A stretch of DNA of 64,000 bases, taken from positions 1-64,000 of the forward strand of contig CADEEA010000010.1 of NCBI GenBank assembly GCA_902826245.1. The letters run 5' to 3'. Under the pieces are notes generated by a model. That model ran no database searches, was not told where the DNA came from, and saw only the letters and a list, made by a program, of their open reading frames with translations. The position numbers and the translations under genes are program-made. Within the stretch, counting starts at the first letter, position 1. Every line of letters starts with the position of its first letter. The stretch comes from an uncultured Alphaproteobacteria bacterium. GTDB lineage: Bacteria; Pseudomonadota; Alphaproteobacteria; Caulobacterales; Aquidulcibacteraceae. Positions 1 to 64,000 of this stretch are shown here, piece by piece.

Positions 1-60
1 GACGGCGGAGGGAGGAGCTCGAAACCTCAAGCACAAACACCGCTCCAACAAACCCAAACC

Positions 61-217
61 CCGTCCTTCCGGGGCGGCCGTAGGCCGAACCCGGAACCCA
101 GGGGCCAACGCATTGCTGTTTGCTGCTGCGTGGTTGCGAGAAAGCTGTTGCAGGAATTGCACTCCACGCTCCCCTAGGTTCCGGGTTCTCGGCTATCGCC
201 GAGCCCCGGAATGACGG
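61..217. repeat. Palindromic dispersed element, copy 1 (longest)
   Basis: The outer arms (CCGTCCTTCCGGGG and CCCCGGAATGACGG, one mismatch) and the inner arms (CCCGGAACCCAGGGG against CCCCTAGGTTCCGGG) pair with each other. Each arm carries its own small hairpin: GGCC-GTA-GGCC on the left and CTCGGC-TATC-GCCGAG on the right. The central loop is about 65 bases, longer than the roughly 22-24 bases of the three other copies. It lies in the gene-free first 397 bases of the window, where I see nothing else. Confidence 0.85.
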
Positions 218-397
218 TGCTGGGTTTTTGATGAAAGTGCTTGCGGCAACATGGCGCGCTACGAGTGCATCGCGGTCCAAAAATCATGGATAGATTTCGC
301 GCTACCCCCGCACAAAACCCGCTCCCGCCCAGCAAAATCAAGCCCGCGCGCGAAAACTATCCGACCGAATTGGCGCGGGCATAAACTGACCTTCGCC

Positions 398-1027
398 ATG
401 AACGCTCCGCCCTCAACCGACACCCCCGCACGCGCTGCGCCGCTCGATTTATGGCGCGCTGCGGCGGCGTTTTTGCACATGCTGCATGCGTTGTTCGGCG
501 ACCCGCGCGCAATTGCGTCGCGCAGCACCTTGACGGCTGTGACGTACAGAATGATCGCCGTCTGGCTGCGCGCGGGCGAGGCGATGATGCGGCGCCTGTT
601 GTTGATCGAGGCAGCGGCCTTGCCGAAACCCGAGCCGCGTTTGCAGCGGCCGGCTTCGCATACGCGCGTACGCAAGCTCATGCGCTTCGAGGCCGAACAT
701 CCAGAGCTTTGGCGCGTCAGCTTCCGCTGCTTCGCGGACGCGTCACGGGCCGCGGCGCCGACCGCGCGCTTCTCGCGCCGAAGGCAAAACACCCAAACGC
801 AAAAACTCCGCTCCGCCTGGCCGCTCGCCGAGCGTTACGAAGCGCTGCTGCGCGTGTTCAACGATCCCAGCGCTTGCGCGCGCCGGCTCGCGCGACGCCT
901 GCACGCAGCACCCCAGCGCACCGCCGCACTCTTGCGTACGCCGCCAGAAGCGGAAGCCCGCATCGAGCGCTTCGCCGAACTCACCGCCGCCGCGACAACG
1001 CAGGCGATGCGGTTCAATTCGAGCTAA
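398..1027 (+). CDS. Hypothetical protein, Ala/Arg-rich and helical
   Basis: About 209 residues with no domain I recognise. The composition is strongly basic and alanine-rich. A central helical stretch (about residues 15-75: LDLWRAAAAFLHMLHALFGD, then MIAVWLRAGEAMMRRLL) suggests a helical bundle. I chose the ATG at 398 because the open frame upstream of it reads as arginine/proline-rich non-protein sequence; the frame is open back to 251. It converges with the MAPEG gene, with an 8-bp gap. It looks like a lineage-restricted hypothetical; the call of a real gene rests on coherent helical composition and length only. Confidence 0.55.
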   Translation: MNAPPSTDTPARAAPLDLWRAAAAFLHMLHALFGDPRAIASRSTLTAVTYRMIAVWLRAGEAMMRRLLLIEAAALPKPEPRLQRPASHTRVRKLMRFEAEHPELWRVSFRCFADASRAAAPTARFSRRRQNTQTQKLRSAWPLAERYEALLRVFNDPSACARRLARRLHAAPQRTAALLRTPPEAEARIERFAELTAAATTQAMRFNSS

Positions 1028-1035
1028 GCGCGCGC

Positions 1036-1464
1036 TCACGCCGCCAGCAGCGTCCGCCCCGCTTCAATCACCATGCCGACAAGGCACGCGGTTGCGAGCG
1101 CGAACAGCACAAACCGCAACGGCACAGCGTTGACCAAAGCTTGCCACAGGCTGTGGGCGATGCGCAGGGCCACATAGCCCCATGCCAGCTGGATCGCGAG
1201 TTCGCTCGGCCCCAGCTGATGCAGCGCCAGCGCGGCGGCGTAGAACAGCACCGGCTGCTCCATCAAATGCGCGTAATTGTGTGATTTCCAATTGACCCGA
1301 TCCGGCAGCACGCCTTCGAGATTCTGGCCGCGTCCGCCGGGCGGAACCTTGGACAACGGCATGTTGCTTTTGGCCATGGCCGGAAGGCGCGTGAGCGCCA
1401 GCCATGCCAGCATGACAAGCGACCAAGCGACAAGCGCCACGACCGGCGCGAGAATTGTGTGCAT
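1036..1464 (-). CDS. MAPEG-family membrane protein
   Basis: A 142-residue protein with about four hydrophobic segments: residues 5-25, around 75-90 (LFYAAALALHQLG), 95-112 and 120-138. The pattern NWKSHNYAHLMEQPVLFYA after the first loop is typical of MAPEG (membrane-associated, eicosanoid and glutathione metabolism-like) proteins of bacteria, whose substrates are mostly unknown. I chose the ATG at 1464 because the frame upstream runs into the neighbouring methyltransferase sequence. It lies 25 bp downstream of the methyltransferase gene on the same strand, so the two may be co-transcribed. Confidence 0.85.
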   Translation of the reverse strand: MHTILAPVVALVAWSLVMLAWLALTRLPAMAKSNMPLSKVPPGGRGQNLEGVLPDRVNWKSHNYAHLMEQPVLFYAAALALHQLGPSELAIQLAWGYVALRIAHSLWQALVNAVPLRFVLFALATACLVGMVIEAGRTLLAA

Positions 1465-1489
1465 CGGCTTTCCCCTTTTTTCCGTGGCC

Positions 1490-2266
1490 TCAGGCCGGCT
1501 TGCGGAAACGCAGCGCGAATTGATCGGTGCGGCCGCGAATGTCGCCTTCGAACACGCGCAAGCTGCGATCGTCGGCGGGATTGCGAAGCACCTGGCTTTC
1601 CCCATCGAGCACAAAGCCCGCCGCCATCGCTTCGCGGACGACTTGCGCTTGATCGATGCGGTGCGAAGCGGTGGCGCCATCCGTGCCGACCGCGGCGCCC
1701 GCAGGTGCTGCATGGTCGATGATCACCAGCACGCCGCCGGGCTTCAGCGCTGCGAACATTTGCCGATTGAGCGCCGGCACATCGATGTTGAGCTGTTGGA
1801 GATGGAAGTCGTGGTAGATCTGCGAGATGAAAATCGCATCGAGCGGCTCGCCGGCATCCCATCCCGCATAGCCTGCGGTGAGATGGGTGATGTTGGAATA
1901 GGTCGGCGCGACCGCCGCCATGGGGCGAGGACGTTCCGCCGTTCCGGGGCGATCTACAGCGAACACGCGCCCGCCATCGCCGACCGCGACGGCAAACAAG
2001 CGCGAATAATAACCCCCGCCGGGACCGATATCGGCGACCCGCCAGCCTGGGCGCGCGCCGGTGAACGCCACGACCTCCGCTGGATGGCGCAGAATATCGC
2101 GCGCTGTGTCAGCCTCAGGCCGGCGCGGATCGGCGATCGCGGCGACGATGTAAGGCGAGGCCGCGCTCACTGCAGGGGCGGCATCCATCATGATGCCCGG
2201 TATGGCGCCCCCTGCGCACGCCGCAGTCGAGATTGCCGCCAATGCCGCCAACACAAAATTCCGCAT
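1490..2266 (-). CDS. Lipoprotein-type SAM-dependent methyltransferase
   Basis: 258 residues. The N-terminus (MRNFVLAALAAISTAACAGG) is a signal peptide ending in a lipobox-like STAAC. A class I methyltransferase fold follows, with the SAM-binding loop VADIGPGGGYYSRLFA near residue 75, an acidic second strand (FAVDRPG), and a late strand MFAALKPGGVLVIIDH. It fits the predicted-methyltransferase group COG4798. The ATG at 2266 was chosen because it begins the signal peptide. It is a paralogue of the gene at 3037-3819. Location outside the cytoplasm is inferred from the signal; SAM availability there is not established. The substrate is unknown. Confidence 0.8.
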   Translation of the reverse strand: MRNFVLAALAAISTAACAGGAIPGIMMDAAPAVSAASPYIVAAIADPRRPEADTARDILRHPAEVVAFTGARPGWRVADIGPGGGYYSRLFAVAVGDGGRVFAVDRPGTAERPRPMAAVAPTYSNITHLTAGYAGWDAGEPLDAIFISQIYHDFHLQQLNIDVPALNRQMFAALKPGGVLVIIDHAAPAGAAVGTDGATASHRIDQAQVVREAMAAGFVLDGESQVLRNPADDRSLRVFEGDIRGRTDQFALRFRKPA

Positions 2267-2351
2267 CCTGCGCCTCCAATCAATTTCGGCCCTGATAACA
2301 GCTTCCGCGCAATTTGACACCAGCCGCCTTCACGCCCGACACCTCGATCTC

Positions 2352-2774
2352 ATGATTCCAGTAACGCCCCTCCTCGCCCTCGATGAGCGCGACCTCGACG
2401 AGCGCTTTATCCGCGCGGCCGGGCCGGGCGGGCAGAACGTGAACAAGGTCTCGACCGCAGTGGAGCTTCGCTTTCGCCTCGGCGGCTACACAATGCTGCC
2501 TGACGATGTCCGCGCCCGGCTGGAGACGCTGGCGGGGCGCCGGCTGACGCTGGACGGCGAGATCGTGATCCGCGCCGACGAGCACCGCACGCAAGAGCGC
2601 AACCGCGAAGCAGCGCTCGCGCGCCTGGTCGCGCTTGTCGAACAAGCCTCGCATCGACCCAAACCGCGCCATAAGACCCGCGTACCGCGGGCGGAGAAAC
2701 AACGCCGCGTCGATCACAAGGTCCGCCGCGGCAATGTGAAGGCGCAACGCGCGCGACCAAGGGGGGAGGAGTAG
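2352..2774 (+). CDS. arfB: Peptidyl-tRNA hydrolase ArfB (YaeJ) ribosome rescue factor
   Basis: 140 residues matching the class I release-factor-like rescue protein. A GGQ motif sits in GPGGQNVNKVSTAVELRF near residue 25, followed by the compact RF domain and a basic C-terminal tail (HKVRRGNVKAQRARPRGEE) of the kind that occupies the empty mRNA channel. ArfB releases nascent chains from ribosomes stalled without a stop codon. No stop-codon-recognition domain is present, which separates it from RF1/RF2. The start ATG at 2352 gives the usual N-terminus (MIPVTP). It is divergent from the methyltransferase upstream (85 bp), so both promoters should lie between them. Confidence 0.93.
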   Translation: MIPVTPLLALDERDLDERFIRAAGPGGQNVNKVSTAVELRFRLGGYTMLPDDVRARLETLAGRRLTLDGEIVIRADEHRTQERNREAALARLVALVEQASHRPKPRHKTRVPRAEKQRRVDHKVRRGNVKAQRARPRGEE

Positions 2775-2783
2775 CGGGTTCGT

Positions 2784-2851
2784 CGGTTCGCGGTTCGCGG
2801 TTCGCGGTTCGGGGTTCGGGGTTCGGGCTCGGGCTCGGGCTCGGGGTTCGG
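2784..2851. repeat. Short G-rich tandem repeat
   Basis: About ten imperfect heptamers or hexamers of the type CGGTTCG, CGGGGTT and CGGGCT run in tandem just after arfB. On the plus strand the tract is G/T/C with regular G clusters. It contains no gene and could be a slippage-prone microsatellite. Confidence 0.85.
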
Positions 2852-2897
2852 AGTAGTTGTACAACACACTCCGGGCGCTGCTAAATCTTATTGACGC

Positions 2898-3006
2898 ACT
2901 CCGTCATTCCGGACGCGCGGAGCGCGATCCGGAACCCAGGGGCAAGTGCAGCGCCCTACGATCCCTGGGTTCCGGGTTCGCCTTCGGCGCCCCGGAATGA
3001 CGGAGT
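2898..3006. repeat. Palindromic dispersed element, copy 2
   Basis: Outer arms ACTCCGTCATTCCGG and CCGGAATGACGGAGT pair perfectly, as do inner arms CCGGAACCCAGGG and CCCTGGGTTCCGG. Left side hairpin GCGC-GGA-GCGC; right side hairpin GCC-TTC-GGC. The central loop is about 22 bases. It lies downstream of arfB and just after the stop of the second methyltransferase gene, so it could act as a two-way transcription stop between convergent genes. Confidence 0.9.
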
Positions 3007-3036
3007 CTGCTTTGCTGATGTGACTCAAACCCCACC

Positions 3037-3819
3037 CTAACCCGGCTTCCGGAACCGCATCATGAACTGATCAGTATGCCCGCGAATTGCAGGGTCGAAA
3101 ACACCGACCGTGCGCGTATCGGCTGCATTGCGCAGCACCTCGCTCTCGCCATCGAACACAAAGCCCGCCGCCTCCACCTCAGAGCGCACACGCGTTTGAT
3201 CGATGCGGTGCAACGCGGTCTCAGCAACGGTTTCGAGCGCTGCGCCTGCGGGAGCGGAATGGTCAATCACAATGTACAATCCGCCCGGCTTGAGCGCCGC
3301 AAACGCGGTTGCGTTCATGTTTGCAGCGTTGCCCATTTCGTACAGGGTCAAATACATGTCGTGATAATTCTGCGCCGTGAATACGACGTCCAACGGCTCA
3401 GGGAACGCCAGCGCATCGTAGGGCGTGCGCGCCATCGTAGCGTTCGGATATTGCGCGGCAACCTCAAGGATCGGCGTCTCGAATTCCTTCGCCACGCCGT
3501 CGGGCCGGATCACCGGATAGACGCGGCCTTCCTCGCCCACCGCGACCGCGAAAAGCCGTGTGAAGTAACCGCCGCCGGGAATGAGGTCGGCAACTTTGTC
3601 GCCGGGCTCAATGCGCGCGAACGCTAGAGTTTCGGCGGCATGACGGGTGCCGTCGCGATCCTTGTCCTCCTGCGGACGGCGGGCGTCGGCGAGCGCGGCC
3701 ACGATGTGGGCGGCGTCAGCGCTGACTTCGCGGGGCGCCTCCGGAGTGGGCGCGGCAGGCGGCTGGTTGCAAGCGGCGAGCGCGAACGCGGCGAACGCGG
3801 CGAGGGCAAAGCGTTTCAT
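3037..3819 (-). CDS. Lipoprotein-type SAM-dependent methyltransferase (paralogue)
   Basis: 260 residues. The signal peptide MKRFALAAFAAFALAACNQP has a clear lipobox (LAAC before N). The methyltransferase core has VADLIPGGGYFTRLFAVAVG near residue 80; the acidic D plus PGGG pattern is typical of COG4798 rather than the classic DxGxGxG. The later strand AFAALKPGGLYIVIDHSAPAG closely matches the gene at 1490-2266, as do the C-termini (DQFMMRFRKPG against DQFALRFRKPA). The two look like an ancient duplication separated by arfB and a repeat. The next gene upstream on the same strand is rmuC, 88 bp away. Confidence 0.82.
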   Translation of the reverse strand: MKRFALAAFAAFALAACNQPPAAPTPEAPREVSADAAHIVAALADARRPQEDKDRDGTRHAAETLAFARIEPGDKVADLIPGGGYFTRLFAVAVGEEGRVYPVIRPDGVAKEFETPILEVAAQYPNATMARTPYDALAFPEPLDVVFTAQNYHDMYLTLYEMGNAANMNATAFAALKPGGLYIVIDHSAPAGAALETVAETALHRIDQTRVRSEVEAAGFVFDGESEVLRNAADTRTVGVFDPAIRGHTDQFMMRFRKPG

Positions 3820-3907
3820 GGGAGTCCTCCAAAGTGCGGGCTAACGCATGCGGGGGCTGTCCGCATCAAAAACACGACGAACGACAGCAATGCCGGGTCA
3901 AGAAGTG

Positions 3908-5218
3908 TCAACGGCCCCGCTTGGCTGGCTGCGGAGGCGGTGTGAGTTCCAATTGCTCCGGCGGCGCTGGCAGACGCGGGGCGGTCTCGATCGGCGCAGC
4001 GGCGGCGATGTCGATGCCGGCATCGCCTGCGCCCAGTTCCTTGAACTTGCGCGCCTGCGGCAGCACCCGGCTCTCAACTGAAGCCAATAGCGCATTATAC
4101 CGCGACACGGTTTGCCCAACCGCGTCGCCGACCTTGCCGAGGTGGTCGGTCATGATCGCCATGCGCCGATAGAGCTCGCGCCCGAGATCGGCGATTTCCT
4201 GTGCGTTCTTGGCGCTTTGCTCCTGGCGCCAGCCGTAAGCCACCGATTTCGCCAGCGCCACCATTGTGCTGGGCGTAGTGATGATTACTTTCGATGCAAG
4301 CGCATCCTCGAACAAATTTGGATCGCGCTCCGCTGCTGCGGCGAGGAAGTTTTCACCCGGTACGAACAGCACCACGAAATCTGCCGTATCGGGCACGTGC
4401 TTCCAATAATCCTTCGAAGCCAGATTGCGCACATGGCTTTTGAGTTCAGCGGCGTGCTTTTTCAGATGCGTCTCGCGCGCGGCTTCGTCGGCGGCTTCCA
4501 TGGCGTCGAGATAGCCCGAGAGCGCGACTTTGGAGTCGACGACAATACAGCGCCCGCCCGGCAGATTGATGATGACGTCAGGCCGCAGCCGCGCGCCTTC
4601 GCCATCAGTGGTGGAGGCCTGTTCGATGAAATCGACTTGAGGTGAAAGCCCCGAGAGTTCGAGCACATTGCGCAGAGTCTGCTCGCCCCAGCGACCGCGC
4701 ATTTTTGGCGACGCCTTCAGCGCGGAAAGCAATTGCGTGGTGGTTTTGTTGGTGGCGCCGACGGCGTCGACGATCTGGCGCACTTGTTCGCCGATGGCGG
4801 ATTTGTCGCTGAGGCGCGCCTTGTCGAGCGCGTCCACGCTCGCGGCCAGCTTCGCAAGCGCCTCCTGGGCCGGCGTCAACGCTTCCTTGACGCCGCCGGC
4901 GGCGGCGGCCTTGTGCTTCTCGAACGTCTCGTTGGCGAGCGACATGAAGCTGCGCTGCGAAGCCTCCAAAGCTTGCTGCGCGATCGCGAGGAAGCGCGCC
5001 TCTTCCGATTCCGAGCGCGCCCCGGACGCTGCTTTCGCGGCGGCGAGCTCGGAGGTCAGCCGCGTGTTCTCCGCGCGCGCGACTTCGAGCTCCTTCAGCG
5101 CGCGGTCGCGTTCGGCGCGGATAGGCTCGACGCCAGCAGAGCGCTGCGCGAACCAGATGGCCGCGCCGGCGGCCGCGAGAGCGGCGAGCAACAAGATAAT
5201 CGGGAGCGATTCGGACAT
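3908..5218 (-). CDS. rmuC: DNA recombination protein RmuC
   Basis: 436 residues. An N-terminal membrane anchor (residues 5-25, IILLLAALAAAGAAIWF) is followed by a coiled-coil region (about 30-130) and the RmuC nuclease-like domain (about 150-390: KMRGRWGEQTLRNVLELSGL, then DVIINLPGGRCIVVDSKVALSGY). RmuC is known as a limiter of DNA inversions at short inverted repeats and is related to restriction-endonuclease-like folds. The C-terminal tail is proline-rich. It is divergent from the TetR gene; the roughly 70-bp gap holds the operator described below. Finding it beside a region full of inverted repeats is suggestive but may be chance. Confidence 0.93.
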   Translation of the reverse strand: MSESLPIILLLAALAAAGAAIWFAQRSAGVEPIRAERDRALKELEVARAENTRLTSELAAAKAASGARSESEEARFLAIAQQALEASQRSFMSLANETFEKHKAAAAGGVKEALTPAQEALAKLAASVDALDKARLSDKSAIGEQVRQIVDAVGATNKTTTQLLSALKASPKMRGRWGEQTLRNVLELSGLSPQVDFIEQASTTDGEGARLRPDVIINLPGGRCIVVDSKVALSGYLDAMEAADEAARETHLKKHAAELKSHVRNLASKDYWKHVPDTADFVVLFVPGENFLAAAAERDPNLFEDALASKVIITTPSTMVALAKSVAYGWRQEQSAKNAQEIADLGRELYRRMAIMTDHLGKVGDAVGQTVSRYNALLASVESRVLPQARKFKELGAGDAGIDIAAAAPIETAPRLPAPPEQLELTPPPQPAKRGR

Positions 5219-5265
5219 CGCGCCAGCCTAGCGGAGTCCAACTCCAATGGGGTCGCTTGACGCCG

Positions 5266-5281
5266 TACCAACCGGTTGGTA
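5266..5281. promoter_or_regulatory. 16-bp perfect palindrome, probable TetR operator
   Basis: TACCAACCGGTTGGTA is a perfect inverted repeat with the size and symmetry of TetR-family operators. A TTGACG (5257-5262) lies just upstream and a weak TATGCA (5280-5285) overlaps its end, so it would sit in the promoter spacer. That placement predicts autorepression of the adjacent regulator. The -10 match is poor (3 of 6). Confidence 0.65.
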
Positions 5282-5291
5282 TGCATCGCGT

Positions 5292-5927
5292 GTGAGTTCA
5301 GGAAACCAGACAGAACCGGCCCGAAACGCCCGCGTCAGATTGTTGGATGCGGCGATTCAGGTGATCCGCACCCAGGGTTTTGCGGGGACCTCGGTAGACG
5401 AACTCTGCCGCGTCGCAGGCCTCACCAAAGGCGCTTTCTTCCACCATTTCGCCAGCAAGGAAGCGCTCGGCGTGGCTGCGGCCCAGCATTGGTCGGCGGT
5501 GACCGGCGCATTGTTCGCGAGCGCCGCATATCACGATCATGCCGACCCGCTCGATCGCGTGCTCGCCTACATCGATTTCCGCGCCGCTTTGATCGAAGGC
5601 GCGCCGGCTGAGTTCACGTGTCTCGCCGGCACGATGGTGCAGGAAACCTTCGCCGCCAGCAACGAAATCCGCGCCGCATGCGAAGCCAGCATTTTCGGCC
5701 ACGCCGCCACGCTCGAAGCCGACATCGAGGCGGCGCGCGCGAAGTACAAGATCGGCGGCGACTGGAGTGCGAAGAGCCTCGCGCTCCACACGCAAGCGGT
5801 GCTGCAGGGCGCGTTCATACTGGCGAAAGCGCAAGGCGGCCCGGAAATCGCGCTCGAAATGGCTGCGCATTTGAAGCGGTATGTGGAGTTGTTGTTCTCA
5901 CGAGATGTGATCTCGAAGAGCAAATAG
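5292..5927 (+). CDS. TetR/AcrR-family transcriptional regulator
   Basis: About 211 residues from the GTG at 5292. The N-terminal helix-turn-helix is clear (ARVRLLDAAIQVIRTQGFAG, then LTKGAFFHHFASKEAL) and an all-helical ligand domain follows. An upstream ATG at 5247 is in frame but would place the 16-bp palindrome inside the gene, so I prefer GTG 5292, just after the palindrome. If transcription starts about 7 bases after the weak -10, the message would be nearly leaderless. No Shine-Dalgarno is visible. The ligand and any target other than its own promoter (or the divergent rmuC) are unknown. Confidence 0.88.
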   Translation: MSSGNQTEPARNARVRLLDAAIQVIRTQGFAGTSVDELCRVAGLTKGAFFHHFASKEALGVAAAQHWSAVTGALFASAAYHDHADPLDRVLAYIDFRAALIEGAPAEFTCLAGTMVQETFAASNEIRAACEASIFGHAATLEADIEAARAKYKIGGDWSAKSLALHTQAVLQGAFILAKAQGGPEIALEMAAHLKRYVELLFSRDVISKSK

Positions 5928-5960
5928 CGAGGGCGAAAATGAAGCACGATGCTCCAAACC

Positions 5961-6068
5961 TCGTCATTCCGGACGCGCGAAGCGCGATCCGGAACCCAGG
6001 GCCAAACACACCGCGCTTTGTCACTCCCTGGGTTCCGGGTTCCGCCTTCGGCGGCCCCGGAATGACGA
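5961..6068. repeat. Palindromic dispersed element, copy 3
   Basis: Outer arms TCGTCATTCCGG and CCGGAATGACGA, inner arms CCGGAACCCAGGG and CCCTGGGTTCCGG. Left side hairpin GCGC-GAA-GCGC; right side hairpin CCGCC-TTC-GGCGG. It fills most of the gap between the TetR gene and the SRPBCC gene, both on the plus strand, so here it is not between convergent genes. Confidence 0.9.
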
Positions 6069-6095
6069 ACCATCTCGGCAATAGAGGAGACACTC

Positions 6096-6539
6096 ATGCC
6101 CAACACAATCCGCCTTCATCGCGTGCTGCGCGCGCCGCCCGAGCGAGTCTATCGCGCGTTCACCGATGCTGACGCGCTGTGCAAATGGCTGCCGCCGCAC
6201 GGATTCACGGCCAAGATGCACCATTTCGACGCCAAGGTCGGTGGCGGCTACCGAATGAGCTTCACCGCGTTCGACAGCGGCGCTGCCCACGCCTTCACGG
6301 TGAAGTACCTCGAACTCGACCCGAGCGCGCGCATCGTCCACACCGATGTGTTCGACGACCCCAACCTGCCCGGCGAGATGCGCGTCACCATCACCTTCAA
6401 GCAAGTTTCGGTTGGGACCGAGCTTCACATCGAACAATCTGGCGTGCCCGATATCATCCCGCCCGACGCTTGTTATCACGGTTGGCAGGAATCCTTGATG
6501 CAGCTGACCGCGCTGGTCGAGCACGAAATACCGAACTGA
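6096..6539 (+). CDS. SRPBCC (AHSA1-like) family protein
   Basis: 147 residues with the START-like pattern: RVLRAPPERVYRAFTDADAL and KWLPPHGF at the N-terminus, GGGYRMSFTAFD in the middle, and a C-terminal helix (HGWQESLMQLTALVEHEI). This fold binds hydrophobic ligands; the AHSA1-like branch is often of unknown function. A GGAG-type ribosome site (AGAGGAGA) lies about 9 bases before the ATG. It stands upstream of a VOC protein and a DUF1428 protein, a mix of small stand-alone domains often co-located in soil bacteria. Confidence 0.85.
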   Translation: MPNTIRLHRVLRAPPERVYRAFTDADALCKWLPPHGFTAKMHHFDAKVGGGYRMSFTAFDSGAAHAFTVKYLELDPSARIVHTDVFDDPNLPGEMRVTITFKQVSVGTELHIEQSGVPDIIPPDACYHGWQESLMQLTALVEHEIPN

Positions 6540-6593
6540 CAAGCATCCGCGCGGCGGCGCACGAAGCCAATCCACACAAAGAGGAGCAACACG

Positions 6594-7067
6594 ATGACGA
6601 GTTCTATTCGTACTTGCCTGTGGTTCAGGGATGGCCGCGGCCCCGAAGCGGCCGCGTTCTACAGCGCGCTAATTCCGAACAGCCGGGTTGAGCGCATCTT
6701 CCGGTTCGGCAACGGCATGGGCGCCGCTTCGGTGACCGACTTCACGCTGGGCGGCGCGCCCTACCAGATCCTCGACGCGGGTCCGCACTTCACCCTGACC
6801 GAGGCCGCGTCGATCTCGGTCGAGACGCCCGACCAAGCAGAGTCCGACCGGCTCTGGGCGGCGTTGACCGCCGATGGCGGAGAGGAGAGCATGTGCGGCT
6901 GGCTGAAGGACCGGTTCGGCGTGTCGTGGCAGGTCTTCCCCAAGCGGCTGACGGAACTAACGATGCATTCCAACAAGGCGGTCTCGAAAGCCGCCATGGC
7001 GGAAATGATGAAGCAGAAGAAGATCGACATCGCCGCCATCGAGGCGGCGGTGAAAGCGGCCGTCTAA
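6594..7067 (+). CDS. VOC-fold protein (PhnB / 3-demethylubiquinone methyltransferase-like)
   Basis: 157 residues. The N-terminus (IRTCLWFRDGRGPEAAAFYS) and the core segments (TLGGAPYQILDAGPHFTLTE, then CGWLKDRFGVSWQVFPKRL) are those of the PhnB-like branch of the vicinal-oxygen-chelate superfamily. A non-VOC tail rich in Lys/Met (AEMMKQKKIDIAAIEAA) is also common in this branch. A ribosome site (AGAGGAG) precedes the ATG. The specific reaction is unknown; names of the 3-demethylubiquinone kind given to this family are not biochemical evidence. Confidence 0.85.
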   Translation: MTSSIRTCLWFRDGRGPEAAAFYSALIPNSRVERIFRFGNGMGAASVTDFTLGGAPYQILDAGPHFTLTEAASISVETPDQAESDRLWAALTADGGEESMCGWLKDRFGVSWQVFPKRLTELTMHSNKAVSKAAMAEMMKQKKIDIAAIEAAVKAAV

Positions 7068-7208
7068 GTACGCCCGCGCGCCGACGCTGCGTATGCTGCT
7101 TTGCGAAAATCGTGCAGCAGCCGCACACGCCCGCGACGCGCTGCTGAAAATGTGCAAGGTCGACAGTACAGCGCTCGAGCTGCATTCCGCAGCCAAAGGG
7201 AGGGTGAA

Positions 7209-7559
7209 ATGGCTTACATTGATGGCTACGTCTCGCCGGTGCCGAAAGCAAACCGCGACGCCTACAGGCGGGAAGCCGAAAAGATCGCGCCGCTGTTCAA
7301 GGAATGCGGCGCGCTCAAAGTTGTGGAGACCTGGGGCGATGACGTGCCCAAGGGCAAGAGCACGGATTTCTACATGGCGGTGAAAGCGGGCGAGGACGAA
7401 AACGTCGTGTTCTCTTGGATCGTCTGGCCCGACAAAGCCACGCGCGACGCCGGCATGGCCAAAGCTATGGCCGATCCGCGCATGCAGCCAGGCCCCAATC
7501 CCGTGTTCGACGGCAAGCGCATGATCTTCGGCGGCTTCGAAGTGCTGCTGGAGGCGTAA
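7209..7559 (+). CDS. DUF1428 family protein
   Basis: 116 residues beginning MAYIDGYVSPVPKANRDAY, the signature N-terminus of DUF1428, with the family's later blocks (GALKVVETWGDDVPKGKSTD, then FSWIVWPDKATRDAG and MIFGGFEVLLEA). The fold is a ferredoxin-like dimeric alpha/beta barrel; the role is unknown. An AAAGGGAGG ribosome site lies 6-8 bases before the ATG at 7209, which fixes the start although the frame is open to 7101. Confidence 0.9.
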   Translation: MAYIDGYVSPVPKANRDAYRREAEKIAPLFKECGALKVVETWGDDVPKGKSTDFYMAVKAGEDENVVFSWIVWPDKATRDAGMAKAMADPRMQPGPNPVFDGKRMIFGGFEVLLEA

Positions 7560-7594
7560 AACGCGATTGCGCAAGACTCTTCTTTACTACCCAT

Positions 7595-7625
7595 CCCCGG
7601 ATTGGCGCTTGCGCCAAGTCCGGGG
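7595..7625. repeat. Hairpin after DUF1428, possible terminator
   Basis: CCCCGGATTGGCGC and GCGCCAAGTCCGGGG pair around a 2-base loop with one small bulge. There is no T tract, so termination is uncertain. A second hairpin (CGCCGGC-TGGAA-GCCGGCG, 7704-7722) follows before the next gene. Confidence 0.6.
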
Positions 7626-7745
7626 CCTAGGATCACGGACGGCTCGTGTTTATGGGTCCCGGGAATGGATGCTCGTTGATCCCGATGGATCATCGCTCCC
7701 GGTCGCCGGCTGGAAGCCGGCGGTCCGAAGGGCTAAGCTCCGCCC

Positions 7746-7949
7746 ATGGACCTCTTCTCTTACCTCATCCCCGCCGCTCTCATCATCGTCTTCCTGGTGC
7801 TTTGCTTCGGCATCTACGCCATGTTCCGCGGCGGCGATTTTGGTCGTTCGTGGTCGAACAAGGCGATGCGGATGCGCGTGGTGGCGCAATTCGTGGCGAT
7901 CCTCGTGCTGGTTGCAGCGATGTGGTGGAAGCAGCAATATGGGCAGTAG
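7746..7949 (+). CDS. Small twin-transmembrane protein
   Basis: 67 residues with two membrane segments (about 5-27 and 45-61) joined by a basic loop (GRSWSNKAMRMRV). The loop and segment spacing resemble the HIG1/twin-transmembrane proteins of alphaproteobacteria, which are commonly annotated just upstream of the PduO-type adenosyltransferase, as here. The function is unknown; relatives of HIG1 in mitochondria associate with respiratory complexes, but that is no evidence for this gene. Confidence 0.8.
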   Translation: MDLFSYLIPAALIIVFLVLCFGIYAMFRGGDFGRSWSNKAMRMRVVAQFVAILVLVAAMWWKQQYGQ

Positions 7950-7975
7950 AAATTGGAGACTAGGCGCGTCGCTCT

Positions 7976-8081
7976 GTCATTCCGGACGCGCGGAACGCGC
8001 GATCCGGAACCCAGGGGATCGTAGAGCGCGGTGCGTTGGCCCCTGGGTTCCGGGTTCACGCTTCGCGTGCCCCGGAATGAC
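7976..8081. repeat. Palindromic dispersed element, copy 4 (inverted loop)
   Basis: Outer arms GTCATTCCGG and CCGGAATGAC, inner arms CCGGAACCCAGGGG and CCCCTGGGTTCCGG. Left side hairpin CGCGCG-GAA-CGCGCG; right side hairpin CACGC-TTC-GCGTG. Its central loop reads as the reverse complement of the loop in copy 2, while the arms keep the usual orientation. It separates the twin-transmembrane gene from the adenosyltransferase gene. Confidence 0.9.
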
Positions 8082-8122
8082 GGGTGTTGTACGCACAGCC
8101 AGCCCCCCCAATCGGAGCGCTC

Positions 8123-8683
8123 ATGGTTAGGCTCGATAAAATCGTCACCAAGGCCGGCGACGGCGGTAAGACACGCTTGGCTACCGGCGAACCGGTATCG
8201 AAAGCGAGCCCGCGCGTGGAGGCCTACGGCTCGGTCGATGAAGTCAATTCCGTGATCGGCGTGACGCGCCTTTACACTGGCAGCGATTTCGTACTCGATC
8301 CCATGCTGGGCCGCATTCAGCACGACCTCTTCGATCTCGGCGCCGATCTCGCTACGCCAGAGGGAAAAGCCGAAGCGTTGCGCATCACCGAAACGCAAGT
8401 GGCGCGGCTGGAGCGCGAGGTCGAGCTGATCAATGAGGAATTGTCGCCGCTGACTTCTTTCGTCTTGCCAGGCGGGAGCAAGGCGGCCGCGCACCTGCAT
8501 CTGGCGCGCACCATCGCGCGCCGGGCCGAACGCGCGATCGTTGCGCTGGCTGGGGTGGAAGCTGTGTCGGCTGAGGCGATCAAGTACGCCAACCGGCTTT
8601 CGGATTTGCTGTTCGTCGCCGCGCGCTGGGCCAATGACAAAGGGCGAGGCGATATTCTGTGGACGCCAGGCGCCAATCGCTGA
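8123..8683 (+). CDS. Cob(I)yrinic acid a,c-diamide adenosyltransferase (PduO type)
   Basis: 186 residues. It transfers adenosyl from ATP to the cobalt of cob(I)alamin to make coenzyme B12. The PduO-type marks are all visible: the N-terminal TKAGDGGKTRLATGE with VEAYGSVDEVNSVIG, then FVLPGGSKAAAHLHLARTIARRAER, and NRLSDLLFVAARWAN near the C-terminus. The ATG at 8123 has GGAG 5-8 bases upstream. It converges with phaB (66-bp gap). Confidence 0.94.
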   Translation: MVRLDKIVTKAGDGGKTRLATGEPVSKASPRVEAYGSVDEVNSVIGVTRLYTGSDFVLDPMLGRIQHDLFDLGADLATPEGKAEALRITETQVARLEREVELINEELSPLTSFVLPGGSKAAAHLHLARTIARRAERAIVALAGVEAVSAEAIKYANRLSDLLFVAARWANDKGRGDILWTPGANR

Positions 8684-8749
8684 TGCGTGGAGGCGTGCAT
8701 CACAATATGGACCGCCAGCGCCCTCGCCGGCACGATGACTGCAACCGCC

Positions 8750-9475
8750 CTACCCCGAAATGTACTGCGCTCCATTCATCGTCAGCGTTGAGCCAGTCAT
8801 AAAGCCTGAGCCTTCCGACGCCAGGAAGGAAACCGCGCTGGCGATCTCCTCGGCTTTGCCAAGGCGGCCAACTGGAATCGTCGCGATGATTTTCTTCAGC
8901 GCCTCTTCTGGCACTGCAGCGACCATGTCGGTGTCGATGTAACCTGGCGCGACGCAATTCACGGTCACACCCTTGTTCGCGCTCTCCTGCGCCAGCGCTT
9001 TGGTGAAGCCGATCATGCCTGCCTTAGCGGCGGAATAATTGACTTGGCCGACCTGCCCTTTTTGCCCGTTAATGGAGCTTATATTGATGATGCGCCCCCA
9101 GCTGCGCGCGCGCATGCCTTCGATCACCTGGCGGGTCATGTTGAAGCAGGAATCCATGTTGACGCGGATCACTTCCGACCATTGCTCGTGGCTCATCTTG
9201 TGGAAGAAGCCGTCGCGAGTGATGCCGGCATTGTTGACCAGCACGTCGATTGGCCCGAGTTCAGCCTCGACCGCCTTGGCCGCGTTCGCGCAATCCTCGA
9301 ACACGCCGACATTGCCTTTGACCACCATGACGCCGAGTTCCTTGGCGGTGGCTTGGGCGGCTTCCTCATTGCCGGAATAGCCGGCCGCGACCTTCATGCC
9401 GTCGGCTTTGAGCCGGGCAGAGATCGCTTTGCCAATGCCCCTGGTGCCGCCAGTTACGAAAGCCACGCGCGCCAT
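8750..9475 (-). CDS. phaB: Acetoacetyl-CoA reductase (PhaB)
   Basis: 241 residues, SDR fold: TGGTRGIGKAI at the N-terminus binds the cofactor, then NNAGITRDGFFHKM, catalytic Ser in IINISSINGQKGQVGQVNY with YSAAKAG, and the C-terminal GSGFMTGSTLTMNGAQYI. The GQKGQ segment and the FFHKM block are specific to NADPH-dependent acetoacetyl-CoA reductases of PHB synthesis, which make (R)-3-hydroxybutyryl-CoA. The ATG at 9475 was chosen because the SDR N-terminus (MARVAFVTGG) starts there. PhaA lies 8.2 kb away on the same strand rather than adjacent. Confidence 0.95.
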   Translation of the reverse strand: MARVAFVTGGTRGIGKAISARLKADGMKVAAGYSGNEEAAQATAKELGVMVVKGNVGVFEDCANAAKAVEAELGPIDVLVNNAGITRDGFFHKMSHEQWSEVIRVNMDSCFNMTRQVIEGMRARSWGRIINISSINGQKGQVGQVNYSAAKAGMIGFTKALAQESANKGVTVNCVAPGYIDTDMVAAVPEEALKKIIATIPVGRLGKAEEIASAVSFLASEGSGFMTGSTLTMNGAQYISG

Positions 9476-9532
9476 TTTCCGTCTCCCTATTTGTTTTGCC
9501 CACTTTGCGCGAACCCGCGCCGAGCGCAAGCG

Positions 9533-9913
9533 CTACCAAAGCGTGGGCGCGCCGTAGGCGGGGAACTCACGGTCCGGGGAAACGATGGTCAAATTGTCGG
9601 CGAGAGCCTGAGCGATCAGCAATCGGTCCCAGGGGTCGCGGTGGTGCATTGGGAGGTTCGCCGCAGCCACAAAATGCTCCATCGCCACCGGTTTGAGCAA
9701 ATAACCCCGCGAGGTCAGTGCAGCTTGCCAGTCCGCGACCGCCGGAATCTGCAATTTACCGATCCGGCGCTTCCACTCGATCTCGTAGGCCGAAGCAGGA
9801 CAAATCCAAACCTGGTTGTTCAGATCGGCGATCGCAATCCGCGCGCGCTTTCCAAGCCGAAAGGACGAAAAGAACACCCCCAGCAGTGCCGGCGCATCCA
9901 GCAGGAGCCTCAA
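9533..9913 (-). CDS. VapC-type PIN-domain toxin, module 1
   Basis: 126 residues. The PIN ribonuclease acidic set is present: Asp6 (RLLLDAP), the Glu in SAYEIEWKRRIGKL, the Asp in DPWDRLLIAQA and the Asp in TIVSPDREF. The first motif reads LLLDAPALL where this branch usually has LLLDTHALL, a change beside the catalytic Asp. VapC toxins cleave specific RNAs, often initiator tRNA. The gene starts inside the antitoxin stop (ATGA overlap at 9910-9913), so the two are translationally coupled. Confidence 0.88.
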   Translation of the reverse strand: MRLLLDAPALLGVFFSSFRLGKRARIAIADLNNQVWICPASAYEIEWKRRIGKLQIPAVADWQAALTSRGYLLKPVAMEHFVAAANLPMHHRDPWDRLLIAQALADNLTIVSPDREFPAYGAPTLW

Positions 9914-10209
9914 GGCCGCTTCCGCTGTTTTGATGGCTTGAAGTCCGCTTCGAAGCTCTGCTCGGCGAAATCGGCGGCTTCGTCATCAGGCGCCCACGCG
10001 TCGGACGCCGCCCAGACTGATCCGAGATGTGAAAGAAAGCCGATCGGCCGGCTTGTGCGCGGCTCGTGAGCGGCGAGCAGCGCCTCCTTGGCCGGCTTCA
10101 GCACTACCGCTGGCGCGCCATCGCGGGCGATGATCACCTCCTCGCCCGCCTCGGCGCGGGCGACGAGTTCCGAAAGCTTGGCCTTCGCCTCGGCAATGTT
10201 CATCTGCAT
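9910..10209 (-). CDS. Phd/YefM-type antitoxin, module 1
   Basis: 99 residues. The N-terminal half (IAEAKAKLSELVARAEAGEE, then VIIARDGAPAVVLKP) is the Phd/YefM DNA-binding fold; the C-terminal half is acidic and should wrap the toxin. It overlaps the PIN toxin by 4 bp, antitoxin first. A second in-frame ATG two codons in (10203) is possible. Autorepression of the promoter between this gene and the plus-strand gene at 10353 is expected from the family. Confidence 0.85.
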   Translation of the reverse strand: MQMNIAEAKAKLSELVARAEAGEEVIIARDGAPAVVLKPAKEALLAAHEPRTSRPIGFLSHLGSVWAASDAWAPDDEAADFAEQSFEADFKPSKQRKRP

Positions 10210-10352
10210 GCGCCCATGCTAGTCCAATGTGTTGGTCCAAGCAAGGGAATGGACTGCCCCCCTCGGGGGAGCGGGTCGTGGACTTGTTGCGATTTCGTGC
10301 CAATCTCCGGGCGACAGCGCGCCCGACCGACCGCTGTTTCGAGGAGGCGAAC

Positions 10353-10901
10353 ATGGGGAACTGGTCGCAATTCGCTCAATGGCTCATCGACAACAAGGAC
10401 CCGCTCGAAAGCGCGAGCTATCTGGCGACGCTTGTCGGCGTGCCGCTGCTACTGGTGACCTACGTCACCAATCTTCTGTCCGAGAGCCACCGCCGCGAGG
10501 TTGGCACCTACGAGACTTTGGAAACGCAATACGTGGAGTTTCAGAAGCTCGCGGTGGCGAACGCTCACCTCGACATCGCCGACAAGGCGCTCGATGCGCC
10601 CGACCCGCTCAACGACAAAGAACTAGCCCAACAGCGCACGCTCTACATGGTGCTGTTCTCGCTGTTTGAGCGCGCGTTTCTTATGTATCGCGGCGCTTTC
10701 GGGCGCGCGTTCATCGGTGAGATGCGCCGCCAGCAATGGCAGGGCTGGGTCAATTTCATCGACAAATATATTGGCCGCGAAAGCTGCCGCGCCGCCTGGT
10801 TTAACGGCGAAGCGCCACAAAAAGACGTCGGCCAGGATTTCGATCACCGCTTCGAGCACTTCATGTGGGAGCGGATGAGGCGCAAGGGATTTGTGAAATA
10901 A
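10353..10901 (+). CDS. Hypothetical single-pass membrane protein
   Basis: 182 residues. One membrane segment (about 22-42, SYLATLVGVPLLLVTYVTNLL) and a cytoplasmic, mostly helical domain follow. The domain is rich in aromatic and charged residues (QQWQGWVNFIDKYI, then FDHRFEHFMWERMRRKGF). A GAGGAGG ribosome site lies about 6 bases before the ATG at 10353. I do not recognise a family. It is convergent with the CHASE2-EAL gene. Similar stand-alone proteins are common in accessory regions; no function is suggested. Confidence 0.75.
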   Translation: MGNWSQFAQWLIDNKDPLESASYLATLVGVPLLLVTYVTNLLSESHRREVGTYETLETQYVEFQKLAVANAHLDIADKALDAPDPLNDKELAQQRTLYMVLFSLFERAFLMYRGAFGRAFIGEMRRQQWQGWVNFIDKYIGRESCRAAWFNGEAPQKDVGQDFDHRFEHFMWERMRRKGFVK

Positions 10902-10919
10902 CGCCGCCCGAACGAGACT

Positions 10920-13355
10920 TCAGCCCGGGATGGCTTTCGGCAGATAGGGCAATATCTGGGCTGCATCGTGCTCGCCGGAGCGACACAGGCGGGCGAAATC
11001 CGCCAGCGCGCCGGGCTTCGCGATCATATACCCCTGAACAGTATCGCATCCGAGCGTCGCGAGCACGGCAAGCGTGGCTTCATCCTCCACGCCCTCCGCC
11101 ACAACCGACATGCCGAGGCCATGGGCGAGATCGATTGTCGATTTGAGGATCAGGCGGTCCCGTTTGTTGGTGTTGAGGTCGCCAATGAGCGATTTATCGA
11201 GCTTGAGTTCGTCGGCCTCGATCTGTTTCAAATAGGCCAGGGAAGAGAGGCCCGATCCGTAATCGTCCACCGAGACCCGGATGCCCGCCTCCCGAAACGC
11301 GGCAATCGACGACATCGCCGCCAACGGATCGCCGATGATCGCGGTTTCAGTGATCTCGAAGCAGACACGGGCCCCGGCCCGTCGCACGGCGCCAGTGGCG
11401 AACTCGCAGAAATCCGCGTCCGCGAGCGACCGCCCTGACACATTGATGGAAATGATCTGGTCGACGCCTTCCGCCAACAACGCCGCCTGGTCACTAATGG
11501 CCTGCTCGATCGCCCAGCGGGTAAGCGCATCAATGCTGCCGGTTTCCTCCGCGACTTGAATGAATTGTTCGGGCGAGATGGGGCCGTGGATCGGGTGCCG
11601 CCAGCGCATCAGCGCCTCGGCGCCGACAATGTGGCGCCCACGCAGCGAAGCTTTCGCCTGATAAAGCAGAGTAAATTCTCCGCGCGAGAGCCCTACGCCT
11701 ACGTCTGATATGAGCGCCAACTGAACTTGCGGATCGGCGACGTTCTCGGGGGCGTAGCGCACATGACGCTGCCCCCGATGCCGCGCCTGATCGAGCGCTA
11801 GCGTAGTTTGTTCGAGCAGTTCATCCGCAGCGCCAACGCCTGCCGCGACGATAGCAGAGCCGGCGCGAACACTGACCTCGATCGCCTGACCGTCAACCAG
11901 CACGTTCGTGTCTAAGCTGTCGAGCGCGTCCGTGCACAGCCGGCGCGCGTCCTCCTCGCTTGCAGCGGTGAGCACAACGCCCAGGACTGACGTGGAGATG
12001 TGGAACACGCGTTTGTGGTGACAGCATGCCCCGATATTCCCAGACAGACCTCGGACAAGTTTGTTGGCGGCGCCGTAGCCAATGGCGCCGCGCAAGATTG
12101 CGAACCGGTCAATCCCGAAAACGACTGCAACGACGACGCCGTCTGTCGCCGACTGCACATCGAGGCAATTCTGCAATTTCTCCAGCATCGCCCTTCTATT
12201 GGGCAATTCCGTTTCCGGGTCGTGCAACGCCACGAACGACAAATGTTCCTCGCGCTGGCGTAATATTTCCGCAGCGCGGCGATTGAGTTCGCGATAGACG
12301 CTCATACCCGCGCACAAGGTTTGCGTCAGCAAGACGATGCCTAGGCTCGCGCTGATCGGCGCGACGGCCTGCAACGCCAATGGCCCAAGCAAAGCCACCG
12401 AGAGTACCGCGCCTTGCCTTATGAAAAGGCGGCGTAGATTAAGCCGACCGGCGCGCGGCCAGAGCACTACGAGCGCCAATAGCGCGAGGCCGATCGTCAA
12501 GACGCCGTTCGGCTCGAGCAAAGCGCGGCCCTGCACCAGGCTCTCATAGGCGAGCGCGTGAACGAACACACCCGACATGGAGGGTTGAATGGGGGTTGAG
12601 AATTCATCGCCGAGTTCAAGTGCGGTCGCGCCGATGAGAATGGCCTTGCCGCGCACGCGCTCCGCATCAAATGAGCCGCGATACACGTCCTCGAAGCTGA
12701 TCGTGGCGATCTCTTCGCTGCGTATGCCGTAATCGATCAGAAAGGGCGCGGTTTCGCCATAAGGCGCCCCGGCGAGCACCGCGGCCATGGCAGCATGATA
12801 ATGATCGCCGTGGCTATAGCCGCGCAGATAATTCCGCACGCGCCCGTCAGAATCGAGGCGAACATTGACGCTGCCGAGCACCGCGTTGCGAGAAAGAGAA
12901 GCGAGCGGCGCGTTTTCCTCGTCAGCCCCTGGCTGAATGAAGGTAGGCAGCACGATTGAGCCGGGGTCCGCGTCGATGGCGGCCCGAAGTGCGGAATCAT
13001 CGAACTCGTTCGACCGCGCGCCGAAATCGACGTCGAAGCCGATTATTGTCGCGCCTGCGTCGCGCAGGTTTCGGATTGCGGTAGCAAAGCGCTCGCGCGG
13101 CCATGGCCATTCGTCGGCTGCACGCAAACTCGTGGCGTCGATCGCGACCACGGCAATGGCGCCCGACGGCGCGCGCTCGATCATTTGCGCACGCCGCATC
13201 GCCAGATTGTCGTCCAGCGGCTTCAGCGCTCCGCTAACGTGCACTCCCGCAAGCAGAATACACGCGCACAGAAGTGTCGACGACCGCCGCGCGACGCTCA
13301 GCGCCGATGCGAGCGCGTTGTTCAGCGTTGCGGCCAAGGGCGCATGCGCACCCAT
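10920..13355 (-). CDS. CHASE2-degenerate GGDEF-EAL c-di-GMP phosphodiesterase
   Basis: 811 residues. After a membrane segment (about 24-44) comes a CHASE2 extracytoplasmic sensor (about 50-280: AVVAIDATSLRAADEWPWPR, then GFDVDFGARS and KAILIGATALELGDEFSTP), then about three membrane helices and a GGDEF-like domain. The usual GG(D/E)EF motif is replaced (STSVLGVV), so no cyclase activity is expected. The EAL domain keeps the catalytic set: EALMRW, ISINVSGRS, CFEITET, VSVDDYGSG, LKLDKSL, VVAEGVED and VQGYM. It should therefore hydrolyse c-di-GMP in response to an outside signal. The start at 13355 overlaps the fecR stop as TGATG; in-frame GTG 13379 and ATG 13364 are alternatives. Confidence 0.9.
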   Translation of the reverse strand: MGAHAPLAATLNNALASALSVARRSSTLLCACILLAGVHVSGALKPLDDNLAMRRAQMIERAPSGAIAVVAIDATSLRAADEWPWPRERFATAIRNLRDAGATIIGFDVDFGARSNEFDDSALRAAIDADPGSIVLPTFIQPGADEENAPLASLSRNAVLGSVNVRLDSDGRVRNYLRGYSHGDHYHAAMAAVLAGAPYGETAPFLIDYGIRSEEIATISFEDVYRGSFDAERVRGKAILIGATALELGDEFSTPIQPSMSGVFVHALAYESLVQGRALLEPNGVLTIGLALLALVVLWPRAGRLNLRRLFIRQGAVLSVALLGPLALQAVAPISASLGIVLLTQTLCAGMSVYRELNRRAAEILRQREEHLSFVALHDPETELPNRRAMLEKLQNCLDVQSATDGVVVAVVFGIDRFAILRGAIGYGAANKLVRGLSGNIGACCHHKRVFHISTSVLGVVLTAASEEDARRLCTDALDSLDTNVLVDGQAIEVSVRAGSAIVAAGVGAADELLEQTTLALDQARHRGQRHVRYAPENVADPQVQLALISDVGVGLSRGEFTLLYQAKASLRGRHIVGAEALMRWRHPIHGPISPEQFIQVAEETGSIDALTRWAIEQAISDQAALLAEGVDQIISINVSGRSLADADFCEFATGAVRRAGARVCFEITETAIIGDPLAAMSSIAAFREAGIRVSVDDYGSGLSSLAYLKQIEADELKLDKSLIGDLNTNKRDRLILKSTIDLAHGLGMSVVAEGVEDEATLAVLATLGCDTVQGYMIAKPGALADFARLCRSGEHDAAQILPYLPKAIPG

Positions 13356-14446
13356 CAGCCGCATGTGCGACCACGGCACGCCGGGAGAACAGGCGGGTCT
13401 CCAGCGTTGCCGTTGCCATTGCCGCCAGCATTGCCGTTGCCGCCAGCGTTGCCGCCGGCGTTGCCGTTGCCGCCAGCGTTGCCGTTGCCATTGCCGCCAG
13501 CGTTGCCGTTGCCGCCAGCGTTGCCGCCAGCGTTGCCTCCAACGTTGCCGCCAACGTTGCCGTTGCCGCCAGCATTACCGACAACAGCAGCATTGCCGCC
13601 GCCAGCATTGCCATTACTTCCAGCATTGCCATTGGCGCCGCTCAGCGATGCGAACACGCTGCGAACCGCCGCGACCGAGCGGCCAAACAAGCTCGACCCG
13701 CCGCCATTGGCGCTGGTTTCCGCGTTGACGCCTTGGCCGTTGCCGTTGGGAGAGGCGCCAAGCGCATTGTTCGCCGCCGCGACAGACCGCCCGCTGACCG
13801 GCCCGCTGCCGACGACGCCATCGGAAACCGCCGCGTAATCGAGCGCGGGCGCCGCTACGGCATGGGCGACATCGCCATCTGCCGGCGAAGTCATGGCGAT
13901 CGCACTCGGCGCGCCGCGCGCGACGCGGGCTGTAAGGCCGGCGGCGACATCATTCACCGCACTGCCTTCGTTAGCGCGCACTTCGACCAGCCCCTGCGCG
14001 ACATGCACCATGTCCTGCTCAGCGCCGGTGGAAACGGTAAAGGTCGTGCCTTTGACCACAGCGGCCAGCAGCGGCGTCTCCACGCGGAAATGCTGCGCTT
14101 CGCGGCGATCGACCTGAAACAGAAGCGAACCCAAATCCTGCAAGATGCGCGTCATGCCGTCATTGGAATCCGGCGCGATAGTCATGCGGCTGTTGGGCGT
14201 CATGACGATACGCTGAGCCCCATTTTGCAGAGTCGCGCGGCTGTCGGCGCCCGTGGTTACCGCTGTCCCGGCACGCAAGGTTTGATTAACCATGGCGTCG
14301 GCAACATCTTGGCCGGGCTGGCGCACACGCACCACGCCTTCTCGCGCAACGACCCGCCAGGAAGCTTGTTGAGCCGAAGCGGGGCTGGCGACGAACGCCA
14401 ATCCGCCGAGCGCAAAAGCACATGCTAACGCGAGGAATTTCCGCAT
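13355..14446 (-). CDS. FecR-domain protein with Gly/Asn-repeat tail
   Basis: 363 residues. A signal peptide (residues 1-25, ending ASAQQ) is followed by a FecR/LysM-like beta domain (about 30-150: VVAREGVVRVRQPG, then NGAQRIVMTPNSRMTIAPD and VETPLLAAVVKGTTFTV). A linker follows, then a low-complexity tail from about residue 270 built of GGN, GNA and GNG units. The last residues (PPVLPACRGRTCG) leave the repeat. Without a sigma-factor partner nearby it is not a classic FecR signalling protein. Its stop overlaps the start of the CHASE2-EAL gene (TGATG), and it is divergent from the TpsB gene, so the three form one locus. Confidence 0.9.
   Translation of the reverse strand: MRKFLALACAFALGGLAFVASPASAQQASWRVVAREGVVRVRQPGQDVADAMVNQTLRAGTAVTTGADSRATLQNGAQRIVMTPNSRMTIAPDSNDGMTRILQDLGSLLFQVDRREAQHFRVETPLLAAVVKGTTFTVSTGAEQDMVHVAQGLVEVRANEGSAVNDVAAGLTARVARGAPSAIAMTSPADGDVAHAVAAPALDYAAVSDGVVGSGPVSGRSVAAANNALGASPNGNGQGVNAETSANGGGSSLFGRSVAAVRSVFASLSGANGNAGSNGNAGGGNAAVVGNAGGNGNVGGNVGGNAGGNAGGNGNAGGNGNGNAGGNGNAGGNAGGNGNAGGNGNGNAGDPPVLPACRGRTCG
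13401..13638. repeat. Degenerate tandem repeat coding the FecR Gly/Asn tail
   Basis: Units of 6, 9 and 18 bases of the type GTTGCCGCCAGC repeat across the tract. On the coding strand they give Gly-Gly-Asn, Gly-Asn-Ala and Gly-Asn-Gly runs. Such DNA is prone to expansion and contraction, so tail length may vary among strains. Confidence 0.9.
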
Positions 14447-14612
14447 GGAATTGGATCCTTCTGGATGGTGCGGACAAAAATACGATCGCCTTCGCTAACA
14501 GATCAGCGCTAAGGGTTTGATAATTCATCTGCAAACACACAGGCCTTAATGCCTTGTTTGCCTTGCTTGCCGATAACCACACGCAGGTAAATCAGGTTGG
14601 CAGAACGCCTTC

Positions 14613-16247
14613 ATGCGTTGGGACAGGTCGGCACTCTCACAAATCGCGCATGCGTTCGCGTATGCGGGCGCGTTCGGCGCATGCTTTGCTGCACCTGGCC
14701 ACGCAGCAGCTGAAGCCCTTGCGCTGCGCGGAACCAGTGACGCCAAGCGCGAGGCGCCGGTTACCTGCACTGAAGGCGATGGCGCGTGCTTTACTCTGCT
14801 CGGCGTGACTGTCGACGGCGCGAGCGCCTTCACCCAAGCCGAGCTCTCTGGCGATTATCTGCCTTATCTGACCCGAGACGTCAGCGTGGGCGACCTCGCG
14901 CGCATCGCTGGCGCGATCACCACCCGCTATCGTCAAGCAGGCTATTTCCTCTCCCGCGCCATCGTGCCGCCTCAGGACAGCGCAAGCGGCGTCGCGCGGA
15001 TTGTCGTGCTCGAGGGGCGCATCGCCGAGATCGTTGTCGAAGGCGAAGGCCAGACCCAAGTACGCCACTATTTGCGTGGGCTCGATGCACAGCCGATCGC
15101 CCATCTCCCTGAGCTTGACCGGCGTCTGGCTCTTGCGAACGACGTGCCCGGGCTCAGCGTGCGCTCGCGCATCGAGCCCGATCCCAACGATCCCACTCGC
15201 CATCGCCTTGTCGTCAGCACCGAATTCGACGCCATCGACGGCGTCGCTTCGATCGACAATCGCGGCAGCGAGGACGCCGGGCCCTTGCAAGCGTATGGCC
15301 GCGTGCGCGGAAATTCGGTGTTGCTTGAGGGCGACCAGATCTCTCTGGGTTTGTTTACGACCCCGGAATCGCCTGAGGACTTCACGCATGTCGAGGGCGC
15401 CTATTCCGTAGCGCTCGAAGACGGCGCCCGCGCCACGGCGACACTTGCACTATCGCGCGCTCGCGACGGCCATGACATGACCTCGCCCGATATCGGCGGC
15501 GACGTTCAAGCTTTGTCGGTGCGCTACGAATATCCGCTGCACCGCGGACGCGCCGCCGGACTTTGGCTCGGCGCCGCGTTCGACCTGCACCATGCCGAGA
15601 ACGATTGGGCGAGCGGGGGCGGATATGCCGATGAGTTGCGGGTCGCGCGTTTCAGCTTGCGCGGCTTTCTCGACGAAGGCGGGCGCGCCAGCACGGCGTT
15701 TGCGCGCGCTTCGTTTGGCCTGGATTTTCTGGGCGCCTCGGGACGCTCCCTTGTGCGCCGCTCGCGATATGATGCGGACGCCGAGTTCGTCGCCCTGAAC
15801 TTTCACGCCTCGCATTATCGCGACCTGAGCCGCTATGTGGGCGTGTATGCTTCTATCGACGGCCAATGGGCCGACCGGCCGCTGCTTCTGTCGGAGGAAT
15901 TCGCCGTCGGCGGCCTGCCCTATGGCCGCGCCTACAATCCCGGCGAAATTTCCGGCGACCACGGCCTCGCCGGCCTGGTTGAGCTGCGCGCGGGTTACGA
16001 CCCGGAGCTCGGCGCGATCTCGTTCCTGCAAGGCTATCTGTTCTACGACACCGCTCAAGTGTGGAATTTCAACACCGCACCCGATGCCGACGAACTCTCC
16101 TTGTCGTCAGCGGGAGCGGGAGTGCGGGTCAATGTCGAGGATTGGCTGGTTTTTCGCCTGGAAACAGCGCGGCCGTTGACGCGCACGCCCTATGAGGAAG
16201 GCAACAAGGATTGGCGGCAGTTCTTCTCGCTCTCGGCCGCTTATTGA
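14613..16247 (+). CDS. ShlB/FhaC/HecB-family TpsB transporter
   Basis: 544 residues. A signal peptide (about 1-33) is followed by a POTRA domain (about 60-135: CFTLLGVTVDGASAFTQAEL, then YRQAGYFLSRAIVPPQ and RIVVLEGRIAEIVVEGEG) and a 16-strand-type outer-membrane barrel (about 200-544) ending in LSAAY. The barrel segment FAVGGLPYGRAYNPGEISGD matches the conserved extracellular-loop motif of the family. TpsB proteins export large TpsA adhesins or hemolysins. No TpsA gene is in the window, so the substrate is elsewhere. It is divergent from fecR with a 166-bp shared upstream region. Confidence 0.92.
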   Translation: MRWDRSALSQIAHAFAYAGAFGACFAAPGHAAAEALALRGTSDAKREAPVTCTEGDGACFTLLGVTVDGASAFTQAELSGDYLPYLTRDVSVGDLARIAGAITTRYRQAGYFLSRAIVPPQDSASGVARIVVLEGRIAEIVVEGEGQTQVRHYLRGLDAQPIAHLPELDRRLALANDVPGLSVRSRIEPDPNDPTRHRLVVSTEFDAIDGVASIDNRGSEDAGPLQAYGRVRGNSVLLEGDQISLGLFTTPESPEDFTHVEGAYSVALEDGARATATLALSRARDGHDMTSPDIGGDVQALSVRYEYPLHRGRAAGLWLGAAFDLHHAENDWASGGGYADELRVARFSLRGFLDEGGRASTAFARASFGLDFLGASGRSLVRRSRYDADAEFVALNFHASHYRDLSRYVGVYASIDGQWADRPLLLSEEFAVGGLPYGRAYNPGEISGDHGLAGLVELRAGYDPELGAISFLQGYLFYDTAQVWNFNTAPDADELSLSSAGAGVRVNVEDWLVFRLETARPLTRTPYEEGNKDWRQFFSLSAAY

Positions 16248-16264
16248 GGCGCGGGCGCGCCGCG

Positions 16265-16645
16265 TCAAATCCGTTCCGCGCCGTCCGCATCGCCAAGGCG
16301 ACGATCAAAAGTGAGGAGCGGAAGATGGCCGTTCTGATGGGCAATCTCCAAGATTAGACAATCCGAGAAACCGAGTTTTGGATTGACGCGAAAGAGGTCC
16401 AGCGCACGCGCGACGAGATGCACCTCCTGCACGCTGAGTAGGGCATGATCAAGCAACATCTCGACGGCCAGAGCGATCTGCTTAGGTGAACGCCGGTAGA
16501 CGGCGTCCAGAACCCAAACGGTTTCCGCCAATACCAGATGCGATACCCAGGCGCCTTTCTCAACCGCGAGCTCCGCGCGCGCGACCTGAGCCGGATCGTC
16601 GCGCGCGATCAGGCGCACGAGCACATTGGTGTCAATCGCGCGCAT
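16265..16645 (-). CDS. VapC-type PIN-domain toxin, module 2
   Basis: 126 residues with the PIN acidic set: MRAIDTNVLVRL (Asp5), the Glu in LAETVWVLDAVYRRS, the Asp in GFSDCLILEIA and the Asp in LLTFDRRLG. It is of the short VapC type found with AbrB-like antitoxins. Its start overlaps the antitoxin end by 14 bp. An RNase role is expected from the family. Convergent with tpsB (17-bp gap). Confidence 0.9.
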   Translation of the reverse strand: MRAIDTNVLVRLIARDDPAQVARAELAVEKGAWVSHLVLAETVWVLDAVYRRSPKQIALAVEMLLDHALLSVQEVHLVARALDLFRVNPKLGFSDCLILEIAHQNGHLPLLTFDRRLGDADGAERI

Positions 16646-16892
16646 GTTTCTTGCGGATGTGAGCGCGCACGCCTTCTTTCAGGTCTTTAAGCGACTTCGG
16701 CTTTAGGGGCTCGCCCGCGAACACAGCCGCATGGATTTCCGCAGAGCTATGCCGCCCGGCGCGGCGCACGAGAACTTCGTCGCCGCTCTCCTCCCATTCA
16801 ATCGCCGAGCCCGGCCCGATGCCGAGCTTCTTGCGTATCTCGGCGGGAACCGAAATTTGGCCTTGCGCTGTCAGCTTTGAGGTGATGGGCAT
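16632..16892 (-). CDS. AbrB/MazE-type antitoxin, module 2
   Basis: 86 residues. The swapped-hairpin DNA-binding start is typical (SKLTAQGQISVPAEIRKKLG, then IGPGSAIEWEESGDEVLVRR), and the basic C-terminal tail should contact the toxin. It precedes and overlaps the PIN toxin gene by 14 bp, the usual antitoxin-first order. An in-frame ATG at the start of MPITSKL is well placed. ATTACCATGGTAAT, a 14-bp perfect palindrome just upstream (about 16901-16914), is a likely operator for autorepression. Confidence 0.88.
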   Translation of the reverse strand: MPITSKLTAQGQISVPAEIRKKLGIGPGSAIEWEESGDEVLVRRAGRHSSAEIHAAVFAGEPLKPKSLKDLKEGVRAHIRKKHARD

Positions 16893-16942
16893 GTCGCGTC
16901 ATTACCATGGTAATGCACCCAAGACAAGTGGATTGGCGCCCG

Positions 16943-17296
16943 CTACGCCCGCAATATCTGCTCCATCGCTTTGCCCTTGGCGAGTTCGTCGATCAGCTTG
17001 TCGAGGTAGCGGATTTCCCGCATCAGCGGCTCTTCGACGCTCTCCACCCGGACCCCGCAGACCACACCGGTGATCAAGGATCGCGAAGGATTGAGCTTGG
17101 GCGCTTCCGCGAAGAAGGCCTCGAAACTCACCTTCTTCTTCACCTGCGCGTTGAGCTTTGCTTGCGTGTAGCCCGTCAGCCAACGGATGATCGCATCGAC
17201 CTCCCCCTGCGTGCGCCCCTTCTTCTCCGCCTTGGCGATGTAGAGCGGATAGACGCTGGCGAAGCTGATGGCGTAGATGCGGTGGGGTTTGGGCAT
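16943..17296 (-). CDS. DUF2200 family protein
   Basis: 117 residues beginning [20 protein letters not shown], with the blocks [19 protein letters not shown] and [20 protein letters not shown], the pattern of DUF2200. The function is unknown, although the family is widely conserved as a stand-alone gene. The ATG at 17296 was chosen because the family begins there; the upstream frame has no matching residues. It lies about 50 bp upstream of the AbrB/VapC pair on the same strand. Confidence 0.88.
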
Positions 17297-17327
17297 ATCA
17301 CGATTTCCACGCCGACAACTCTTCGTC

Positions 17328-17708
17328 CTACCGCCCCTCGCGCATACGCCTAAGTTCAGCGTCAGTCTCCGCCTCCAGCCGCTCTTTGGCTGCCACTGCA
17401 GGCTTTCGAACAAGCACTATAACAGCGCCCAGCACGAAGAAGACTGGCGACCAGGTCGCCATCAAGACGAAGGCACTTACCTCCCGCCAGTCGGCGGAGA
17501 ATGATCGAACGGCATCTGCGAACTCATCGCTGGGATACCCCATCAGCGCTATGAGGTAGAATCCTACGCCAAGGAGAACGAAGCCGGCGGCACAGAGCCA
17601 CCACGTGCTCCACCTCGGTTGTCCCCACAACAACGCATACGAGCCAACGTGGGCGGTCAGAGTCAGCTGAAGGAGTTCCAAGCGCTCACCGCTCCACGCA
17701 AACCGCAA
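17328..17708 (-). CDS. Hypothetical small membrane protein
   Basis: 126 residues with two clear membrane segments (about 37-55, [19 protein letters not shown], and 80-100, [21 protein letters not shown]) and possibly a weaker one near 15-30. A charged C-terminal tail follows ([18 protein letters not shown]). No family recognised. Its first 23 bp overlap the end of phaA in another frame, which supports a compact operon but makes the start uncertain. The protein-like hydropathy is the main reason to call it. Confidence 0.65.
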
Positions 17709-18858
17709 TCCCCATGCCCCCGCCGATGCAGAGCGTGGCCAAACCCTTGCTCTTGCCGCGCCGACCCAGCTCGTACAACAACGTCGTCAGCACGCGCGCG
17801 CCGCTCGCGCCAATCGGGTGCCCGATCGCGATGGCGCCGCCATTGACGTTCACGATGGCTTCGTCCCAGCCCATGTCCTTGTTTACCGCGCACGCTTGCG
17901 CGGCGAAGGCTTCGTTGGCTTCGACCAAGTCCAGATCGCCCACTTTCCAGCCGGCGCGCTCCAGCGCTGCTTTCGACGCCGGTATCGGCCCGGTTCCCAT
18001 GATCGCCGGATCGACGCCGCGCGAGGCCCACGAAGCGATGCGCGCCAGCGGCGTCAACCCGCGCTTCTTCGCTTCATCGGCGCTCATCAACACCAGGGCC
18101 GCCGCACCATCATTGATGCCGGACGCGTTCGCGGCCGTCACCGTGCCGTCCTTCTTGAACGCGGGGCGGAGGCCCGCTGCGCCTTCGAGCGTGGCGTCGT
18201 GCTTGATGTATTCGTCGTTCTCCACAACCGTGTCGCCCTTGCGGCCTTTGATGGTCACGGCGACGATTTCATCCTTGAACTTGCCGGCCTTCTGCGCGGC
18301 GCTGGCTTTCTTTTGCGAGGCGGTGGCGAACTCGTCCTGCTGCGCGCGGGTGATCTGCCATTTCTCGGCGACGTTCTCGGCGGTGACGCCCATGTGATAT
18401 TGGTTGAACACGTCGGTGAGGCCGTCATTGATCATGGTGTCGGTGAACGTAACCGGGCCCATCTTCGTGCCGGCGCGCATGTGCGCGGCGTGGGCGCTGA
18501 GGCTCATATTCTCCTGGCCGCCAGCAACGACGATGGCCGCGTCACCGGCCTTGATCTGCTGATAGCCGACCACGACCGCGCGTAGCCCCGAGCCACACAC
18601 CTGGTTGAGCCCCCAAGCCGGGGCCTCATCGAACACCCCTGCGGCGCGCGCGGCTTGGCGGGCCGGGTTCATGCCCTGGCCGGCGGTCAGCACCTGGCCC
18701 AGCACCACTTCCGAGACCTCGCCCGCCTCGACTTTTGCGCGCTGCAGCGCAGCTGTGATCGCAATTCTTCCGAGCTCATGGGCCGGCGTTGCAGCAAACG
18801 CGCCGTTGAACGAGCCGACGGGCGTGCGGGCGGCGGAAACGATGACGATGTCGGTCAT
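17686..18858 (-). CDS. phaA: Acetyl-CoA acetyltransferase (PhaA thiolase)
   Basis: 390 residues, the usual thiolase length. It condenses two acetyl-CoA to acetoacetyl-CoA, the first step of PHB synthesis. The nucleophilic Cys is in [14 protein letters not shown] near residue 89; the NEAFAAQA motif, the [18 protein letters not shown] block with the catalytic His, and the [13 protein letters not shown] block with the second catalytic Cys are all present. The ATG at 18858 has a CCAGGAGCC ribosome site. It is divergent from phaR, which is likely to bind the shared 200-bp region. Confidence 0.95.
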
Positions 18859-19058
18859 GGGGGGCGGCTCCTGGAGGGCGAAGGCGTTGGCGGGAAACGA
18901 GACTTCGCCTGCCCTATCGCACAAGAGAGAGGCGAAATCCAAGAGTGCGCCGCCCCAATCACAGGTCAAAAACGGCGCTTTGTCTTGCATTGCGGCGAAG
19001 GAGGGAGGATTCTCCCGCTCGCTCGCGCCTTCGCGGGCGCAAGAGCGGGTGCGAACAC

Positions 19059-19688
19059 GTGGCGGAAGCGAACGGTCAGCCGACTGGAGAGGCAAGCGAG
19101 GCCGCGCCGGTGGTTATCAAGAAGTACGCCAACCGGCGGCTCTACAACACCAAGGCCTCAAGCTACGTCACGCTCGAGCACTTGTCAGAGATGGTGCGTG
19201 AGGGCGTGGACTTCATCGTTCTGGACGCCAAGACCGACGAGGACATCACCCGCTCGGTTCTCGCGCAAATCATCTTCGAGCAAGAGAGCCGCGGCCAAAA
19301 CCTGTTGCCGGTGGCGTTCCTGCGCCGGCTGATCCGCTTCTATGGCGACCAGATGCAAGGCTTCCTGCCGCCTTTCCTGGACATGAGCATGGAGAGTTTC
19401 TCCAAGGCGCAAGATACCATGCGCGAGAACATGTCGCGCAGCTTCGGCGCGCACACGCCGATGGCGGCGTTCGAGGATCTCACGCAGCGCAACATGGCGA
19501 TGTTTCAGCAGGCCATGAAGATGTGGGCGCCGTTCGCGCAAAACATGCCCGGCATGCCCGGCGCCATCCAGCCTCTTACGCCGAGCGATTCCGAGCCGGA
19601 CGAAAAAGACGCCCAACTCTCGGAACTCAAGAAACAAATGGCCTCTATGCAAAAGCAGCTCGAGGCGCTGGCGCGGACGAAGGGCTAA
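19059..19688 (+). CDS. phaR: PHA synthesis repressor PhaR
   Basis: About 209 residues. The N-terminal PHB/PHA-accumulation DNA-binding domain begins [20 protein letters not shown], followed by [16 protein letters not shown] and [12 protein letters not shown], then the accumulation-regulator domain and a coiled coil at the C-terminus ([18 protein letters not shown]). PhaR senses PHB and represses phasin and PHA genes. No ATG fits; GTG at 19059 gives MAEANGQ, while an in-frame ATG at 18945 would place the start in probable promoter DNA. It overlaps the convergent HxlR gene by 4 bp. Confidence 0.92.
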
Positions 19689-20017
19689 TCGAGGCTCTTG
19701 CTCCAGGCCGTCGCCCAGCGCGTCAGCGGCACGAGGTGATTCAGCAATTCGGCGCCATGAGGGGTCAACACGTAACCATCGCCCGGCGCGTGATCGATCA
19801 AACCGGCGTCGCGCAATTCGCGCAGGCGCGTGTTCAGAACGCTGGGGCTGGCCTCGCACAAACGCGCCAGCTCGCGAAATTTCAGCGATCGCTCATTGCG
19901 GAGATTCCAGACGATGCGCAGCGCCTTGCGCCGGCCGAGCAGGTCGAACAATTGCGTAACCGGATGGCGGCGGGGCCCATCGTTGGCGGGCGTTTTGGAG
20001 GACGCGGCTGGTTTCAC
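19685..20017 (-). CDS. HxlR-family transcriptional regulator
   Basis: About 110 residues with a winged helix of the HxlR kind: QLFDLLGRRKALRIVWNLRN, LKFRELARLCEASPSVLNTR, LRELRDAGLIDHAPGDGYVL, then TPHGAELLNHLVPLTRWA. These proteins respond to thiol or aldehyde stress in characterised cases; the signal here is unknown. The start is uncertain: GTG 20017 gives the family length. The open frame extends to 20194, but that part does not resemble protein. Confidence 0.82.
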   Translation of the reverse strand: MKPAASSKTPANDGPRRHPVTQLFDLLGRRKALRIVWNLRNERSLKFRELARLCEASPSVLNTRLRELRDAGLIDHAPGDGYVLTPHGAELLNHLVPLTRWATAWSKSLD

Positions 20018-20098
20018 TACGTTTTTGATAGCGAGGCGGATCGTTCGAAACAATCGAATCTCGTTGCAATCTATCCAACCTTTGGCTAGATTGGCGGC

Positions 20099-20368
20099 AT
20101 GCGCGAAATTGCCCTTTACGACGCGAAAAACGCGTTGTCGGCCCTTATCCAAGAGGTCGTCGAGACGGGGGCCGAGTTCCTGATCACCCGCCACGGAATG
20201 CCCGCAGCCAAGCTAACGCCCGTCAAAGCGCCTTTGTCGGCGCAGGAGCGCGCCGAGGTTATGCGCAGAGTTCTCGCCAACCGCGACGCGCGGGTGCGCG
20301 CCAATCCCAGCGAAGCGGAGAAAACCACCTGGGAAGAACTCAAAAGCTGGATGGATGACGATCGGTGA
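20099..20368 (+). CDS. Phd/YefM-type antitoxin, module 3
   Basis: 89 residues: MREIALYDAKNALSALIQEV, FLITRHGMPAAKLTPVKAP, then an acidic tail (EKTTWEELKSWMDDDR). The Phd fold and C-terminal toxin-binding helix are clear. Antitoxin and toxin overlap by 4 bp (GTGA), with the antitoxin first. It is divergent from the HxlR gene. Confidence 0.88.
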   Translation: MREIALYDAKNALSALIQEVVETGAEFLITRHGMPAAKLTPVKAPLSAQERAEVMRRVLANRDARVRANPSEAEKTTWEELKSWMDDDR

Positions 20369-20778
20369 CCGGTGTGGTCGTCGATGCGTCAGCCGTGGTG
20401 GCTATTGTCGCGGCGACCCAGGCGACTGCCGCGGCCACCGCCTTCGCCTCAGCGCCGCCGGCATCGCTCCTCGCGCCCGCCCACTTTGGCCTTGAAGTTC
20501 GGCACGCTCTTGTACGTCTTGAGCGCCGCAATCTCCTCGCCATCGGGAGCGCGGACGCCGACCTCCTTGCAATCGAGAGTCTAATTGTTTTTGCGCCTCC
20601 GCCCGACAACCTGACCTTATTTGAAATATTGAGACTCGCGCGCACAGAGGCGCTGGGCGTTTACGATGCGGCCTACCTCGAACTATGCCTGCGATCCCAG
20701 GCCGCTCTTGCCAGCCGCGACAGCGCGTTGCTGGCGGCGGCGCAACGTCAGGGTGCGGAGACGCACGACCTTCGGTGA
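20365..20778 (+). CDS. VapC-type PIN-domain toxin, module 3
   Basis: 137 residues from a GTG start inside the antitoxin stop. PIN acidic residues are visible in VVVDASAVVAIV (Asp7), FGLEVRHALVRL, VYDAAYLELCLR and ALASRDSALLAAA. It resembles the longer VapC branch found with Phd/YefM antitoxins. The GTG start and coupling fit low toxin expression relative to antitoxin. Convergent with the amidase gene. Confidence 0.88.
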   Translation: MTGVVVDASAVVAIVAATQATAAATAFASAPPASLLAPAHFGLEVRHALVRLERRNLLAIGSADADLLAIESLIVFAPPPDNLTLFEILRLARTEALGVYDAAYLELCLRSQAALASRDSALLAAAQRQGAETHDLR

Positions 20779-20789
20779 GCTACATCGCT

Positions 20790-22211
20790 TCACCCCCAAA
20801 CTCCCGGCCGCCGCCCCACCCATGGCAGCTCCTTCTCCAACTGGCCCGCAAGCCGGAACAGCGTCGCTTCGTCGGCGTATTTGGCGGTGAACATCATGGC
20901 GATGGGCAATCCGCCTTCGCTCATCCACAGCGGCAGCGACATTGAGGGCTGGCCGGTCATGTTGAAGGGCGGCGTGAAAGGGAACGTTTCAGCTTGGTGC
21001 TTGTCGAACGTCTTCAGGTCGTCGGTGAGCGTGTCGAGATAATCCACGCGCGGCGGGGCCGTGCCAAGAACCGGCGTGAGGTACACATCGAAGCTCTCGA
21101 AACGCGTTAGGATTTGCCGGCTCATCAAGCGCAATTGCTGCCACGCCCAGAACGCATCGGCGCCGGTGATCTTCAAACCAGCCTCATAAGCGCGCCGCGC
21201 CAGGGGTTCGATATCCTCGCCGGGTTCGCGGCCCTTGATCTCGACCCAGCGTTTGATTCCGGCCGCGAGATTGGATGCCGAGACAAAACTCTGTGCGCGA
21301 TAGAGCGCGCGATACTCGATGCCGAGCCCCTCCTCGCGTACGTCGTGCCCAAGTGCGGCAAGCGTCTCTGCGGTGCGTTCCAACGCGGTGCGCACTTCCG
21401 CTGCGATCGGGTTTCCTGTGGGCGTTTCGCTCGACCAGAACACGCGCATTTTGCCAGGCGCTCGGCTCACTTCTTCCAGGTAGGGCCGCTCCTTGGCCGG
21501 GTACGCGAAAGGTGAATTCGGCTCAGCGTAACCCGTCGCGTCCAGCATCGCGGCGCTGTCGCGAACGCTGCGCGTGACGACGTGATCAACTGAAAAGCCG
21601 ATGGCGCGGTCGGTGTCGTGCTGGCCGTTCGGGTTGCGGTCGCGCGTGGTTTTCAATCCCACCAATCCGCAGCACGCAGCTGGAATCCGGATCGACCCCA
21701 ACCCGTCGCTCGCATGCGCAAGCGGAACCATGCCGGAAGCCACCGCCGCGGCCGCACCACCGGAGGAGCCCCCGGAAATGTGTTCGGTGTTCCAGGGATT
21801 GCGGCAAGGCCCGAGCCGCGCAGATGTGGTGACGCCGGGGATGCCGAATTCGGGCGTGTTGGTTTTGCCGAGCAGCACCATTCCGGATTGCCGATAACGA
21901 TCGGTCAGCGTTGAATCCTCTGAATCTGCGTCGACGCAGGCGAACCGGCTGCCCGAGGTGCGCGGCCAGTTCTTTACCCTTAGGCCTAGATCCTTGATCA
22001 GGAACGGCACGCCCTTGAACGGCCCGTCCGGCAGATCGCCGGCAGCGCTAAGGCGCGCCTCGTCATACGCCTTGTAGACCACCGCGTTGAGGCTGGGATT
22101 GTGGCGTTCGATCCGCTCGATCGCCGCTCCCAACAATTCGCCCGGCGACACCTGCCGCGCGCGCACCAGTTCGGCGAGTCCAAGCCCGTCGTAATCCGCA
22201 TATTCGCGCAT
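20790..22211 (-). CDS. Amidase-signature family hydrolase
   Basis: 473 residues. The Ser-cisSer-Lys triad is intact: Lys73 in GVPFLIKDLG, Ser149 in ISGGSSGGAAAAVASG and nucleophile Ser173 in DGLGSIRIPAACCG. The usual DxGGSIR is DGLGSIR here. C-terminal blocks FPFTPPFNMTGQPSMSLP and LPIAMMFTAKYADEATLF are typical of aliphatic or aryl amidases, and of the 6-aminohexanoate-cyclic-dimer hydrolase-like branch. The substrate is unknown. Stand-alone gene, divergent from the beta-lactamase-fold gene. Confidence 0.93.
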   Translation of the reverse strand: MREYADYDGLGLAELVRARQVSPGELLGAAIERIERHNPSLNAVVYKAYDEARLSAAGDLPDGPFKGVPFLIKDLGLRVKNWPRTSGSRFACVDADSEDSTLTDRYRQSGMVLLGKTNTPEFGIPGVTTSARLGPCRNPWNTEHISGGSSGGAAAAVASGMVPLAHASDGLGSIRIPAACCGLVGLKTTRDRNPNGQHDTDRAIGFSVDHVVTRSVRDSAAMLDATGYAEPNSPFAYPAKERPYLEEVSRAPGKMRVFWSSETPTGNPIAAEVRTALERTAETLAALGHDVREEGLGIEYRALYRAQSFVSASNLAAGIKRWVEIKGREPGEDIEPLARRAYEAGLKITGADAFWAWQQLRLMSRQILTRFESFDVYLTPVLGTAPPRVDYLDTLTDDLKTFDKHQAETFPFTPPFNMTGQPSMSLPLWMSEGGLPIAMMFTAKYADEATLFRLAGQLEKELPWVGRRPGVWG

Positions 22212-22325
22212 GACATCTCCTCGTCGGTGTTATGGACGTCCACGGGGCGCAGGCAAGCCGACACAGCGCGCTTGCTCCCCACCTCGGCTTTGGCGACAAT
22301 GGGCGCGCATGGGGGCCGGGAGATT

Positions 22326-23336
22326 ATGAACCGCCGCACTTTCCTGACCACAAGCGCGGCCTGCTGCGCGCTCAGCACTTCTGCTTTGGTCGCGCGCGCG
22401 CAGCCAGGGCCGAGGTTTGCAGAAGCCGCCACCTATAGCGCCGAGCGCGGGGGCGTGGGGTTTGTGGTTGCTCACCACGGTTTGCTGGTCGCAGAGGATT
22501 ATCCCAATGGCGGCGGGGTCCATACGCGTTGGCCGATCGGCGCGGGAACGCGCGTCTTCGCGCCGCTATTGGCGGCCGCGCTGGCGGGCGAAAACCTGCT
22601 CAGCCTCGACGATCCCGCGGCGTCAATATTGTGGGAGTGGACCTCCCACCCCGTGAAAGCCACGATTTCGATCCGCGCGCTGCTCAATGGCACAAGCGGC
22701 TTGGCCTTCGGTGCGGGAGCGCCGCAAAATCTGGACGCCGCGCTTATGCTAGAACCAACGGAGGCGCCTGGCTTGCGCTTCAAGGACGACGCCGCCCCCT
22801 ACATCCTGCTCGCTGAAATCGCCCACCGCCGACTGCAGATGGCGGGCAAGGATCCAGACCCCGCTCGTTTCTTGACCGCGCAGGTGTTAAGCGAAATCGG
22901 CTGCGTGCCGATCGCGTGGACGCGCTGGCCAAGCGGAGCGCCGAGATTGGACGACGGCGTGGCTGTCAGCACGCGCGCTTGGGCGCGCGCAGGAGAGTTG
23001 ATCCGGCGTGAGGGCGTTTGGCGTGGGCAACAGCTGGCCGACGACAGAATCTTGCGCGAAGCGCAGCGCGGCTCATTTGCGGAATCGCGCGCGGGATTTG
23101 GCTTGTGGCTGGCGGCGCCGGCGAACTCGCCATCGCGAGCGCCGCTCGACAGCGACCTTTGGCGCGCCGCTTCGCCGGCGCCGATCGACCTCGCGATGGC
23201 TGCCGGCGCCAATGGCGCGCGGCTTTATTTTTCAAGGACCGAAGGTCTTGTCGTAGCGCGCCAAGGAAACGCCGCATCCGTTTGGTCGGACGCGGAATTC
23301 CTCTCGTTGATTTGGCGCGGACTAGATCGCGCCTAG
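22326..23336 (+). CDS. Beta-lactamase-fold protein lacking the SxxK motif
   Basis: 336 residues. A Tat-type signal (MNRRTFLTTSAACCALS) precedes a serine beta-lactamase/class-C-like fold: VGFVVAHHGLLVAEDYPNGG, then TRWPIGAGTRVFAPLLAAAL where active relatives have SVSKS or a similar SxxK, then IRALLNGTSGLAFG. The region that should hold YxN reads DDAAPYILLAEIAHRRL, without the Tyr-x-Asn pattern. I therefore see no catalytic serine or tyrosine. An AGGAGATT-like ribosome site precedes the ATG at 22326. The stop codon TAG (23334-23336) lies inside the 106-bp repeat that follows. Confidence 0.75.
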   Translation: MNRRTFLTTSAACCALSTSALVARAQPGPRFAEAATYSAERGGVGFVVAHHGLLVAEDYPNGGGVHTRWPIGAGTRVFAPLLAAALAGENLLSLDDPAASILWEWTSHPVKATISIRALLNGTSGLAFGAGAPQNLDAALMLEPTEAPGLRFKDDAAPYILLAEIAHRRLQMAGKDPDPARFLTAQVLSEIGCVPIAWTRWPSGAPRLDDGVAVSTRAWARAGELIRREGVWRGQQLADDRILREAQRGSFAESRAGFGLWLAAPANSPSRAPLDSDLWRAASPAPIDLAMAAGANGARLYFSRTEGLVVARQGNAASVWSDAEFLSLIWRGLDRA

Positions 23337-23438
23337 AGCATTTTCCGACGAAGTGGATACCGGTTCGTCGCAAGAAAATGCGACCAAACAAAAACCTAGA
23401 GCCCCGATCCGATTCAATCGGATCGGAATAGGCTCTAG
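23333..23438. repeat. 106-bp CTAGAGCATTTTCC dispersed element, copy 1
   Basis: It begins CTAGAGCATTTTCCGACGAA and ends GGATCGGAATAGGCTCTAG, with short terminal inverted repeats (CTAGAGC against GGCTCTAG). A second palindrome (GATCCGATTCAATCGGATC) lies near the right end. Copy 2 (35852-35957) matches in the opposite orientation. The element carries the stop codons of the genes on both sides: TAG of the plus-strand hydrolase and TAG of the minus-strand gene. Confidence 0.9.
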
Positions 23439-23752
23439 CCGCGCGGGCGCAGCAACAGGCCGCCGATCAAGCCAAGCACGCCGCCGCCCGAAGCGCCGGT
23501 GATCAAGTTGGCGAGGTTGGCATTTTGGGCGTTGCCCTCTCCCAACAGCGAACCCCAATTCTTTGTGATGTCGGCAATCGCTGCGACACTGGCGCCATCA
23601 GGCGACGCCGCAAACGCAAGCCCCGCGCCCCCGATCGCGCCGATCAGGCTGCGCCCGACGACGCCGCCGCCGCCGCGGGTCAACACACCCAAAATATTGC
23701 CGCCGATAGCGCCGCCAACGGCCGAAACCACATACGGTAGGATCATATCCAT
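23435..23752 (-). CDS. Glycine-rich membrane protein, hypothetical
   Basis: 105 residues with a Gly-zipper-like N-terminal segment (LPYVVSAVGGAIGGNILGVL), a second (GVVGRSLIGAIGGAGLAFAA) and a third near the end (GASGGGVLGLIGGLLL). The pattern suggests a small oligomeric membrane protein. No family recognised. The ATG at 23752 has a GGGAAGCG ribosome-site-like sequence upstream. Its last codons and stop lie within the dispersed 106-bp element, so the C-terminus may have been remodelled by it. Confidence 0.7.
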   Translation of the reverse strand: MDMILPYVVSAVGGAIGGNILGVLTRGGGGVVGRSLIGAIGGAGLAFAASPDGASVAAIADITKNWGSLLGEGNAQNANLANLITGASGGGVLGLIGGLLLRPRG

Positions 23753-24012
23753 GTTCGCTTCCCTCCCTCGCGTCGCCTCGAACGGTCTGCGTCCGCTGCG
23801 GCAAAAGTGAGCATAGGCTGGCGCCGCCAATTACGCAAAGTGATGATTGCGCGACTGTAATGGGAATGTCAGTCATCGCTTTCGCCCGCGGCGCGAAGGC
23901 CACGCTCAAGCGCTGATTGCAGGTTACTCACAGCATCGCCCGTTTGAGGGGCGTGCCGTGGCGGACGGAGTGTGCTTAAGATTTCCCTAATGCCCCCACT
24001 GATCACCCTCCC

Positions 24013-24735
24013 ATGATCGATATCTGCATAGTCTGCACCTATGACGCTGTAAAGTTCGCCGAGGCGCTCGTGCGCCTGCTGGAGGCTGAGCAGCACAATG
24101 TACGCCTATGGTACGGGCGCCAATCGCTGCAGGCCATGGATGAGGCCAAGGCGTCGCGGGCGGCGGTTCTACTGGTGTGGTCGTGCAACGCGCCGACCCA
24201 GCATTATATGCTGGAATGGGCCAATTGCGTTTCTCCCGACCGCCTGATCGAAGTGGCGCTGGCGCCGACCGCGCCGCCGCTCGATAGGCTCGCGCCGATC
24301 ATCGATTTCAGCCAATGGCGCGGCGAGCGTGGCGGACGCGCCTGGAGCGCGCTGAACGAGCGGCTTCGCACGATTACGCGGGCGCTCGACCCTCCCAAAG
24401 CGCCGCCCAAACAAGCGATCTTTGCGATGGGGCTCGCCAGCGTCGCGGCTGTAGGCGGCGCGTTCATGGTGCGCGTGAACGAGCCTGAGAGCATTGCGGC
24501 GCCAGCTCAAGTCGCGATAGCTGAGGATCTCGGCATCGGCGGCGCCGTCGAGGCCGTCGAGCCAGCTTCCGCGGAGGAGCTGGAATGGATCGAGCCCGTC
24601 CGCGCGCTGCGTTACGATCCTATCGAAGCCGCTCCATTGCAGCTGGTGGAACGGCCGCTACCGGAACTGCCCGAGCTCCGTGACCCTACTCTGCTGGAAC
24701 GCTTGGCCAATCTCAATCCGCTCCGGGGCGGCTGA
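24013..24735 (+). CDS. TIR-domain single-pass membrane protein
   Basis: 240 residues. Residues 1-105 read as a TIR domain: MIDICIVCTYDAVKFAEALV, then NVRLWYGRQSLQAMDEAKAS, AAVLLVWSCNAPTQHYMLEW (Glu68 in the position of the catalytic Glu of TIR NAD hydrolases) and IIDFSQWRG. One membrane segment (about 135-153) then leads to a proline- and glutamate-rich C-terminal region of about 85 residues. The domain call is by motif only and could be a related flavodoxin-like fold. Single-gene context; neighbours do not show a defence operon. Confidence 0.65.
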   Translation: MIDICIVCTYDAVKFAEALVRLLEAEQHNVRLWYGRQSLQAMDEAKASRAAVLLVWSCNAPTQHYMLEWANCVSPDRLIEVALAPTAPPLDRLAPIIDFSQWRGERGGRAWSALNERLRTITRALDPPKAPPKQAIFAMGLASVAAVGGAFMVRVNEPESIAAPAQVAIAEDLGIGGAVEAVEPASAEELEWIEPVRALRYDPIEAAPLQLVERPLPELPELRDPTLLERLANLNPLRGG

Positions 24736-24737
24736 GT

Positions 24738-25196
24738 TCACACCGCACGGCGGCTGCGCAGCCAGTGCAGGATCGCCCAGGCGTGCGCTTCGTGGCGTAC
24801 TTTGAGAATGGCTTCGCTGGGCGCCATCCACACCAAGGCATGGTCAGGTTCCGAGGGTTCGCCATCGTCGGCGGACAACTCCGCCTCGTAGAAGGTGGCG
24901 AGTGAGTTTCTGGGTTCGCCTTTGTTGATCCAATATTGGCCAGCCCTGCCCAGCACGCGCGTCGGCCATACGGTGAGGCCAGTTTCTTCGTCGAATTCGC
25001 GCATCAAAGCGGCGGCTTCATCCTCGTCCGCCTCAACCCCGCCGCCGGGGAGATCGTACTCCACCGCGTTACGCTTGCCGATCTGCGCAATGGCGATCAC
25101 CGCCTCGCCCCTGGCGCAGACCCCGTATGCGCAGGTGCGCTCGACATAGGTGAGGCCGGACTGGGTCTGCCCGAATTGGAGCGCAAATCGTGTCAT
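24738..25196 (-). CDS. NUDIX hydrolase
   Basis: 152 residues. The Nudix box is complete in GGGVEADEDEAAALMREFDE followed by ETGL (Gly, Glu, Arg-Glu and Glu-Glu-x-Gly positions all correct), so it should cleave a nucleoside diphosphate linked to another group, using Mg. The N-terminal lead and the block DLPGGGVEADEDEAAAL are normal. The ATG at 25196 was preferred over the one nine codons upstream. The substrate is unknown. Convergent with the TIR gene (2-bp gap). Confidence 0.9.
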   Translation of the reverse strand: MTRFALQFGQTQSGLTYVERTCAYGVCARGEAVIAIAQIGKRNAVEYDLPGGGVEADEDEAAALMREFDEETGLTVWPTRVLGRAGQYWINKGEPRNSLATFYEAELSADDGEPSEPDHALVWMAPSEAILKVRHEAHAWAILHWLRSRRAV

Positions 25197-25281
25197 AGGC
25201 AACGCGCTATAAACTGGAACCATGCAAATGGCGACCTGCCGGATTGAACCGGATGCGCGAGCAGCTTAAGGCCGGGACCCA

Positions 25282-26010
25282 ATGAGTTTCGATCCAATCA
25301 ACCCGGTGGCGCTAATCGCCAGCGCCGCCACCGGCGTGGGCGCGGCCTGCGCGCGTGAATTGGCGCAACGCGCCGATGGCGGCCTGATCCTGGCCGACGT
25401 GGACGAATCCGCGCTCGAAGCCTGCGCCGATTCCCTGGATCGCGCGCCGGAACGGGTCTCGACGCTCGCGTTCAATCCGGCCGATCCGCGCCGCTGGGCC
25501 GACGCCGCCGATTTCATCGCCGCCCATTATGGGCGTCTCGACTGGGCGCTGATCGACGCCGGCGCCGCCTTCCCGCGCCACGAGGATTATCTCGAATACA
25601 CCCGCCGCGGGCTCGAGGCGGTCATGCCCTTGATCGGCGACAACCGCGATGGCGGCGCCGTCGTGCTTATGGCTTCCGCCGCGGCGCTCGCCGAGGAATT
25701 GCGCACCGGCGCCGACGGCGGGCTTCTGGATCTGCTTCGCGAAGCGACCCGGCGCGGCGATCGCCGCCAGGTGCGGATCGGCGCGCTGGCCTTCGGCGAC
25801 CCCCAAGCCACAGCCTGGAGCGAGGCGCCTTTGTTCGAGGAATTAGTCCGCTCTAATGGCGGAATCGCCGACGCTTTCGCGCAGATCGGTCAAATCGCGC
25901 CGCCGATCGCGCGCCACCCAGGCGTCACCCTCGCGAACCTCATCCCGATGATGATCTCAGAAGCGTCCGGCGGTGGCGTGCTTGTGGTCGATGGCGGCCA
26001 TACGCTCTAA
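25282..26010 (+). CDS. Degenerate short-chain dehydrogenase (SDR) fold protein
   Basis: 242 residues. The Rossmann fold opens with ALIASAATGVGAACARELAQ, a version of TGxxxGxG, followed by ADVDESALEACADS and DWALIDAGAAF where NNAG is expected. The catalytic Ser could be in VVLMASAAALAEEL, but no YxxxK follows: the position reads GADGGLLDLLREATRRGDRR. The C-terminal GGGVLVVDGGHTL is SDR-like. It is probably not an oxidoreductase. Its stop overlaps the convergent thioesterase gene by 4 bp. Confidence 0.8.
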   Translation: MSFDPINPVALIASAATGVGAACARELAQRADGGLILADVDESALEACADSLDRAPERVSTLAFNPADPRRWADAADFIAAHYGRLDWALIDAGAAFPRHEDYLEYTRRGLEAVMPLIGDNRDGGAVVLMASAAALAEELRTGADGGLLDLLREATRRGDRRQVRIGALAFGDPQATAWSEAPLFEELVRSNGGIADAFAQIGQIAPPIARHPGVTLANLIPMMISEASGGGVLVVDGGHTL

Positions 26011-26414
26011 TCATCGGTCATGAAGAGCTGCGCCATCTCCGCGGGCACGCGCTTGAGCCGACGCGTGGCGACGTCCAGCAGGCACCAATCGGACTTGATC
26101 TCGGCGGCGGGCCGGCTCGATTCTGGCGTTGCAATGACAACGAAGCGCGCCCAAGTCGCACCTCGCGGCGCAGCATCGACCCAGGTTCGCCCCTGGGGGA
26201 CAGCGCCTGGAAGCAGCGGCGCGCGGTAGTCCACTTCGTGGCGCACCACCACCCACACATAATTCGCAAGCATGTCCGCGCTGGCGCGGGCGCGCCAATG
26301 CGCTGTGGCCAGAAGTTGCGCCCAGCGCAGATAAACGATGTTGTTGACGTGCCCCAGTTCGTCGATATCGGCGGGATCGATCGCCAAATTTTGGGTGAAG
26401 ACTTCCGGGCGCAT
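26007..26414 (-). CDS. Acyl-CoA thioesterase, 4HBT hotdog fold
   Basis: 135 residues. The hotdog signature is visible: DPADIDELGHVNNIVYLRWA (catalytic Asp of the 4-hydroxybenzoyl-CoA thioesterase branch), then VVRHEVDYRAPLLPGAVPQG. It should hydrolyse acyl-CoA esters, substrate unknown. The ATG at 26414 gives the family N-terminus (MRPEVFTQNL); the frame upstream to 26600 is non-protein and includes a GACAGGCTCAGG repeat half. Confidence 0.9.
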   Translation of the reverse strand: MRPEVFTQNLAIDPADIDELGHVNNIVYLRWAQLLATAHWRARASADMLANYVWVVVRHEVDYRAPLLPGAVPQGRTWVDAAPRGATWARFVVIATPESSRPAAEIKSDWCLLDVATRRLKRVPAEMAQLFMTDD

Positions 26415-26600
26415 GGCGTACAAAACTACATCAGCGAGGGTGAAATTGAAACCAGCGCCGCCGCTGCAAATACCTCGACCGCCAGCATCCCCGCCGCCAC
26501 AGCGGCCCGGCATGGTGCGGCCTTCGACAGGCTCAGGCTGACGCGGACGGGCGCCATGCTTACTGAGGATGGCGTCACGCGAAGCGCGAAGCCGCGCCAA

Positions 26601-26915
26601 TCACGCTTCCGCGGCGAATTGCTCCAGGGCGGCGAGCGCCTCCGCCAGCTCAACGCGCAGATGGTCGAGCGCTTCCGCACACGCAGCGTCCGGCGCGCCC
26701 TCAACCGCCTCGCAGGCGAGCGCCAGCGTCGCCAGGCCGATGCCGCGCGCCGAGCCTTTCAGCTTGTGCGCCGCAGCGCGCCATTCTGCGTCCGAGGCGA
26801 TCCCATCGCCCCAGTTCGCCGCTTGGGCGCGAAACAGCTCGACGATCTCAAGCTGCAGCGCGCGATCGTCGCCGGTCATGTGACGAAAATGCGCGCGGTC
26901 GAGCACGCCGCTCAC
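26601..26915 (-). CDS. Stand-alone Hpt phosphotransfer protein
   Basis: 104 residues from a GTG that overlaps the upstream NnrU stop (GTGA). The Hpt histidine is His50 in WRAAAHKLKGSARGIGL, within a four-helix bundle. N-terminal LDRAHFRHMTGDDRAL and LQLEIVELFRAQ are typical of Hpt proteins that start with a phosphate-acceptor bundle. No hybrid kinase or response regulator is adjacent, so its partners lie elsewhere. The in-frame region upstream of the GTG belongs to NnrU DNA. Confidence 0.85.
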   Translation of the reverse strand: MSGVLDRAHFRHMTGDDRALQLEIVELFRAQAANWGDGIASDAEWRAAAHKLKGSARGIGLATLALACEAVEGAPDAACAEALDHLRVELAEALAALEQFAAEA

Positions 26916-27598
26916 AGCGGCGTCCAAGCGCCATGAAATAGCGCAACCAATCCCGCGATTGCAGCGCCTACCGCCAATCGCCACGCGGACTCAGATAGGA
27001 TAAAGGAATTGCGGCCCTGCACGATTGCGGCGAATGGCACGTTCGAAGTCGCCGCTTCAAACCGCGCCCATGCTTCGGGATTGCGGGCGCGCCCTTTGCG
27101 ATCGATTGAGCGCGCACCAAACAACGCCATCGCGCCCAGCGCGCCGAACAACATCAGCGCAAAGCGCTCCCCGTTGGCGAGCAGATGCCCGACGCTCCAG
27201 AGGCCCACACCCCAAAGGAAAGGATGACGCGTCACGCGAAGCAGGCCCTTGGCGGGCGCCTCCCGCTTCAGGGTCGATTCAAATCCAGCATAGGTAGGAC
27301 CGGGCGAAAGCACGCCGGCAATTGCAAACGCAACGCCTACAAACGCGATCCCCTCGCCGATCCAGCGGGCGACGTTTCCAGGCGCCCACAAGACGTCGTT
27401 CAGCGGATCAAACAGGTCGCGCCGCATCGCGCCATAGGATTGGATCAGCCACGCCAGCAATCCCAATGACGCGACGGAAAATACCGTGCGGTAAGCGCCC
27501 TCACCGATGCGCGACACGATACGCCCACGCAATCCTGTGGCCGAAACGCCAATATGAAGCAGCACAAACGCCGCTAGAGCCGCAGTGAAACTATCCAT
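26912..27598 (-). CDS. NnrU-family membrane protein
   Basis: 228 residues with about six membrane segments. The block GLLRVTRHPFLWGVGLWSVG near residue 120 is the shared RHPxxW motif of NnrU and related isoprenylcysteine-methyltransferase-like membrane proteins. NnrU was first linked to denitrification gene clusters, but most relatives, as here, are elsewhere. The catalytic role is unknown. It is coupled by a 4-bp overlap to the Hpt gene. tRNA-Lys lies 25 bp upstream on the same strand. Confidence 0.88.
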   Translation of the reverse strand: MDSFTAALAAFVLLHIGVSATGLRGRIVSRIGEGAYRTVFSVASLGLLAWLIQSYGAMRRDLFDPLNDVLWAPGNVARWIGEGIAFVGVAFAIAGVLSPGPTYAGFESTLKREAPAKGLLRVTRHPFLWGVGLWSVGHLLANGERFALMLFGALGAMALFGARSIDRKGRARNPEAWARFEAATSNVPFAAIVQGRNSFILSESAWRLAVGAAIAGLVALFHGAWTPL

Positions 27599-27623
27599 AG
27601 GCCGCCGCCTGAGCGATACGCTG

Positions 27624-27699
<76 letters not shown>

Positions 27700-27759
27700 C
27701 ACGCGACTCGCGCCCGCTGCACATAGGGCGATTGCAGGCGTTCGTCTAGAAGTCGTCGA

Positions 27760-30700
27760 TCAGAACTTGAACCGCAACGCGGCATTGATGCTGTGGCGCT
27801 CTATGCGATCGCCAAACTCGCCCTCATAGCTCAGACTGACCGTAGAGAAGCCATTTGTCGCGTCGATACCGAGACCAACGAGCGGCGCGCCTCCCGTATC
27901 AACATCATCGCTCAACACAAAATCCGATCCCCCGCCAACGAAGCGGAAGGTGCGGTCGGCGGCCTCTTCCAGGGCGTTGCTACGGTAGCCCGCATAGAGG
28001 CGAGGCGCCACAACGCTGCCGCCGACATTGAACCTGCTGCTCAACTCAAGTCCCGCTTCGGCCCATAGCCTTTGGGAAAGGCTCTCGTCGGCTTCGTAAT
28101 TCAACCCGACGCCGCCGCCTTCTTCAGCGTAACCTTGTTCCTGCAGCGCCACATAGGTCAGGCTCGCCTGCGGCGTCACAATCATCCAATCAGCAAGGCG
28201 CAGCGGCGCTGACGCCCGCACAGCGGCATGCCCCTCATACGCCCACCATTTGGCGGTCGAGAGCGTGCTGAAACTGTCGCCGATTTCAACAAACCTCCGC
28301 GACTGCATCTGACCGCCGCCCAATCCCGCGACAAGATCGAGGTCGATCGGACCGAGCGCCGTCCCTAGATAGGCGTTGAGCTGCCCGAACGTTGAGGCGA
28401 CTTCACCGTCGCGCCGCCCTTCATCTTTCGCTTCGGATGTCAGAAAGGAAGCAGACAAACCAAACAGGGCGCCATTGTTCAGCGGCCCGTCGATACCCAA
28501 CGCGATGCCGAAACCTTGCCCGCCATATTCCTGACCGTTCGTCGTCTCGGGCGTGCGGCTGACACTGTAACCGATCTCTTGGGCCCAGACCGATACCTCG
28601 TCGATATCTTGCAGGCGCACCGACGCCAGCCGATTTGAACTGGCCGCTTGCGACTGCTGAATTGCAGTCGCCGCAAGCTCCGTGGAAGCGCTGGCGTAAC
28701 TCGGCATCAAGTCTTGATAGGCTTCCTCAAACTCGACTTGGCTGTCGATTTCCGCCAATGCCGCGGCAGCTAATGCGTTCGGACGCAGCGCATCAATCAA
28801 GGGTGCGAAGGCCGCTGCCTGGTTGGCGGTCAGATTGAGTTGCCCCGGGGTCTTCAATAAATAATCGGCCACCAGGGAATTCGCATCACCTGGATCGATG
28901 GCCACTGTAAGGTTGTAAAGGAAGGGCGAGCCCGCTCCGTTGATGGTGCGCTCAACGTTGACGCCGCCAATAAGTCCGCCATTGGCTGTCAATAGTACGT
29001 GCGATCCCGACACCGGCAATCCCTGCGGAACGACGGGCGTTACCAGGGCGCCGGGAGCAAACGTGACGCTGCCGCTAGCGACAATCCTGGAAGACTGGCC
29101 AACAGTTTCCGACAGCTGCAACGAGAGCACCGAATCTGTTCCGAAACTGGCCGACGTGATGTTTGTCGTACCACCTTGGAGCCCGAGCGTGCCGTCGGTT
29201 ACGTTGATCGACAATTGGCCATCGGCATCCGTGAGAACACCACCATAGGTCGCGCCGTTGTTGATATTCAGCGCGTCTGCACCAGCGCCGAATGACAGAT
29301 CGCCATCGATCAGGCCGGCGAACAGGTTCACGACATCCGCCCCCGAACCCAGGCGCACATCTCCGACGATCTGCACAGCAGGACGCGCGTTCACGTCGTT
29401 GTCCACAGCGTCATCGTCGGTGAAAGGGGTGTCTCCGACCAGGTTCAGATTGTCGGCGATCTGATTCAGAGTGACAGCGATTGTGGAGGCCGAGGCATCG
29501 ATGGCCACCGCCGAGCCGGTCACGGGTGGCGCGGGAACGTTGTCGTTAGGGTCGGCGTCCGTCGCTGAAACACTCGCCGTGATCGAGCCGGAATTTGTAA
29601 TTGTCGCGAGCGTGTTCGACTGGTCGCGCACCGCGTAAGCATTGCCAGCCTCTCCAAACAATTGCGCGACGATCGTGCCGCTATTGTTGAAAGCCGGAAC
29701 GTTGGCGCCAGACCCGATGAGCACGGCCGTCGCATTTTTTGAGGTTTCCGCGGTAACGCTTGCGACCAGGCGGCGGCGCGAGAGAATGAGCGGCGCGGTG
29801 GCGTCAACGCCAATCCGGACCCCATATGCATTGCCTTCGATCGCGCCCGCAATGACATCGCCCGCCAGAGCAATCCCTGCCGACGTCGTGACGGTGGCGC
29901 CTGTGCCAGAGCCCGCCACCGAGATCGCCGTAGCATCGAATCCGTCATAAATGCCGAACCCGGACACGGTTCCGCGAACGTAAAGCCCATATGACGACGT
30001 GGTTGGGCCCAGCACCAAGTTCGCCGACGGGTCGGCCTGGATCATCAACGCCGGCGCGCTTCCAAACACCGTAATATTTGCGGAGAGATCGTCGTTGGTA
30101 TCCGCGCCATCATCGAGCACGCCGTCGCCGTCATCGTCGAGGTCGTCTTCGACCCCAACGCCTTCTATCGTTATGCCGCCGGCGACGCTAAAGCGAACAT
30201 CCACCGCCGATCCGCCTTGCAGAAGGTCATCACCCGCTTCAAGCGTGGAGGTGACCGAAGGACGTACTGTGCTGTGGTAACCAGTCACGTTCCAGCCGCC
30301 GTTGATGCGAAGCCTGCCGCCAATAGGGGCGCCAACGATCAAGCCGCTCGAACCTTGTCCCTCGATAGTTATCGCTCCACGCGCCAGGACATCGCCAGAC
30401 ACGCCTCCGCCAGCCCCCCCCAAAATGGAAATGGCCGAAGAATTGTCGCCAGTCACCCTGATGCTGCCGGTGCTGCTGAGATCGCCAGTCAGCGGCGCAT
30501 CCAAACGGATGCCCCCGGAATTGGCGCCTTCGATAGTGATCGTCCCAGCATTGGTGACGCCGCCGTTGAATGTCGCAACGCCGCCCAAGCGGATGCCATA
30601 GCGGTTCGATCCAGTCGCCCAGGCGCCATCAAGGTCGCCGTCATTATCGCCATCGGCGAGCACGTAGGATTCCAGCAGAGAAATAGAGCCCGTGTTCGAT

Positions 30701-31014
30701 ACCGCTTGCGGCCCCGCAAAACCGCCTTGCATTAAAATGCCGGTGGTGTTGTTCGCGTCGTTCGACGCAATGAGCCCGGAATTGGTGACGTTGTTGTTCG
30801 AGTTGATTGTCACCGCGGCTTGACCAGTCGTGACCGTAATCGATCCCCCGCTGGCTATCGTGACATTGCCGGGCGAAACCCCATCCGGTGCAGACGTCGT
30901 GAGCGGGTTGGTCGTCGCTGTTGTGACGTTGACATCGTTTGCTTCGGCATTGCCTGCCGAGACGCCCGCTATGGCCGCGGCGAGACCCGCCAGCTGAACC
31001 GTCTTGATACGCAT
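27760..31014 (-). CDS. Autotransporter (type Va) adhesin-like protein
   Basis: 1084 residues. A signal peptide (1-25) leads to a long passenger rich in Gly, Asn, Thr and Ser with beta-helix-like repeats (NSGLIAS, NTGSISL, NAGTITIEG; about 30-720) and to Asp-rich segments: DGDNDGDLDG near residue 121 and DDLDDDGDGVLDDGADTNDD near residue 290. These resemble calcium-binding loops. The C-terminal autotransporter barrel (about 800-1084) opens with SVWAQEIGYSVSRTPETT and ends ALRFKF, with a final Phe. It should be surface exposed. An upstream gap of 257 bp separates it from the CHASE4-GGDEF-EAL gene on the same strand. Confidence 0.92.
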   Translation of the reverse strand: MRIKTVQLAGLAAAIAGVSAGNAEANDVNVTTATTNPLTTSAPDGVSPGNVTIASGGSITVTTGQAAVTINSNNNVTNSGLIASNDANNTTGILMQGGFAGPQAVSNTGSISLLESYVLADGDNDGDLDGAWATGSNRYGIRLGGVATFNGGVTNAGTITIEGANSGGIRLDAPLTGDLSSTGSIRVTGDNSSAISILGGAGGGVSGDVLARGAITIEGQGSSGLIVGAPIGGRLRINGGWNVTGYHSTVRPSVTSTLEAGDDLLQGGSAVDVRFSVAGGITIEGVGVEDDLDDDGDGVLDDGADTNDDLSANITVFGSAPALMIQADPSANLVLGPTTSSYGLYVRGTVSGFGIYDGFDATAISVAGSGTGATVTTSAGIALAGDVIAGAIEGNAYGVRIGVDATAPLILSRRRLVASVTAETSKNATAVLIGSGANVPAFNNSGTIVAQLFGEAGNAYAVRDQSNTLATITNSGSITASVSATDADPNDNVPAPPVTGSAVAIDASASTIAVTLNQIADNLNLVGDTPFTDDDAVDNDVNARPAVQIVGDVRLGSGADVVNLFAGLIDGDLSFGAGADALNINNGATYGGVLTDADGQLSINVTDGTLGLQGGTTNITSASFGTDSVLSLQLSETVGQSSRIVASGSVTFAPGALVTPVVPQGLPVSGSHVLLTANGGLIGGVNVERTINGAGSPFLYNLTVAIDPGDANSLVADYLLKTPGQLNLTANQAAAFAPLIDALRPNALAAAALAEIDSQVEFEEAYQDLMPSYASASTELAATAIQQSQAASSNRLASVRLQDIDEVSVWAQEIGYSVSRTPETTNGQEYGGQGFGIALGIDGPLNNGALFGLSASFLTSEAKDEGRRDGEVASTFGQLNAYLGTALGPIDLDLVAGLGGGQMQSRRFVEIGDSFSTLSTAKWWAYEGHAAVRASAPLRLADWMIVTPQASLTYVALQEQGYAEEGGGVGLNYEADESLSQRLWAEAGLELSSRFNVGGSVVAPRLYAGYRSNALEEAADRTFRFVGGGSDFVLSDDVDTGGAPLVGLGIDATNGFSTVSLSYEGEFGDRIERHSINAALRFKF

Positions 31015-31271
31015 GCCGGCTCCGTCCCCTTCCCTGAGTGGGCAGCGGGCGGCCCCTCAGACCTGCCCGGACGCGCGGGGTCTGACCCCCGACGCACGTC
31101 GTTTGGCATGCCGGCTTTGGGAATTTTTGTCCAGTATGCGCCACATCAAGGCGAGGCGCTTGGCGGCGCGACAATGTGGCTAAAATCAGACACAACGCAC
31201 TGACGCGCGTAGGACGCGAAATGTCGCCCTGGGGAGAACCCGAAAGGGAGTCTCGACCGGCGCTCCCAAGC

Positions 31272-33557
31272 CTAGCCCAGGTTGCGCGTCAATGGTTTGG
31301 CTAGGCTCGCCTGGGGCGCATTGAACGCCTGCAGCAGGGCGTCGACATCATCTGCCGGCACCGCGCGCGAGAAATAGAAGCCCTGGAGTTCGCTTACCCC
31401 CACAAGGCGCATCGCCTGCGCTTCCGCCTCCGTCTCCACACCCTCGGCGACGATGTCCATGCCCAGGCCGCGCCCGAGCGTGATCACCGATTGGATGATA
31501 GTCATGGAACGGCGACGTTCATCGACGCCGGTGACGAAGGCGCGATCGATCTTGATCTTGTCGAAGCGGAAATCGCAGAGGTAGCGCAGACTGGAGTATC
31601 CGGTGCCGAAATCGTCAAGCGCCACCTTGAAGCCAAGGTCGCGGATTTCCGACAGCACTTGCCGATTGCGCTCGCTCGATTCCATCATCACGCCCTCGGT
31701 GACTTCGAGGATGATGCGATCGGGGTCGATGTCGTGCTCCTCCAGCAGGCGCGCCAACAGACCGACGAGATCCATGTGACGGAATTGGACCGGCGAAAGG
31801 TTGATCGCGACGTCGACCATCGGCCAACGTTTGGCTTCGGCAAAGGCACGCGCGAGAACAAAGGCGCCCAGCGCCGGCATGAGGCCCGCCTCTTCCGCGA
31901 TCGGCACGAACACGCCCGGCGAGATGTCGCCTCGCACCGGATGGCGCCAGCGCAACAGCGCTTCCAAACCGGTAATGCGATTGTTAGCGCACGAGATCAG
32001 CGGCTGGTAATAGAGCGTCAGCTCTTGCCGATTGATGGCGTCGACAAGCTCCATCTCGATCTCGCGGCGCTTCTCGATTTCCGCGGACATATCTGCGGAG
32101 AAGAAGATCGACCGATTTCTGCCGCGTTCCTTGGCCCTGTAGAGCGCGATGTCGGCGTTGCGCATTAAGTCTTGCGGCGTGTCGCCATGCTCAGGCGCGC
32201 GCGCGAGGCCGATGGACGCCGTCATCCGTAGATTCTGGCCGTACAGGTCGAAATTGTGCTCAAACGCCCGCGCCAGGCGGTCGCCGAGCTGCAGAGCCGA
32301 TTCCTCGTCGGCGGCGCGGTGGAGGACCGCGAATTCGTCACCGCCGAAGCGCGCCAGGAAATCACCAGGAATCATGATCGCGCGCAGACGCTCGGCGACC
32401 GCCGTGATCAGCGCGTCGCCGGCCTGGTGGCCTAACGTGTCGTTGACGTCCTTGAAGCGGTCGACGTCAACATAGGCGACCACCGTGAAGCGGCCATTTC
32501 TGGTTTGCACCATGGCGTCGAGCGCTTCCTGCAGACGTTCGACAAAATGGTGCCGGTTTGGCAGCCCCGAAAGCGCGTCGTGCAGAGCCTGATGACGCGA
32601 TTGCTCCTCTCGGTCAGCGAGTTCGACGGAGGCGCGCTTCAAGCGTCTGATCATCAGCCAGGTCAGCATCCCTGCTCCGAGTACGCCGAGAGCAACCAGC
32701 GGCAGAATGAAGAGAAGCAGCGACTGCCCTGGCTTGCGTGGCGTCCAGCTCAGATAACCGATTGGCGTTCCGTCGTCAGCGAGCAGCGGCGTCGACACCG
32801 CGCCATTGGCCGCCGCATTGTCTGCTGTGAGCGTGAGGTCTGGCATCAGCAGCGTGCGCCCCACCGCGGCCATGAAATCCTCGTCCATACGCAGGACCGA
32901 GACCATCAGGTGAGGCTCGCCTTTCAGCACGGAAGCGTCCACGCTCGGCACGATCGCCATCGCGCTAACCACGGCGGGCGCTCCATCGACCCGCAGGATG
33001 TGGCCGGACCATCCCGCGTTGCTTGCGCCCAACAGATTTGAGTAACGTTGCTGGTCGGCGGTAAAGGCGCCGTCCCGCACTCTAAGCCCGGAACCCGCAC
33101 CGCGGGCGGCGCGCACTACCTGTTCGAGAACATGACTACGGCGGCTGTAGGCCGCGGCTGGGTTACGCTGCAACTCGCCGCCAAGAGTGGCGTAGATCGG
33201 CTTGTCGTTGCTATCGACAAGGTAAATCTCGTCGTGGCCGTAGGTTTCGTAAAAATAGAACCCGATATTGGCGCCCACCCACTCCAGATCGAGCGGTCGG
33301 CGTTGAGCGTTGACCACAGCGTCGTCCCACCAGGCGATCGCCTTCTCCTCGTTAAGGACCCGGCTCACCGCCTGATCGAGCGCGTTTTCAACCAATTGAT
33401 GCTCGCGCTTCACCGCGCCACGGTTGGCCGACCACCCCGCATAGGCGACGATAACCAGAAGCAAACTCGCGAACAGCACGAGGGCGCCGCCGATCATGGC
33501 GGTCAGCCTGCTGAGATCATTCTTATAATGAACCGTCTTTTCGCTTGAAGAGCTCAT
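31272..33557 (-). CDS. CHASE4-GGDEF-EAL c-di-GMP enzyme
   Basis: 761 residues. Membrane segments (about 20-42 and 280-302) flank an extracytoplasmic CHASE4 sensor (EEKAIAWWDDAVVNAQRR near residue 75, then IGFYFYETYGHDEIYLVDS). The GGDEF domain has ARFGGDEFAVLHRA, intact, with RNADIALYRAKERGRN. The EAL domain is intact: GLEALLRWRHPVRGDISPG, VAINLSPVQFR, IILEVTEGVMMES, VALDDFGTGYSSL, KIKIDRAFV and DIVAEGVET. It could make and break c-di-GMP in response to an outside signal. Upstream lies an AT-rich gap of 305 bp. Confidence 0.93.
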   Translation of the reverse strand: MSSSSEKTVHYKNDLSRLTAMIGGALVLFASLLLVIVAYAGWSANRGAVKREHQLVENALDQAVSRVLNEEKAIAWWDDAVVNAQRRPLDLEWVGANIGFYFYETYGHDEIYLVDSNDKPIYATLGGELQRNPAAAYSRRSHVLEQVVRAARGAGSGLRVRDGAFTADQQRYSNLLGASNAGWSGHILRVDGAPAVVSAMAIVPSVDASVLKGEPHLMVSVLRMDEDFMAAVGRTLLMPDLTLTADNAAANGAVSTPLLADDGTPIGYLSWTPRKPGQSLLLFILPLVALGVLGAGMLTWLMIRRLKRASVELADREEQSRHQALHDALSGLPNRHHFVERLQEALDAMVQTRNGRFTVVAYVDVDRFKDVNDTLGHQAGDALITAVAERLRAIMIPGDFLARFGGDEFAVLHRAADEESALQLGDRLARAFEHNFDLYGQNLRMTASIGLARAPEHGDTPQDLMRNADIALYRAKERGRNRSIFFSADMSAEIEKRREIEMELVDAINRQELTLYYQPLISCANNRITGLEALLRWRHPVRGDISPGVFVPIAEEAGLMPALGAFVLARAFAEAKRWPMVDVAINLSPVQFRHMDLVGLLARLLEEHDIDPDRIILEVTEGVMMESSERNRQVLSEIRDLGFKVALDDFGTGYSSLRYLCDFRFDKIKIDRAFVTGVDERRRSMTIIQSVITLGRGLGMDIVAEGVETEAEAQAMRLVGVSELQGFYFSRAVPADDVDALLQAFNAPQASLAKPLTRNLG

Positions 33558-33862
33558 AGCTTAAACCAAGCTTAAATGAAAATTACAAACGCATCGGCGA
33601 CAATAAACCACACAATCCGAACATAATGTTACGAGGAGCAAATATTCGTTCCTCAAATACAGTACTAATTCTGGATTAAGCATACTCTCGCTCGCCGCTG
33701 CGTTGAGGCGACAATCTGCAATTAATCTTCGTAAATGCGCATTTAGGCTTGAAATTTTGCCATTTACGCCTTATTAGGGAATTTGCACGCACCGGCTCGC
33801 CCTAAGAGGCGCATGTATTCGGGGGGCGAGCTGCAAGTATAGTTAACGGAGCTGGGTGACCC
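33558..33862. other. AT-rich intergenic region, no gene seen
   Basis: 305 bp with lower G+C than its surroundings, lying between the divergent CHASE4-GGDEF-EAL gene and an acetyltransferase-like gene. It should hold both promoters. An imperfect inverted repeat (GAGGAGCAAAT and ATTCGTTCCTC, about 33633-33654) is the only symmetric site I see. I find no reading frame of protein character. Confidence 0.6.
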
Positions 33863-34606
33863 ATGAAGCGGTACGCCGTGAAGACACGCGCCGATAGTCC
33901 CGCGCTAAAGCGCGCCGCTGTCGCAATTGAGCAATCCGCCTGGAACGCGTTGGGGTACCTCAATTTCACAAGAGCCCATTTCCAGCACTATGATGAATTG
34001 CTGGAACGCTACGCCGACTTCCAAATCTGCATCGTCGACGAAGCAACCGGCTATCCGGTTGCGATCGGCTGCTGCATGCCTTTCTTCTGCGCCGACCCTG
34101 AAAATCTTCCGGCGGAAGGCTGGGATTGGATCGTCGATTCCGCCCACCGCGCCGAAGTTGCGCCAAACATGCTCGGCGGCCTGGGAATTTCGGTGCCCCA
34201 GGTACACCGCTCCAAGGGTCTGGCGCGGGTCGTCATTCAGGCCATGCGCGACCTAGCTCAGCAATGCGGATTCGAGGGCGTGCTGATCCCCGTGCGCCCG
34301 ACCGCGAAATCCCGGCACCCGGATGTTTCGATGGCGGAGTATGTCGGTTGGACCGACGATCGCGGCCGCGCCTATGATCCATGGCTACGGAGCCACCTTG
34401 CGTCCGGCGGCCGCATCGTCGGGGAGGCCGCCCGTTCGATGGTGGTGGAAGAGCCCATCGCTTTCTGGGAGACCTGGGCGGGCCGAAATTTTGAACACTC
34501 GGGCGACTATGTGGTCGAGGGCGCGCTTAACCCTGTGTCCATTGATGTTGCGCGCGGTGTTGGCCGCTACGTCGAGCCGAACGTGTGGTTCGCCTACGCA
34601 GCCTGA
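33863..34606 (+). CDS. GNAT-like N-acyltransferase, hypothetical
   Basis: 247 residues. The core looks like a GNAT fold: AIGCCMPFFCADPENLPAEG with long inserts, then GLGISVPQVHRSKGLARVVI and IQAMRDLAQQCGFEGVLIPV, where the HRSKGLA stretch could be the acetyl-CoA pyrophosphate loop. The C-terminal part (WETWAGRNFEHSGDYVVEGA) is unusual. No substrate can be proposed. The ATG at 33863 has a weak upstream GGAG (about 33848). Confidence 0.6.
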   Translation: MKRYAVKTRADSPALKRAAVAIEQSAWNALGYLNFTRAHFQHYDELLERYADFQICIVDEATGYPVAIGCCMPFFCADPENLPAEGWDWIVDSAHRAEVAPNMLGGLGISVPQVHRSKGLARVVIQAMRDLAQQCGFEGVLIPVRPTAKSRHPDVSMAEYVGWTDDRGRAYDPWLRSHLASGGRIVGEAARSMVVEEPIAFWETWAGRNFEHSGDYVVEGALNPVSIDVARGVGRYVEPNVWFAYAA

Positions 34607-34608
34607 CG

Positions 34609-35709
34609 TCAGCGGCGTTCCTCCACCGGGTAATAAACCTCGGTGCGCTCTACAGTCTCGCCGCCCGTTGGGCTCGCCGTGCGGGAGCGAACCACTTCCC
34701 AGGGAATGACCCCCTCGGGCTGCTCATCGCAACTCGGCGCGTGCCCGGGGCGCGCGTAGGGCAGCTCGCGATGCGCGAGAAGATAAGCGCAGGCGCGGAG
34801 ATAAGTCTGACCGAGCTGCGAGCGCGGCCCCACGTGCACAAACCGGATCACCGAACCGCCCGGCGTCTCCCCGGGACGCACGCCGCCTGAAAAGCGGCTG
34901 GGCTCTGGACCTGAATAGGGATAGCCGACAATCCAAGAGCGGTGCCGGCTAGCCACTTGCGCCGGCGGGAAGATCCGCACCACGGCGCCATCGGGCGAGA
35001 GATTGCTTTCCGCGAAGTACGCGTTCAAACGCGAAAGCCCGTCACTCTCAGCAGCATCGCGCTCGGCTACAGTTTGTTCGGCGGTGACATCCACAAACAG
35101 GATCGGCTGGGCCGCAATTTGTTCGCGGCTAAGCTCCATGCCTTCGAAATCAACGTCCGGCAATTGCTCAGCCAGCGTCTGCAGGCGCGCCAGGCCGTTG
35201 TCCAATTCCCGCTCGACCGCGCCGCGCAGCACGACGTTGACGAAATAGCGGCAGAGCACGTTGGTGACGCCGGAAGGGCATTCAGCGGTGACTGACCAAG
35301 CGACCGCGGTTGAATTTCCCTCTGCCCGCTCCAGCTTCATGTTGGAGTGCAGGCTAGCGCGATCGCGCAGCACGATATCGCTTTCGATGGCTTCGTTTTC
35401 AGTCGATTCCTGGATAGTCATCCGTCCGGAGCCGACACGTCGGGATTTGCTGGCCCAGCGCATTTCCTGGCCGCGGCCCGGCCCGTCTCCTGTGAAACTG
35501 TAATCGGCGTCGGGATCCATCGCGTAGAAGGGCGACCATTCCTTCGCCACGCGAAGATCGTTGGCGAGCGCAAAGATTATGGCGCGGGGGCGATCGATCG
35601 CGGCGCTGCGGGTAACCGAAAGCGAGTTCGACAAGAAAAACTGGCCGACGAGAAAGAGCACGGCGGCCAAAGCCGCCAACCCCGCCAAAAGCCACAGAAA
35701 CCACCGCAT
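34609..35709 (-). CDS. SRPBCC domain fused to an effector-binding-like domain
   Basis: 366 residues. An N-terminal membrane segment (about 3-27) leads to an SRPBCC/polyketide-cyclase-like fold (about 35-185: RSAAIDRPRAIIFALANDLR, then WSPFYAMDPDADYSFTGDGP and GQEMRWASKSRRVGSGRMT). The second half (about 200-340) resembles GyrI-like/effector-binding beta-alpha folds (PEPSRFSGGVRPGETPGGSV, then TYLRACAYLLAHRELPYA). A role in binding a small molecule at the membrane is inferred. The two-domain fusion with an anchor is known from other alphaproteobacteria, function unknown. Confidence 0.7.
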   Translation of the reverse strand: MRWFLWLLAGLAALAAVLFLVGQFFLSNSLSVTRSAAIDRPRAIIFALANDLRVAKEWSPFYAMDPDADYSFTGDGPGRGQEMRWASKSRRVGSGRMTIQESTENEAIESDIVLRDRASLHSNMKLERAEGNSTAVAWSVTAECPSGVTNVLCRYFVNVVLRGAVERELDNGLARLQTLAEQLPDVDFEGMELSREQIAAQPILFVDVTAEQTVAERDAAESDGLSRLNAYFAESNLSPDGAVVRIFPPAQVASRHRSWIVGYPYSGPEPSRFSGGVRPGETPGGSVIRFVHVGPRSQLGQTYLRACAYLLAHRELPYARPGHAPSCDEQPEGVIPWEVVRSRTASPTGGETVERTEVYYPVEERR

Positions 35710-35851
35710 TCAGGCATCCCCCTCCGCGGGCCAACAAGCTCCAGGGCGTATCACCAGCGCCATTGCTGCGCCATGCGCGACCTTACGGGCTTGCATTGTT
35801 CGCGATCTGCTCGCGTCAGGAGCGAGCAATCCAAGCCGACCGGGCGCCCGC

Positions 35852-35957
35852 CTCGAGCCTGTTCCGATCCGATGGGATCGGATCGGGGCTCTAGATTCTT
35901 GTTTGGTCGCATTTTCTTGCGCCGAACCGGCATCCATTTCGCCGGAAAATGCTCTAG
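35852..35957. repeat. 106-bp CTAGAGCATTTTCC dispersed element, copy 2
   Basis: In the opposite orientation to copy 1 (23333-23438): it starts CTCGAGCCTGTTCCGATCC and ends CGGAAAATGCTCTAG. Both are 106 bp. The internal palindrome is GATCCGATGGGATCGGATC in this copy, with loop changes relative to copy 1. It lies just downstream of chorismate mutase (same end as its stop) without entering the gene. Confidence 0.9.
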
Positions 35958-35966
35958 CACGGCCGC

Positions 35967-36323
35967 CTACGCCCGGTCAGCATCGCGTCGCAGTGCGTCC
36001 CACACCTCAAATTCATAGGCGATGCAGCGCTCCATCATTTCGCGCCACACCGGCTCGGCGATCGCCCAGGACAGGCCCTGGCGTTGGGCCTCGGCCTTGA
36101 CCTTCCCCAGCACGTCGCGAATTCTGGCTTCGTCGCGAACCGTGTCGCGGCTCTTCTTGATGCGCGCGGCGGCGTCCATGTAACCCTGGCGACGCGCAAT
36201 CAACGCCACCAGCAGACGGTCTATCTCATCGACGCCAGCGCGCACGTCCTTCATGTCGCTGCAGGCCTGTGGGTCAGGCGCGGCGAAGCGCGGCGGGGGT
36301 GGGTATGAAACAAGCTGATCCAT
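35967..36323 (-). CDS. Chorismate mutase (AroQ type)
   Basis: 118 residues, helical AroQ fold. Active-site features: Arg near residue 28 in CSDMKDVRAGVDEIDRLLVA, Arg/Lys in LIARRQGYMDAAARIKKSRD, and EPVWREMMERCIAYEF. It converts chorismate to prephenate for Phe/Tyr synthesis. The start at 36323 keeps the PQACSDMKDVR block, which is characteristic of this group; a shorter start at 36254 is possible. No aromatic-pathway neighbour. Confidence 0.88.
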   Translation of the reverse strand: MDQLVSYPPPPRFAAPDPQACSDMKDVRAGVDEIDRLLVALIARRQGYMDAAARIKKSRDTVRDEARIRDVLGKVKAEAQRQGLSWAIAEPVWREMMERCIAYEFEVWDALRRDADRA

Positions 36324-36910
36324 GCCCTAAACCTGGGACCCGTCAGTCACCGCGTCCAGGGGGCGTGGGGACGCAGGTCGCACCTCGCAGACGCTTAGCC
36401 TTGCGGCTCTTCCGGGCTGCTGCTTCGGTGACACAAAGCGCAAGCGGCATCCTTGTTGGCCTTTCAGCCGGAAAAAACCTGACGCCCCAATTGGAGGGCG
36501 GGGACGCGTTCGACCGCGCCGCAAAAATGTGCGCCGTTGTTTCGGCGCTTATGACGCGAACGAACGCGTCCCCGTGGTCGAGTGCTTCAGCGCCGTCGCC
36601 GGAGGTGTTTCACTCCGGTAGGCGGCTCGGCCGAAGGCGTGCGGGTCGTTGTGTTCGGCAACGATCCCCGGTGCGTCCTCCCGCGGTTATCGCGCTCCGC
36701 AGGCTTCTTGAGACTTGCGTCCCTTCACGCTCACCACCTCGCCATGCGCATCGGCTCGAACAGGGTACCGACTGCCCTCCATGCGAAGGCGATGGTGGGA
36801 GTTTAAGCCCGCTCTCGGGGGGTGTGGGTAGATTTTTGTACAAGCCTTGATTTTCAAGGCCGGGAGGGGTGTGAAATGTGGGATAGAGGGGGGCGGTCGA
36901 GGCGCAGCCT
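36324..36910. other. Structured 0.59-kb non-coding block
   Basis: I find no protein gene. The main feature is a 13-bp perfect stem, GGGGACGCGTTCG (36500-36512) against CGAACGCGTCCCC (36561-36573), enclosing a second hairpin, GCGCCG-TTGTTT-CGGCGC (36531-36548). On the minus strand the inner hairpin is followed by ACATTTTT, so it resembles a terminator for transcripts coming from the secreted-protein gene at 36911-37450. Further hairpins: CCGGAGGTG...CACTCCGG (36599-36618) and GCCTTGA-TTT-TCAAGGC (36844-36860). A G-rich tract closes the block. From memory, similar blocks recur in other alphaproteobacteria and are mis-called as short proteins; this is unverified. Confidence 0.6.
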
Positions 36911-37450
36911 TCAGGGCGCGCTCCGATAGGCGCGCAGCCCGACATAGCAATAATCGACCGCGCAACGCGTGAGCCACACCCGCACAGTGTAACGGCTGCT
37001 TTGCTGCGGCTCGATGCTGACGGCAGGCCAGATCGTCTGACTTGTATCGCGCTGTGCTGGGCGCCCCTGAGCGTCCAGGACCTCAATGTCAACATCGTCG
37101 CAATTGGAATCGCATGCGACCTGAAACACATATTGCCGGCCAGCTTCAAGCACATAGGGTTCGCGATGGCCATGCTCGCCGGCGCCCAACAGAGATATGA
37201 CGTCATCGCCCCAGGGCTGCAGCCGCCACGCTTGGAAAGCCTCGCTGGCGCGATCGAGTTCGCGGGAAATGATCCGCGGGCCAGAAGGCATGCCGCGGCG
37301 GGCGGAAGCGACCTCTACGACCTCGCCGCGAGCATCGGGCAAGACCGCATCCTCGCCGCCGAGTAATTCAGTCTCCTGGGCAAGCGCAGGGGCGGGCGCC
37401 TGCACAAAGAGCGCGAATGCGCCTAATATTGCGAGGATAATCCTGTGCAT
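36911..37450 (-). CDS. Secreted hypothetical protein
   Basis: 179 residues. A signal peptide (1-25, ILAILGAFALFVQAPAPALA) precedes a soluble domain with four cysteines in two close pairs (ACDSNCDDVDIEVLDAQGRP and LTRCAVDYCYVGLRAY), probably disulphide bonded in the periplasm. Blocks such as VLEAGRQYVFQVACDSNCDD are like those of pre-peptidase/beta-sandwich secreted proteins. The family is not recognised. The ATG at 37450 was chosen because the signal peptide starts there. Divergent from uvrC (about 98-bp gap). Confidence 0.8.
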   Translation of the reverse strand: MHRIILAILGAFALFVQAPAPALAQETELLGGEDAVLPDARGEVVEVASARRGMPSGPRIISRELDRASEAFQAWRLQPWGDDVISLLGAGEHGHREPYVLEAGRQYVFQVACDSNCDDVDIEVLDAQGRPAQRDTSQTIWPAVSIEPQQSSRYTVRVWLTRCAVDYCYVGLRAYRSAP

Positions 37451-37548
37451 GATCTCCCCCACACACACTGAACACGTTGCTAACATCGCCAGCGCGCCGA
37501 TCAAGCCGCCGGCGCAGCTTCAAAAACGGATATGACGCCCACGACACA

Positions 37549-39534
37549 ATGAGCAGCGCCGACAAACCCACCCTGCCCCCGCTCGGCGACCTGCCCGGTG
37601 AGAACGCGCCCGCCCAGATCCTGAAAGGCGTCGAGGCTTTGCGCGACGCCTGGACGCGTCTGCCCACGCGGCCAGGCGTTTATCGTATGCTGGGCGCTGA
37701 CGGCGAGGTACTCTATGTCGGCAAGGCCAAGAACCTGAAAAACCGGGTCGGCCACTACGCACAAGGGCGCGGCCACTCGAATGCAATCTATCGGATGATC
37801 CAGCAAACAATCGCGCTGGAAGTGATCGTCACCGAGACCGAAACCGAAGCGCTGCTGCTGGAAACCAATCTGATCAAGCGCCTCAAGCCGCGTTTCAACG
37901 TGCTGATGCGCGACGACAAGAGTTTCCCCTATATCGCTATCCGCACCGATCACGAGACGCCGGCCTTGCAGAAGCACCGCGGCGCCAAGAGCTTCAAAGG
38001 CAAGTTCTACGGCCCCTTCGCCAGCGCTGGCGCCGTCAACCGCACGCTCAATACGCTGCAGAAAGCGTTTCTGCTGCGCTCGTGCACGGACGCTACATTT
38101 TCGGCGAGGACCCGCCCCTGCATGCTGCACCAGATAAAGCGCTGCGCGGCGCCGTGCGTAGGGCTGGTGGGCGAGGAAGAATATGCTGGGCTGGTTCGAG
38201 ACGCCCAGGATTTTCTGGAGGGGCGAAGCGTCGACCTGCAGGATCGCCTGGCCAAGGAAATGCGCGCCGCTTCCGATGCGCTCGAGTTCGAAAGCGCTGC
38301 GCGCCTACGCAATCGCATTCGCGCACTCGCCTCAGTGCGCGCCGCGCAAGGGATCAATCCCACCACGTTCGACGAAGCCGACGTGTTCGCGCTGCACCAG
38401 GAGGGCGGGCAATCCTGCGTGCAGGTGTTCTTCTTCCGCGCCGGCCAGAACTGGGGCAACCGCGCCTATTTCCCGCGCCATACTTCCGAAGAAACCGCGC
38501 CCGACATTCTCGCGGCCTTTATCGCTCAGTTTTATGAGGATCGCGAGCCGCCGAAGCTGATCCTTGCGAGCGCCGATCCGTCCGATCGCGAATTGCTGGA
38601 AGAGGCCTTGTCGCTCAAACTCGACAGCCGAGTGGAAATACGCGAACCGCAACGCGGCGAGAAAAAAGACATTCTCGACGCGGCCCTGCTGAATGCGCGC
38701 GAAGCGCTTGGGCGGCGCATGGCCGAGACCGGCAGCGTCGCCAAGCTGCTCGACGGCGTCGCCGAGACCTTCGGCTTAAGCGAGCGCCCGGAACGCATCG
38801 AGGTGTACGATAATTCCCACATCCAAGGGACCAATGCGCTGGGGGCCATGATCGTCGCCGGACCAGACGGCTTCGTGAAGAACCAATACCGCAAATTCAA
38901 TATGGAGCGAGCCAAATTCCAAGGCGACGATTTCGCCATGATGAAAGCGATGATCGCGCGGCGGTTCGCTCGGATGTTGGCGGAGGGGGGCGGCGTCCAT
39001 CGGGGGGACGCCGTAGAGAGGGGGGGGATAGATTTCTCCAAAGAACGCGATGCCGATCCTCCAGAGACAAAATTTGCCGCCATTCCCGACCTCGTCCTGA
39101 TTGACGGCGGCGACGGCCAACTGAACGCCGCACTCGAGGCGTTGGACGAATTGGGACTCAAGGGCAAAATTGTCATCGTCGGCATCGCCAAGGGCGTCGA
39201 CCGCGACGCGGGCCGCGAACGCTTCTTCATGCCTGGGCGCGCGCCCTTCAGGCTCGATGAGAAGAGCCCGGTGCTTTATTATCTGCAACGCTTGCGCGAC
39301 GAAGCCCACCGCTTCGCCATCGGCGCCCATCGCGGCAAGCGCAAAGCCGAAGCCGTGAAGAATCCGCTCGACGAAATCGACGGCATCGGTCCCGCGCGCA
39401 AACGCGCGCTGCTGGATCGCTTCGGCTCTGCGCGAGGGGTATCGCGCGCGGCGTTGTCTGAGCTAGAAGCGGTCGAAGGCGTGAACACGGAATTGGCGAA
39501 GCGCATCTATGATTTTTTCCATGATAAGAAGTGA
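37549..39534 (+). CDS. uvrC: Excinuclease ABC subunit C (UvrC)
   Basis: 661 residues. GIY-YIG nuclease domain (about 40-115: [20 protein letters not shown], then [20 protein letters not shown]), UvrB-binding UVR motif ([18 protein letters not shown]), RNase H-like 5' nuclease domain ([40 protein letters not shown]), and a C-terminal helix-hairpin-helix ([36 protein letters not shown]). It makes both incisions in nucleotide excision repair. A Gly/Arg-rich stretch ([17 protein letters not shown]) inserted just before PDLVLIDGG is coded by a G-rich hairpin and looks like an added loop. The ATG at 37549 was chosen over an open upstream frame. Confidence 0.96.
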
Positions 39535-39536
39535 GC

Positions 39537-40427
39537 ATGATGGACGATTTTGTCGCCCCGTTCTCGCTCGATGCAGCGCCAGTGCGTGGACGCGTGGCGC
39601 GGCTTGGAGCTAGTGCGCTCAATACAATTCTGCGCCGCCACGTTTACCCACGGCCGGTGGCCATGTTGTTGGGCGAGGCGTTGTGCCTGGCGGCGCTTAT
39701 TGGTTCGCTGCTGAAGGCCGATGGGCGCCTGATCGTGCAGACGCAGAGTGTTGGGCCGGTGGGTTTGCTGGTGGCCGAGTATGATGCCGGCAATTTGCGC
39801 GGCTATGCGCGGGTTGCGGACGGCGCCGCGGGTTCGCTTGTTTCCCACGGCCGCATGGCGCTCGCTGAACTACTCGGCGCTGGCAATCTTGCAATCACCC
39901 TCGACCAAGGCGATGGACGGCCCACCTATCAAGGCGTCACCGCGCTGGAAGGAGAGACGCTGGCGCATTGCGCGCAGTCGTTTTTTCGCGCCAGCGAACA
40001 GACCGACACGGCAATTTGCCTCGCCGTGGGAGAGGCGCTCGGCGGCGACGCTCCCGCGCAATGGCGCGGCGGGGGCATGTTGATGCAACGTGTCGCTGGC
40101 GACCAAGCGCGCGGCGACACAAGCGAGGATTGGCTGCGCGCCTCTCACCTGTTTGCCACCGTGCGCGACGAGGAATTGATCGACCCCGACCTGGCGGCCG
40201 ATCGGCTGCTGTACCGGCTTTTCCATCAGGAAGGCGTACGCATGGGCGAGCCGGCGGCGCTGCGGGATCAATGTAGTTGTAGCGAGCAGCGGCTCGCGGC
40301 GGTGATGCATTCGTTCCCGGCGACTGAGATTGAGAGCCTCGTTGAGCCCGACGGCACTCTGCACGCGCGCTGCCAATTCTGCGCGCGCGACTACAAAATC
40401 AAGGCCGTTGGCGTTGGGGCGGCCTAG
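39537..40427 (+). CDS. hslO: Redox-regulated chaperone Hsp33
   Basis: About 296 residues. N-terminal Hsp33 fold (LNTILRRHVYPRPVAMLLGE, then VGPVGLLVAEYDAGNLRGYA). The C-terminal zinc switch has CxC (DQCSCSEQRL) and CxxC (RCQFCARDYK) cysteines, all four present. Under oxidation with unfolding stress these release zinc and activate the holdase. The start overlaps uvrC by an alternative GTG at 39531 (GTGA); ATG 39537 or 39540 is likelier. Tightly coupled to uvrC. Confidence 0.94.
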   Translation: MMDDFVAPFSLDAAPVRGRVARLGASALNTILRRHVYPRPVAMLLGEALCLAALIGSLLKADGRLIVQTQSVGPVGLLVAEYDAGNLRGYARVADGAAGSLVSHGRMALAELLGAGNLAITLDQGDGRPTYQGVTALEGETLAHCAQSFFRASEQTDTAICLAVGEALGGDAPAQWRGGGMLMQRVAGDQARGDTSEDWLRASHLFATVRDEELIDPDLAADRLLYRLFHQEGVRMGEPAALRDQCSCSEQRLAAVMHSFPATEIESLVEPDGTLHARCQFCARDYKIKAVGVGAA

Positions 40428-40469
40428 AGCTGCTGGTGAAATCGGAACCGGGCCGCCGCAGGCCCCGCG

Positions 40470-40536
40470 CTTCGACAGGCTCAGCGTGACGCCATTCTTC
40501 AGGACGCCGTACTTCGTCAGCCTGAGCCCGTCGAAG
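40470..40536. repeat. Inverted GACAGGCTCAG repeat between convergent genes
   Basis: CTTCGACAGGCTCAG (left) and CTGAGCCCGTCGAAG (right, one mismatch) pair across 37 bases of loop. It lies between the convergent hslO and phoB genes and could act as a two-way stop. A single half-unit, TTCGACAGGCTCAGG, is at about 26522-26536. Confidence 0.8.
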
Positions 40537-40553
40537 GCCTCCACCAGCTTCTG

Positions 40554-41243
40554 CTATGCGTTCAGCGCGTAACCTGCGCTGCGCACGGTGCGAATTGGGT
40601 CGTCGCTATCATCGATCATCAGAGCCTTGCGCAGGCGCCCGATGTGCACATCAACGGTGCGTGTTTCCACGTAAATATCCGAGCCCCACACCGCGTCGAG
40701 CAATTGCTCGCGGCTGAACACGCGCCCAGGGTGCTGCATCAGATGATCGAGAATACGGAACTCGGTCGGCCCGAGGTGAATTTCGCGCCCGGAACGCTGC
40801 ACCCGATGCGCCGCACGGTCGACGACAATATCGCCGCACAATAGCTTGTCCTCGGCCAAGCCGGGGCGAATGCGGCGCATCACCGCGCGTAGGCGCGCCA
40901 ACAACTCGCTCATCGAGAACGGCTTGGTGATGTAATCGTCAGCGCCCATGTCGAGGCCGCGCACGCGATCGTTCTCCTCGCTGCGTGCGGTGAGCATGAC
41001 GATCGGCGTATTTCGGGTTTCCTTGCGGGCGCGCAACTGGCGGCAAACCTCAATGCCGGCAGCCTTGGGAAGCATCCAGTCCAGAATAACGAGGTCAGGG
41101 GCGCTTTCCGCCGCCAAGAGCAGCGCTTCTTCACCGTCGCGCGCGCTGCTCACGCGATAACCCTCGCGTTCGAGATTGTACTTCAACAGCTCCGCAAGCG
41201 CGGCTTCGTCCTCCGCCACCAGCACATGGGGGATCTTAGCCAT
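40554..41243 (-). CDS. phoB: Phosphate regulon response regulator PhoB
   Basis: 229 residues. Receiver domain with acidic pocket Glu11-Asp12, phospho-acceptor Asp55 in LVILDWMLPKAAG and Lys107 in YITKPFSMSEL. The winged-helix DNA-binding domain of the OmpR/PhoB type begins about residue 130 (LGPTEFRILDHLMQHPGRVF, then YVETRTVDVHIGRLRKAL). It activates the Pho regulon on phosphate starvation. Last gene of the phoR-pstB-phoU-phoB operon; 9 bp after phoU. Confidence 0.95.
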   Translation of the reverse strand: MAKIPHVLVAEDEAALAELLKYNLEREGYRVSSARDGEEALLLAAESAPDLVILDWMLPKAAGIEVCRQLRARKETRNTPIVMLTARSEENDRVRGLDMGADDYITKPFSMSELLARLRAVMRRIRPGLAEDKLLCGDIVVDRAAHRVQRSGREIHLGPTEFRILDHLMQHPGRVFSREQLLDAVWGSDIYVETRTVDVHIGRLRKALMIDDSDDPIRTVRSAGYALNA

Positions 41244-41252
41244 CGCGCGGCC

Positions 41253-41945
41253 CTAGTCCCCCGCCTCACCGTCGGCGCGGGGGCGCTGCGTCACAAGTTC
41301 CTCTCCGGTGACGAGGAAGTGAATGTTCTCGGCGATGTTGGTGCTGTGATCGCCGATGCGTTCGAGGTTCTTGGCGATGAACAACAAGTGAGCGCCGGCG
41401 CTGATCATACGCGGATCCTCGAACATGTAGGTCAGCAATTCACGGAACAGGCTGTTATAGTGCGCGTCGATATTGTCGTCGGAATTCCAAACGCTGATGG
41501 CTGCCCGCACGTCCTTGTTGGCGTAGGCGTCAAGCACCTGCTTCAGATGCGCGGCGGCGATCTTGCCCATGCGCTCGACGCTGCGCGTGAGTTGGATGGG
41601 TTCAGACTGGTTGAGGATAAGCGAGCGTTTGGCGATGTTCTTGGCGAGGTCGCCGACGCGCTCTAGCTCGCCCGCGATCCGCCAGGCGGTGAGCACGGCG
41701 CGGAGATCGTTGGCCAGCGGCTGGCGCAGCGCAAACAATTTGATCGCCTGACGCTCGACTTCGCGTTGGGCGGCGTCGATCTTCGCATCGCGCTGGATGA
41801 CCTGCTGCGCCACATCGCTGTCGCGGCGCGCCACCGCAGCGATCGCATCGTTCACCGCAGCCTCCGCCAAACCGCCCATGCGGGCGACTTCTTGCGCCAC
41901 CGCCTCTAATTGTTCGGTGAACGCCGTAACCGTGTGATCTGCCAT
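41253..41945 (-). CDS. phoU: Phosphate signalling protein PhoU
   Basis: 230 residues, two PhoU three-helix bundles, each with an acidic metal-binding patch (RIAGELERVGDLAKNIAKRS and AKNLERIGDHSTNIAENIHF). PhoU links the Pst transporter to PhoR and represses the regulon at high phosphate. 12 bp downstream of pstB, 9 bp upstream of phoB. Confidence 0.95.
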   Translation of the reverse strand: MADHTVTAFTEQLEAVAQEVARMGGLAEAAVNDAIAAVARRDSDVAQQVIQRDAKIDAAQREVERQAIKLFALRQPLANDLRAVLTAWRIAGELERVGDLAKNIAKRSLILNQSEPIQLTRSVERMGKIAAAHLKQVLDAYANKDVRAAISVWNSDDNIDAHYNSLFRELLTYMFEDPRMISAGAHLLFIAKNLERIGDHSTNIAENIHFLVTGEELVTQRPRADGEAGD

Positions 41946-41957
41946 TGCGATCTCGCG

Positions 41958-42806
41958 TCAGCCGAATCGGCCAGTAACATAATCCTGAGTGCGAGTGTCA
42001 CGCGGATTCGTGAAAATTTCCTCCGTAGCCCCGGTTTCGACCAGCTTCCCAAGATGGAAGAAGGCAGTTTTCTGCGAAACGCGCGCCGCCTGGGCCATGG
42101 AATGGGTCACGATGATAATGCAGTAATTCGCACGCAATTCGTCGATCAGTTCCTCGATCTTCGCAGTCGCGATCGGGTCGAGCGCCGAGCACGGTTCGTC
42201 CATCAGAATGATCTCGGGATCGACCGCCACCGTCCGGGCGATCACCAAGCGCTGTTGCTGACCTCCCGACAGGCCGACGCCGGGCTGCGTGAGCCGATCC
42301 TTCACTTCGTCCCAGAGGCCGGCGCGGCGCAGCGATTTTTCGACGATCGCGTCCATGGCCGCCTTGCCCTTGGCCAAGCCGTGGATGCGCGGACCGTAGG
42401 CGACATTATCGTAAATCGATTTGGGAAACGGATTGGGCTTCTGAAACACCATGCCGACGCGGCTGCGCAGCACAACCGGATCGACATTGCGGGCGTGAAT
42501 GTCTTTGCCCTGTACATGCAAGGCCCCGGTCACCCGGCAGCCGTCGATTTCATCGTTCATCCGATTGATGCAGCGCAGGAAAGTGGATTTCCCGCAGCCC
42601 GATGGGCCGATGAGAGCGGTGACCGCGCGGTCAGGGATGTCGAGCGAAACATCGAACAGCGCTTGCTTGGCGCCGTAGTAAACGCAAACATCGCGCGCAA
42701 CGACTTTTGAGGGCGCCCCGGTCAACGTGCCGGCATGAACTCGAACAGTGGGCGCGGTCATGACCGGCGGCGGCGCCCGTTCGGCGCCGACAGCTGAAAA
42801 CTCCAT
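41958..42806 (-). CDS. pstB: Phosphate ABC transporter ATP-binding protein PstB
   Basis: 282 residues. Walker [21 protein letters not shown]-loop with [20 protein letters not shown], signature [20 protein letters not shown], Walker [21 protein letters not shown] and H-loop [12 protein letters not shown]. The pst-specific [11 protein letters not shown] block is present. The N-terminal lead (residues 1-35) is longer than usual. It is the ATPase of the high-affinity phosphate importer, but pstS, pstC and pstA are not adjacent here. Confidence 0.95.
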
Positions 42807-42866
42807 GCTCTACCCCTGCTCCGGATCGAAGCCTGCACGCCATCGACCGCACCGGCGTCCAGGTCC

Positions 42867-44210
42867 TTAGGGAGTTTTCGTGACACTGGTGTGAACCTCG
42901 TCGGGGGCCGATTCGATATAGACCGCAAACGCGGAGCCTAACCCTGGCTGGCTCTCGACCAGAAAACCGCCGCGGTGTCGATTGATGATGTGCTTGACGA
43001 TGGCCAGACCGAGGCCGGTGCCCCCCCGTTCGTCGCCCAATTCACGTTCGACGCGAAAAAATCGTTCCCCAAGGCGCGGCAAAAAGCGCCGGGCTATGCC
43101 GGGCCCGCGATCTTCGACGCGAACATAGGTGTAGGCGCTTCCGGCCGGCGCGGCGGGGGTGAGCAGTGCTATGCGCCCAGCCTCCTCCCAGCGCCGCCCT
43201 GCCTGCGCGGCGGCGTCGTCGCGCTCGCCCGCGGCCGCCAGCTCTATCGTAACGACATCGCCCGACTTGGAATATTTCACCGCGTTGTCGATCAAATTCT
43301 GAATAATCTGGGCCAGCTGAAACCGCTCGCCAACGACATACGCAGGAGACGACGGCGCGATCAGTTTCAGGGCCACGCCGCGTTCCGCTGCGACCGCCGT
43401 CATCGAGTCGACTACCTCGCGCGCCACACCGGCGAGATCGGCGCGGTCCGAAGGCGGCACGTGCTCGTCCAGTTCGATGCGCGAAAGCGAAAGCAGGTCG
43501 TCGATCAGGCGGCGCATGCGCTCGGCCTGCACCTGCATCATTCCCAAGAACCGATCGCGCTCCTTCACGTCGTCACGAGCTGGCCCTGCGATGGTCTCGA
43601 TCAACAAGGTTAACGAAGCCAGCGGCGTTCGTAGTTCATGACTGGCGTTGGCGAGAAAATCCGCACGCATGCGCTCGGTTGAGACGCGCGCGGATTCGTC
43701 GTGAAATACGAGCATTGCCGCATGTTTTCCACCCCATTTGACCGGCGCGACATAGCAGCGCGTGAAGCGGTTGGCGTCGGTCGGGGTGGCGTATTCTACT
43801 GCTCGCGTCGCGCCCTCAGTCACCGCAGATTGCGCAGCCTCGAGCAAGTCGGGGTGGCGCAGTATGCTGGTCAAATACTGGCCGCGCGCCTCAAAGCGCA
43901 TTTGCTTGCGTGCGGCCGCGTTCGATCCCACGATACGGTTGGCGTGGTCGATCAACAGTGCAGGGTCTGGCAGCGCTTCAAGCAACGGCGCGAACTCAGC
44001 CAGACTGACGAATTCGGTCCGCGCTTCAGCGCTCGGAGAGAAATCGCGGCGGCGGATTTCCGACCATGCCCACAGGCAAGCGCCAGCTGCAGCGGCCATG
44101 AGTGTCGCAACGGACGCGTTGGCCAACAGAGCCGCCAGCGCGCAAGCGGCCGCCACCAAACCTGCCGCCCAGGCCGTGCCGGGAATGCTCTCTAGTCGCA
44201 AAGTCTTCAC
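42867..44210 (-). CDS. phoR: Phosphate regulon sensor kinase PhoR
   Basis: 447 residues. N-terminal membrane segments (about 10-48), PAS-like domain (PDPALLIDHANRIVGSNAAA near residue 80), then HisKA with phospho-His in DFLANASHELRTPLASLTLL and HATPase_c with N box QIIQNLIDNAVKYSKSGDVV, G1 DRGPGIARR and G2 GGTGLGLAIVKHIINRH. The PhoR assignment rests on its place in front of pstB-phoU-phoB. A Gly/Ala-rich insert (AAAGERDDAAAQAGRRWEEA) separates the N and G1 boxes. First gene of the operon. Confidence 0.92.
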   Translation of the reverse strand: MKTLRLESIPGTAWAAGLVAAACALAALLANASVATLMAAAAGACLWAWSEIRRRDFSPSAEARTEFVSLAEFAPLLEALPDPALLIDHANRIVGSNAAARKQMRFEARGQYLTSILRHPDLLEAAQSAVTEGATRAVEYATPTDANRFTRCYVAPVKWGGKHAAMLVFHDESARVSTERMRADFLANASHELRTPLASLTLLIETIAGPARDDVKERDRFLGMMQVQAERMRRLIDDLLSLSRIELDEHVPPSDRADLAGVAREVVDSMTAVAAERGVALKLIAPSSPAYVVGERFQLAQIIQNLIDNAVKYSKSGDVVTIELAAAGERDDAAAQAGRRWEEAGRIALLTPAAPAGSAYTYVRVEDRGPGIARRFLPRLGERFFRVERELGDERGGTGLGLAIVKHIINRHRGGFLVESQPGLGSAFAVYIESAPDEVHTSVTKTP

Positions 44211-44329
44211 GGACGAAGGAGAAGCATTGTTGAGCCCAATAATCTACTCATCTGAGGAACCCTCGGCGCGCCAGCGCAGCCATTTGCATCCACCGCTCGG
44301 CATGGCGGCATCTCTGCTGGCGTAGGGCA

Positions 44330-44343
44330 AGCCAAATTTGGCT
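44330..44343. promoter_or_regulatory. Palindrome upstream of the RND operon
   Basis: AGCCAAATTTGGCT is a perfect 14-bp inverted repeat, followed 12 bases later by the imperfect TCGAAAATCGA. A TTGACT-like -35 (about 44373) lies before the efflux operon start at 44418. It may be an operator of the efflux operon, but no regulator gene is adjacent. Confidence 0.4.
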
Positions 44344-44417
44344 AAAATTATCGAAAATCGATGCCTATTTATTGACTTTCGAGAGAACGGCGACTACATC
44401 CGCGCCGAGGGGAACAA

Positions 44418-45854
44418 ATGAGACAGGGCTTGCGCCTTTGGATTGGATTGGGTCTGGCCGCGGCCTCCGGGGCCTGCGCTGGGAGGCATTTGCCGCCAGA
44501 GCCTGATTCCTATGTCGCCGCCGACGCCCTCGGGGCCGAACGCGCGGCCGAGCTGGCGGCTTCGCCGGCTGCGACCTGGCTGGATGATCTCAATTCCACG
44601 GAAATGTCGACGCTCGCGCGTGAGGCTCTAGCGGGCAGCCCCGACCTCCAGGTGATTGAAGCGCGTTACCGCGCGGCGCGATGGCGCGCCCGCGGTGCGT
44701 TTGGCCAATCCTGGCTGCCGCGGCTGAGCATCGGCGCCGATGGGACACGCACGGAAACGCCCGACACAGCCGATATCGATCCCAACAATGACAGGCTGCG
44801 CACCGAAATCATGGCGTCGAGCGTGATCGCGAGTTGGGAAGTCGACCTGTGGGGCCGCCTTGGCGCACGCGTGCTGGCGGCAGACCTCGATGCGGACGCG
44901 GCTGAGGACGATCTGAACGGCGCGCGCCTTTCCATCGCCGGGCGCGCCGCGCAAGCCTGGGTAGACCTGATCGAGGCGCAGCAATTGTTGGCCCTCGCGC
45001 GCGAAGATCTGCAGACACGCGAGCGCGCGCTCGAATTGACCCAACGCCGCTATGATGTCGGGATCATCACCTCCCTTTCGCTGCGCACGGCGCGCAGCCA
45101 GGTCGCGTCGGCCCGCGGCCTCGATGCACAGGCCGCCGACCAGGTGCTGATCGCCTCTCGCCGCTTGCAGGAAGTGATGGGCCGATATCCCGATGGGACT
45201 TTGCGCGCCGAAGGCGACCTCCCTGCCCTCGCTTTGCTGGCTGCGGCTGGCGCGCCGGCCGATCTGCTCGAACGCCGTCCAGACGTGCTCGCATCTGAAA
45301 ATCGCATGCGCGCCGCGGGTTTCCGTATCCATGAGGCGCGCGCGGCGATGTTGCCGCGGCTGACGCTGACGGGATCTGCCGGAAACACCGGCCAGGGCCT
45401 CACCGACATCGACGATTCGACCAACATGATCTCCAACCTCGTCGCCGGCATCACCATGCCGATCTTCCAAGGCGGCGCACTGTTGGCGGAATCGCGCGCC
45501 AGCGTCGCCGACCGCCGCGCGGCTGCGGCCGATTACGTCTCCACTTCGATCGCCGCATGGCGCGAAGTGGAGGCCGCAATCAGCGCCGATCAAAGCTTGG
45601 AAGTGCGCGAGCGTGAGTTCGCCACCGCCGCCACGGAAGCACGCGCAGCGCAAGATCTCGCCGAGCGCGAATACGCCCGCGGCGTGGCCACCCTGTTCGA
45701 ACTCATCGACGCCTACACCCGCCGGATCGACGCCGAACGCGGCCTGATCACTGCGCGCGCCGCGCGCGTTTCCAACCGCATCACTTATCACGTCGCCCTC
45801 GGCGGCGGCGCCAAATCTGGCGGCGTCGACGAGACCAGAGGACGCGCTCGATGA
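44418..45854 (+). CDS. RND efflux outer-membrane channel (NodT/OprM type)
   Basis: 478 residues. Signal/lipid-attachment region (MRQGLRLWIGLGLAAASGAC, lipobox-like SGAC), then two TolC-type outer-membrane-efflux repeats: EVDLWGRLGARVLAADLDAD with AWVDLIEAQQLLAL, and GITMPIFQGGALLAESRASV. LLERRPDVLASENRMRAAGF is the signature of the NodT branch. It gives the exit duct for the RND pump. Its stop overlaps the adaptor start by 4 bp (ATGA). First gene of the three-gene operon. Confidence 0.93.
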   Translation: MRQGLRLWIGLGLAAASGACAGRHLPPEPDSYVAADALGAERAAELAASPAATWLDDLNSTEMSTLAREALAGSPDLQVIEARYRAARWRARGAFGQSWLPRLSIGADGTRTETPDTADIDPNNDRLRTEIMASSVIASWEVDLWGRLGARVLAADLDADAAEDDLNGARLSIAGRAAQAWVDLIEAQQLLALAREDLQTRERALELTQRRYDVGIITSLSLRTARSQVASARGLDAQAADQVLIASRRLQEVMGRYPDGTLRAEGDLPALALLAAAGAPADLLERRPDVLASENRMRAAGFRIHEARAAMLPRLTLTGSAGNTGQGLTDIDDSTNMISNLVAGITMPIFQGGALLAESRASVADRRAAAADYVSTSIAAWREVEAAISADQSLEVREREFATAATEARAAQDLAEREYARGVATLFELIDAYTRRIDAERGLITARAARVSNRITYHVALGGGAKSGGVDETRGRAR

Positions 45855-47119
45855 ACAAGATGGATCTCAACATGCCCGCCGAAGCTGATTCTGACGAAGA
45901 AAAACCCCGCAACGCGTTCTGGGCGATGATCCGGCGCACGGCGGTGTTCGCCGCACCCATTGTGGTGCTCGGCGGCGGGATTCTTCTATTCATCGTCCTC
46001 GCCGCAACCGCGCCAAAGCCCAAGGAGAAAGACGAGGCTCCGCATCCGCCCGCCGTCCAATTCGCGGTTGCGCACGCGCGCCCCACTACAATCTCCATCG
46101 AAGTCCAAGGCGAGACGCGTCCGCGCAGCGAGGCCTCGCTCGCCTCGCAGGTGGCGGGCCGGCTGGTGTGGACCAGCCCCAAGTTCCAAGAAGGCGGCGC
46201 TTTCGCCGAGGGCGAAACGCTCGCGCGCATCGACGACGCCGATTATCAGCTCGCCGTGATCCGGGCGCGCGCGCAAGTAGCGCAAGCTGAAGAAGGGCTG
46301 ACGCGCGAACAAGCCGAAGGCGAGTTGGCGCGCCAGGATTGGGCAGCGCTCGGCCGCGGCGATCCGCCCCCGCTTGCAGTACGCGCGCCGCAATTGGCGC
46401 AGGCGCAGGCGGCCCTGGCCGCGGCGCAAGCCTCGTTGCGTTCGGCGGAACTCGATCTCTCGCGCACCAATATTCGCGCCCCCTTTGCAGGGCGAGTGCG
46501 CGAACGCCGCGCCAGCATCGGCGATAATGTGAGCCCAAGCACGCCGGTGGCGGTGATGTTTGCGACCGCCAATATGGAAATCCGTGTGCCGCTGACCGAT
46601 GCCGATCTTGCCTCCATGCGCATTCCGGTGGGTTTCGCCGCCACCGGCGCCAATCCCGGCCCAGTCGCCCATGTCTCAACCGCAACGGGCGGGCGCACGC
46701 AAACCTGGGAAGGACGTCTCGTGCGCGTGGACGCCTCAGTCGATGCGCGCACCAGATTGGTGTACGGCATTGTCGAAGTGCGCGATCCGTTCAATCCGCG
46801 TAACGGCGCCCCGCTTGCGCCAGGCATGTTCGTGACCGCGCGTCTTGAGGGCTCGAGCCGCGAATCCATGGTTGCCGCCCCGCGCAGCGCGCTCAAGCGC
46901 AACGAGTTCGTCTATGTGGTCAAACCCGACAACACCATCGACGTGCGCCAGGTCCGCGCCGCGCAAACGACCGCCGACGAAGTGATGTTCCGTGAAGGCG
47001 TCGCGGACGGCGAGCGGGTCGTCGTTTCGGTGTTGACTTCGCCGCGCCAAGGCATGGCGGTGACGCCGATCGATCGCGCTGGAGGCAGTGAACAGCCAGC
47101 TGCGGACATACGCCGGTAA
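45851..47119 (+). CDS. RND efflux periplasmic adaptor (HlyD/AcrA type)
   Basis: 422 residues. One N-terminal membrane segment (about 35-55), a lipoyl half (VQGETRPRSEASLASQVAGR), alpha-helical hairpin (about 140-210), second lipoyl half (LDLSRTNIRAPFAGRVRERR, the NIRAPFAGxV signature), beta-barrel and membrane-proximal domains. It joins the inner-membrane pump to the outer-membrane channel. The spacing to the pump gene is 41 bp with an AGGAG site. Confidence 0.93.
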   Translation: MNKMDLNMPAEADSDEEKPRNAFWAMIRRTAVFAAPIVVLGGGILLFIVLAATAPKPKEKDEAPHPPAVQFAVAHARPTTISIEVQGETRPRSEASLASQVAGRLVWTSPKFQEGGAFAEGETLARIDDADYQLAVIRARAQVAQAEEGLTREQAEGELARQDWAALGRGDPPPLAVRAPQLAQAQAALAAAQASLRSAELDLSRTNIRAPFAGRVRERRASIGDNVSPSTPVAVMFATANMEIRVPLTDADLASMRIPVGFAATGANPGPVAHVSTATGGRTQTWEGRLVRVDASVDARTRLVYGIVEVRDPFNPRNGAPLAPGMFVTARLEGSSRESMVAAPRSALKRNEFVYVVKPDNTIDVRQVRAAQTTADEVMFREGVADGERVVVSVLTSPRQGMAVTPIDRAGGSEQPAADIRR

Positions 47120-47160
47120 GAGAAGCGAGCCTCCCCGGTGGCGAGGCAAGGAGAGTTTCG

Positions 47161-50100
47161 ATGCTGAAAGGCCTAGTCGCCTGGTGGGGACGCAACCCCG
47201 TCGCCGGCAATCTGCTGATGCTAATCTGCGTCGTCGCGGGGATATTCTCCTTCAACAAGATGGAGAAGGAGTTCTTTCCCTCTGGCAGCGGCGATGCGGT
47301 GTTCGTGACGGCGATTTGGCCGGGCGCCAGCCCCGAGGACGTTGAAAGTCAGGTTATTATCCGCATCGAGGAGGCCACGTCCGACCTCGACAATGTCGAT
47401 TGGGTGCGCTCGCGCTCAAGCGAAGGATCTGGCTGGGTCCGCATTATCGCGAACCCAAATACCGACCTAAACACGCTGACCGAAGAGGTGCGCTCGCGCG
47501 TCGCTTCGATCAGCGGGCTGCCCGCGGGCATGGACCCGATCCAGGTCTCGGCTGAATACAATCGTGATTTCACCTTCATCCTGGCAGTCCACGGCGAAGC
47601 AGACGAACGCACTTTGCGCAACACTGCGGAGCGCTTGCGAGACCGATTGTCGCTGCACGCCAACACCCAACTTGGCGGCGTCCGCGCACCCGAAGTCTCC
47701 GTCGAAGTGTCCGAAGCCTCCCTGCAGGCCTGGAACCTTACATTCGACGAGGTCGCGCGCGCTATCCGCGCCAATTCGCTCAACGCCGGCGCGGGTGCAG
47801 TGCGCACCGCCGACGGCAGTTTTCAGCTGCAGGCCCGCAATTTGGCCGACACCGAACTGGATTTCGAGAACATCGTTATCCGTCAGACGCCGGACGGCGG
47901 CGCCGTACGGCTGGGCGACGTCGCCAAGGTCGTCGACGGTTTTCAAGACGTAAACCTAGACTCGCGCATGGACGGAGACCGCGCCGCCATGCTGTTCGTA
48001 CAGAACGACGACAGCTTCAACATCTGGGAAACCAGCAAAGCGGTGCAGGAGGAGCTGACCAAGTTCCGCGAGCAATTGCCGCAAGGCGTTGAACTCACCG
48101 TCGTGTTCGACCGCAACGAGGACTATAACGCTCTGCTCGGCATTCTGTTCCAGAACGCGCTGCAGGGCTTTTTCCTCATCTTCCTGCTGCTGCTGCTGAC
48201 CTTGCACCCGAAGGTGGCGTTCTGGGCGACGCTTGGGGTGATGACGGCCTTCGCCGGGTCGTTCTTCATCCTGCCCTATGTCGATGTGTCTCTCAACTTC
48301 ATGACCGTATTCGGGTTCCTGTTGGTGCTCGGGATCATGGTCGACGACGCGATCATCGTCGGCGAGGCTGTCTACGAGCGCGCCGAACGAGGTTATTCTG
48401 GCGCGGACGCTTCCATTCTCGCGACACAGATGGTGCTGAAACCGCTGGTGGCGTCGGTGTTCGTCACCATGATCGCGTTCAGTCCGATGATGCTTTTGTC
48501 CGGTTCGGCGCAACAATACACCAAAGCGATTTCTATCGTGGTCATGTCCACTCTGGTGTTTTCGCTCATCGAAAGCTTGATCATTCTCCCGGCGCACTTG
48601 GCGCACGTGAAGAAGCCCGATCCGCAAGGTAACAGCATCGGCGCTCGCTTGATGCGCCTTCAGCAGCGGTGCGCTCACTCGGTCATCTGGGTGGCGCAGA
48701 ATGTACATGGCCCGCTGGTCCGCCGCGCGGTGCGCTTTCGCTATCTGACCTGGGCGACCTTTCTGGCGATCATGATCCTCGCAGTAGGGCTTATCGCCAG
48801 CGGACGGGTAAAGTGGGCGTTCGAGCCGGACATCGAGGGCGACTTCATGTTCGTCAACATTTCGCTGCCGCAGACGACGCCTTTCTCGCGCATGCAACAG
48901 GTGGCCGACCAGCTCGACGCCGCGCGCCGCGGTCTTGAGAGCGAAACCGGAGAGTTCGCCGTCGAGGACCCGAATACCGGCCAGATGTCGCGCGGCGTGG
49001 TGCGGTCTTGGAGCCAGTTCGTCGACGAGACCTCGATCCAAGCTTATGTCGGTTTCACGCCACCCGAGACGCGTCCGCGGATGCGATCCAAGGCAATCAC
49101 GCGACGGCTGGAAGAACTTATGGGCGAGGTGCCTGACGCTGACCAAGTCAGCTTTTCGCTGAACGGCGAAGGCGCACCGTCCATCGAATTGGCGCTGATG
49201 GGCGAGAACAAAAGCGACCTCGAAGCTGCAGTGGAAGAACTGAAGTCGCGCCTCATGGTTTTTGACGCGGTCACCAGTGTGCGCGACAGCCAGGACGCCG
49301 CGATCGAGGAGCTGCGCTTCGAACTCCTGCCGGGCGCGGAGCAATTGGGCCTGTCGCTGAGCGACGTCGCTCGACAAGTGCGCCAGGCTTATTTCGGCGA
49401 GGAAGTGCAGCGCTTACCGCGCGAAGGCGACGATGTGCGGGTTTATGTTCGCTACCCGCGCGACGATCGGCGCACGCTTGAGAGCCTTGGCTCGTTCCGT
49501 TTGCGCACGAGCGATGGTCGCGAGGTTCCACTCGCGTCTGTAGCGACCTGGGAGTTCGCCCCTGGCGTCACCGGACTCGACCGCCGTCAGCGCCAGAGCT
49601 CGATCCTGGTGACCGCAACGCTCTCGGGTGCGGAAGCGCGCAAGGGCATTATGGACGAGCTGGCGAAATTCTGGCCTGCGTTCGACGCCAAGTACTCGAC
49701 AGTTTCGCGCCGCGCCATTGGCGAGGCCGAGGGCGAGGCGGAGTTTTTCGCGGAGTTGGGATCGCTGATGCTGATGGCTTTCGCCGCCATTTACTTCCTG
49801 CTGGCGGTCACTTTCCGATCTTATTCCCAACCGTTGGGCATCTTGTTTTCGGTGCCGTTCGCCATCTTCGGCGCTACGCTCGGGCACTTCTTGCTGGGCA
49901 CCGGGTTCGGCATGTTCTCGGTGCTCGGCATTATCGCCGCCATCGGCGTGGCCGTGAACGACAACGTCGTCCTGATCGATCGCTGCAATCAAATTCGAGG
50001 ATATTTCGCGCTGCGTCCGAAGGGCTCAGGAGGCGCCCCGCCGCCTGAGAAGAACTGGGAGATCGGCGAGTTCACCACAGCTGACGGCGCAACTTACGAA

Positions 50101-50589
50101 TACGTCGCGCTTTCGCCAGACCTCGAACTGCACCAGGAATTCGTGAATGAGGCGGCGCGCGAGGGGTTTGAGCGCGGCCCGCTGGAATTGCGTAGCGCTC
50201 AGCAAGTTCGCCAGGACGCAAGCGAACACCACGAAGCGGCGGAAGATCTGGAGGCGCTCGGGTTCCAGGTGATGCGCGTCCGAGCTGAGCGCGCCATCAC
50301 TGAAGCATCTGTGTCGCGGTTCCGCCAGATTTTCCTCACCTCCGTAACCGAGTTCGTCGGCATGGCGCCGATGATCCTTGAGGGCGCAGTCATTGCGCAA
50401 TTCCTGCGGCCAATGGCGCTGTCACTGGCGTTTGGGGTGCTCCTTTGCATGCCGGCCACCTTGCTCTTGACGCCCGCCTTCTACATGATTGGCACTGATA
50501 TCAAGCGGCTGGCGGGTCGCGCGGGGTCGCTGTTCGGCTTCTACACGAGGCTCTATGGCGGACGTCGCCGGCCGATAGCCGCGGAATAA
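47161..50589 (+). CDS. RND multidrug efflux pump with extra cytoplasmic loop
   Basis: 1142 residues, longer than the usual 1020-1060. Typical RND order: TM1 (about 12-30), first periplasmic porter domain, TM2-TM6 with proton-relay Asp pair in GIMVDDAIIVGEAVYERAER (TM4), second porter domain, TM7-TM12. About residue 945-1040 an extra soluble segment (NQIRGYFALRPKGSGGAPPP to EALGFQVMRVRAERAITEAS) lies between TM10 and TM11, where relatives have roughly 10-20 residues. The predicted substrate class (HAE1-like or other) is uncertain. Cytoplasmic placement of the loop is inferred from topology. Confidence 0.93.
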   Translation: MLKGLVAWWGRNPVAGNLLMLICVVAGIFSFNKMEKEFFPSGSGDAVFVTAIWPGASPEDVESQVIIRIEEATSDLDNVDWVRSRSSEGSGWVRIIANPNTDLNTLTEEVRSRVASISGLPAGMDPIQVSAEYNRDFTFILAVHGEADERTLRNTAERLRDRLSLHANTQLGGVRAPEVSVEVSEASLQAWNLTFDEVARAIRANSLNAGAGAVRTADGSFQLQARNLADTELDFENIVIRQTPDGGAVRLGDVAKVVDGFQDVNLDSRMDGDRAAMLFVQNDDSFNIWETSKAVQEELTKFREQLPQGVELTVVFDRNEDYNALLGILFQNALQGFFLIFLLLLLTLHPKVAFWATLGVMTAFAGSFFILPYVDVSLNFMTVFGFLLVLGIMVDDAIIVGEAVYERAERGYSGADASILATQMVLKPLVASVFVTMIAFSPMMLLSGSAQQYTKAISIVVMSTLVFSLIESLIILPAHLAHVKKPDPQGNSIGARLMRLQQRCAHSVIWVAQNVHGPLVRRAVRFRYLTWATFLAIMILAVGLIASGRVKWAFEPDIEGDFMFVNISLPQTTPFSRMQQVADQLDAARRGLESETGEFAVEDPNTGQMSRGVVRSWSQFVDETSIQAYVGFTPPETRPRMRSKAITRRLEELMGEVPDADQVSFSLNGEGAPSIELALMGENKSDLEAAVEELKSRLMVFDAVTSVRDSQDAAIEELRFELLPGAEQLGLSLSDVARQVRQAYFGEEVQRLPREGDDVRVYVRYPRDDRRTLESLGSFRLRTSDGREVPLASVATWEFAPGVTGLDRRQRQSSILVTATLSGAEARKGIMDELAKFWPAFDAKYSTVSRRAIGEAEGEAEFFAELGSLMLMAFAAIYFLLAVTFRSYSQPLGILFSVPFAIFGATLGHFLLGTGFGMFSVLGIIAAIGVAVNDNVVLIDRCNQIRGYFALRPKGSGGAPPPEKNWEIGEFTTADGATYEYVALSPDLELHQEFVNEAAREGFERGPLELRSAQQVRQDASEHHEAAEDLEALGFQVMRVRAERAITEASVSRFRQIFLTSVTEFVGMAPMILEGAVIAQFLRPMALSLAFGVLLCMPATLLLTPAFYMIGTDIKRLAGRAGSLFGFYTRLYGGRRRPIAAE

Positions 50590-50621
50590 GATTCTAAACG
50601 TTGGTATTGGAGGGAAGACAC

Positions 50622-52694
50622 ATGATCAACATGACCCGTCGCGCCTGGGGCGCGTCGTCTGTGGCGCTGCTTGCCGGCTGCGCCACGCAGAGCGCGCCGC
50701 AGGCGCCTGAAGCGGCGGCCGCAGCGCCGCGCCCGCCAGCCGCGATCGGCGCCTGGGGCGTCGATCTGGCCGCGCGCAACAGCAGCGTGAAGCCGGGAGA
50801 CAATTTCTTCCAGTACGCCAACGGAACTTGGCTCGCCAACACGCCGATCCCCGCGGACAAGGTGCGTTGGGGCACGTTCGACATGCTGCGCGAAAAGTCG
50901 GACCGCGACGTGCGCACCATTATCGAAGAAGTGGCGCTCGCCGGCGGCGCGCCGGGCTCGATCCAGCAAAAGATCGCCGACTTCTACAATTCGTTCCTCA
51001 ACCAGGACGCCATCGACGCGCGCGGCCTGGCGCCGATCCAGCCCGAGCTGGACGCCATCAACGCGCTGCGCACGCATGAACAGGCGATCCGTCTGATCGC
51101 CTCGCCGGGCGTGGCCGTGAATTTCCCGATCGGCATGTTCGTCGGGCTCGATAATCGCAACCCGGATCGTTACGTCGTCAACATGGGCCATGGCGGCATC
51201 GGCCTGCCGGAGCGCGAATATTATCGCCGCAGCGACGGCCAGTTCCCGCAAATCCGCGCCGCCTACCTGGCCCACATCGAACGTATGCTCACGCTCGCAG
51301 GCCAGAGCGGCGCTGCGGCGAAAGCGCGCCGCGTCATGGCGCTTGAAACTGCGATCGCCGAGCGTCATTGGCCGATCGCCGAGCGCCGCGACGTCGAGCG
51401 CACCTATAACCTCAAGACCCGCGCCGAAGTTCGTGCGCTCGCGCCGCGCTTCCCGTGGGACGCGGGCTTCGAGGCCGCCGGCTTCGGCAACATCGAAGAC
51501 GTGGTTATCGCCGAGCTTTCGGCGATGGGTCCATTGGCGCAGTTGTTCCTGCAAACGCCGATTTCGACTTGGAAGAGCTACCTCACCTTCCACTTGGTGA
51601 TTAACAATTCCGCTGTCCTGCCGCGCAGCATTGACGACGCGAACTTCGATTTCTTCGGCAAGACCCTGAACGGCCAACCGCAGCAGCGCGAACGTTGGAA
51701 GCGCGCGGTGCAGGCGGTGAATGGCGCGCTCGGCGAGGGCATCGGTCAAGTCTATGTGCAGCGCCACTTCCCGCCGGAAGCGAAGGACCAGATGCGCGCG
51801 CTGGTCGAAAATCTGCGCCGCGCCTACGGCGAGCGCATCGATCGGCTCACCTGGATGTCGGCGGAAACTAAAGTGGCCGCGCGCGAGAAGCTGGCCACCT
51901 TCCGGCCCAAGATCGGCTATCCGGATCGCTGGCGCGATTATTCCGACCTCAACATTGTCGCTGGCGACGCTTACGGCAATGCCAAGCGCCGCGCCGAATT
52001 CGATTGGAACTTCGACATTGCACGGCTGTCTCGCCCCACCGATAAGGACGAGTGGTTCATGACGCCACAGACGGTGAACGCCTATTATAATCCGGTGTTC
52101 AACGAGATCGTGTTCCCGGCGGCGATTTTGCAACCGCCCTTCTTCGATCCGAACGCCGATCCGGCCGTGAATTACGGCGCCATTGGCGGCGTGATCGGCC
52201 ACGAAATGGGCCACGGCTTCGACGACCAGGGCGCCAAGTCGGATGCGCATGGCGTGTTGCGCGATTGGTGGAACGCCGCTGACGTAACCGCCTTCACGCA
52301 GGTCACCGACAAACTCGTGGCGCAATACGATGCGTTCACGCCGCTCGAGGGCATCAATGTCAATGGCCGGCTCACGCTCGGCGAGAACATCGGCGACAAT
52401 GGCGGCCTGCAGGTGTCGCGGCACGCCTACCAGCTCTCGCTCAACGGCCAGCCCGCGCCGGTCATCGATGGCTTTACCGGCGACCAGCGCTTGTTCCTTG
52501 GCTGGGCGCAGGCCTGGCGTCAGAACATCCGCGACGAAGCGCTGCGCAATCAGGTGCTCACAGACCCGCACTCGCCGGCGCAATATCGTTGCAACGGCAC
52601 CGTGCGCAACATGGACAGCTGGTACGAGGCCTTCAACGTGCAGTCGGGCGATGCGCTCTATCTCGCGCCCGCCGATCGCGTCACCATCTGGTAA
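50622..52694 (+). CDS. M13-family (neprilysin-like) zinc metallopeptidase
   Basis: 690 residues. Signal or lipobox (MINMTRRAWGASSVALLAGC), then M13 N-terminal domain (AARNSSVKPGDNFFQYANGT, a classic opening) and C-terminal catalytic domain with HExxH in GVIGHEMGHGFDDQGAK and the third zinc ligand in LGENIGDNGGLQVS. C-terminal blocks FLGWAQAWRQNIRDE and VRNMDSWYEAFNVQ are typical. A periplasmic oligopeptidase role is inferred. The start ATG 50622 has AGGGA upstream. Followed by a strong terminator at 52711. Confidence 0.94.
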   Translation: MINMTRRAWGASSVALLAGCATQSAPQAPEAAAAAPRPPAAIGAWGVDLAARNSSVKPGDNFFQYANGTWLANTPIPADKVRWGTFDMLREKSDRDVRTIIEEVALAGGAPGSIQQKIADFYNSFLNQDAIDARGLAPIQPELDAINALRTHEQAIRLIASPGVAVNFPIGMFVGLDNRNPDRYVVNMGHGGIGLPEREYYRRSDGQFPQIRAAYLAHIERMLTLAGQSGAAAKARRVMALETAIAERHWPIAERRDVERTYNLKTRAEVRALAPRFPWDAGFEAAGFGNIEDVVIAELSAMGPLAQLFLQTPISTWKSYLTFHLVINNSAVLPRSIDDANFDFFGKTLNGQPQQRERWKRAVQAVNGALGEGIGQVYVQRHFPPEAKDQMRALVENLRRAYGERIDRLTWMSAETKVAAREKLATFRPKIGYPDRWRDYSDLNIVAGDAYGNAKRRAEFDWNFDIARLSRPTDKDEWFMTPQTVNAYYNPVFNEIVFPAAILQPPFFDPNADPAVNYGAIGGVIGHEMGHGFDDQGAKSDAHGVLRDWWNAADVTAFTQVTDKLVAQYDAFTPLEGINVNGRLTLGENIGDNGGLQVSRHAYQLSLNGQPAPVIDGFTGDQRLFLGWAQAWRQNIRDEALRNQVLTDPHSPAQYRCNGTVRNMDSWYEAFNVQSGDALYLAPADRVTIW

Positions 52695-52710
52695 CGTCGG
52701 CGATCGATGT

Positions 52711-52742
52711 CTAAGGGGAGCGCGCTTAAGCGCTCCCCTTAG
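52711..52742. terminator. Strong hairpin after the M13 peptidase gene
   Basis: CTAAGGGGAGCGC and GCGCTCCCCTTAG pair perfectly over 13 bp around a 6-base loop (GCTTAA). No clear T tract follows on the plus strand, but the stem is strong and the position, 17 bp after the stop, fits transcription termination or mRNA end protection. Confidence 0.75.
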
Positions 52743-52772
52743 CGGTCGCGCACCCGACGGGGAGGATAAGGC

Positions 52773-54035
52773 ATGCCCATTCGGAAGGTTGCGGTAGCGG
52801 CGCTTCTAGCCGCCTGCGCCATCGGCCCCGGTGAACAGCGGGCCGAGCGCACGGCTTACGTCAATGGGCAAATTTTCGACGGCGAGCGCTTTGCACCGGG
52901 CGCCATCGTCGTCGAGGGCGGTCGCATCATCGATGCTGCTGCCTCAACTACGGCGCAACGCGTCGATCTCGGCGGCGGTTACGTCATTCCGCCGTTCTGC
53001 GAGGCCCATAACCACAACCTGGGCGATGAAAACCAGAACACGGAAACGATTGCGCAGTACTTGTACGAAGGCATCTTTTACGTGGGCATCCTGTCAAACT
53101 TGCCTGCGCTCACCGATCCGGTCCGGCACACATACAACACGCCTGCCAGCGTGGACGTCACCTTCGCCAACGGCCCGCTGACCGCGACGGGCGGCCATCC
53201 CATTCGCATACGCGAACTATTCCTGGATCGCGGCTTTTATCCCGGCTTCACGCGGGAGACGTTGCCAGGACAAGGCTACGTCGTAATCGACAACGAAGCC
53301 GATCTGGAACGGCAATGGCCTGCCATCACGGCGCTCCGGCCAGATATCATCAAAATAATTCTGATCTCTTCCGAAGAGTTCGCCCGTCGACGTGACGATC
53401 GTGAGTTCTTCGGCGCCAAGGGACTCGATCCAGCGCTCGTGCCAAGCATCGTCGAGCGCGCGCATGGCGCTGGATTGCGCGTGTTTGCGCACATCGACAC
53501 AGCGCACGATTTCCATGTGGCGGTCGACGCCGGCGTCGATGTCATTGCGCACATGGGCGGTTTCAATGCGCCCACGCATCTCGATCCGGAGGATGTCAGA
53601 ATTGCGGCTGAGCGCCACATCCCGGTAATAACCACAGCAGCCCTGCTCGAGCGGCGGCGCGAACGCTTGAGCGTGGACGCCTTCGCCGCCTTGCAGGCCG
53701 CGCAAATTGAAAATCTTCGCTTGATGCAAGGCGCCGGCGTCACGCTGGTCGTCGGCAGCGACGAACCGCGCGCGACGTCAAGTTTCGAGACAGATTACCT
53801 GAGAACCTTGAACCTGTTCAGCAATGCGGAATTGCTGCGCATGTGGTCCATGGATTGCTCCGCTGCGCTGTTTCCGGAGCGGCGGCTCGGCCACCTGCTC
53901 CCGGGCTACGAGGCGAGTTTCCTCGTGCTTGGCGCCGATCCGCTGGCGGACTTCGAAGCAACGGAGAACATAACGTTGCGCGTCAAGCAGGGGCGCGCGC
54001 TGGAAGTGACACCGCCGAGGGATGAGCATCACTAA
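52773..54035 (+). CDS. Amidohydrolase-superfamily lipoprotein-like enzyme
   Basis: 420 residues. N-terminal signal (VAVAALLAACAIGPGEQRAE, with a possible lipobox LAAC). Amidohydrolase-like barrel: TAYVNGQIFDGERFAPGAIV, FCEAHNHNLGDENQNT (His-x-His replaced by His-Asn-His), VFAHIDTAHDFHVAVDAGVD, IAHMGGFNAP and VVGSDEPRATS. The C-terminal beta segment LLPGYEASFLVLGADPLADF is standard. It should bind metal and hydrolyse an unknown cyclic amide or peptide. Stand-alone. Confidence 0.85.
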   Translation: MPIRKVAVAALLAACAIGPGEQRAERTAYVNGQIFDGERFAPGAIVVEGGRIIDAAASTTAQRVDLGGGYVIPPFCEAHNHNLGDENQNTETIAQYLYEGIFYVGILSNLPALTDPVRHTYNTPASVDVTFANGPLTATGGHPIRIRELFLDRGFYPGFTRETLPGQGYVVIDNEADLERQWPAITALRPDIIKIILISSEEFARRRDDREFFGAKGLDPALVPSIVERAHGAGLRVFAHIDTAHDFHVAVDAGVDVIAHMGGFNAPTHLDPEDVRIAAERHIPVITTAALLERRRERLSVDAFAALQAAQIENLRLMQGAGVTLVVGSDEPRATSSFETDYLRTLNLFSNAELLRMWSMDCSAALFPERRLGHLLPGYEASFLVLGADPLADFEATENITLRVKQGRALEVTPPRDEHH

Positions 54036-54079
54036 TCAACCGGCGCGCGGGCGCTGAGCTACGAATAATGATCGAATGA

Positions 54080-54415
54080 TTACTCGCCGGAATAGTTCGC
54101 CGCGAGATAGACGCCGCCCTGCGAGAGCATAACGTAAAGGGTGCGCTGTTCGGGGTTGGTTATAGCGTCATTTTGGAAGGCGACGACCCATTCTGTCGCG
54201 CCATTGCGCTGCCGCAAATTAGCACTGACGGGCTCGCGTCCGCGCCAACTCGCGTTGACTGTACCCCGCTCCACCAAACGATCGACGACAGCCATCGCGC
54301 TTGTCACCGCCACCAGGCGCGGATTTTCGGTTTCGTACATGTCGTGTTCGGGGTGGGCGTAGGCCGGGCCGATCACCGCCAAAGTCAAGGCCAACGCGCT
54401 TAATAATGGTCTCAT
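54080..54415 (-). CDS. Small secreted protein (DUF6488-like)
   Basis: 111 residues. Signal peptide (1-20, ending AYA) followed by an exposed His-rich start (HPEHDMYETENPRLV) and a compact domain (TSAMAVVDRLVERGTVNASW, then GATEWVVAFQNDAITNPEQR and TLYVMLSQGGVYLAANYS). It is 9 bp downstream of the HupE-type transporter gene on the same strand, so they are probably co-transcribed. The DUF number is from memory; a periplasmic metal or copper link is inferred from the His residues only. Confidence 0.7.
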   Translation of the reverse strand: MRPLLSALALTLAVIGPAYAHPEHDMYETENPRLVAVTSAMAVVDRLVERGTVNASWRGREPVSANLRQRNGATEWVVAFQNDAITNPEQRTLYVMLSQGGVYLAANYSGE

Positions 54416-54424
54416 TGCATCACC

Positions 54425-55249
54425 TCAGTTGAACTCTTCCGCCGGGAGCAAAGTGTCTCTTCCTTCTCGCTGGCGGGCCGAGTCTTCGTCCATCGCCTCA
54501 TGTGCATGGTAATGCCCGTCGTGAGAAAAGCCAAAGTCGTCGGGCTGCGTTGTGTGCAGCCAGCCGTGCATTTGGTAGAGAAAAAGCAGCGCACCAGCGG
54601 CCATGAGCGCCCAATTCGCGGCTTTCGCGAGCGGGGTGAACAAGGCCAGACGCCGCAGAACAGCCAGCACCGCCACCATGGCGATCAAGGCCGCGATCTG
54701 GCCAAGCTCGACCCCGACATTGAAGGCGACGATGCGCTCGACCAGCCCATTTTCCGGCAGCGGCAAGTTTTGGAGGCGCGTCGAAAGACCGAACCCATGA
54801 ACGAGGCCAAATCCGAACACCATGAAAAGAAGATTGGGCGGTTCGATGCCGAGGCCCTTGCGGAAGCCATCCACGTTGTCGAAGCCCTTATAGATGACTG
54901 AAATCGCGATCACCGCGTCGATCAGGTAATAATTGGCGTGGATGCCCAGCAGCGTGGCGCCCAAGAGCGTGATGCTGTGGCCGATGGTGAAGGCGGTGAC
55001 GAACTTCACGATGTCCCAGAAGCGCGTCAGAAAGAACATGACGCCGAACAGGAACAGCAGATGATCGTAGCCGGTGATCATATGCACGGCGCCTGAGCGC
55101 AGATAGTCCAACAGGCTTCCTTCTGCGAGGCGCTGGGCTTCTGAATCTGGCACTCGATGCGCGAAGGCCGCGCCCACGAAAAGGGTCAGGCACGCAAGCG
55201 CCAGCGCCGCCGGCGCCAATCGTCGCATTGTTGGCGCAACGTCGCCCAT
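54425..55249 (-). CDS. HupE/UreJ-family membrane metal transporter
   Basis: About 274 residues. Signal-like first segment, then five to six membrane helices. Conserved block AVHMITGYDHLLFLFGVMFF (GxDHLLFL signature of HupE/UreJ_2) and FTIGHSITLLGATLLG, NVGVELGQIAALIAMV. The C-terminal tail is His-rich (FSHDGHYHAHEAMDEDS). Family members take up nickel or cobalt, or export copper; the metal here is unknown. The ATG at 55249 has GGAGAG 9 bases upstream; ATG 55228 is an alternative. Divergent from atpI. Confidence 0.88.
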   Translation of the reverse strand: MGDVAPTMRRLAPAALALACLTLFVGAAFAHRVPDSEAQRLAEGSLLDYLRSGAVHMITGYDHLLFLFGVMFFLTRFWDIVKFVTAFTIGHSITLLGATLLGIHANYYLIDAVIAISVIYKGFDNVDGFRKGLGIEPPNLLFMVFGFGLVHGFGLSTRLQNLPLPENGLVERIVAFNVGVELGQIAALIAMVAVLAVLRRLALFTPLAKAANWALMAAGALLFLYQMHGWLHTTQPDDFGFSHDGHYHAHEAMDEDSARQREGRDTLLPAEEFN

Positions 55250-55507
55250 TAAGGTCTCTCCGCAGGTCCGCCAACGCGCGCTGAACAAGCGCCCAAATCC
55301 TGACGAGTATGCACGCCGCCACGGGCATTGCCACCGGCGCCCTCCACGCGCGCCAATGGCACGAGCAAACCGCCCGCCCGCCCCAAATGTCGCACTTCCG
55401 CGCCCGGCGGCTTCCTTGACGCCCCGGCTACCCCCCTCTAGTAATCCGCGCGCTTGCGGGGGGCCTCGGGAACCGAGTCGCCCCTCGTGGGCGTATGCAA
55501 GTGTTCA

Positions 55508-55858
55508 ATGGCAGACGAAAAACCGGCAGATTCTAGACCTTCCGGAGACGCCCTTTCCGATCTGCGCCGGCGCGTCGCCCAGGCGCGGGGGGAAGGCGCC
55601 TCGCCCTCCCCGCCCGCCCAAAGCCCGGCCTCGCTGGCGCTGCGGTTCGGCGGCGAGTTCGGCGCGGCGGTAATCGTTGGGGCATTGCTTGGATACGGGG
55701 CCGATGCTTTTCTCCACAGCGCGCCAGTGGGGTTGATGATCGGCGTCGGGCTTGGGTTCGCCGCTGGGGTGGTGAACGTCGTGCGTGTCGCGCAGACGTT
55801 CAATCGCGCCAATCCGCCGGACCCCAACGCACCGTCGCTCCCCGACGATGAGGATTGA
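55508..55858 (+). CDS. atpI: AtpI/AtpZ-like ATP synthase accessory protein
   Basis: 116 residues. A hydrophilic lead (1-40, SDLRRRVAQARGEGASPSP) is followed by two membrane helices (FGGEFGAAVIVGALLGYGAD, then GLMIGVGLGFAAGVVNVVRV). The pattern and place directly upstream of atpB mark AtpI, which helps assemble the c ring. The proline-rich tail is unusual. Start ATG at 55508 after a weak GTGTTCA; the frame upstream is not protein-like. Confidence 0.88.
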   Translation: MADEKPADSRPSGDALSDLRRRVAQARGEGASPSPPAQSPASLALRFGGEFGAAVIVGALLGYGADAFLHSAPVGLMIGVGLGFAAGVVNVVRVAQTFNRANPPDPNAPSLPDDED

Positions 55859-55878
55859 AGACTGGAGTTGAGGCTTAA

Positions 55879-56634
55879 GTGTCGAACGACCCGATCCACC
55901 AGTTCCATATCGACCCGATCAGCGAGCCAATTCAGCTCGGCGGGATCGACGCGACTTTCACCAATGCGAGCCTGTTCATGGTCGCGAGCGTCGGGCTCGC
56001 CAGCTGGTTCATGTTCCAGGCGATGAAGCCAGCGGCGCTGGCGCCGGGCCGCGCGCAAGTGGTGGCCGAAAGCGCCTACGGTTTCATCCACGGCATGGTG
56101 AAGGACATTGCCGGCGCCGAAGGGGTCAAGCGCTTCTTCCCGTTCGTGTTCACACTCTTCCTGTTTATTTTCGCGGCGAACATGATCGGCATGTTCCCGT
56201 ATTTCTTCACCCCGACCAGCCAGATCGTGATCACCGCCACCATGGCGCTGATGGTGTTTTTCACCGTGCTCGTGGTCGGCTTCGCCAAGAACGGCTTGAA
56301 ATTCCTGAAGCTGTTCGTGCCGTCCGGCGTTCCCATCTACATTTTGTGGTTCGTGGTGATCATTGAGATCATCTCGTTCTTCTCGCGGCCGCTGAGCCAC
56401 GCGGTTCGTCTGTGGGCCAACATCTTGGCAGGACACTTGGTGCTGAAAGTGTTCGCGGGCTTCGTGCCGATGCTGGCGGCGGCGGGTTTTGTCGGCATCC
56501 TTGGCTCGATCCTGCCGCTGGGCATGACGGTCGCGCTCTATGCGCTCGAATTTCTGGTTGCGTTCCTGCAGGCCTACGTGTTTGCGCTCTTGACCTGCAT
56601 CTATCTGAACGACGCCCTTCACCCCGGCCACTAG
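55879..56634 (+). CDS. atpB: ATP synthase F0 subunit a (AtpB)
   Basis: 251 residues from a GTG. Five membrane helices. The key Arg is in LSHAVRLWANILAGHLVLKV (match to E. coli aArg210 block). N-terminal MSNDPIHQFHIDPISEPIQL is typical of alphaproteobacteria. It forms the proton half-channels against the c ring. The GTG start with GGAG upstream (55864) is needed, because no in-frame ATG precedes the conserved residues. Confidence 0.95.
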   Translation: MSNDPIHQFHIDPISEPIQLGGIDATFTNASLFMVASVGLASWFMFQAMKPAALAPGRAQVVAESAYGFIHGMVKDIAGAEGVKRFFPFVFTLFLFIFAANMIGMFPYFFTPTSQIVITATMALMVFFTVLVVGFAKNGLKFLKLFVPSGVPIYILWFVVIIEIISFFSRPLSHAVRLWANILAGHLVLKVFAGFVPMLAAAGFVGILGSILPLGMTVALYALEFLVAFLQAYVFALLTCIYLNDALHPGH

Positions 56635-56664
56635 GCCGCCAACACACCTAACTGGAGAGAGAAA

Positions 56665-56892
56665 ATGGACGCGGAAGCAGCAAAAATGATTGGCGCCGGC
56701 ATTGCCTGCATCGGCATGGGCGGGGCTGGCGTTGGCGTCGGCATCATCTTCGGCAACTTCCTGCAAGGCGCGCTGCGCAATCCGAGCGAAGCGCCCAAGC
56801 AATTCGGCAATCTGATCTTCGGCTTCGCCGTGACCGAAGCGCTCGGCATCTTCTCGCTGCTGATCGCGCTTCTGCTGCTGTTCGCGCTCTAA
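56665..56892 (+). CDS. atpE: ATP synthase F0 subunit c (AtpE)
   Basis: 75 residues, two helices forming the rotor ring. Gly-rich first helix ([16 protein letters not shown]) and the essential carboxylate Glu58 in [20 protein letters not shown]. The polar loop [10 protein letters not shown] contacts the central stalk. AGAGAGAAA ribosome site before the ATG. Confidence 0.96.
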
Positions 56893-56907
56893 GGCGGAGC
56901 CGATCAG

Positions 56908-57462
56908 ATGGCGATCGCGCCACACGGAGCCGATCACGTCGCTGAAGCGGCGGCCCATGGCGACGTCGCACACGCGGCGGCGGAAGCGGGCGCGCATGGA
57001 AGCGAAGGGGGAGCGTTCCCCCCGTTCGACGCTAGCCTGTTCGCCAGCCAGCTGTTCTGGTTCGCGCTGACGTTCGGCGCACTCTATTGGGTGCTGTCGC
57101 GCTACGTGCTGCCGAAGGTGAGCGCGGTGCTGGCCGAGCGCGCCGCCACCGTGCAGGGCGATCTCGACGCCGCCGCGATCCAAAGCGCCGCCGCCGAGGA
57201 CGCACGCGCGGCGATGGAGAAAGCCACAGCGAAGGCCCGCTCCGACGCCCGCGCCATGATCGACAGAGCCCGCGCCGACATGACTGCAAAGCTCAGCGCC
57301 GAGCAGGAAGAAGCCGAGGCGCGCCTCACAACTCGCATCCACGCCGCGGAGGCCAAGGTCGGCGCCGAACGCGCCAAGGCGCTCGGCGAAGTACCGGGTT
57401 TGGCCGAGGCGCTGGCGCGCGACATCGCAGACAGGCTGGCGCCTAAAGGAGCGCGCGCATGA
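56908..57462 (+). CDS. atpF': ATP synthase F0 subunit b' (AtpF')
   Basis: 184 residues. One membrane segment (about 50-66, LFWFALTFGALYWVLSRYVL) and a long coiled coil of Ala/Glu/Arg-rich helix (AAAEDARAAMEKATAKARSD). The extended N-terminus with HG and AHG repeats is typical of b' chains in alphaproteobacteria. It pairs with b to make the peripheral stalk. Overlaps the b gene by 4 bp (ATGA). Confidence 0.92.
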   Translation: MAIAPHGADHVAEAAAHGDVAHAAAEAGAHGSEGGAFPPFDASLFASQLFWFALTFGALYWVLSRYVLPKVSAVLAERAATVQGDLDAAAIQSAAAEDARAAMEKATAKARSDARAMIDRARADMTAKLSAEQEEAEARLTTRIHAAEAKVGAERAKALGEVPGLAEALARDIADRLAPKGARA

Positions 57463-57947
57463 CCTTCGACGCCACTTTCGTCGCTCTCATCGCCTTCAGC
57501 CTGTTCTTTGCGCTGCTCATCTATCTCAAAGTCCCGACGATGATTTTGAAAGCGCTGGATACGCGCGCTCAGGAGATCGCCAAGGAATTGCACGACGCGC
57601 GCCGCATGCGCGAAGACGCGGAAAAACTGCTCAAGGAGTACGAAGGCAAGCGCGCAATAGCGGAGGCGGAAGCCAAGGCCATCGTCGACGCTGCCAAGCA
57701 GCAGGCCGCAGCCGTCGCCGAGGAAACCCGCGCAAGCATGATGGCGGCGATGGCTCGGCGTGAACGCCAAGCCGAGGAACGCATCGAAGCGGCCGGCGCG
57801 AAAGCGAGCGACGAAGTCCGCACCGCCGCCGCCGAAGCTGCGGTCGCGGCGGCTGAAAAGCTCCTGCGCTCACGCCTGGACGCCCCTGCCCAGGCGGCTT
57901 TGGTCAACGAGGGCGTCGCTGAATTGGCCAAGCTCAAATTTGGCTGA
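57459..57947 (+). CDS. atpF: ATP synthase F0 subunit b (AtpF)
   Basis: 162 residues. N-terminal membrane segment (1-25, MTFDATFVALIAFSLFFALL) and a coiled coil through to the C-terminus (KPAAAAEETRASMMAAMARR-like; key part EAAVAAAEKLLRSRLDAPAQ). Peripheral-stalk partner of b'. No atpH/A/G/D/C genes follow, as is usual for alphaproteobacteria with a split F1 locus. Confidence 0.93.
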   Translation: MTFDATFVALIAFSLFFALLIYLKVPTMILKALDTRAQEIAKELHDARRMREDAEKLLKEYEGKRAIAEAEAKAIVDAAKQQAAAVAEETRASMMAAMARRERQAEERIEAAGAKASDEVRTAAAEAAVAAAEKLLRSRLDAPAQAALVNEGVAELAKLKFG

Positions 57948-57995
57948 GTGACGTAAGACGACAATCAGCGCCAATCTGGACGCCAGGACTGTGTG

Positions 57996-58880
57996 ATGGC
58001 CTCCCGTCTACAAAGCGCGCTCGCCTCCGGGCACTTCGTACTGACGGCGGAGGTCACCCCGCCGCTATCCACTCGCGCTGAGGACCTTCTGGCCAAAGCG
58101 GATCCGCTCAAGGGCGTGGCCGATGCGGTCAACGTGGTCGATGGCGCTTCTGCTCGCGTGCACATGGATTGCGTGGCCGCGGCGGCAATCCTTCTGCAGC
58201 ACGAGATCGAGCCGATTTTGCAGCTCACCTGCCGCGACCGCAATCGCATTGCGCTGCAAAGCGCGCTCATCGGGGCCTATGCGCTCGGCGTGCGCAATGT
58301 GCTGTTCCTTCGCGGCGACGATCCGAAGGCTGGCGACCAACCCGACGCCAAGCCGGTGTTCGATCTGGACTCCGCAGCTCTGGTCGCGACGGCTCGCGCG
58401 ATGCGGGAACAGCACGCATTGCCGAATGGGCGCGCGATTGCGGGCGACGCCGACTTCTTTATCGGCGTGACCGATGCTCCGGCGGAACCGCGCCCCGACT
58501 GGGCGCCGACCGCGCTCAAGAGAAAAGTCGACGCCGGCGCGCAATTCATCCAGACCCAGTTCTGCATGGATGCGGAAATCGTGCGCGCCTATATCGCGGC
58601 ATTGCGCGCGCACGGAATCAACACGCCGGTGCTGATCGGCGTTGCACCGCTCGCTTCGGCAAAATCCGCGCGCTGGATGAAGGAAAAGCTCTTCGGCGTC
58701 ATCATACCCGACTGGATGGTGGAGCGGCTGGAGGCGACCTCCGACCCGAAAGCCGAGGGCGCGGCGATCTGCGTCGATCTCATCAAGGAATTGCAGACCA
58801 TCGACGGCGTGGCGGGCGCCCACATCATGGCGCCTCTCAACGAAGCCGCCATTCCAGGCGTCATCCGCGCGGTGCGGTGA
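57996..58880 (+). CDS. Methylenetetrahydrofolate reductase (MetF-like)
   Basis: 294 residues, MTHFR TIM-barrel fold: FVLTAEVTPPLSTRAEDLLA, ADAVNVVDGASARVHMDCVA, ILQLTCRDRNRIALQSALIG, NVLFLRGDDPKAGDQPDAKP, GAQFIQTQFCMDAEIVRAYI. The FLRGDDPK block is specific to this family. It should reduce 5,10-methylene-THF to 5-methyl-THF for methionine, or run in reverse. Found 48 bp after atpF and likely to share its transcript. Not the classic metF position beside metE/metH, so the exact role needs care. Confidence 0.88.
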   Translation: MASRLQSALASGHFVLTAEVTPPLSTRAEDLLAKADPLKGVADAVNVVDGASARVHMDCVAAAAILLQHEIEPILQLTCRDRNRIALQSALIGAYALGVRNVLFLRGDDPKAGDQPDAKPVFDLDSAALVATARAMREQHALPNGRAIAGDADFFIGVTDAPAEPRPDWAPTALKRKVDAGAQFIQTQFCMDAEIVRAYIAALRAHGINTPVLIGVAPLASAKSARWMKEKLFGVIIPDWMVERLEATSDPKAEGAAICVDLIKELQTIDGVAGAHIMAPLNEAAIPGVIRAVR

Positions 58881-59124
58881 CATCGCGCCTCGCGGCGCGC
58901 GCCGCTGATTTGGCTCGGCTGACTGGCCAATTTGTAATGTTGTACAGACCAGCGAGCGCCGCATTTTCGCCTCAATTCGTCCCGCACATTAATTATCCCG
59001 CGACGGCCATCTGCGCGACGCCGGCGATCCGATTGTCCGGTCCATTAGCGCCGTGAAGCGTACGGTTCGCCCGCGCGCGAACTCCCCTCGCCTGCGAGCG
59101 ACAATTCACGCCGGAGGGTTCGCC

Positions 59125-61251
59125 ATGACTGTGTTCAACTTCGAGACTGAATCTCGTGCTCGCCGCGATTCAGGAAAAAAGCGGGTTCCGACCTCCGCGC
59201 CAGCGGAACAGAAACAGGCCCGCTTTGCCCTCGCGGACGCCCCGCGCGGTGGCGACACCGTCCTCGACCGCCACCGCCTTCTGCTGGCAGTCGCGGAATT
59301 TCCCGCCGAGCAAACCCTGGTGCTGGACATGGTGGCGACGCCGGCGGGGCGGCTGACGCGGCTCGAGCTGACGATGCGCTCAAGCACAGCCGCTGAAGCC
59401 GAACTCGCCGCCGACACTCTGCGCCTCGCCACGCTCACAGCGCCCCATGCGCAATTCAAGCCGATCGAGGCGGGCGACGACACGCGGCTGAAATGGACCC
59501 CGCTGGCGCCGCGGCCGGAGATAATTCCCGCCGGCATCGATCGCGACGGCGTCGCGCGTGCGGTCTGGCTTGCGCCAACAGCGGTGCGGGCCGCCGACTT
59601 CGCCTGCGCAATCGCCGCCGCCGAAGCCGCGGGCGTCAAGCGGCTTCGCTTTGAGCTGCGTACGCGTCGTCCTTCAGAGGCCGAGCGCGAAGCGATCGGC
59701 GATGCCGCGCGCCGCCTCGCGCTGGCGGAGATGATAACGGAGGACGCCGCCGGCCAACTCGCCGCGCTTTCGCTTTGGCTCACGCGCCGGACCGGCGTGA
59801 GCATCGGCGTCTCCGTAGCTGCACGGGTCAATCTGCATGCAAAGGACCTCGACTATATCGCGATGGCCTTGTTTGGACGTCCCCGCGCACGCGCCGCTGA
59901 TGAGGCGTGCGTCTGCATCATCGCAGACCTACGCGCCGCCGCGCCGCAGGGGGAAGCGCCCGCCTTCCGCTTCGCGCCGACCGGGGACGATCTGCGCCGG
60001 CGCGCACGCCGCCAGCAAGTCGACGTGCCGGCCGACAATGGCGCGGTCGTGCTGGGTCTGGACGCCGCCGACGACCCCGTCCGCCTCGGCGGCGTAGATC
60101 GCACCTATCATTGTTCGATAATCGGCGGCACTGGAACTGGCAAAACCACGCTCATTCGTCACCTGTTGGCGCAGGACATGGACGCGGGCGAAGGACTGAT
60201 CTTGATCGACCCCCATGGCGATCTCGCAGATGCTGTTCTACGCCAGGCGCCGAAGCGTCGGCGCAAGGACATCATCGTCGTCGATCCTTCTGACCCCCAC
60301 TGCGAAGCGCGGCTCGATCTACTCACCACGCCCGGCGTCGATCCGGAAATGGAGCGCAATTTCGTGGTCAATCAATTGATCATGTTGTTGTCGAAGCAAA
60401 TGCACCCCGGCATCCCGGAAGCGTTCGGGCCGGTGTTCGAAAACTACTTCCGCAACGCTTGCTTCCTACTGATGCTCGCCGTCAACAAGGACGATCGCGA
60501 TCTGATGAAATTGCAGGACGTGTTTGCGGATCGCAAATTCCGCACAAGGCTCGTCAATGAATGCTCCGACGAAGGCGTGCGCCAGTTTTTCGACGGCATC
60601 GCCGAGCCGGCCCGCGGCGACGCATCGATCGAGAGCGTTGCTCCATATATTACGTCGAAGATGACGCAATTCAGCGGCAACCCGGTGACACGGCGCTTCC
60701 TCAATCCCCGCACCGGTCAAGCGCTCGACCTCCAAGCGGCGATGGACAAGGGCAAGATCGTCATCGTGCGCCTGCCGGTTGGATTGCTCGGCGAATACGA
60801 CGCGCGTTTGCTTGGCGCGCTGGTGCTGATGCAGGTTGGCGCTGCGGGAATGGGGCGCCAACGCATACCCGAAGATCAACGCCGTCCAGTCCGCGTCTAT
60901 GTCGATGAATTTCAACACCTGGCCACCCGCACCGCCGCCGACATGCTGGCGCAATCGCGCAAGTACGGTCTCTCGCTGACGCTCGCGAACCAGAGTTTGA
61001 GTCAGCTCGACGGTGGCGCCCATGGCGCGGATGTCGCACGAGCGGTGCTGGCCAATTGCGGCACCATCGCCGCCTTCCGCACCGGCATCAACGACGCCGC
61101 CATTCTCGCCAATTATTTGGCGCCGGACGTGAGCATCGATGAATTGCTAACCCTCGGCGTCGGCGATTTCGTTGTTCGCCGCCAAGTCGGCGGCGCCATG
61201 CAGCCGGCGCAACGCCTGCACGGCCTGCCGCCGCCGGAAATGTTGGAATAG
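59125..61251 (+). CDS. Solitary TraD/VirD4-type conjugation-family ATPase
   Basis: 708 residues. N-terminal domain (about 1-330) without a clear membrane segment; the motor follows: Walker A in SIIGGTGTGKTTLIRHLLAQ, DAGEGLILIDPHGDLADAVL, Walker B in VRVYVDEFQHLATRTAADML, then GLSLTLANQSLSQL. It belongs to the type IV coupling-protein/HerA-like family. No relaxase, mating-pair or T4SS gene is present. The ATG at 59125 has GGAGGG upstream. A chromosomal DNA-handling role is inferred; soluble form differs from membrane-bound coupling proteins. Confidence 0.85.
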   Translation: MTVFNFETESRARRDSGKKRVPTSAPAEQKQARFALADAPRGGDTVLDRHRLLLAVAEFPAEQTLVLDMVATPAGRLTRLELTMRSSTAAEAELAADTLRLATLTAPHAQFKPIEAGDDTRLKWTPLAPRPEIIPAGIDRDGVARAVWLAPTAVRAADFACAIAAAEAAGVKRLRFELRTRRPSEAEREAIGDAARRLALAEMITEDAAGQLAALSLWLTRRTGVSIGVSVAARVNLHAKDLDYIAMALFGRPRARAADEACVCIIADLRAAAPQGEAPAFRFAPTGDDLRRRARRQQVDVPADNGAVVLGLDAADDPVRLGGVDRTYHCSIIGGTGTGKTTLIRHLLAQDMDAGEGLILIDPHGDLADAVLRQAPKRRRKDIIVVDPSDPHCEARLDLLTTPGVDPEMERNFVVNQLIMLLSKQMHPGIPEAFGPVFENYFRNACFLLMLAVNKDDRDLMKLQDVFADRKFRTRLVNECSDEGVRQFFDGIAEPARGDASIESVAPYITSKMTQFSGNPVTRRFLNPRTGQALDLQAAMDKGKIVIVRLPVGLLGEYDARLLGALVLMQVGAAGMGRQRIPEDQRRPVRVYVDEFQHLATRTAADMLAQSRKYGLSLTLANQSLSQLDGGAHGADVARAVLANCGTIAAFRTGINDAAILANYLAPDVSIDELLTLGVGDFVVRRQVGGAMQPAQRLHGLPPPEMLE

Positions 61252-61297
61252 CGAGCGCCCTGCCGCGGCGGCAAAACGCTCGCGAACGCAAACCTCG

Positions 61298-61873
61298 TCA
61301 ACCCAGTGGATTGAATATCCCGAACAAGAGGTGATCGCGCCAGGCGCCGTTGATCTTGAGGTAGGAGCGCGCCAGGCCTTCGTGCAGAAAGCCATTCTTC
61401 TCCAGCACCCGCCGTGAGGCGACGTTGTTCGGCTGACAGGCGGCCTCGACGCGATGGAGTTCCAGGTCGGCGAACGCATAATTCACGATCGCGCGCACAC
61501 CGGCCGTTACATGGCCCTTGCCGGAATACATCTGGCCAACCCAATAACCGAGCGAGGCCATGTGGGCCACACCGCGCCGGACGCTCGACAAAGTCAGCCC
61601 ACCAATGAGCGCATCGTCCTCAGCGCGGAACAGAAACAAGGCATAGGCCTTGTCATCGCGGGCATCCTCTACGTAGCGGCGCAGGCGGTTGCGGTAGGCG
61701 GCGCGGGAGGTTTCATCGACGGCCCAAGTCGGCTCCCAGGGCGTCAGATAAGCGCGGCTGGCTTCGCGCACGTCGGCCCATTCTTGGAAGTCGCGCAGTT
61801 CCGGCGCGCGCAGATAAACGCCCTCGCCGTCCACGCGGCGTAGGCCTTCGCCATCTTTGCGCATCAACGCCAT
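61298..61873 (-). CDS. GNAT N-acetyltransferase (RimJ-like)
   Basis: 191 residues. GNAT core: YLRAPELRDFQEWADVREAS, then FLFRAEDDALIGGLTLSSVR, YWVGQMYSGKGHVTAGVRAI (acetyl-CoA loop), and RVEAACQPNNVASRRVLEKN followed by GFLHEGLARSYLKINGAWRD. RimJ/RimL type, which acetylate ribosomal protein N-termini in characterised cases; the target here is unknown. Last gene of the DUF983-SURF1-M16 operon (3-bp gap to M16). Confidence 0.9.
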   Translation of the reverse strand: MALMRKDGEGLRRVDGEGVYLRAPELRDFQEWADVREASRAYLTPWEPTWAVDETSRAAYRNRLRRYVEDARDDKAYALFLFRAEDDALIGGLTLSSVRRGVAHMASLGYWVGQMYSGKGHVTAGVRAIVNYAFADLELHRVEAACQPNNVASRRVLEKNGFLHEGLARSYLKINGAWRDHLLFGIFNPLG

Positions 61874-61876
61874 GGG

Positions 61877-63139
61877 TCAGGATTGTGCCTCAAACTGTGC
61901 GAGCGCGCCAAGCCCCGCTTTGGGTCCGATAGCAGCCGCGCACACCGGGCCCTGGAGTGCTGCGGCCGCTGCGGCGCGGACATCCTCGGCGCTCACCGCT
62001 TCGATCCGCGCCTGCAATTCCTCGAACGGCGCCAACCGGTCGCGTAGGAACACCTGGCTGGCGCGCGCCTCGGCCCGGGCCGACGGCGCTTCCGCGCCCA
62101 TCATCATTTGCGCCCGCGCCACCGATTTTGCGCGCACAAGTTCGCTCTCCGTTGGCCCTGCGCGCGCCATCAACTCCAATTGCGCCGCCACGATCTCTGC
62201 GACCAAGGCCGCATTTTTCGCGGCGCAACCCGCATAGACAGCCAATCGGCCGACATCCTCATAGGTGTCGAGGAAAGCGTCGATCGCGTAAACCAGCCCG
62301 CGAGACTCGCGCACTTCCTGAAACAGGCGCGAAGCCATACCGCCGCCCAGAATCTCGGTCATCAAGCGTGCGGCGTAGATCGCGTCCGCGCCAGCCGCCG
62401 GCCCAGCCCAGGAGAACGCCAGATGCGCTTGCTCCAATTTGCGTTGCTCACGCGCAGCGCCGGCATGAACAATCGCCGGCGCCCGCTGGCGCTGCGGCTT
62501 TTCCGTGAGCGACCCGAACCGCGCCTCGATGGCGTCAAGCAATTCGCCGCGATCATAGGCGCCGGCGACGCTGATGACGACCCGCTCCGGTGACAGATGC
62601 GCGTCGCGAAAGGCGACCAAAGCCTGCACATCGACACTGCGTAGGCTCTCTTGTTCGCCCAACACCGGCCGCCCCAACGGCTGATCGGGAAATTGCGCGC
62701 TTTGGTGGAGAACGAAGACCCGGTCGTCGGCGGCGTCGTAAGCTTCGCCGCGCTCCTGCTCGACCACACCTTTTTCTTTTTCCAGATCGCCGGGTTCCCA
62801 ATGCGGGGCGAACAGGATGTCGGCAATCAGCCCCAGAGCGAACGGCGCGTGCTCGGCCAGGGTGCGTGCGTAATAGGCCGTGCGCTCATAGCCGGTGGCG
62901 GCGTTGACGCTGGCGCCAACGTTCTCGATCGCTTCGGCGAATTGGCGCGCATCGCGACCACCGGCCCCCTTGAACGCCATGTGCTCAAACAGATGGGCGA
63001 TGCCGTTTTGGGCTGCGCTTTCCCAGCGCGCGCCGACGCGTTGGTAAACGCCCAGCGCTGCGGTGCCGAGACCCGGCATCGGGTCGAGCGCGATGCGCAC
63101 GCCGTTTGCGAGCCGAACAAGTTCGAGTTCTTGCGTCAA
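61877..63139 (-). CDS. M16-family zinc peptidase (processing-peptidase-like)
   Basis: 420 residues. The inverted zinc motif HLFEHMAFKGAGGRDARQFA and the downstream Glu (KEKGVVEQERGEAYDAADDR) form the active site; EILGGGMASRLFQEVRESRG is the M16 signature. It could process or degrade imported or misfolded peptides. Reading starts at a TTG directly after the SURF1 stop (TGATTG); no ATG fits the conserved N-terminus (MTQELELVRLANGVRIALDP). Confidence 0.92.
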   Translation of the reverse strand: MTQELELVRLANGVRIALDPMPGLGTAALGVYQRVGARWESAAQNGIAHLFEHMAFKGAGGRDARQFAEAIENVGASVNAATGYERTAYYARTLAEHAPFALGLIADILFAPHWEPGDLEKEKGVVEQERGEAYDAADDRVFVLHQSAQFPDQPLGRPVLGEQESLRSVDVQALVAFRDAHLSPERVVISVAGAYDRGELLDAIEARFGSLTEKPQRQRAPAIVHAGAAREQRKLEQAHLAFSWAGPAAGADAIYAARLMTEILGGGMASRLFQEVRESRGLVYAIDAFLDTYEDVGRLAVYAGCAAKNAALVAEIVAAQLELMARAGPTESELVRAKSVARAQMMMGAEAPSARAEARASQVFLRDRLAPFEELQARIEAVSAEDVRAAAAAALQGPVCAAAIGPKAGLGALAQFEAQS

Positions 63140-63859
63140 TCAATCCTCGCGCGCACGCGGCGGCGCCAGCGAGAGCCGCCCAACGCTCACATGATAGCTG
63201 AAATAGACCACCAGCAGCACTATAGCCAAACCATACCAGGTAATGGCGTAGCCGAGATGTTGCGCGGCGGGGCGGGCGAAGGCGCCGCCGAACGGATTCG
63301 GCGTGGCGCGCCCGTCGGCCCCGACATAGGCGGCCGCAACATAAGCGTCAGAGACCTCGCCGAGCCCCGCATTGCGCCCCATGGCGGCAAGGTCGACTTG
63401 AAACCACTTCCGCTCCAACGGCTGCGGCGCGAGCGCCAGGAGCCCCCCCAGCCCCGCGCCACCGCGGCCGCCGCAGCGCCCCGGCGCGTTTGGGCTAACC
63501 GAGACGCCGGTGATCGGCGCGCCTGACCGCAGCGACGCCGGGAACCGCACTTCCGTAGGCAGCGGCGCCCTCGCGCCGGGAAAGAAATCCGCATCGACAA
63601 ACATCGACACTGCGCCGGTGCGAACCGGAGCGAACACGCGCCAGCCCTCCTCGCGCGTGTCGCTGCGGACGCCATGCACAAATTGCAGGCCCTCGGTGAT
63701 CGGCTGGTAGTCGACGATGGTGAGCTCAACAGGCGGCTCGGCGGCGGCGGCGCGCTTGCACATATAGCGCGACCATTGCCAACGCCCCAACGACACCAGC
63801 ACAACCAAAGCGGCGATCGAGAGCACGCTCAACACCAGCAAGGGGCGGAAGCGGATCAT
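63140..63859 (-). CDS. SURF1 family cytochrome oxidase assembly protein
   Basis: 239 residues. Two membrane helices (about 7-28 and 208-226) flank a periplasmic domain: VLVSLGRWQWSRYMCKRAAA (the LGxWQxxR block), HGVRSDTREEGWRVFAPVRT, FFPGARAPLPTEVRFPASLR and AQHLGYAITWYGLAIVLLVV (the HxxYAxxWYxLA block). It helps haem a/a3 insertion into cytochrome c oxidase. Overlaps the upstream DUF983 gene by 4 bp (ATGA). Confidence 0.93.
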   Translation of the reverse strand: MIRFRPLLVLSVLSIAALVVLVSLGRWQWSRYMCKRAAAAEPPVELTIVDYQPITEGLQFVHGVRSDTREEGWRVFAPVRTGAVSMFVDADFFPGARAPLPTEVRFPASLRSGAPITGVSVSPNAPGRCGGRGGAGLGGLLALAPQPLERKWFQVDLAAMGRNAGLGEVSDAYVAAAYVGADGRATPNPFGGAFARPAAQHLGYAITWYGLAIVLLVVYFSYHVSVGRLSLAPPRARED

Positions 63860-64000
63860 TCCAGGTCCTTACGCGTCGCTTCGCGCGCCTTGTGCTTCCA
63901 TTGCAGGGCGAACAACACGCCCTTGAACAGCGGCAACAGCGCCAGGCACAAGCCGATCGCGGCCGCGATGGTCGCGCCAATCGCCAACCATTGCGGCAGG
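63856..64000 (-). CDS. DUF983 family protein, C-terminal part (cut by window end)
   Basis: The last 48 codons lie here; the start is beyond the right edge. The visible end has one membrane segment (LPQWLAIGATIAAAIGLCLA) and the family tail LLPLFKGVLFALQWKHKARE. DUF983 proteins sit in cytochrome oxidase assembly clusters next to SURF1, as here. Its stop TGA overlaps the SURF1 ATG. Confidence 0.85.
   Translation of the reverse strand, partial: LPQWLAIGATIAAAIGLCLALLPLFKGVLFALQWKHKAREATRKDLE

What the first reader, a model, noticed from the sequence alone, without database searches (positions are those of the whole stretch)
27760..33557. A second type V secretion gene beside a c-di-GMP protein
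The autotransporter (27760-31014) lies directly downstream of CHASE4-GGDEF-EAL (31272-33557) on the same strand. With the CHASE2-EAL/TpsB locus at 11-16 kb, this is the second pairing of a type V secretion gene with a sensory c-di-GMP enzyme in one window. Recurrent pairing could mean local control of surface adhesins by c-di-GMP.
Basis: inference. Interest (0 to 1): 0.55.

Follow-up and report, generated by a model that had tools for sequence, protein, structure and literature searches.

The report
Autotransporter beside c-di-GMP enzyme, genus-specific
A surface-display protein gene lies next to a membrane sensor enzyme for the messenger c-di-GMP in nearly all examined genomes of one genus of Caulobacter relatives, but the two appear to have separate control elements, and the supposed second case nearby belongs to a different recurring module in which c-di-GMP is only one of two outputs.

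Summary
Observation confirmed: a type Va autotransporter (27760-31014, -) lies 257 bp downstream of a CHASE4-GGDEF-EAL gene (31272-33557, -). The adjacency is old. Of 30 genomes of the window's genus, 27 hold both genes: neighbours in 24, apart in 2, cut by a contig end in 1. Outside the genus no pairing was seen: in a sister genus the enzyme keeps its divergent GNAT-fold neighbour while the autotransporter sits elsewhere (1 clear case), and 57 loci of other families have other neighbours. The autotransporter has its own conserved 30-bp upstream block, retained where it is detached; the enzyme/GNAT gap carries CtrA-type 8-mers instead. So the linkage probably arose once; co-transcription or local c-di-GMP control is not shown.

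The "second pair" is another thing: TpsB divergent from FecR-CHASE2-effector. In a 200-genome sample of the order, 21 of 79 TpsB genes lie within 5 kb of CHASE2 (0.3 expected), all divergent with FecR between. The effector is GGDEF-EAL in 7, histidine kinase in 13, undetermined in 1. None of 18 other autotransporters had an EAL gene within 10 kb on its contig. A general type V/c-di-GMP coupling is not supported; the recurring TpsB partners are FecR and CHASE2.

The parts
27760..31014 (-). Type Va autotransporter, 1084 aa: beta-helix-like passenger, helix, C-terminal barrel
   Evidence: Pfam PF03797; AlphaFold model pLDDT 87.4; Foldseek barrel matches EstA, AaaA, EspP, NalP, BrkA
31104..31133 (-). 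Conserved 30-bp block TGGACAAA-N8-AAGNCGGCATGCCA upstream of the autotransporter; candidate own promoter or leader element
   Evidence: One match (up to 2 mismatches) in 11 of 21 genomes, all 11 in the genus and at the autotransporter locus; none in G010 (diverged copy) or G002 (no autotransporter); alignment of gaps; kept in detached loci
31015..31271 (-). 257-bp gap between enzyme stop and autotransporter ATG
31272..33557 (-). CHASE4-GGDEF-EAL, 761 aa; GGDEF and EAL motifs intact, no consistent RxxD inhibitory site
   Evidence: motif survey of 12 sequences including the window's
33561..33575 (-). TTAA-N7-TTAA (CtrA full-site pattern) just upstream of the enzyme ATG; in the window only, among 22 gaps compared, so at chance level (1 seen, 0.66 expected)
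33839..33846 (-). TTAACTAT, one mismatch from the CtrA 8-mer TTAACCAT that 16 of 22 compared gaps carry
33863..34606 (+). GNAT-fold protein, 247 aa, divergent partner of the enzyme gene
   Evidence: AlphaFold pLDDT 87.6; Foldseek best SxtA and CurA GNAT-like domains; Acetyltransf_1 below cut-off on the G009 orthologue
27624..27699 (-). tRNA-Lys (CTT) downstream of the autotransporter
10920..13379 (-). CHASE2-(degenerate GGDEF)-EAL
13355..14446 (-). FecR-domain protein with a G/A/N-rich tail; its ORF as called overlaps the CHASE2 ORF by 25 bp
14613..16247 (+). TpsB (POTRA_2 + ShlB), divergent from FecR-CHASE2

Best explanation
The locus is a lineage-specific but stably inherited neighbourhood: a GNAT-fold gene and a CHASE4-GGDEF-EAL gene share a divergent promoter region, and an autotransporter that is usually single-copy in Caulobacterales came to lie behind the enzyme gene in the ancestor of this genus, with an upstream element of its own. 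Likely working: the enzyme sits in the inner membrane, its CHASE4 domain reads a periplasmic ligand, and its GGDEF and EAL domains adjust c-di-GMP; its expression is probably tied to the CtrA cell-cycle circuit. The autotransporter is transcribed mainly from its own promoter and displays a long beta-helical rod on the surface. Shown: domains, intact motifs, adjacency and its distribution, separate conserved upstream elements. Inferred: membrane topology, CtrA control, own promoter, surface function, single origin. Whether the enzyme controls the autotransporter is open; I put it at about one in three.
For: Adjacency in 24 of 26 testable genus genomes with both genes; aligned ends are 256-371 bp apart in 22 of them and 1.1 and 1.6 kb in the other two. 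G009 carries a methyltransferase ORF in the gap. The two exceptions (G012, G212) keep both genes and the 30-bp block in front of the autotransporter. The block occurs at no other place in 21 genomes at up to 2 mismatches. GNAT and the enzyme gene are divergent neighbours in 3 of 3 sister-genus loci, while the autotransporter is elsewhere in G149. TTAACCAT: 20 copies against 0.4 expected in 22 GNAT-enzyme gaps; 7 of the 8 intergenic copies in seven 60-64 kb regions fall in this gap, and none in 19 autotransporter upstream gaps. Intact catalytic motifs in 12 of 12 enzyme sequences.
Against: No transcript data; a 257-bp gap does not exclude read-through. The window's own gap lacks an exact TTAACCAT, as do 5 of the other 21, and the full CtrA site pattern is not enriched (1 seen, 0.66 expected). 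The 30-bp block is not a recognised promoter and could be a leader or a protein-binding site; it was not found in the two sister-genus autotransporter loci. G212 is a fragmented draft (57% complete). Neighbour retention around the locus is high anyway (781 of 1158, 67%), so conserved order alone is weak proof of selection: at least 18 of 20 at that rate has nominal P = 0.02, at least 8 of 9 has P = 0.15, and neither allows for relatedness.
Confidence: 0.72

Rival explanations
1. Functional module: the enzyme locally sets c-di-GMP and this controls expression or surface retention of the autotransporter.
For: Adjacency kept in 24 of 26 testable genomes at 50-81% autotransporter identity, above the 67% neighbour baseline. 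Within the 60 family genomes the autotransporter never occurs without the enzyme gene (29 of 29 genomes with it; the same 2 of 14 genera hold both). In the window's lineage the REC-GGDEF-EAL part of the relatives' cluster lies on another contig while the enzyme and autotransporter stayed together.
Against: Separate conserved upstream elements. Enzyme gene without autotransporter in G002, G215 and G097. Autotransporter without this enzyme gene beside it in 57 of 57 loci of other lineages. Two genomes with the genes apart keep both. Shared genera reflect few events.
Confidence: 0.33
2. Mere inherited synteny: the autotransporter landed there by chance and stayed because rearrangement is slow.
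For: In other lineages the same autotransporter recurrently sits beside genes with no plausible link: glnB-glnA and a gyrase-B-type gene (Robiginitomaculum/Maricaulis), a kinase, Porin_O_P and a solute-binding protein (Caulobacter), GT4 and Band_7 (Brevundimonas and relatives) (domain names from one representative each). 67% neighbour retention around the locus.
Against: Autotransporter, enzyme and GNAT genes are present in all nine regions compared with the window, whereas the other flank changes (next gene kept beside the autotransporter in 4 of the 7 regions that hold it).
Confidence: 0.4
3. Type V secretion genes as a class are preferentially placed beside c-di-GMP genes in this clade.
For: Two cases in one window; a TpsB gene with an EAL gene about 9 kb away in G017 and G018.
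Against: 0 of 18 other autotransporters with an EAL gene within 10 kb on the contig. The TpsB partner is FecR-CHASE2 with a kinase output in 13 of 20.
Confidence: 0.07

Closest known systems
CdrA/CdrB of Pseudomonas aeruginosa (c-di-GMP-controlled two-partner adhesin; PMC2847200, abstract and outline seen)
   Different: CdrAB is a two-gene TPS operon shown to respond to c-di-GMP; no adjacent enzyme is named in that abstract; here regulation is untested and the protein is type Va
Aeromonas intimin/invasin operon with a GGDEF gene (Ahy1; PMC3008723, passage seen)
   Same: A type V gene next to a c-di-GMP enzyme gene, with the same suggestion of biofilm control
   Different: Int/Inv-type barrel in a proposed four-gene operon; here a separate upstream element and a dual GGDEF-EAL enzyme
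IsmP and other CHASE4 c-di-GMP proteins of P. aeruginosa (PMC10904736 and PMC13277305, abstracts and outlines seen)
   Same: CHASE4 periplasmic sensing coupled to c-di-GMP enzymes; iron, heme and likely copper reported as ligands
   Different: Ligand unknown here; no autotransporter link in those abstracts
BiofilmReg operon of Burkholderia (RR, LysM-FecR protein, CHASE2 kinase; PMC5192318, passages seen)
   Same: FecR-domain gene followed by a CHASE2 sensor protein
   Different: The paper has 0 occurrences of hemagglutinin or autotransporter; here TpsB is divergent and the output can be GGDEF-EAL

Membership tests
Type Va autotransporter | C-terminal Autotransporter barrel over the curated cut-off | tested here: met
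   PF03797 105 bits against cut-off 26; Foldseek EstA, EspP, NalP, BrkA barrels
Type Va autotransporter | Passenger and barrel in one polypeptide, beta-rich passenger, helix before the barrel | tested here: met
   AlphaFold model
Type Va autotransporter | Secretion and surface exposure | not testable with these tools
   needs experiment
Adhesin | Binding to a surface, cell or matrix component | not testable with these tools
   no passenger family match in Pfam or NCBIfam at E 0.001
CHASE4-GGDEF-EAL one-component c-di-GMP enzyme | CHASE4, GGDEF and EAL domains with catalytic motifs | tested here: met
CHASE4-GGDEF-EAL one-component c-di-GMP enzyme | Measured cyclase or phosphodiesterase activity and ligand | not testable with these tools
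   needs biochemistry
LapD-type c-di-GMP receptor controlling a surface adhesin | Match to the NCBIfam LapD model over its cut-off; degenerate GGDEF and EAL (the latter recalled) | tested here: not met
   176 bits against cut-off 1020; both motifs intact in 12 of 12
Operon of enzyme and autotransporter | Genes never separated, nothing inserted | tested here: not met
   apart in G012 and G212, ORF inserted in G009; stop-to-start gaps about 204-296 bp in 18 of 19 loci
Operon of enzyme and autotransporter | One shared transcript | not testable with these tools
   needs RNA data; a separate conserved upstream block speaks against it
CtrA regulon | CtrA 8-mer or full site upstream | tested here: inconclusive
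   TTAACCAT in 16 of 22 gaps, only a one-mismatch copy plus one TTAA-N7-TTAA in the window; the full-site pattern is not enriched; binding untested

The most novel reading that the evidence does not exclude
The TpsB / FecR / CHASE2 triad is a self-contained envelope-sensing module of Caulobacterales: a TpsB pore exports or positions a FecR-domain protein with a long repetitive Gly/Asn-rich or beta-roll tail (none of the 12 FecR proteins examined has a TPS domain), and the CHASE2 protein reads its state across the inner membrane and passes it to an interchangeable output, either c-di-GMP (EAL) or a histidine kinase. The window's 11-16 kb locus would be the c-di-GMP version.
Probability: 0.27. 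Interest if true: 0.7.

Novelty: new member of a known kind. Interest (0 to 1): 0.4.

Why it matters
It turns a two-case hunch into a tested statement: the autotransporter/c-di-GMP adjacency looks like one retained event with separate control elements, so it should not be read as an operon. It also shows that a recurring partner of TpsB secretion in this order is FecR-CHASE2, with swappable outputs, which is a sharper and testable hypothesis. If the autotransporter is controlled by the neighbouring enzyme after all, a cultivable Caulobacterales relative would be a clean system to show local c-di-GMP action on a type Va protein.

Tried and rejected
One search loaded only the window (wrong file layout); repeated. 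One search took the wrong start of the enzyme gene because a paralogous hit was included; repeated as (whose output was cut in the middle). One search used a pattern with one N too few and found nothing; corrected. A regular expression for a further block (TTCCCTAATAA...GTAAA, seen by eye in the alignment upstream of the enzyme gene) matched nothing and was not pursued, so that block rests on the alignment alone. Apparent TGGACAA matches about 287-415 bp upstream of the autotransporter in ten outgroup loci look like coding sequence of the upstream gene (a reading of the letters; a glnA-type gene is the upstream neighbour there) and were rejected as the same element. The sigma-70 and terminator scan showed no clear excess over shuffles (1 against 1.9 and 9 against 7.5). 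No Rfam family at gathering threshold besides the tRNA in 26500-36000. The idea that pairing is general for autotransporters was tested and rejected. A LapD-type receptor was rejected. A full CtrA site as the conserved element was rejected (1 against 0.66).

Limits of the counts: PF03797 matches under 60 bits were not counted as autotransporters. Several autotransporters lie near contig ends, so 10 kb was not always readable. GGDEF-only genes were not surveyed. One CHASE2 match below cut-off (G120) was left out (126 of 127 used), while one TpsB match below cut-off (G130:C89) was kept. Short ORFs without homologues were dropped, whose ten regions are six of 60 kb, the window and three of 13-18 kb. 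One search kept the best 80 of 174 relatives. Flanks of outgroup loci were often cut by contig ends; three of the 57 show a GGDEF-type match 7-9 kb away. Sister-genus G205 has contig ends at both genes (about 1 kb readable upstream of the autotransporter, no enzyme there). In the triads only FecR proteins (12 of 21) were tested for a TPS domain, not every ORF around; three candidate TpsA proteins at other TpsB genes were tested and all three have it, a fourth (in L169) was not tested.
Full report
What is there. The gap is 257 bp. A tRNA-Lys gene follows the autotransporter. On the other side a 247-aa gene (33863-34606, +) is divergent from the enzyme gene; it has no Pfam match at E 0.001, but its model has a GNAT-like fold, nearest to SxtA and CurA GNAT-like domains. 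The autotransporter model shows a beta-rich passenger, a helix and a barrel, and the barrel matches EstA, AaaA, EspP, NalP and BrkA. A profile of the family finds one solved structure, the EstA barrel, and no passenger relative (E up to 0.01). A D-rich loop (residues about 121-130) is nearly invariant in 32 sequences and looks like a calcium loop (inference). The enzyme keeps GGDEF, EAL and the other EAL residues checked in 12 of 12 sequences, without a consistent RxxD site; which residues are catalytic is recalled knowledge.

Where the pair occurs. A scan of named genomes with the autotransporter alignment kept 80 of 174 relatives, most titled as Caulobacterales lineages and some titled only Alphaproteobacteria, Proteobacteria, Rhodobacterales or Hydrogenophilaceae. 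The enzyme gene is directly upstream in 18 of them, titled Hyphomonadaceae, Terricaulis, Caulobacterales, Alphaproteobacteria or Proteobacteria. It is not seen upstream in L071 (about 3 kb readable) and L088 (about 1 kb), is untestable in L082, L086 and L100, and is absent beside the autotransporter in all 57 remaining loci, as far as their flanks reach. In the family search (60 genomes, 14 genera; E up to 1e-60 and 1e-100) autotransporter and enzyme orthologues occur in the same two genera only: autotransporter in 27 of 30 genus genomes and 2 of 4 of the sister genus, enzyme in 29 of 30 and 3 of 4. In the genus 27 genomes hold both; 24 have them on one contig and strand, 22 of these with aligned ends 256-371 bp apart, G009 with 1.1 kb and G217 with 1.6 kb. 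Stop-to-start gaps are about 204-296 bp in 18 of 19 loci and 995 bp in L090. G009 carries a methyltransferase ORF in the gap. G218 is cut by a contig end in the gap. G012 and G212 hold the two genes on different contigs, with more than 2 kb readable upstream of the autotransporter; their blocks are identical over the shared letters, so I take them as one lineage (inference). Several enzyme or autotransporter genes in draft genomes appear split or interrupted (G001, G192, G217, G212). Contig lengths show that L090, titled Terricaulis sp., is G217. A 2025 Nature Communications paper places Terricaulis and Vitreimonas in a proposed family Aquidulcibacteraceae (PMC12700997, passages seen).

Older state. 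In the sister genus the GNAT-enzyme divergent pair is present in 3 of 3 loci (G149, G205, G097). The autotransporter is elsewhere in G149 (9 kb readable upstream), unresolved in G205 (contig ends) and not found in G097. So the enzyme-GNAT pair seems the older unit and the autotransporter joined it in this genus. Beyond the GNAT gene, 17 of the 18 paired named loci carry a REC protein and a REC-GGDEF-EAL protein, and 15 also a hybrid kinase, partial in some. L072, closest to the window, lacks them, as does the window; their counterpart in G000 is on contig C1.

Control elements. Aligned gaps show a conserved block about 119-175 bp before the autotransporter ATG in an otherwise poorly alignable gap; 18 of 19 loci match one expression and L084 carries a close variant. 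The block also precedes the autotransporter in L071 and G212, where the enzyme gene is elsewhere, and in L082, where this cannot be seen. It was not found in the two sister-genus autotransporter loci. Across 21 genomes the pattern with up to two mismatches occurs once in each of 11 genus genomes, at the autotransporter, and nowhere else; the other two genus genomes are G002 (no autotransporter) and G010 (diverged copy). The GNAT-enzyme gap instead carries TTAACCAT, 20 copies over 16 of 22 gaps against 0.4 expected from first-order resampling. Of 8 intergenic copies in seven 60-64 kb regions, 7 lie in that gap (coordinates compared), and the 19 autotransporter gaps have none. TTAACCAT and TTAA-N7-TTAA are described as CtrA sites (PMC6180460 and PMC3692519, passages seen). 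The window has only a one-mismatch copy and one TTAA-N7-TTAA; the latter pattern is at chance level over the 22 gaps (1 against 0.66). Orthologous gaps are not independent. Two distinct conserved elements still speak for separate promoters, not one operon.

Is the linkage more than inertia? In ten regions around the locus (six of 60 kb, the window, three of 13-18 kb), a gene with an orthologue in the compared region keeps its right-hand neighbour in 781 of 1158 comparisons, 67%. From the window's view enzyme-autotransporter is kept strictly in 8 of 9 and enzyme-GNAT in 9 of 9, while the autotransporter's other neighbour is beside it in 4 of the 7 regions that hold it. Nominal chances at 67% are 0.15 for at least 8 of 9 and 0.02 for at least 18 of 20, without correction for relatedness. 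Against function stands the fact that in other lineages the same autotransporter recurrently lies beside glnB-glnA and a gyrase-B-type gene, beside a kinase, Porin_O_P and a solute-binding protein, or beside GT4 and Band_7 genes (57 loci; domains named from one representative each).

The claimed recurrence. In 21 genomes, 18 other autotransporter matches of at least 60 bits (14 of other families, 4 orthologues outside the genus) have no EAL gene within 10 kb on their contig; the genus orthologue is adjacent in 11 of 12 (in G003 the passenger half). The TpsB case is different. In a 200-genome sample of the order there are 79 TpsB matches in 54 genomes and 127 CHASE2 matches in 80 genomes. With 126 CHASE2 matches used, 21 TpsB genes have one within 5 kb, all divergent; 0.30 would be expected at random, assuming 3.5 Mb genomes. 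In all 21 a FecR-type gene, recognised by similarity, lies between. The CHASE2 protein aligns essentially full length with a GGDEF-EAL version in 7 (G000, G008, G010, G197, G078, G087, G134). It is a histidine kinase in 13 (G020, G161, G051, G136, G056, G085, G114, G089, G037, G122, G132, G042, G034), and is cut by a contig end in G204. Pfam confirmed five of these directly (G000, G008, G010, G020, G034); the others rest on alignment. All 12 FecR proteins put to Pfam carry a FecR domain; their N termini look like signal peptides, and their C-terminal halves are mostly G/N/A/D-rich (one, L175, holds undetermined letters). Five carry beta-roll repeats and one pentapeptide repeats; none has a TPS domain. 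By contrast the three candidate neighbours tested at other TpsB genes all have a TPS domain (L162, L167, L170). FecR followed by a CHASE2 kinase is in print as a biofilm operon (PMC5192318, passages seen). A search for any two of CHASE2, FecR and two-partner secretion listed 7 papers, none by its title or abstract start about the triad, and CHASE2 with filamentous hemagglutinin listed none (open-licence library only).

Literature on the main pair. Searches combining autotransporter with c-di-GMP and Caulobacter, CHASE4/GGDEF/EAL, diguanylate cyclase and adhesin, or gene neighbourhood listed 15 of 16, 15 of 51, 8 of 8 and 10 of 17 papers; none of the listed titles or abstract starts reports this locus. 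Precedents are an Aeromonas intimin-type operon with a GGDEF gene (PMC3008723, passage) and the c-di-GMP-regulated TPS adhesin CdrA (PMC2847200, abstract). CHASE4 domains of c-di-GMP proteins are reported to bind iron, heme or likely copper (PMC10904736 and PMC13277305, abstracts).

Verdict. The adjacency is real, conserved and genus-specific in what was searched. It is best read as two neighbouring, separately promoted genes with one origin. Control of the autotransporter by the enzyme remains possible (about 0.33). The general claim of recurrent type V/c-di-GMP pairing is not supported; the recurrence seen is TpsB with FecR-CHASE2.

Noticed in passing
window 10920-16247; L163, L164, L172, L174-L190: Divergent TpsB / FecR / CHASE2-effector triad, 21 of 79 TpsB in a 200-genome sample of the order, with output either GGDEF-EAL or histidine kinase and repetitive Gly/Asn-rich FecR proteins.
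   Followed up: partly
L080, L082, L091, L092, L100 downstream of the autotransporter: A TPR-GT41 (O-GlcNAc-transferase-like) gene and one or more copies of an unidentified 800-aa family lie just downstream of the autotransporter; possible glycosylation of the passenger.
   Followed up: no
window 33863-34606 against L072:3436-4191: The GNAT genes fall in two sequence classes: the window copy is 77-83% identical to L073, L074 and L083 but 65% to L072, although L072's enzyme and autotransporter are 80-82% identical to the window's: possible gene replacement.
   Followed up: no
L097, L104, L108, L140 and similar Caulobacter loci: In Caulobacter the same autotransporter lies between a histidine kinase and a Porin_O_P / solute-binding-protein cluster that looks like a phosphate locus (the phosphate reading is inference).
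   Followed up: no
L060/L173 (G009) between the enzyme and autotransporter genes: An NNMT/PNMT-type methyltransferase ORF is inserted in the gap.
   Followed up: no
L168 and L170 (G017, G018): Long multi-domain EAL proteins lie about 9 kb from a TpsB gene in two other families; in G018 a TPS-domain protein gene lies in between.
   Followed up: no
G002 contig C50 (L052): The enzyme gene is open but no autotransporter was found at 98% completeness; a 2OG-Fe(II) oxygenase gene lies next to the enzyme gene instead.
   Followed up: no
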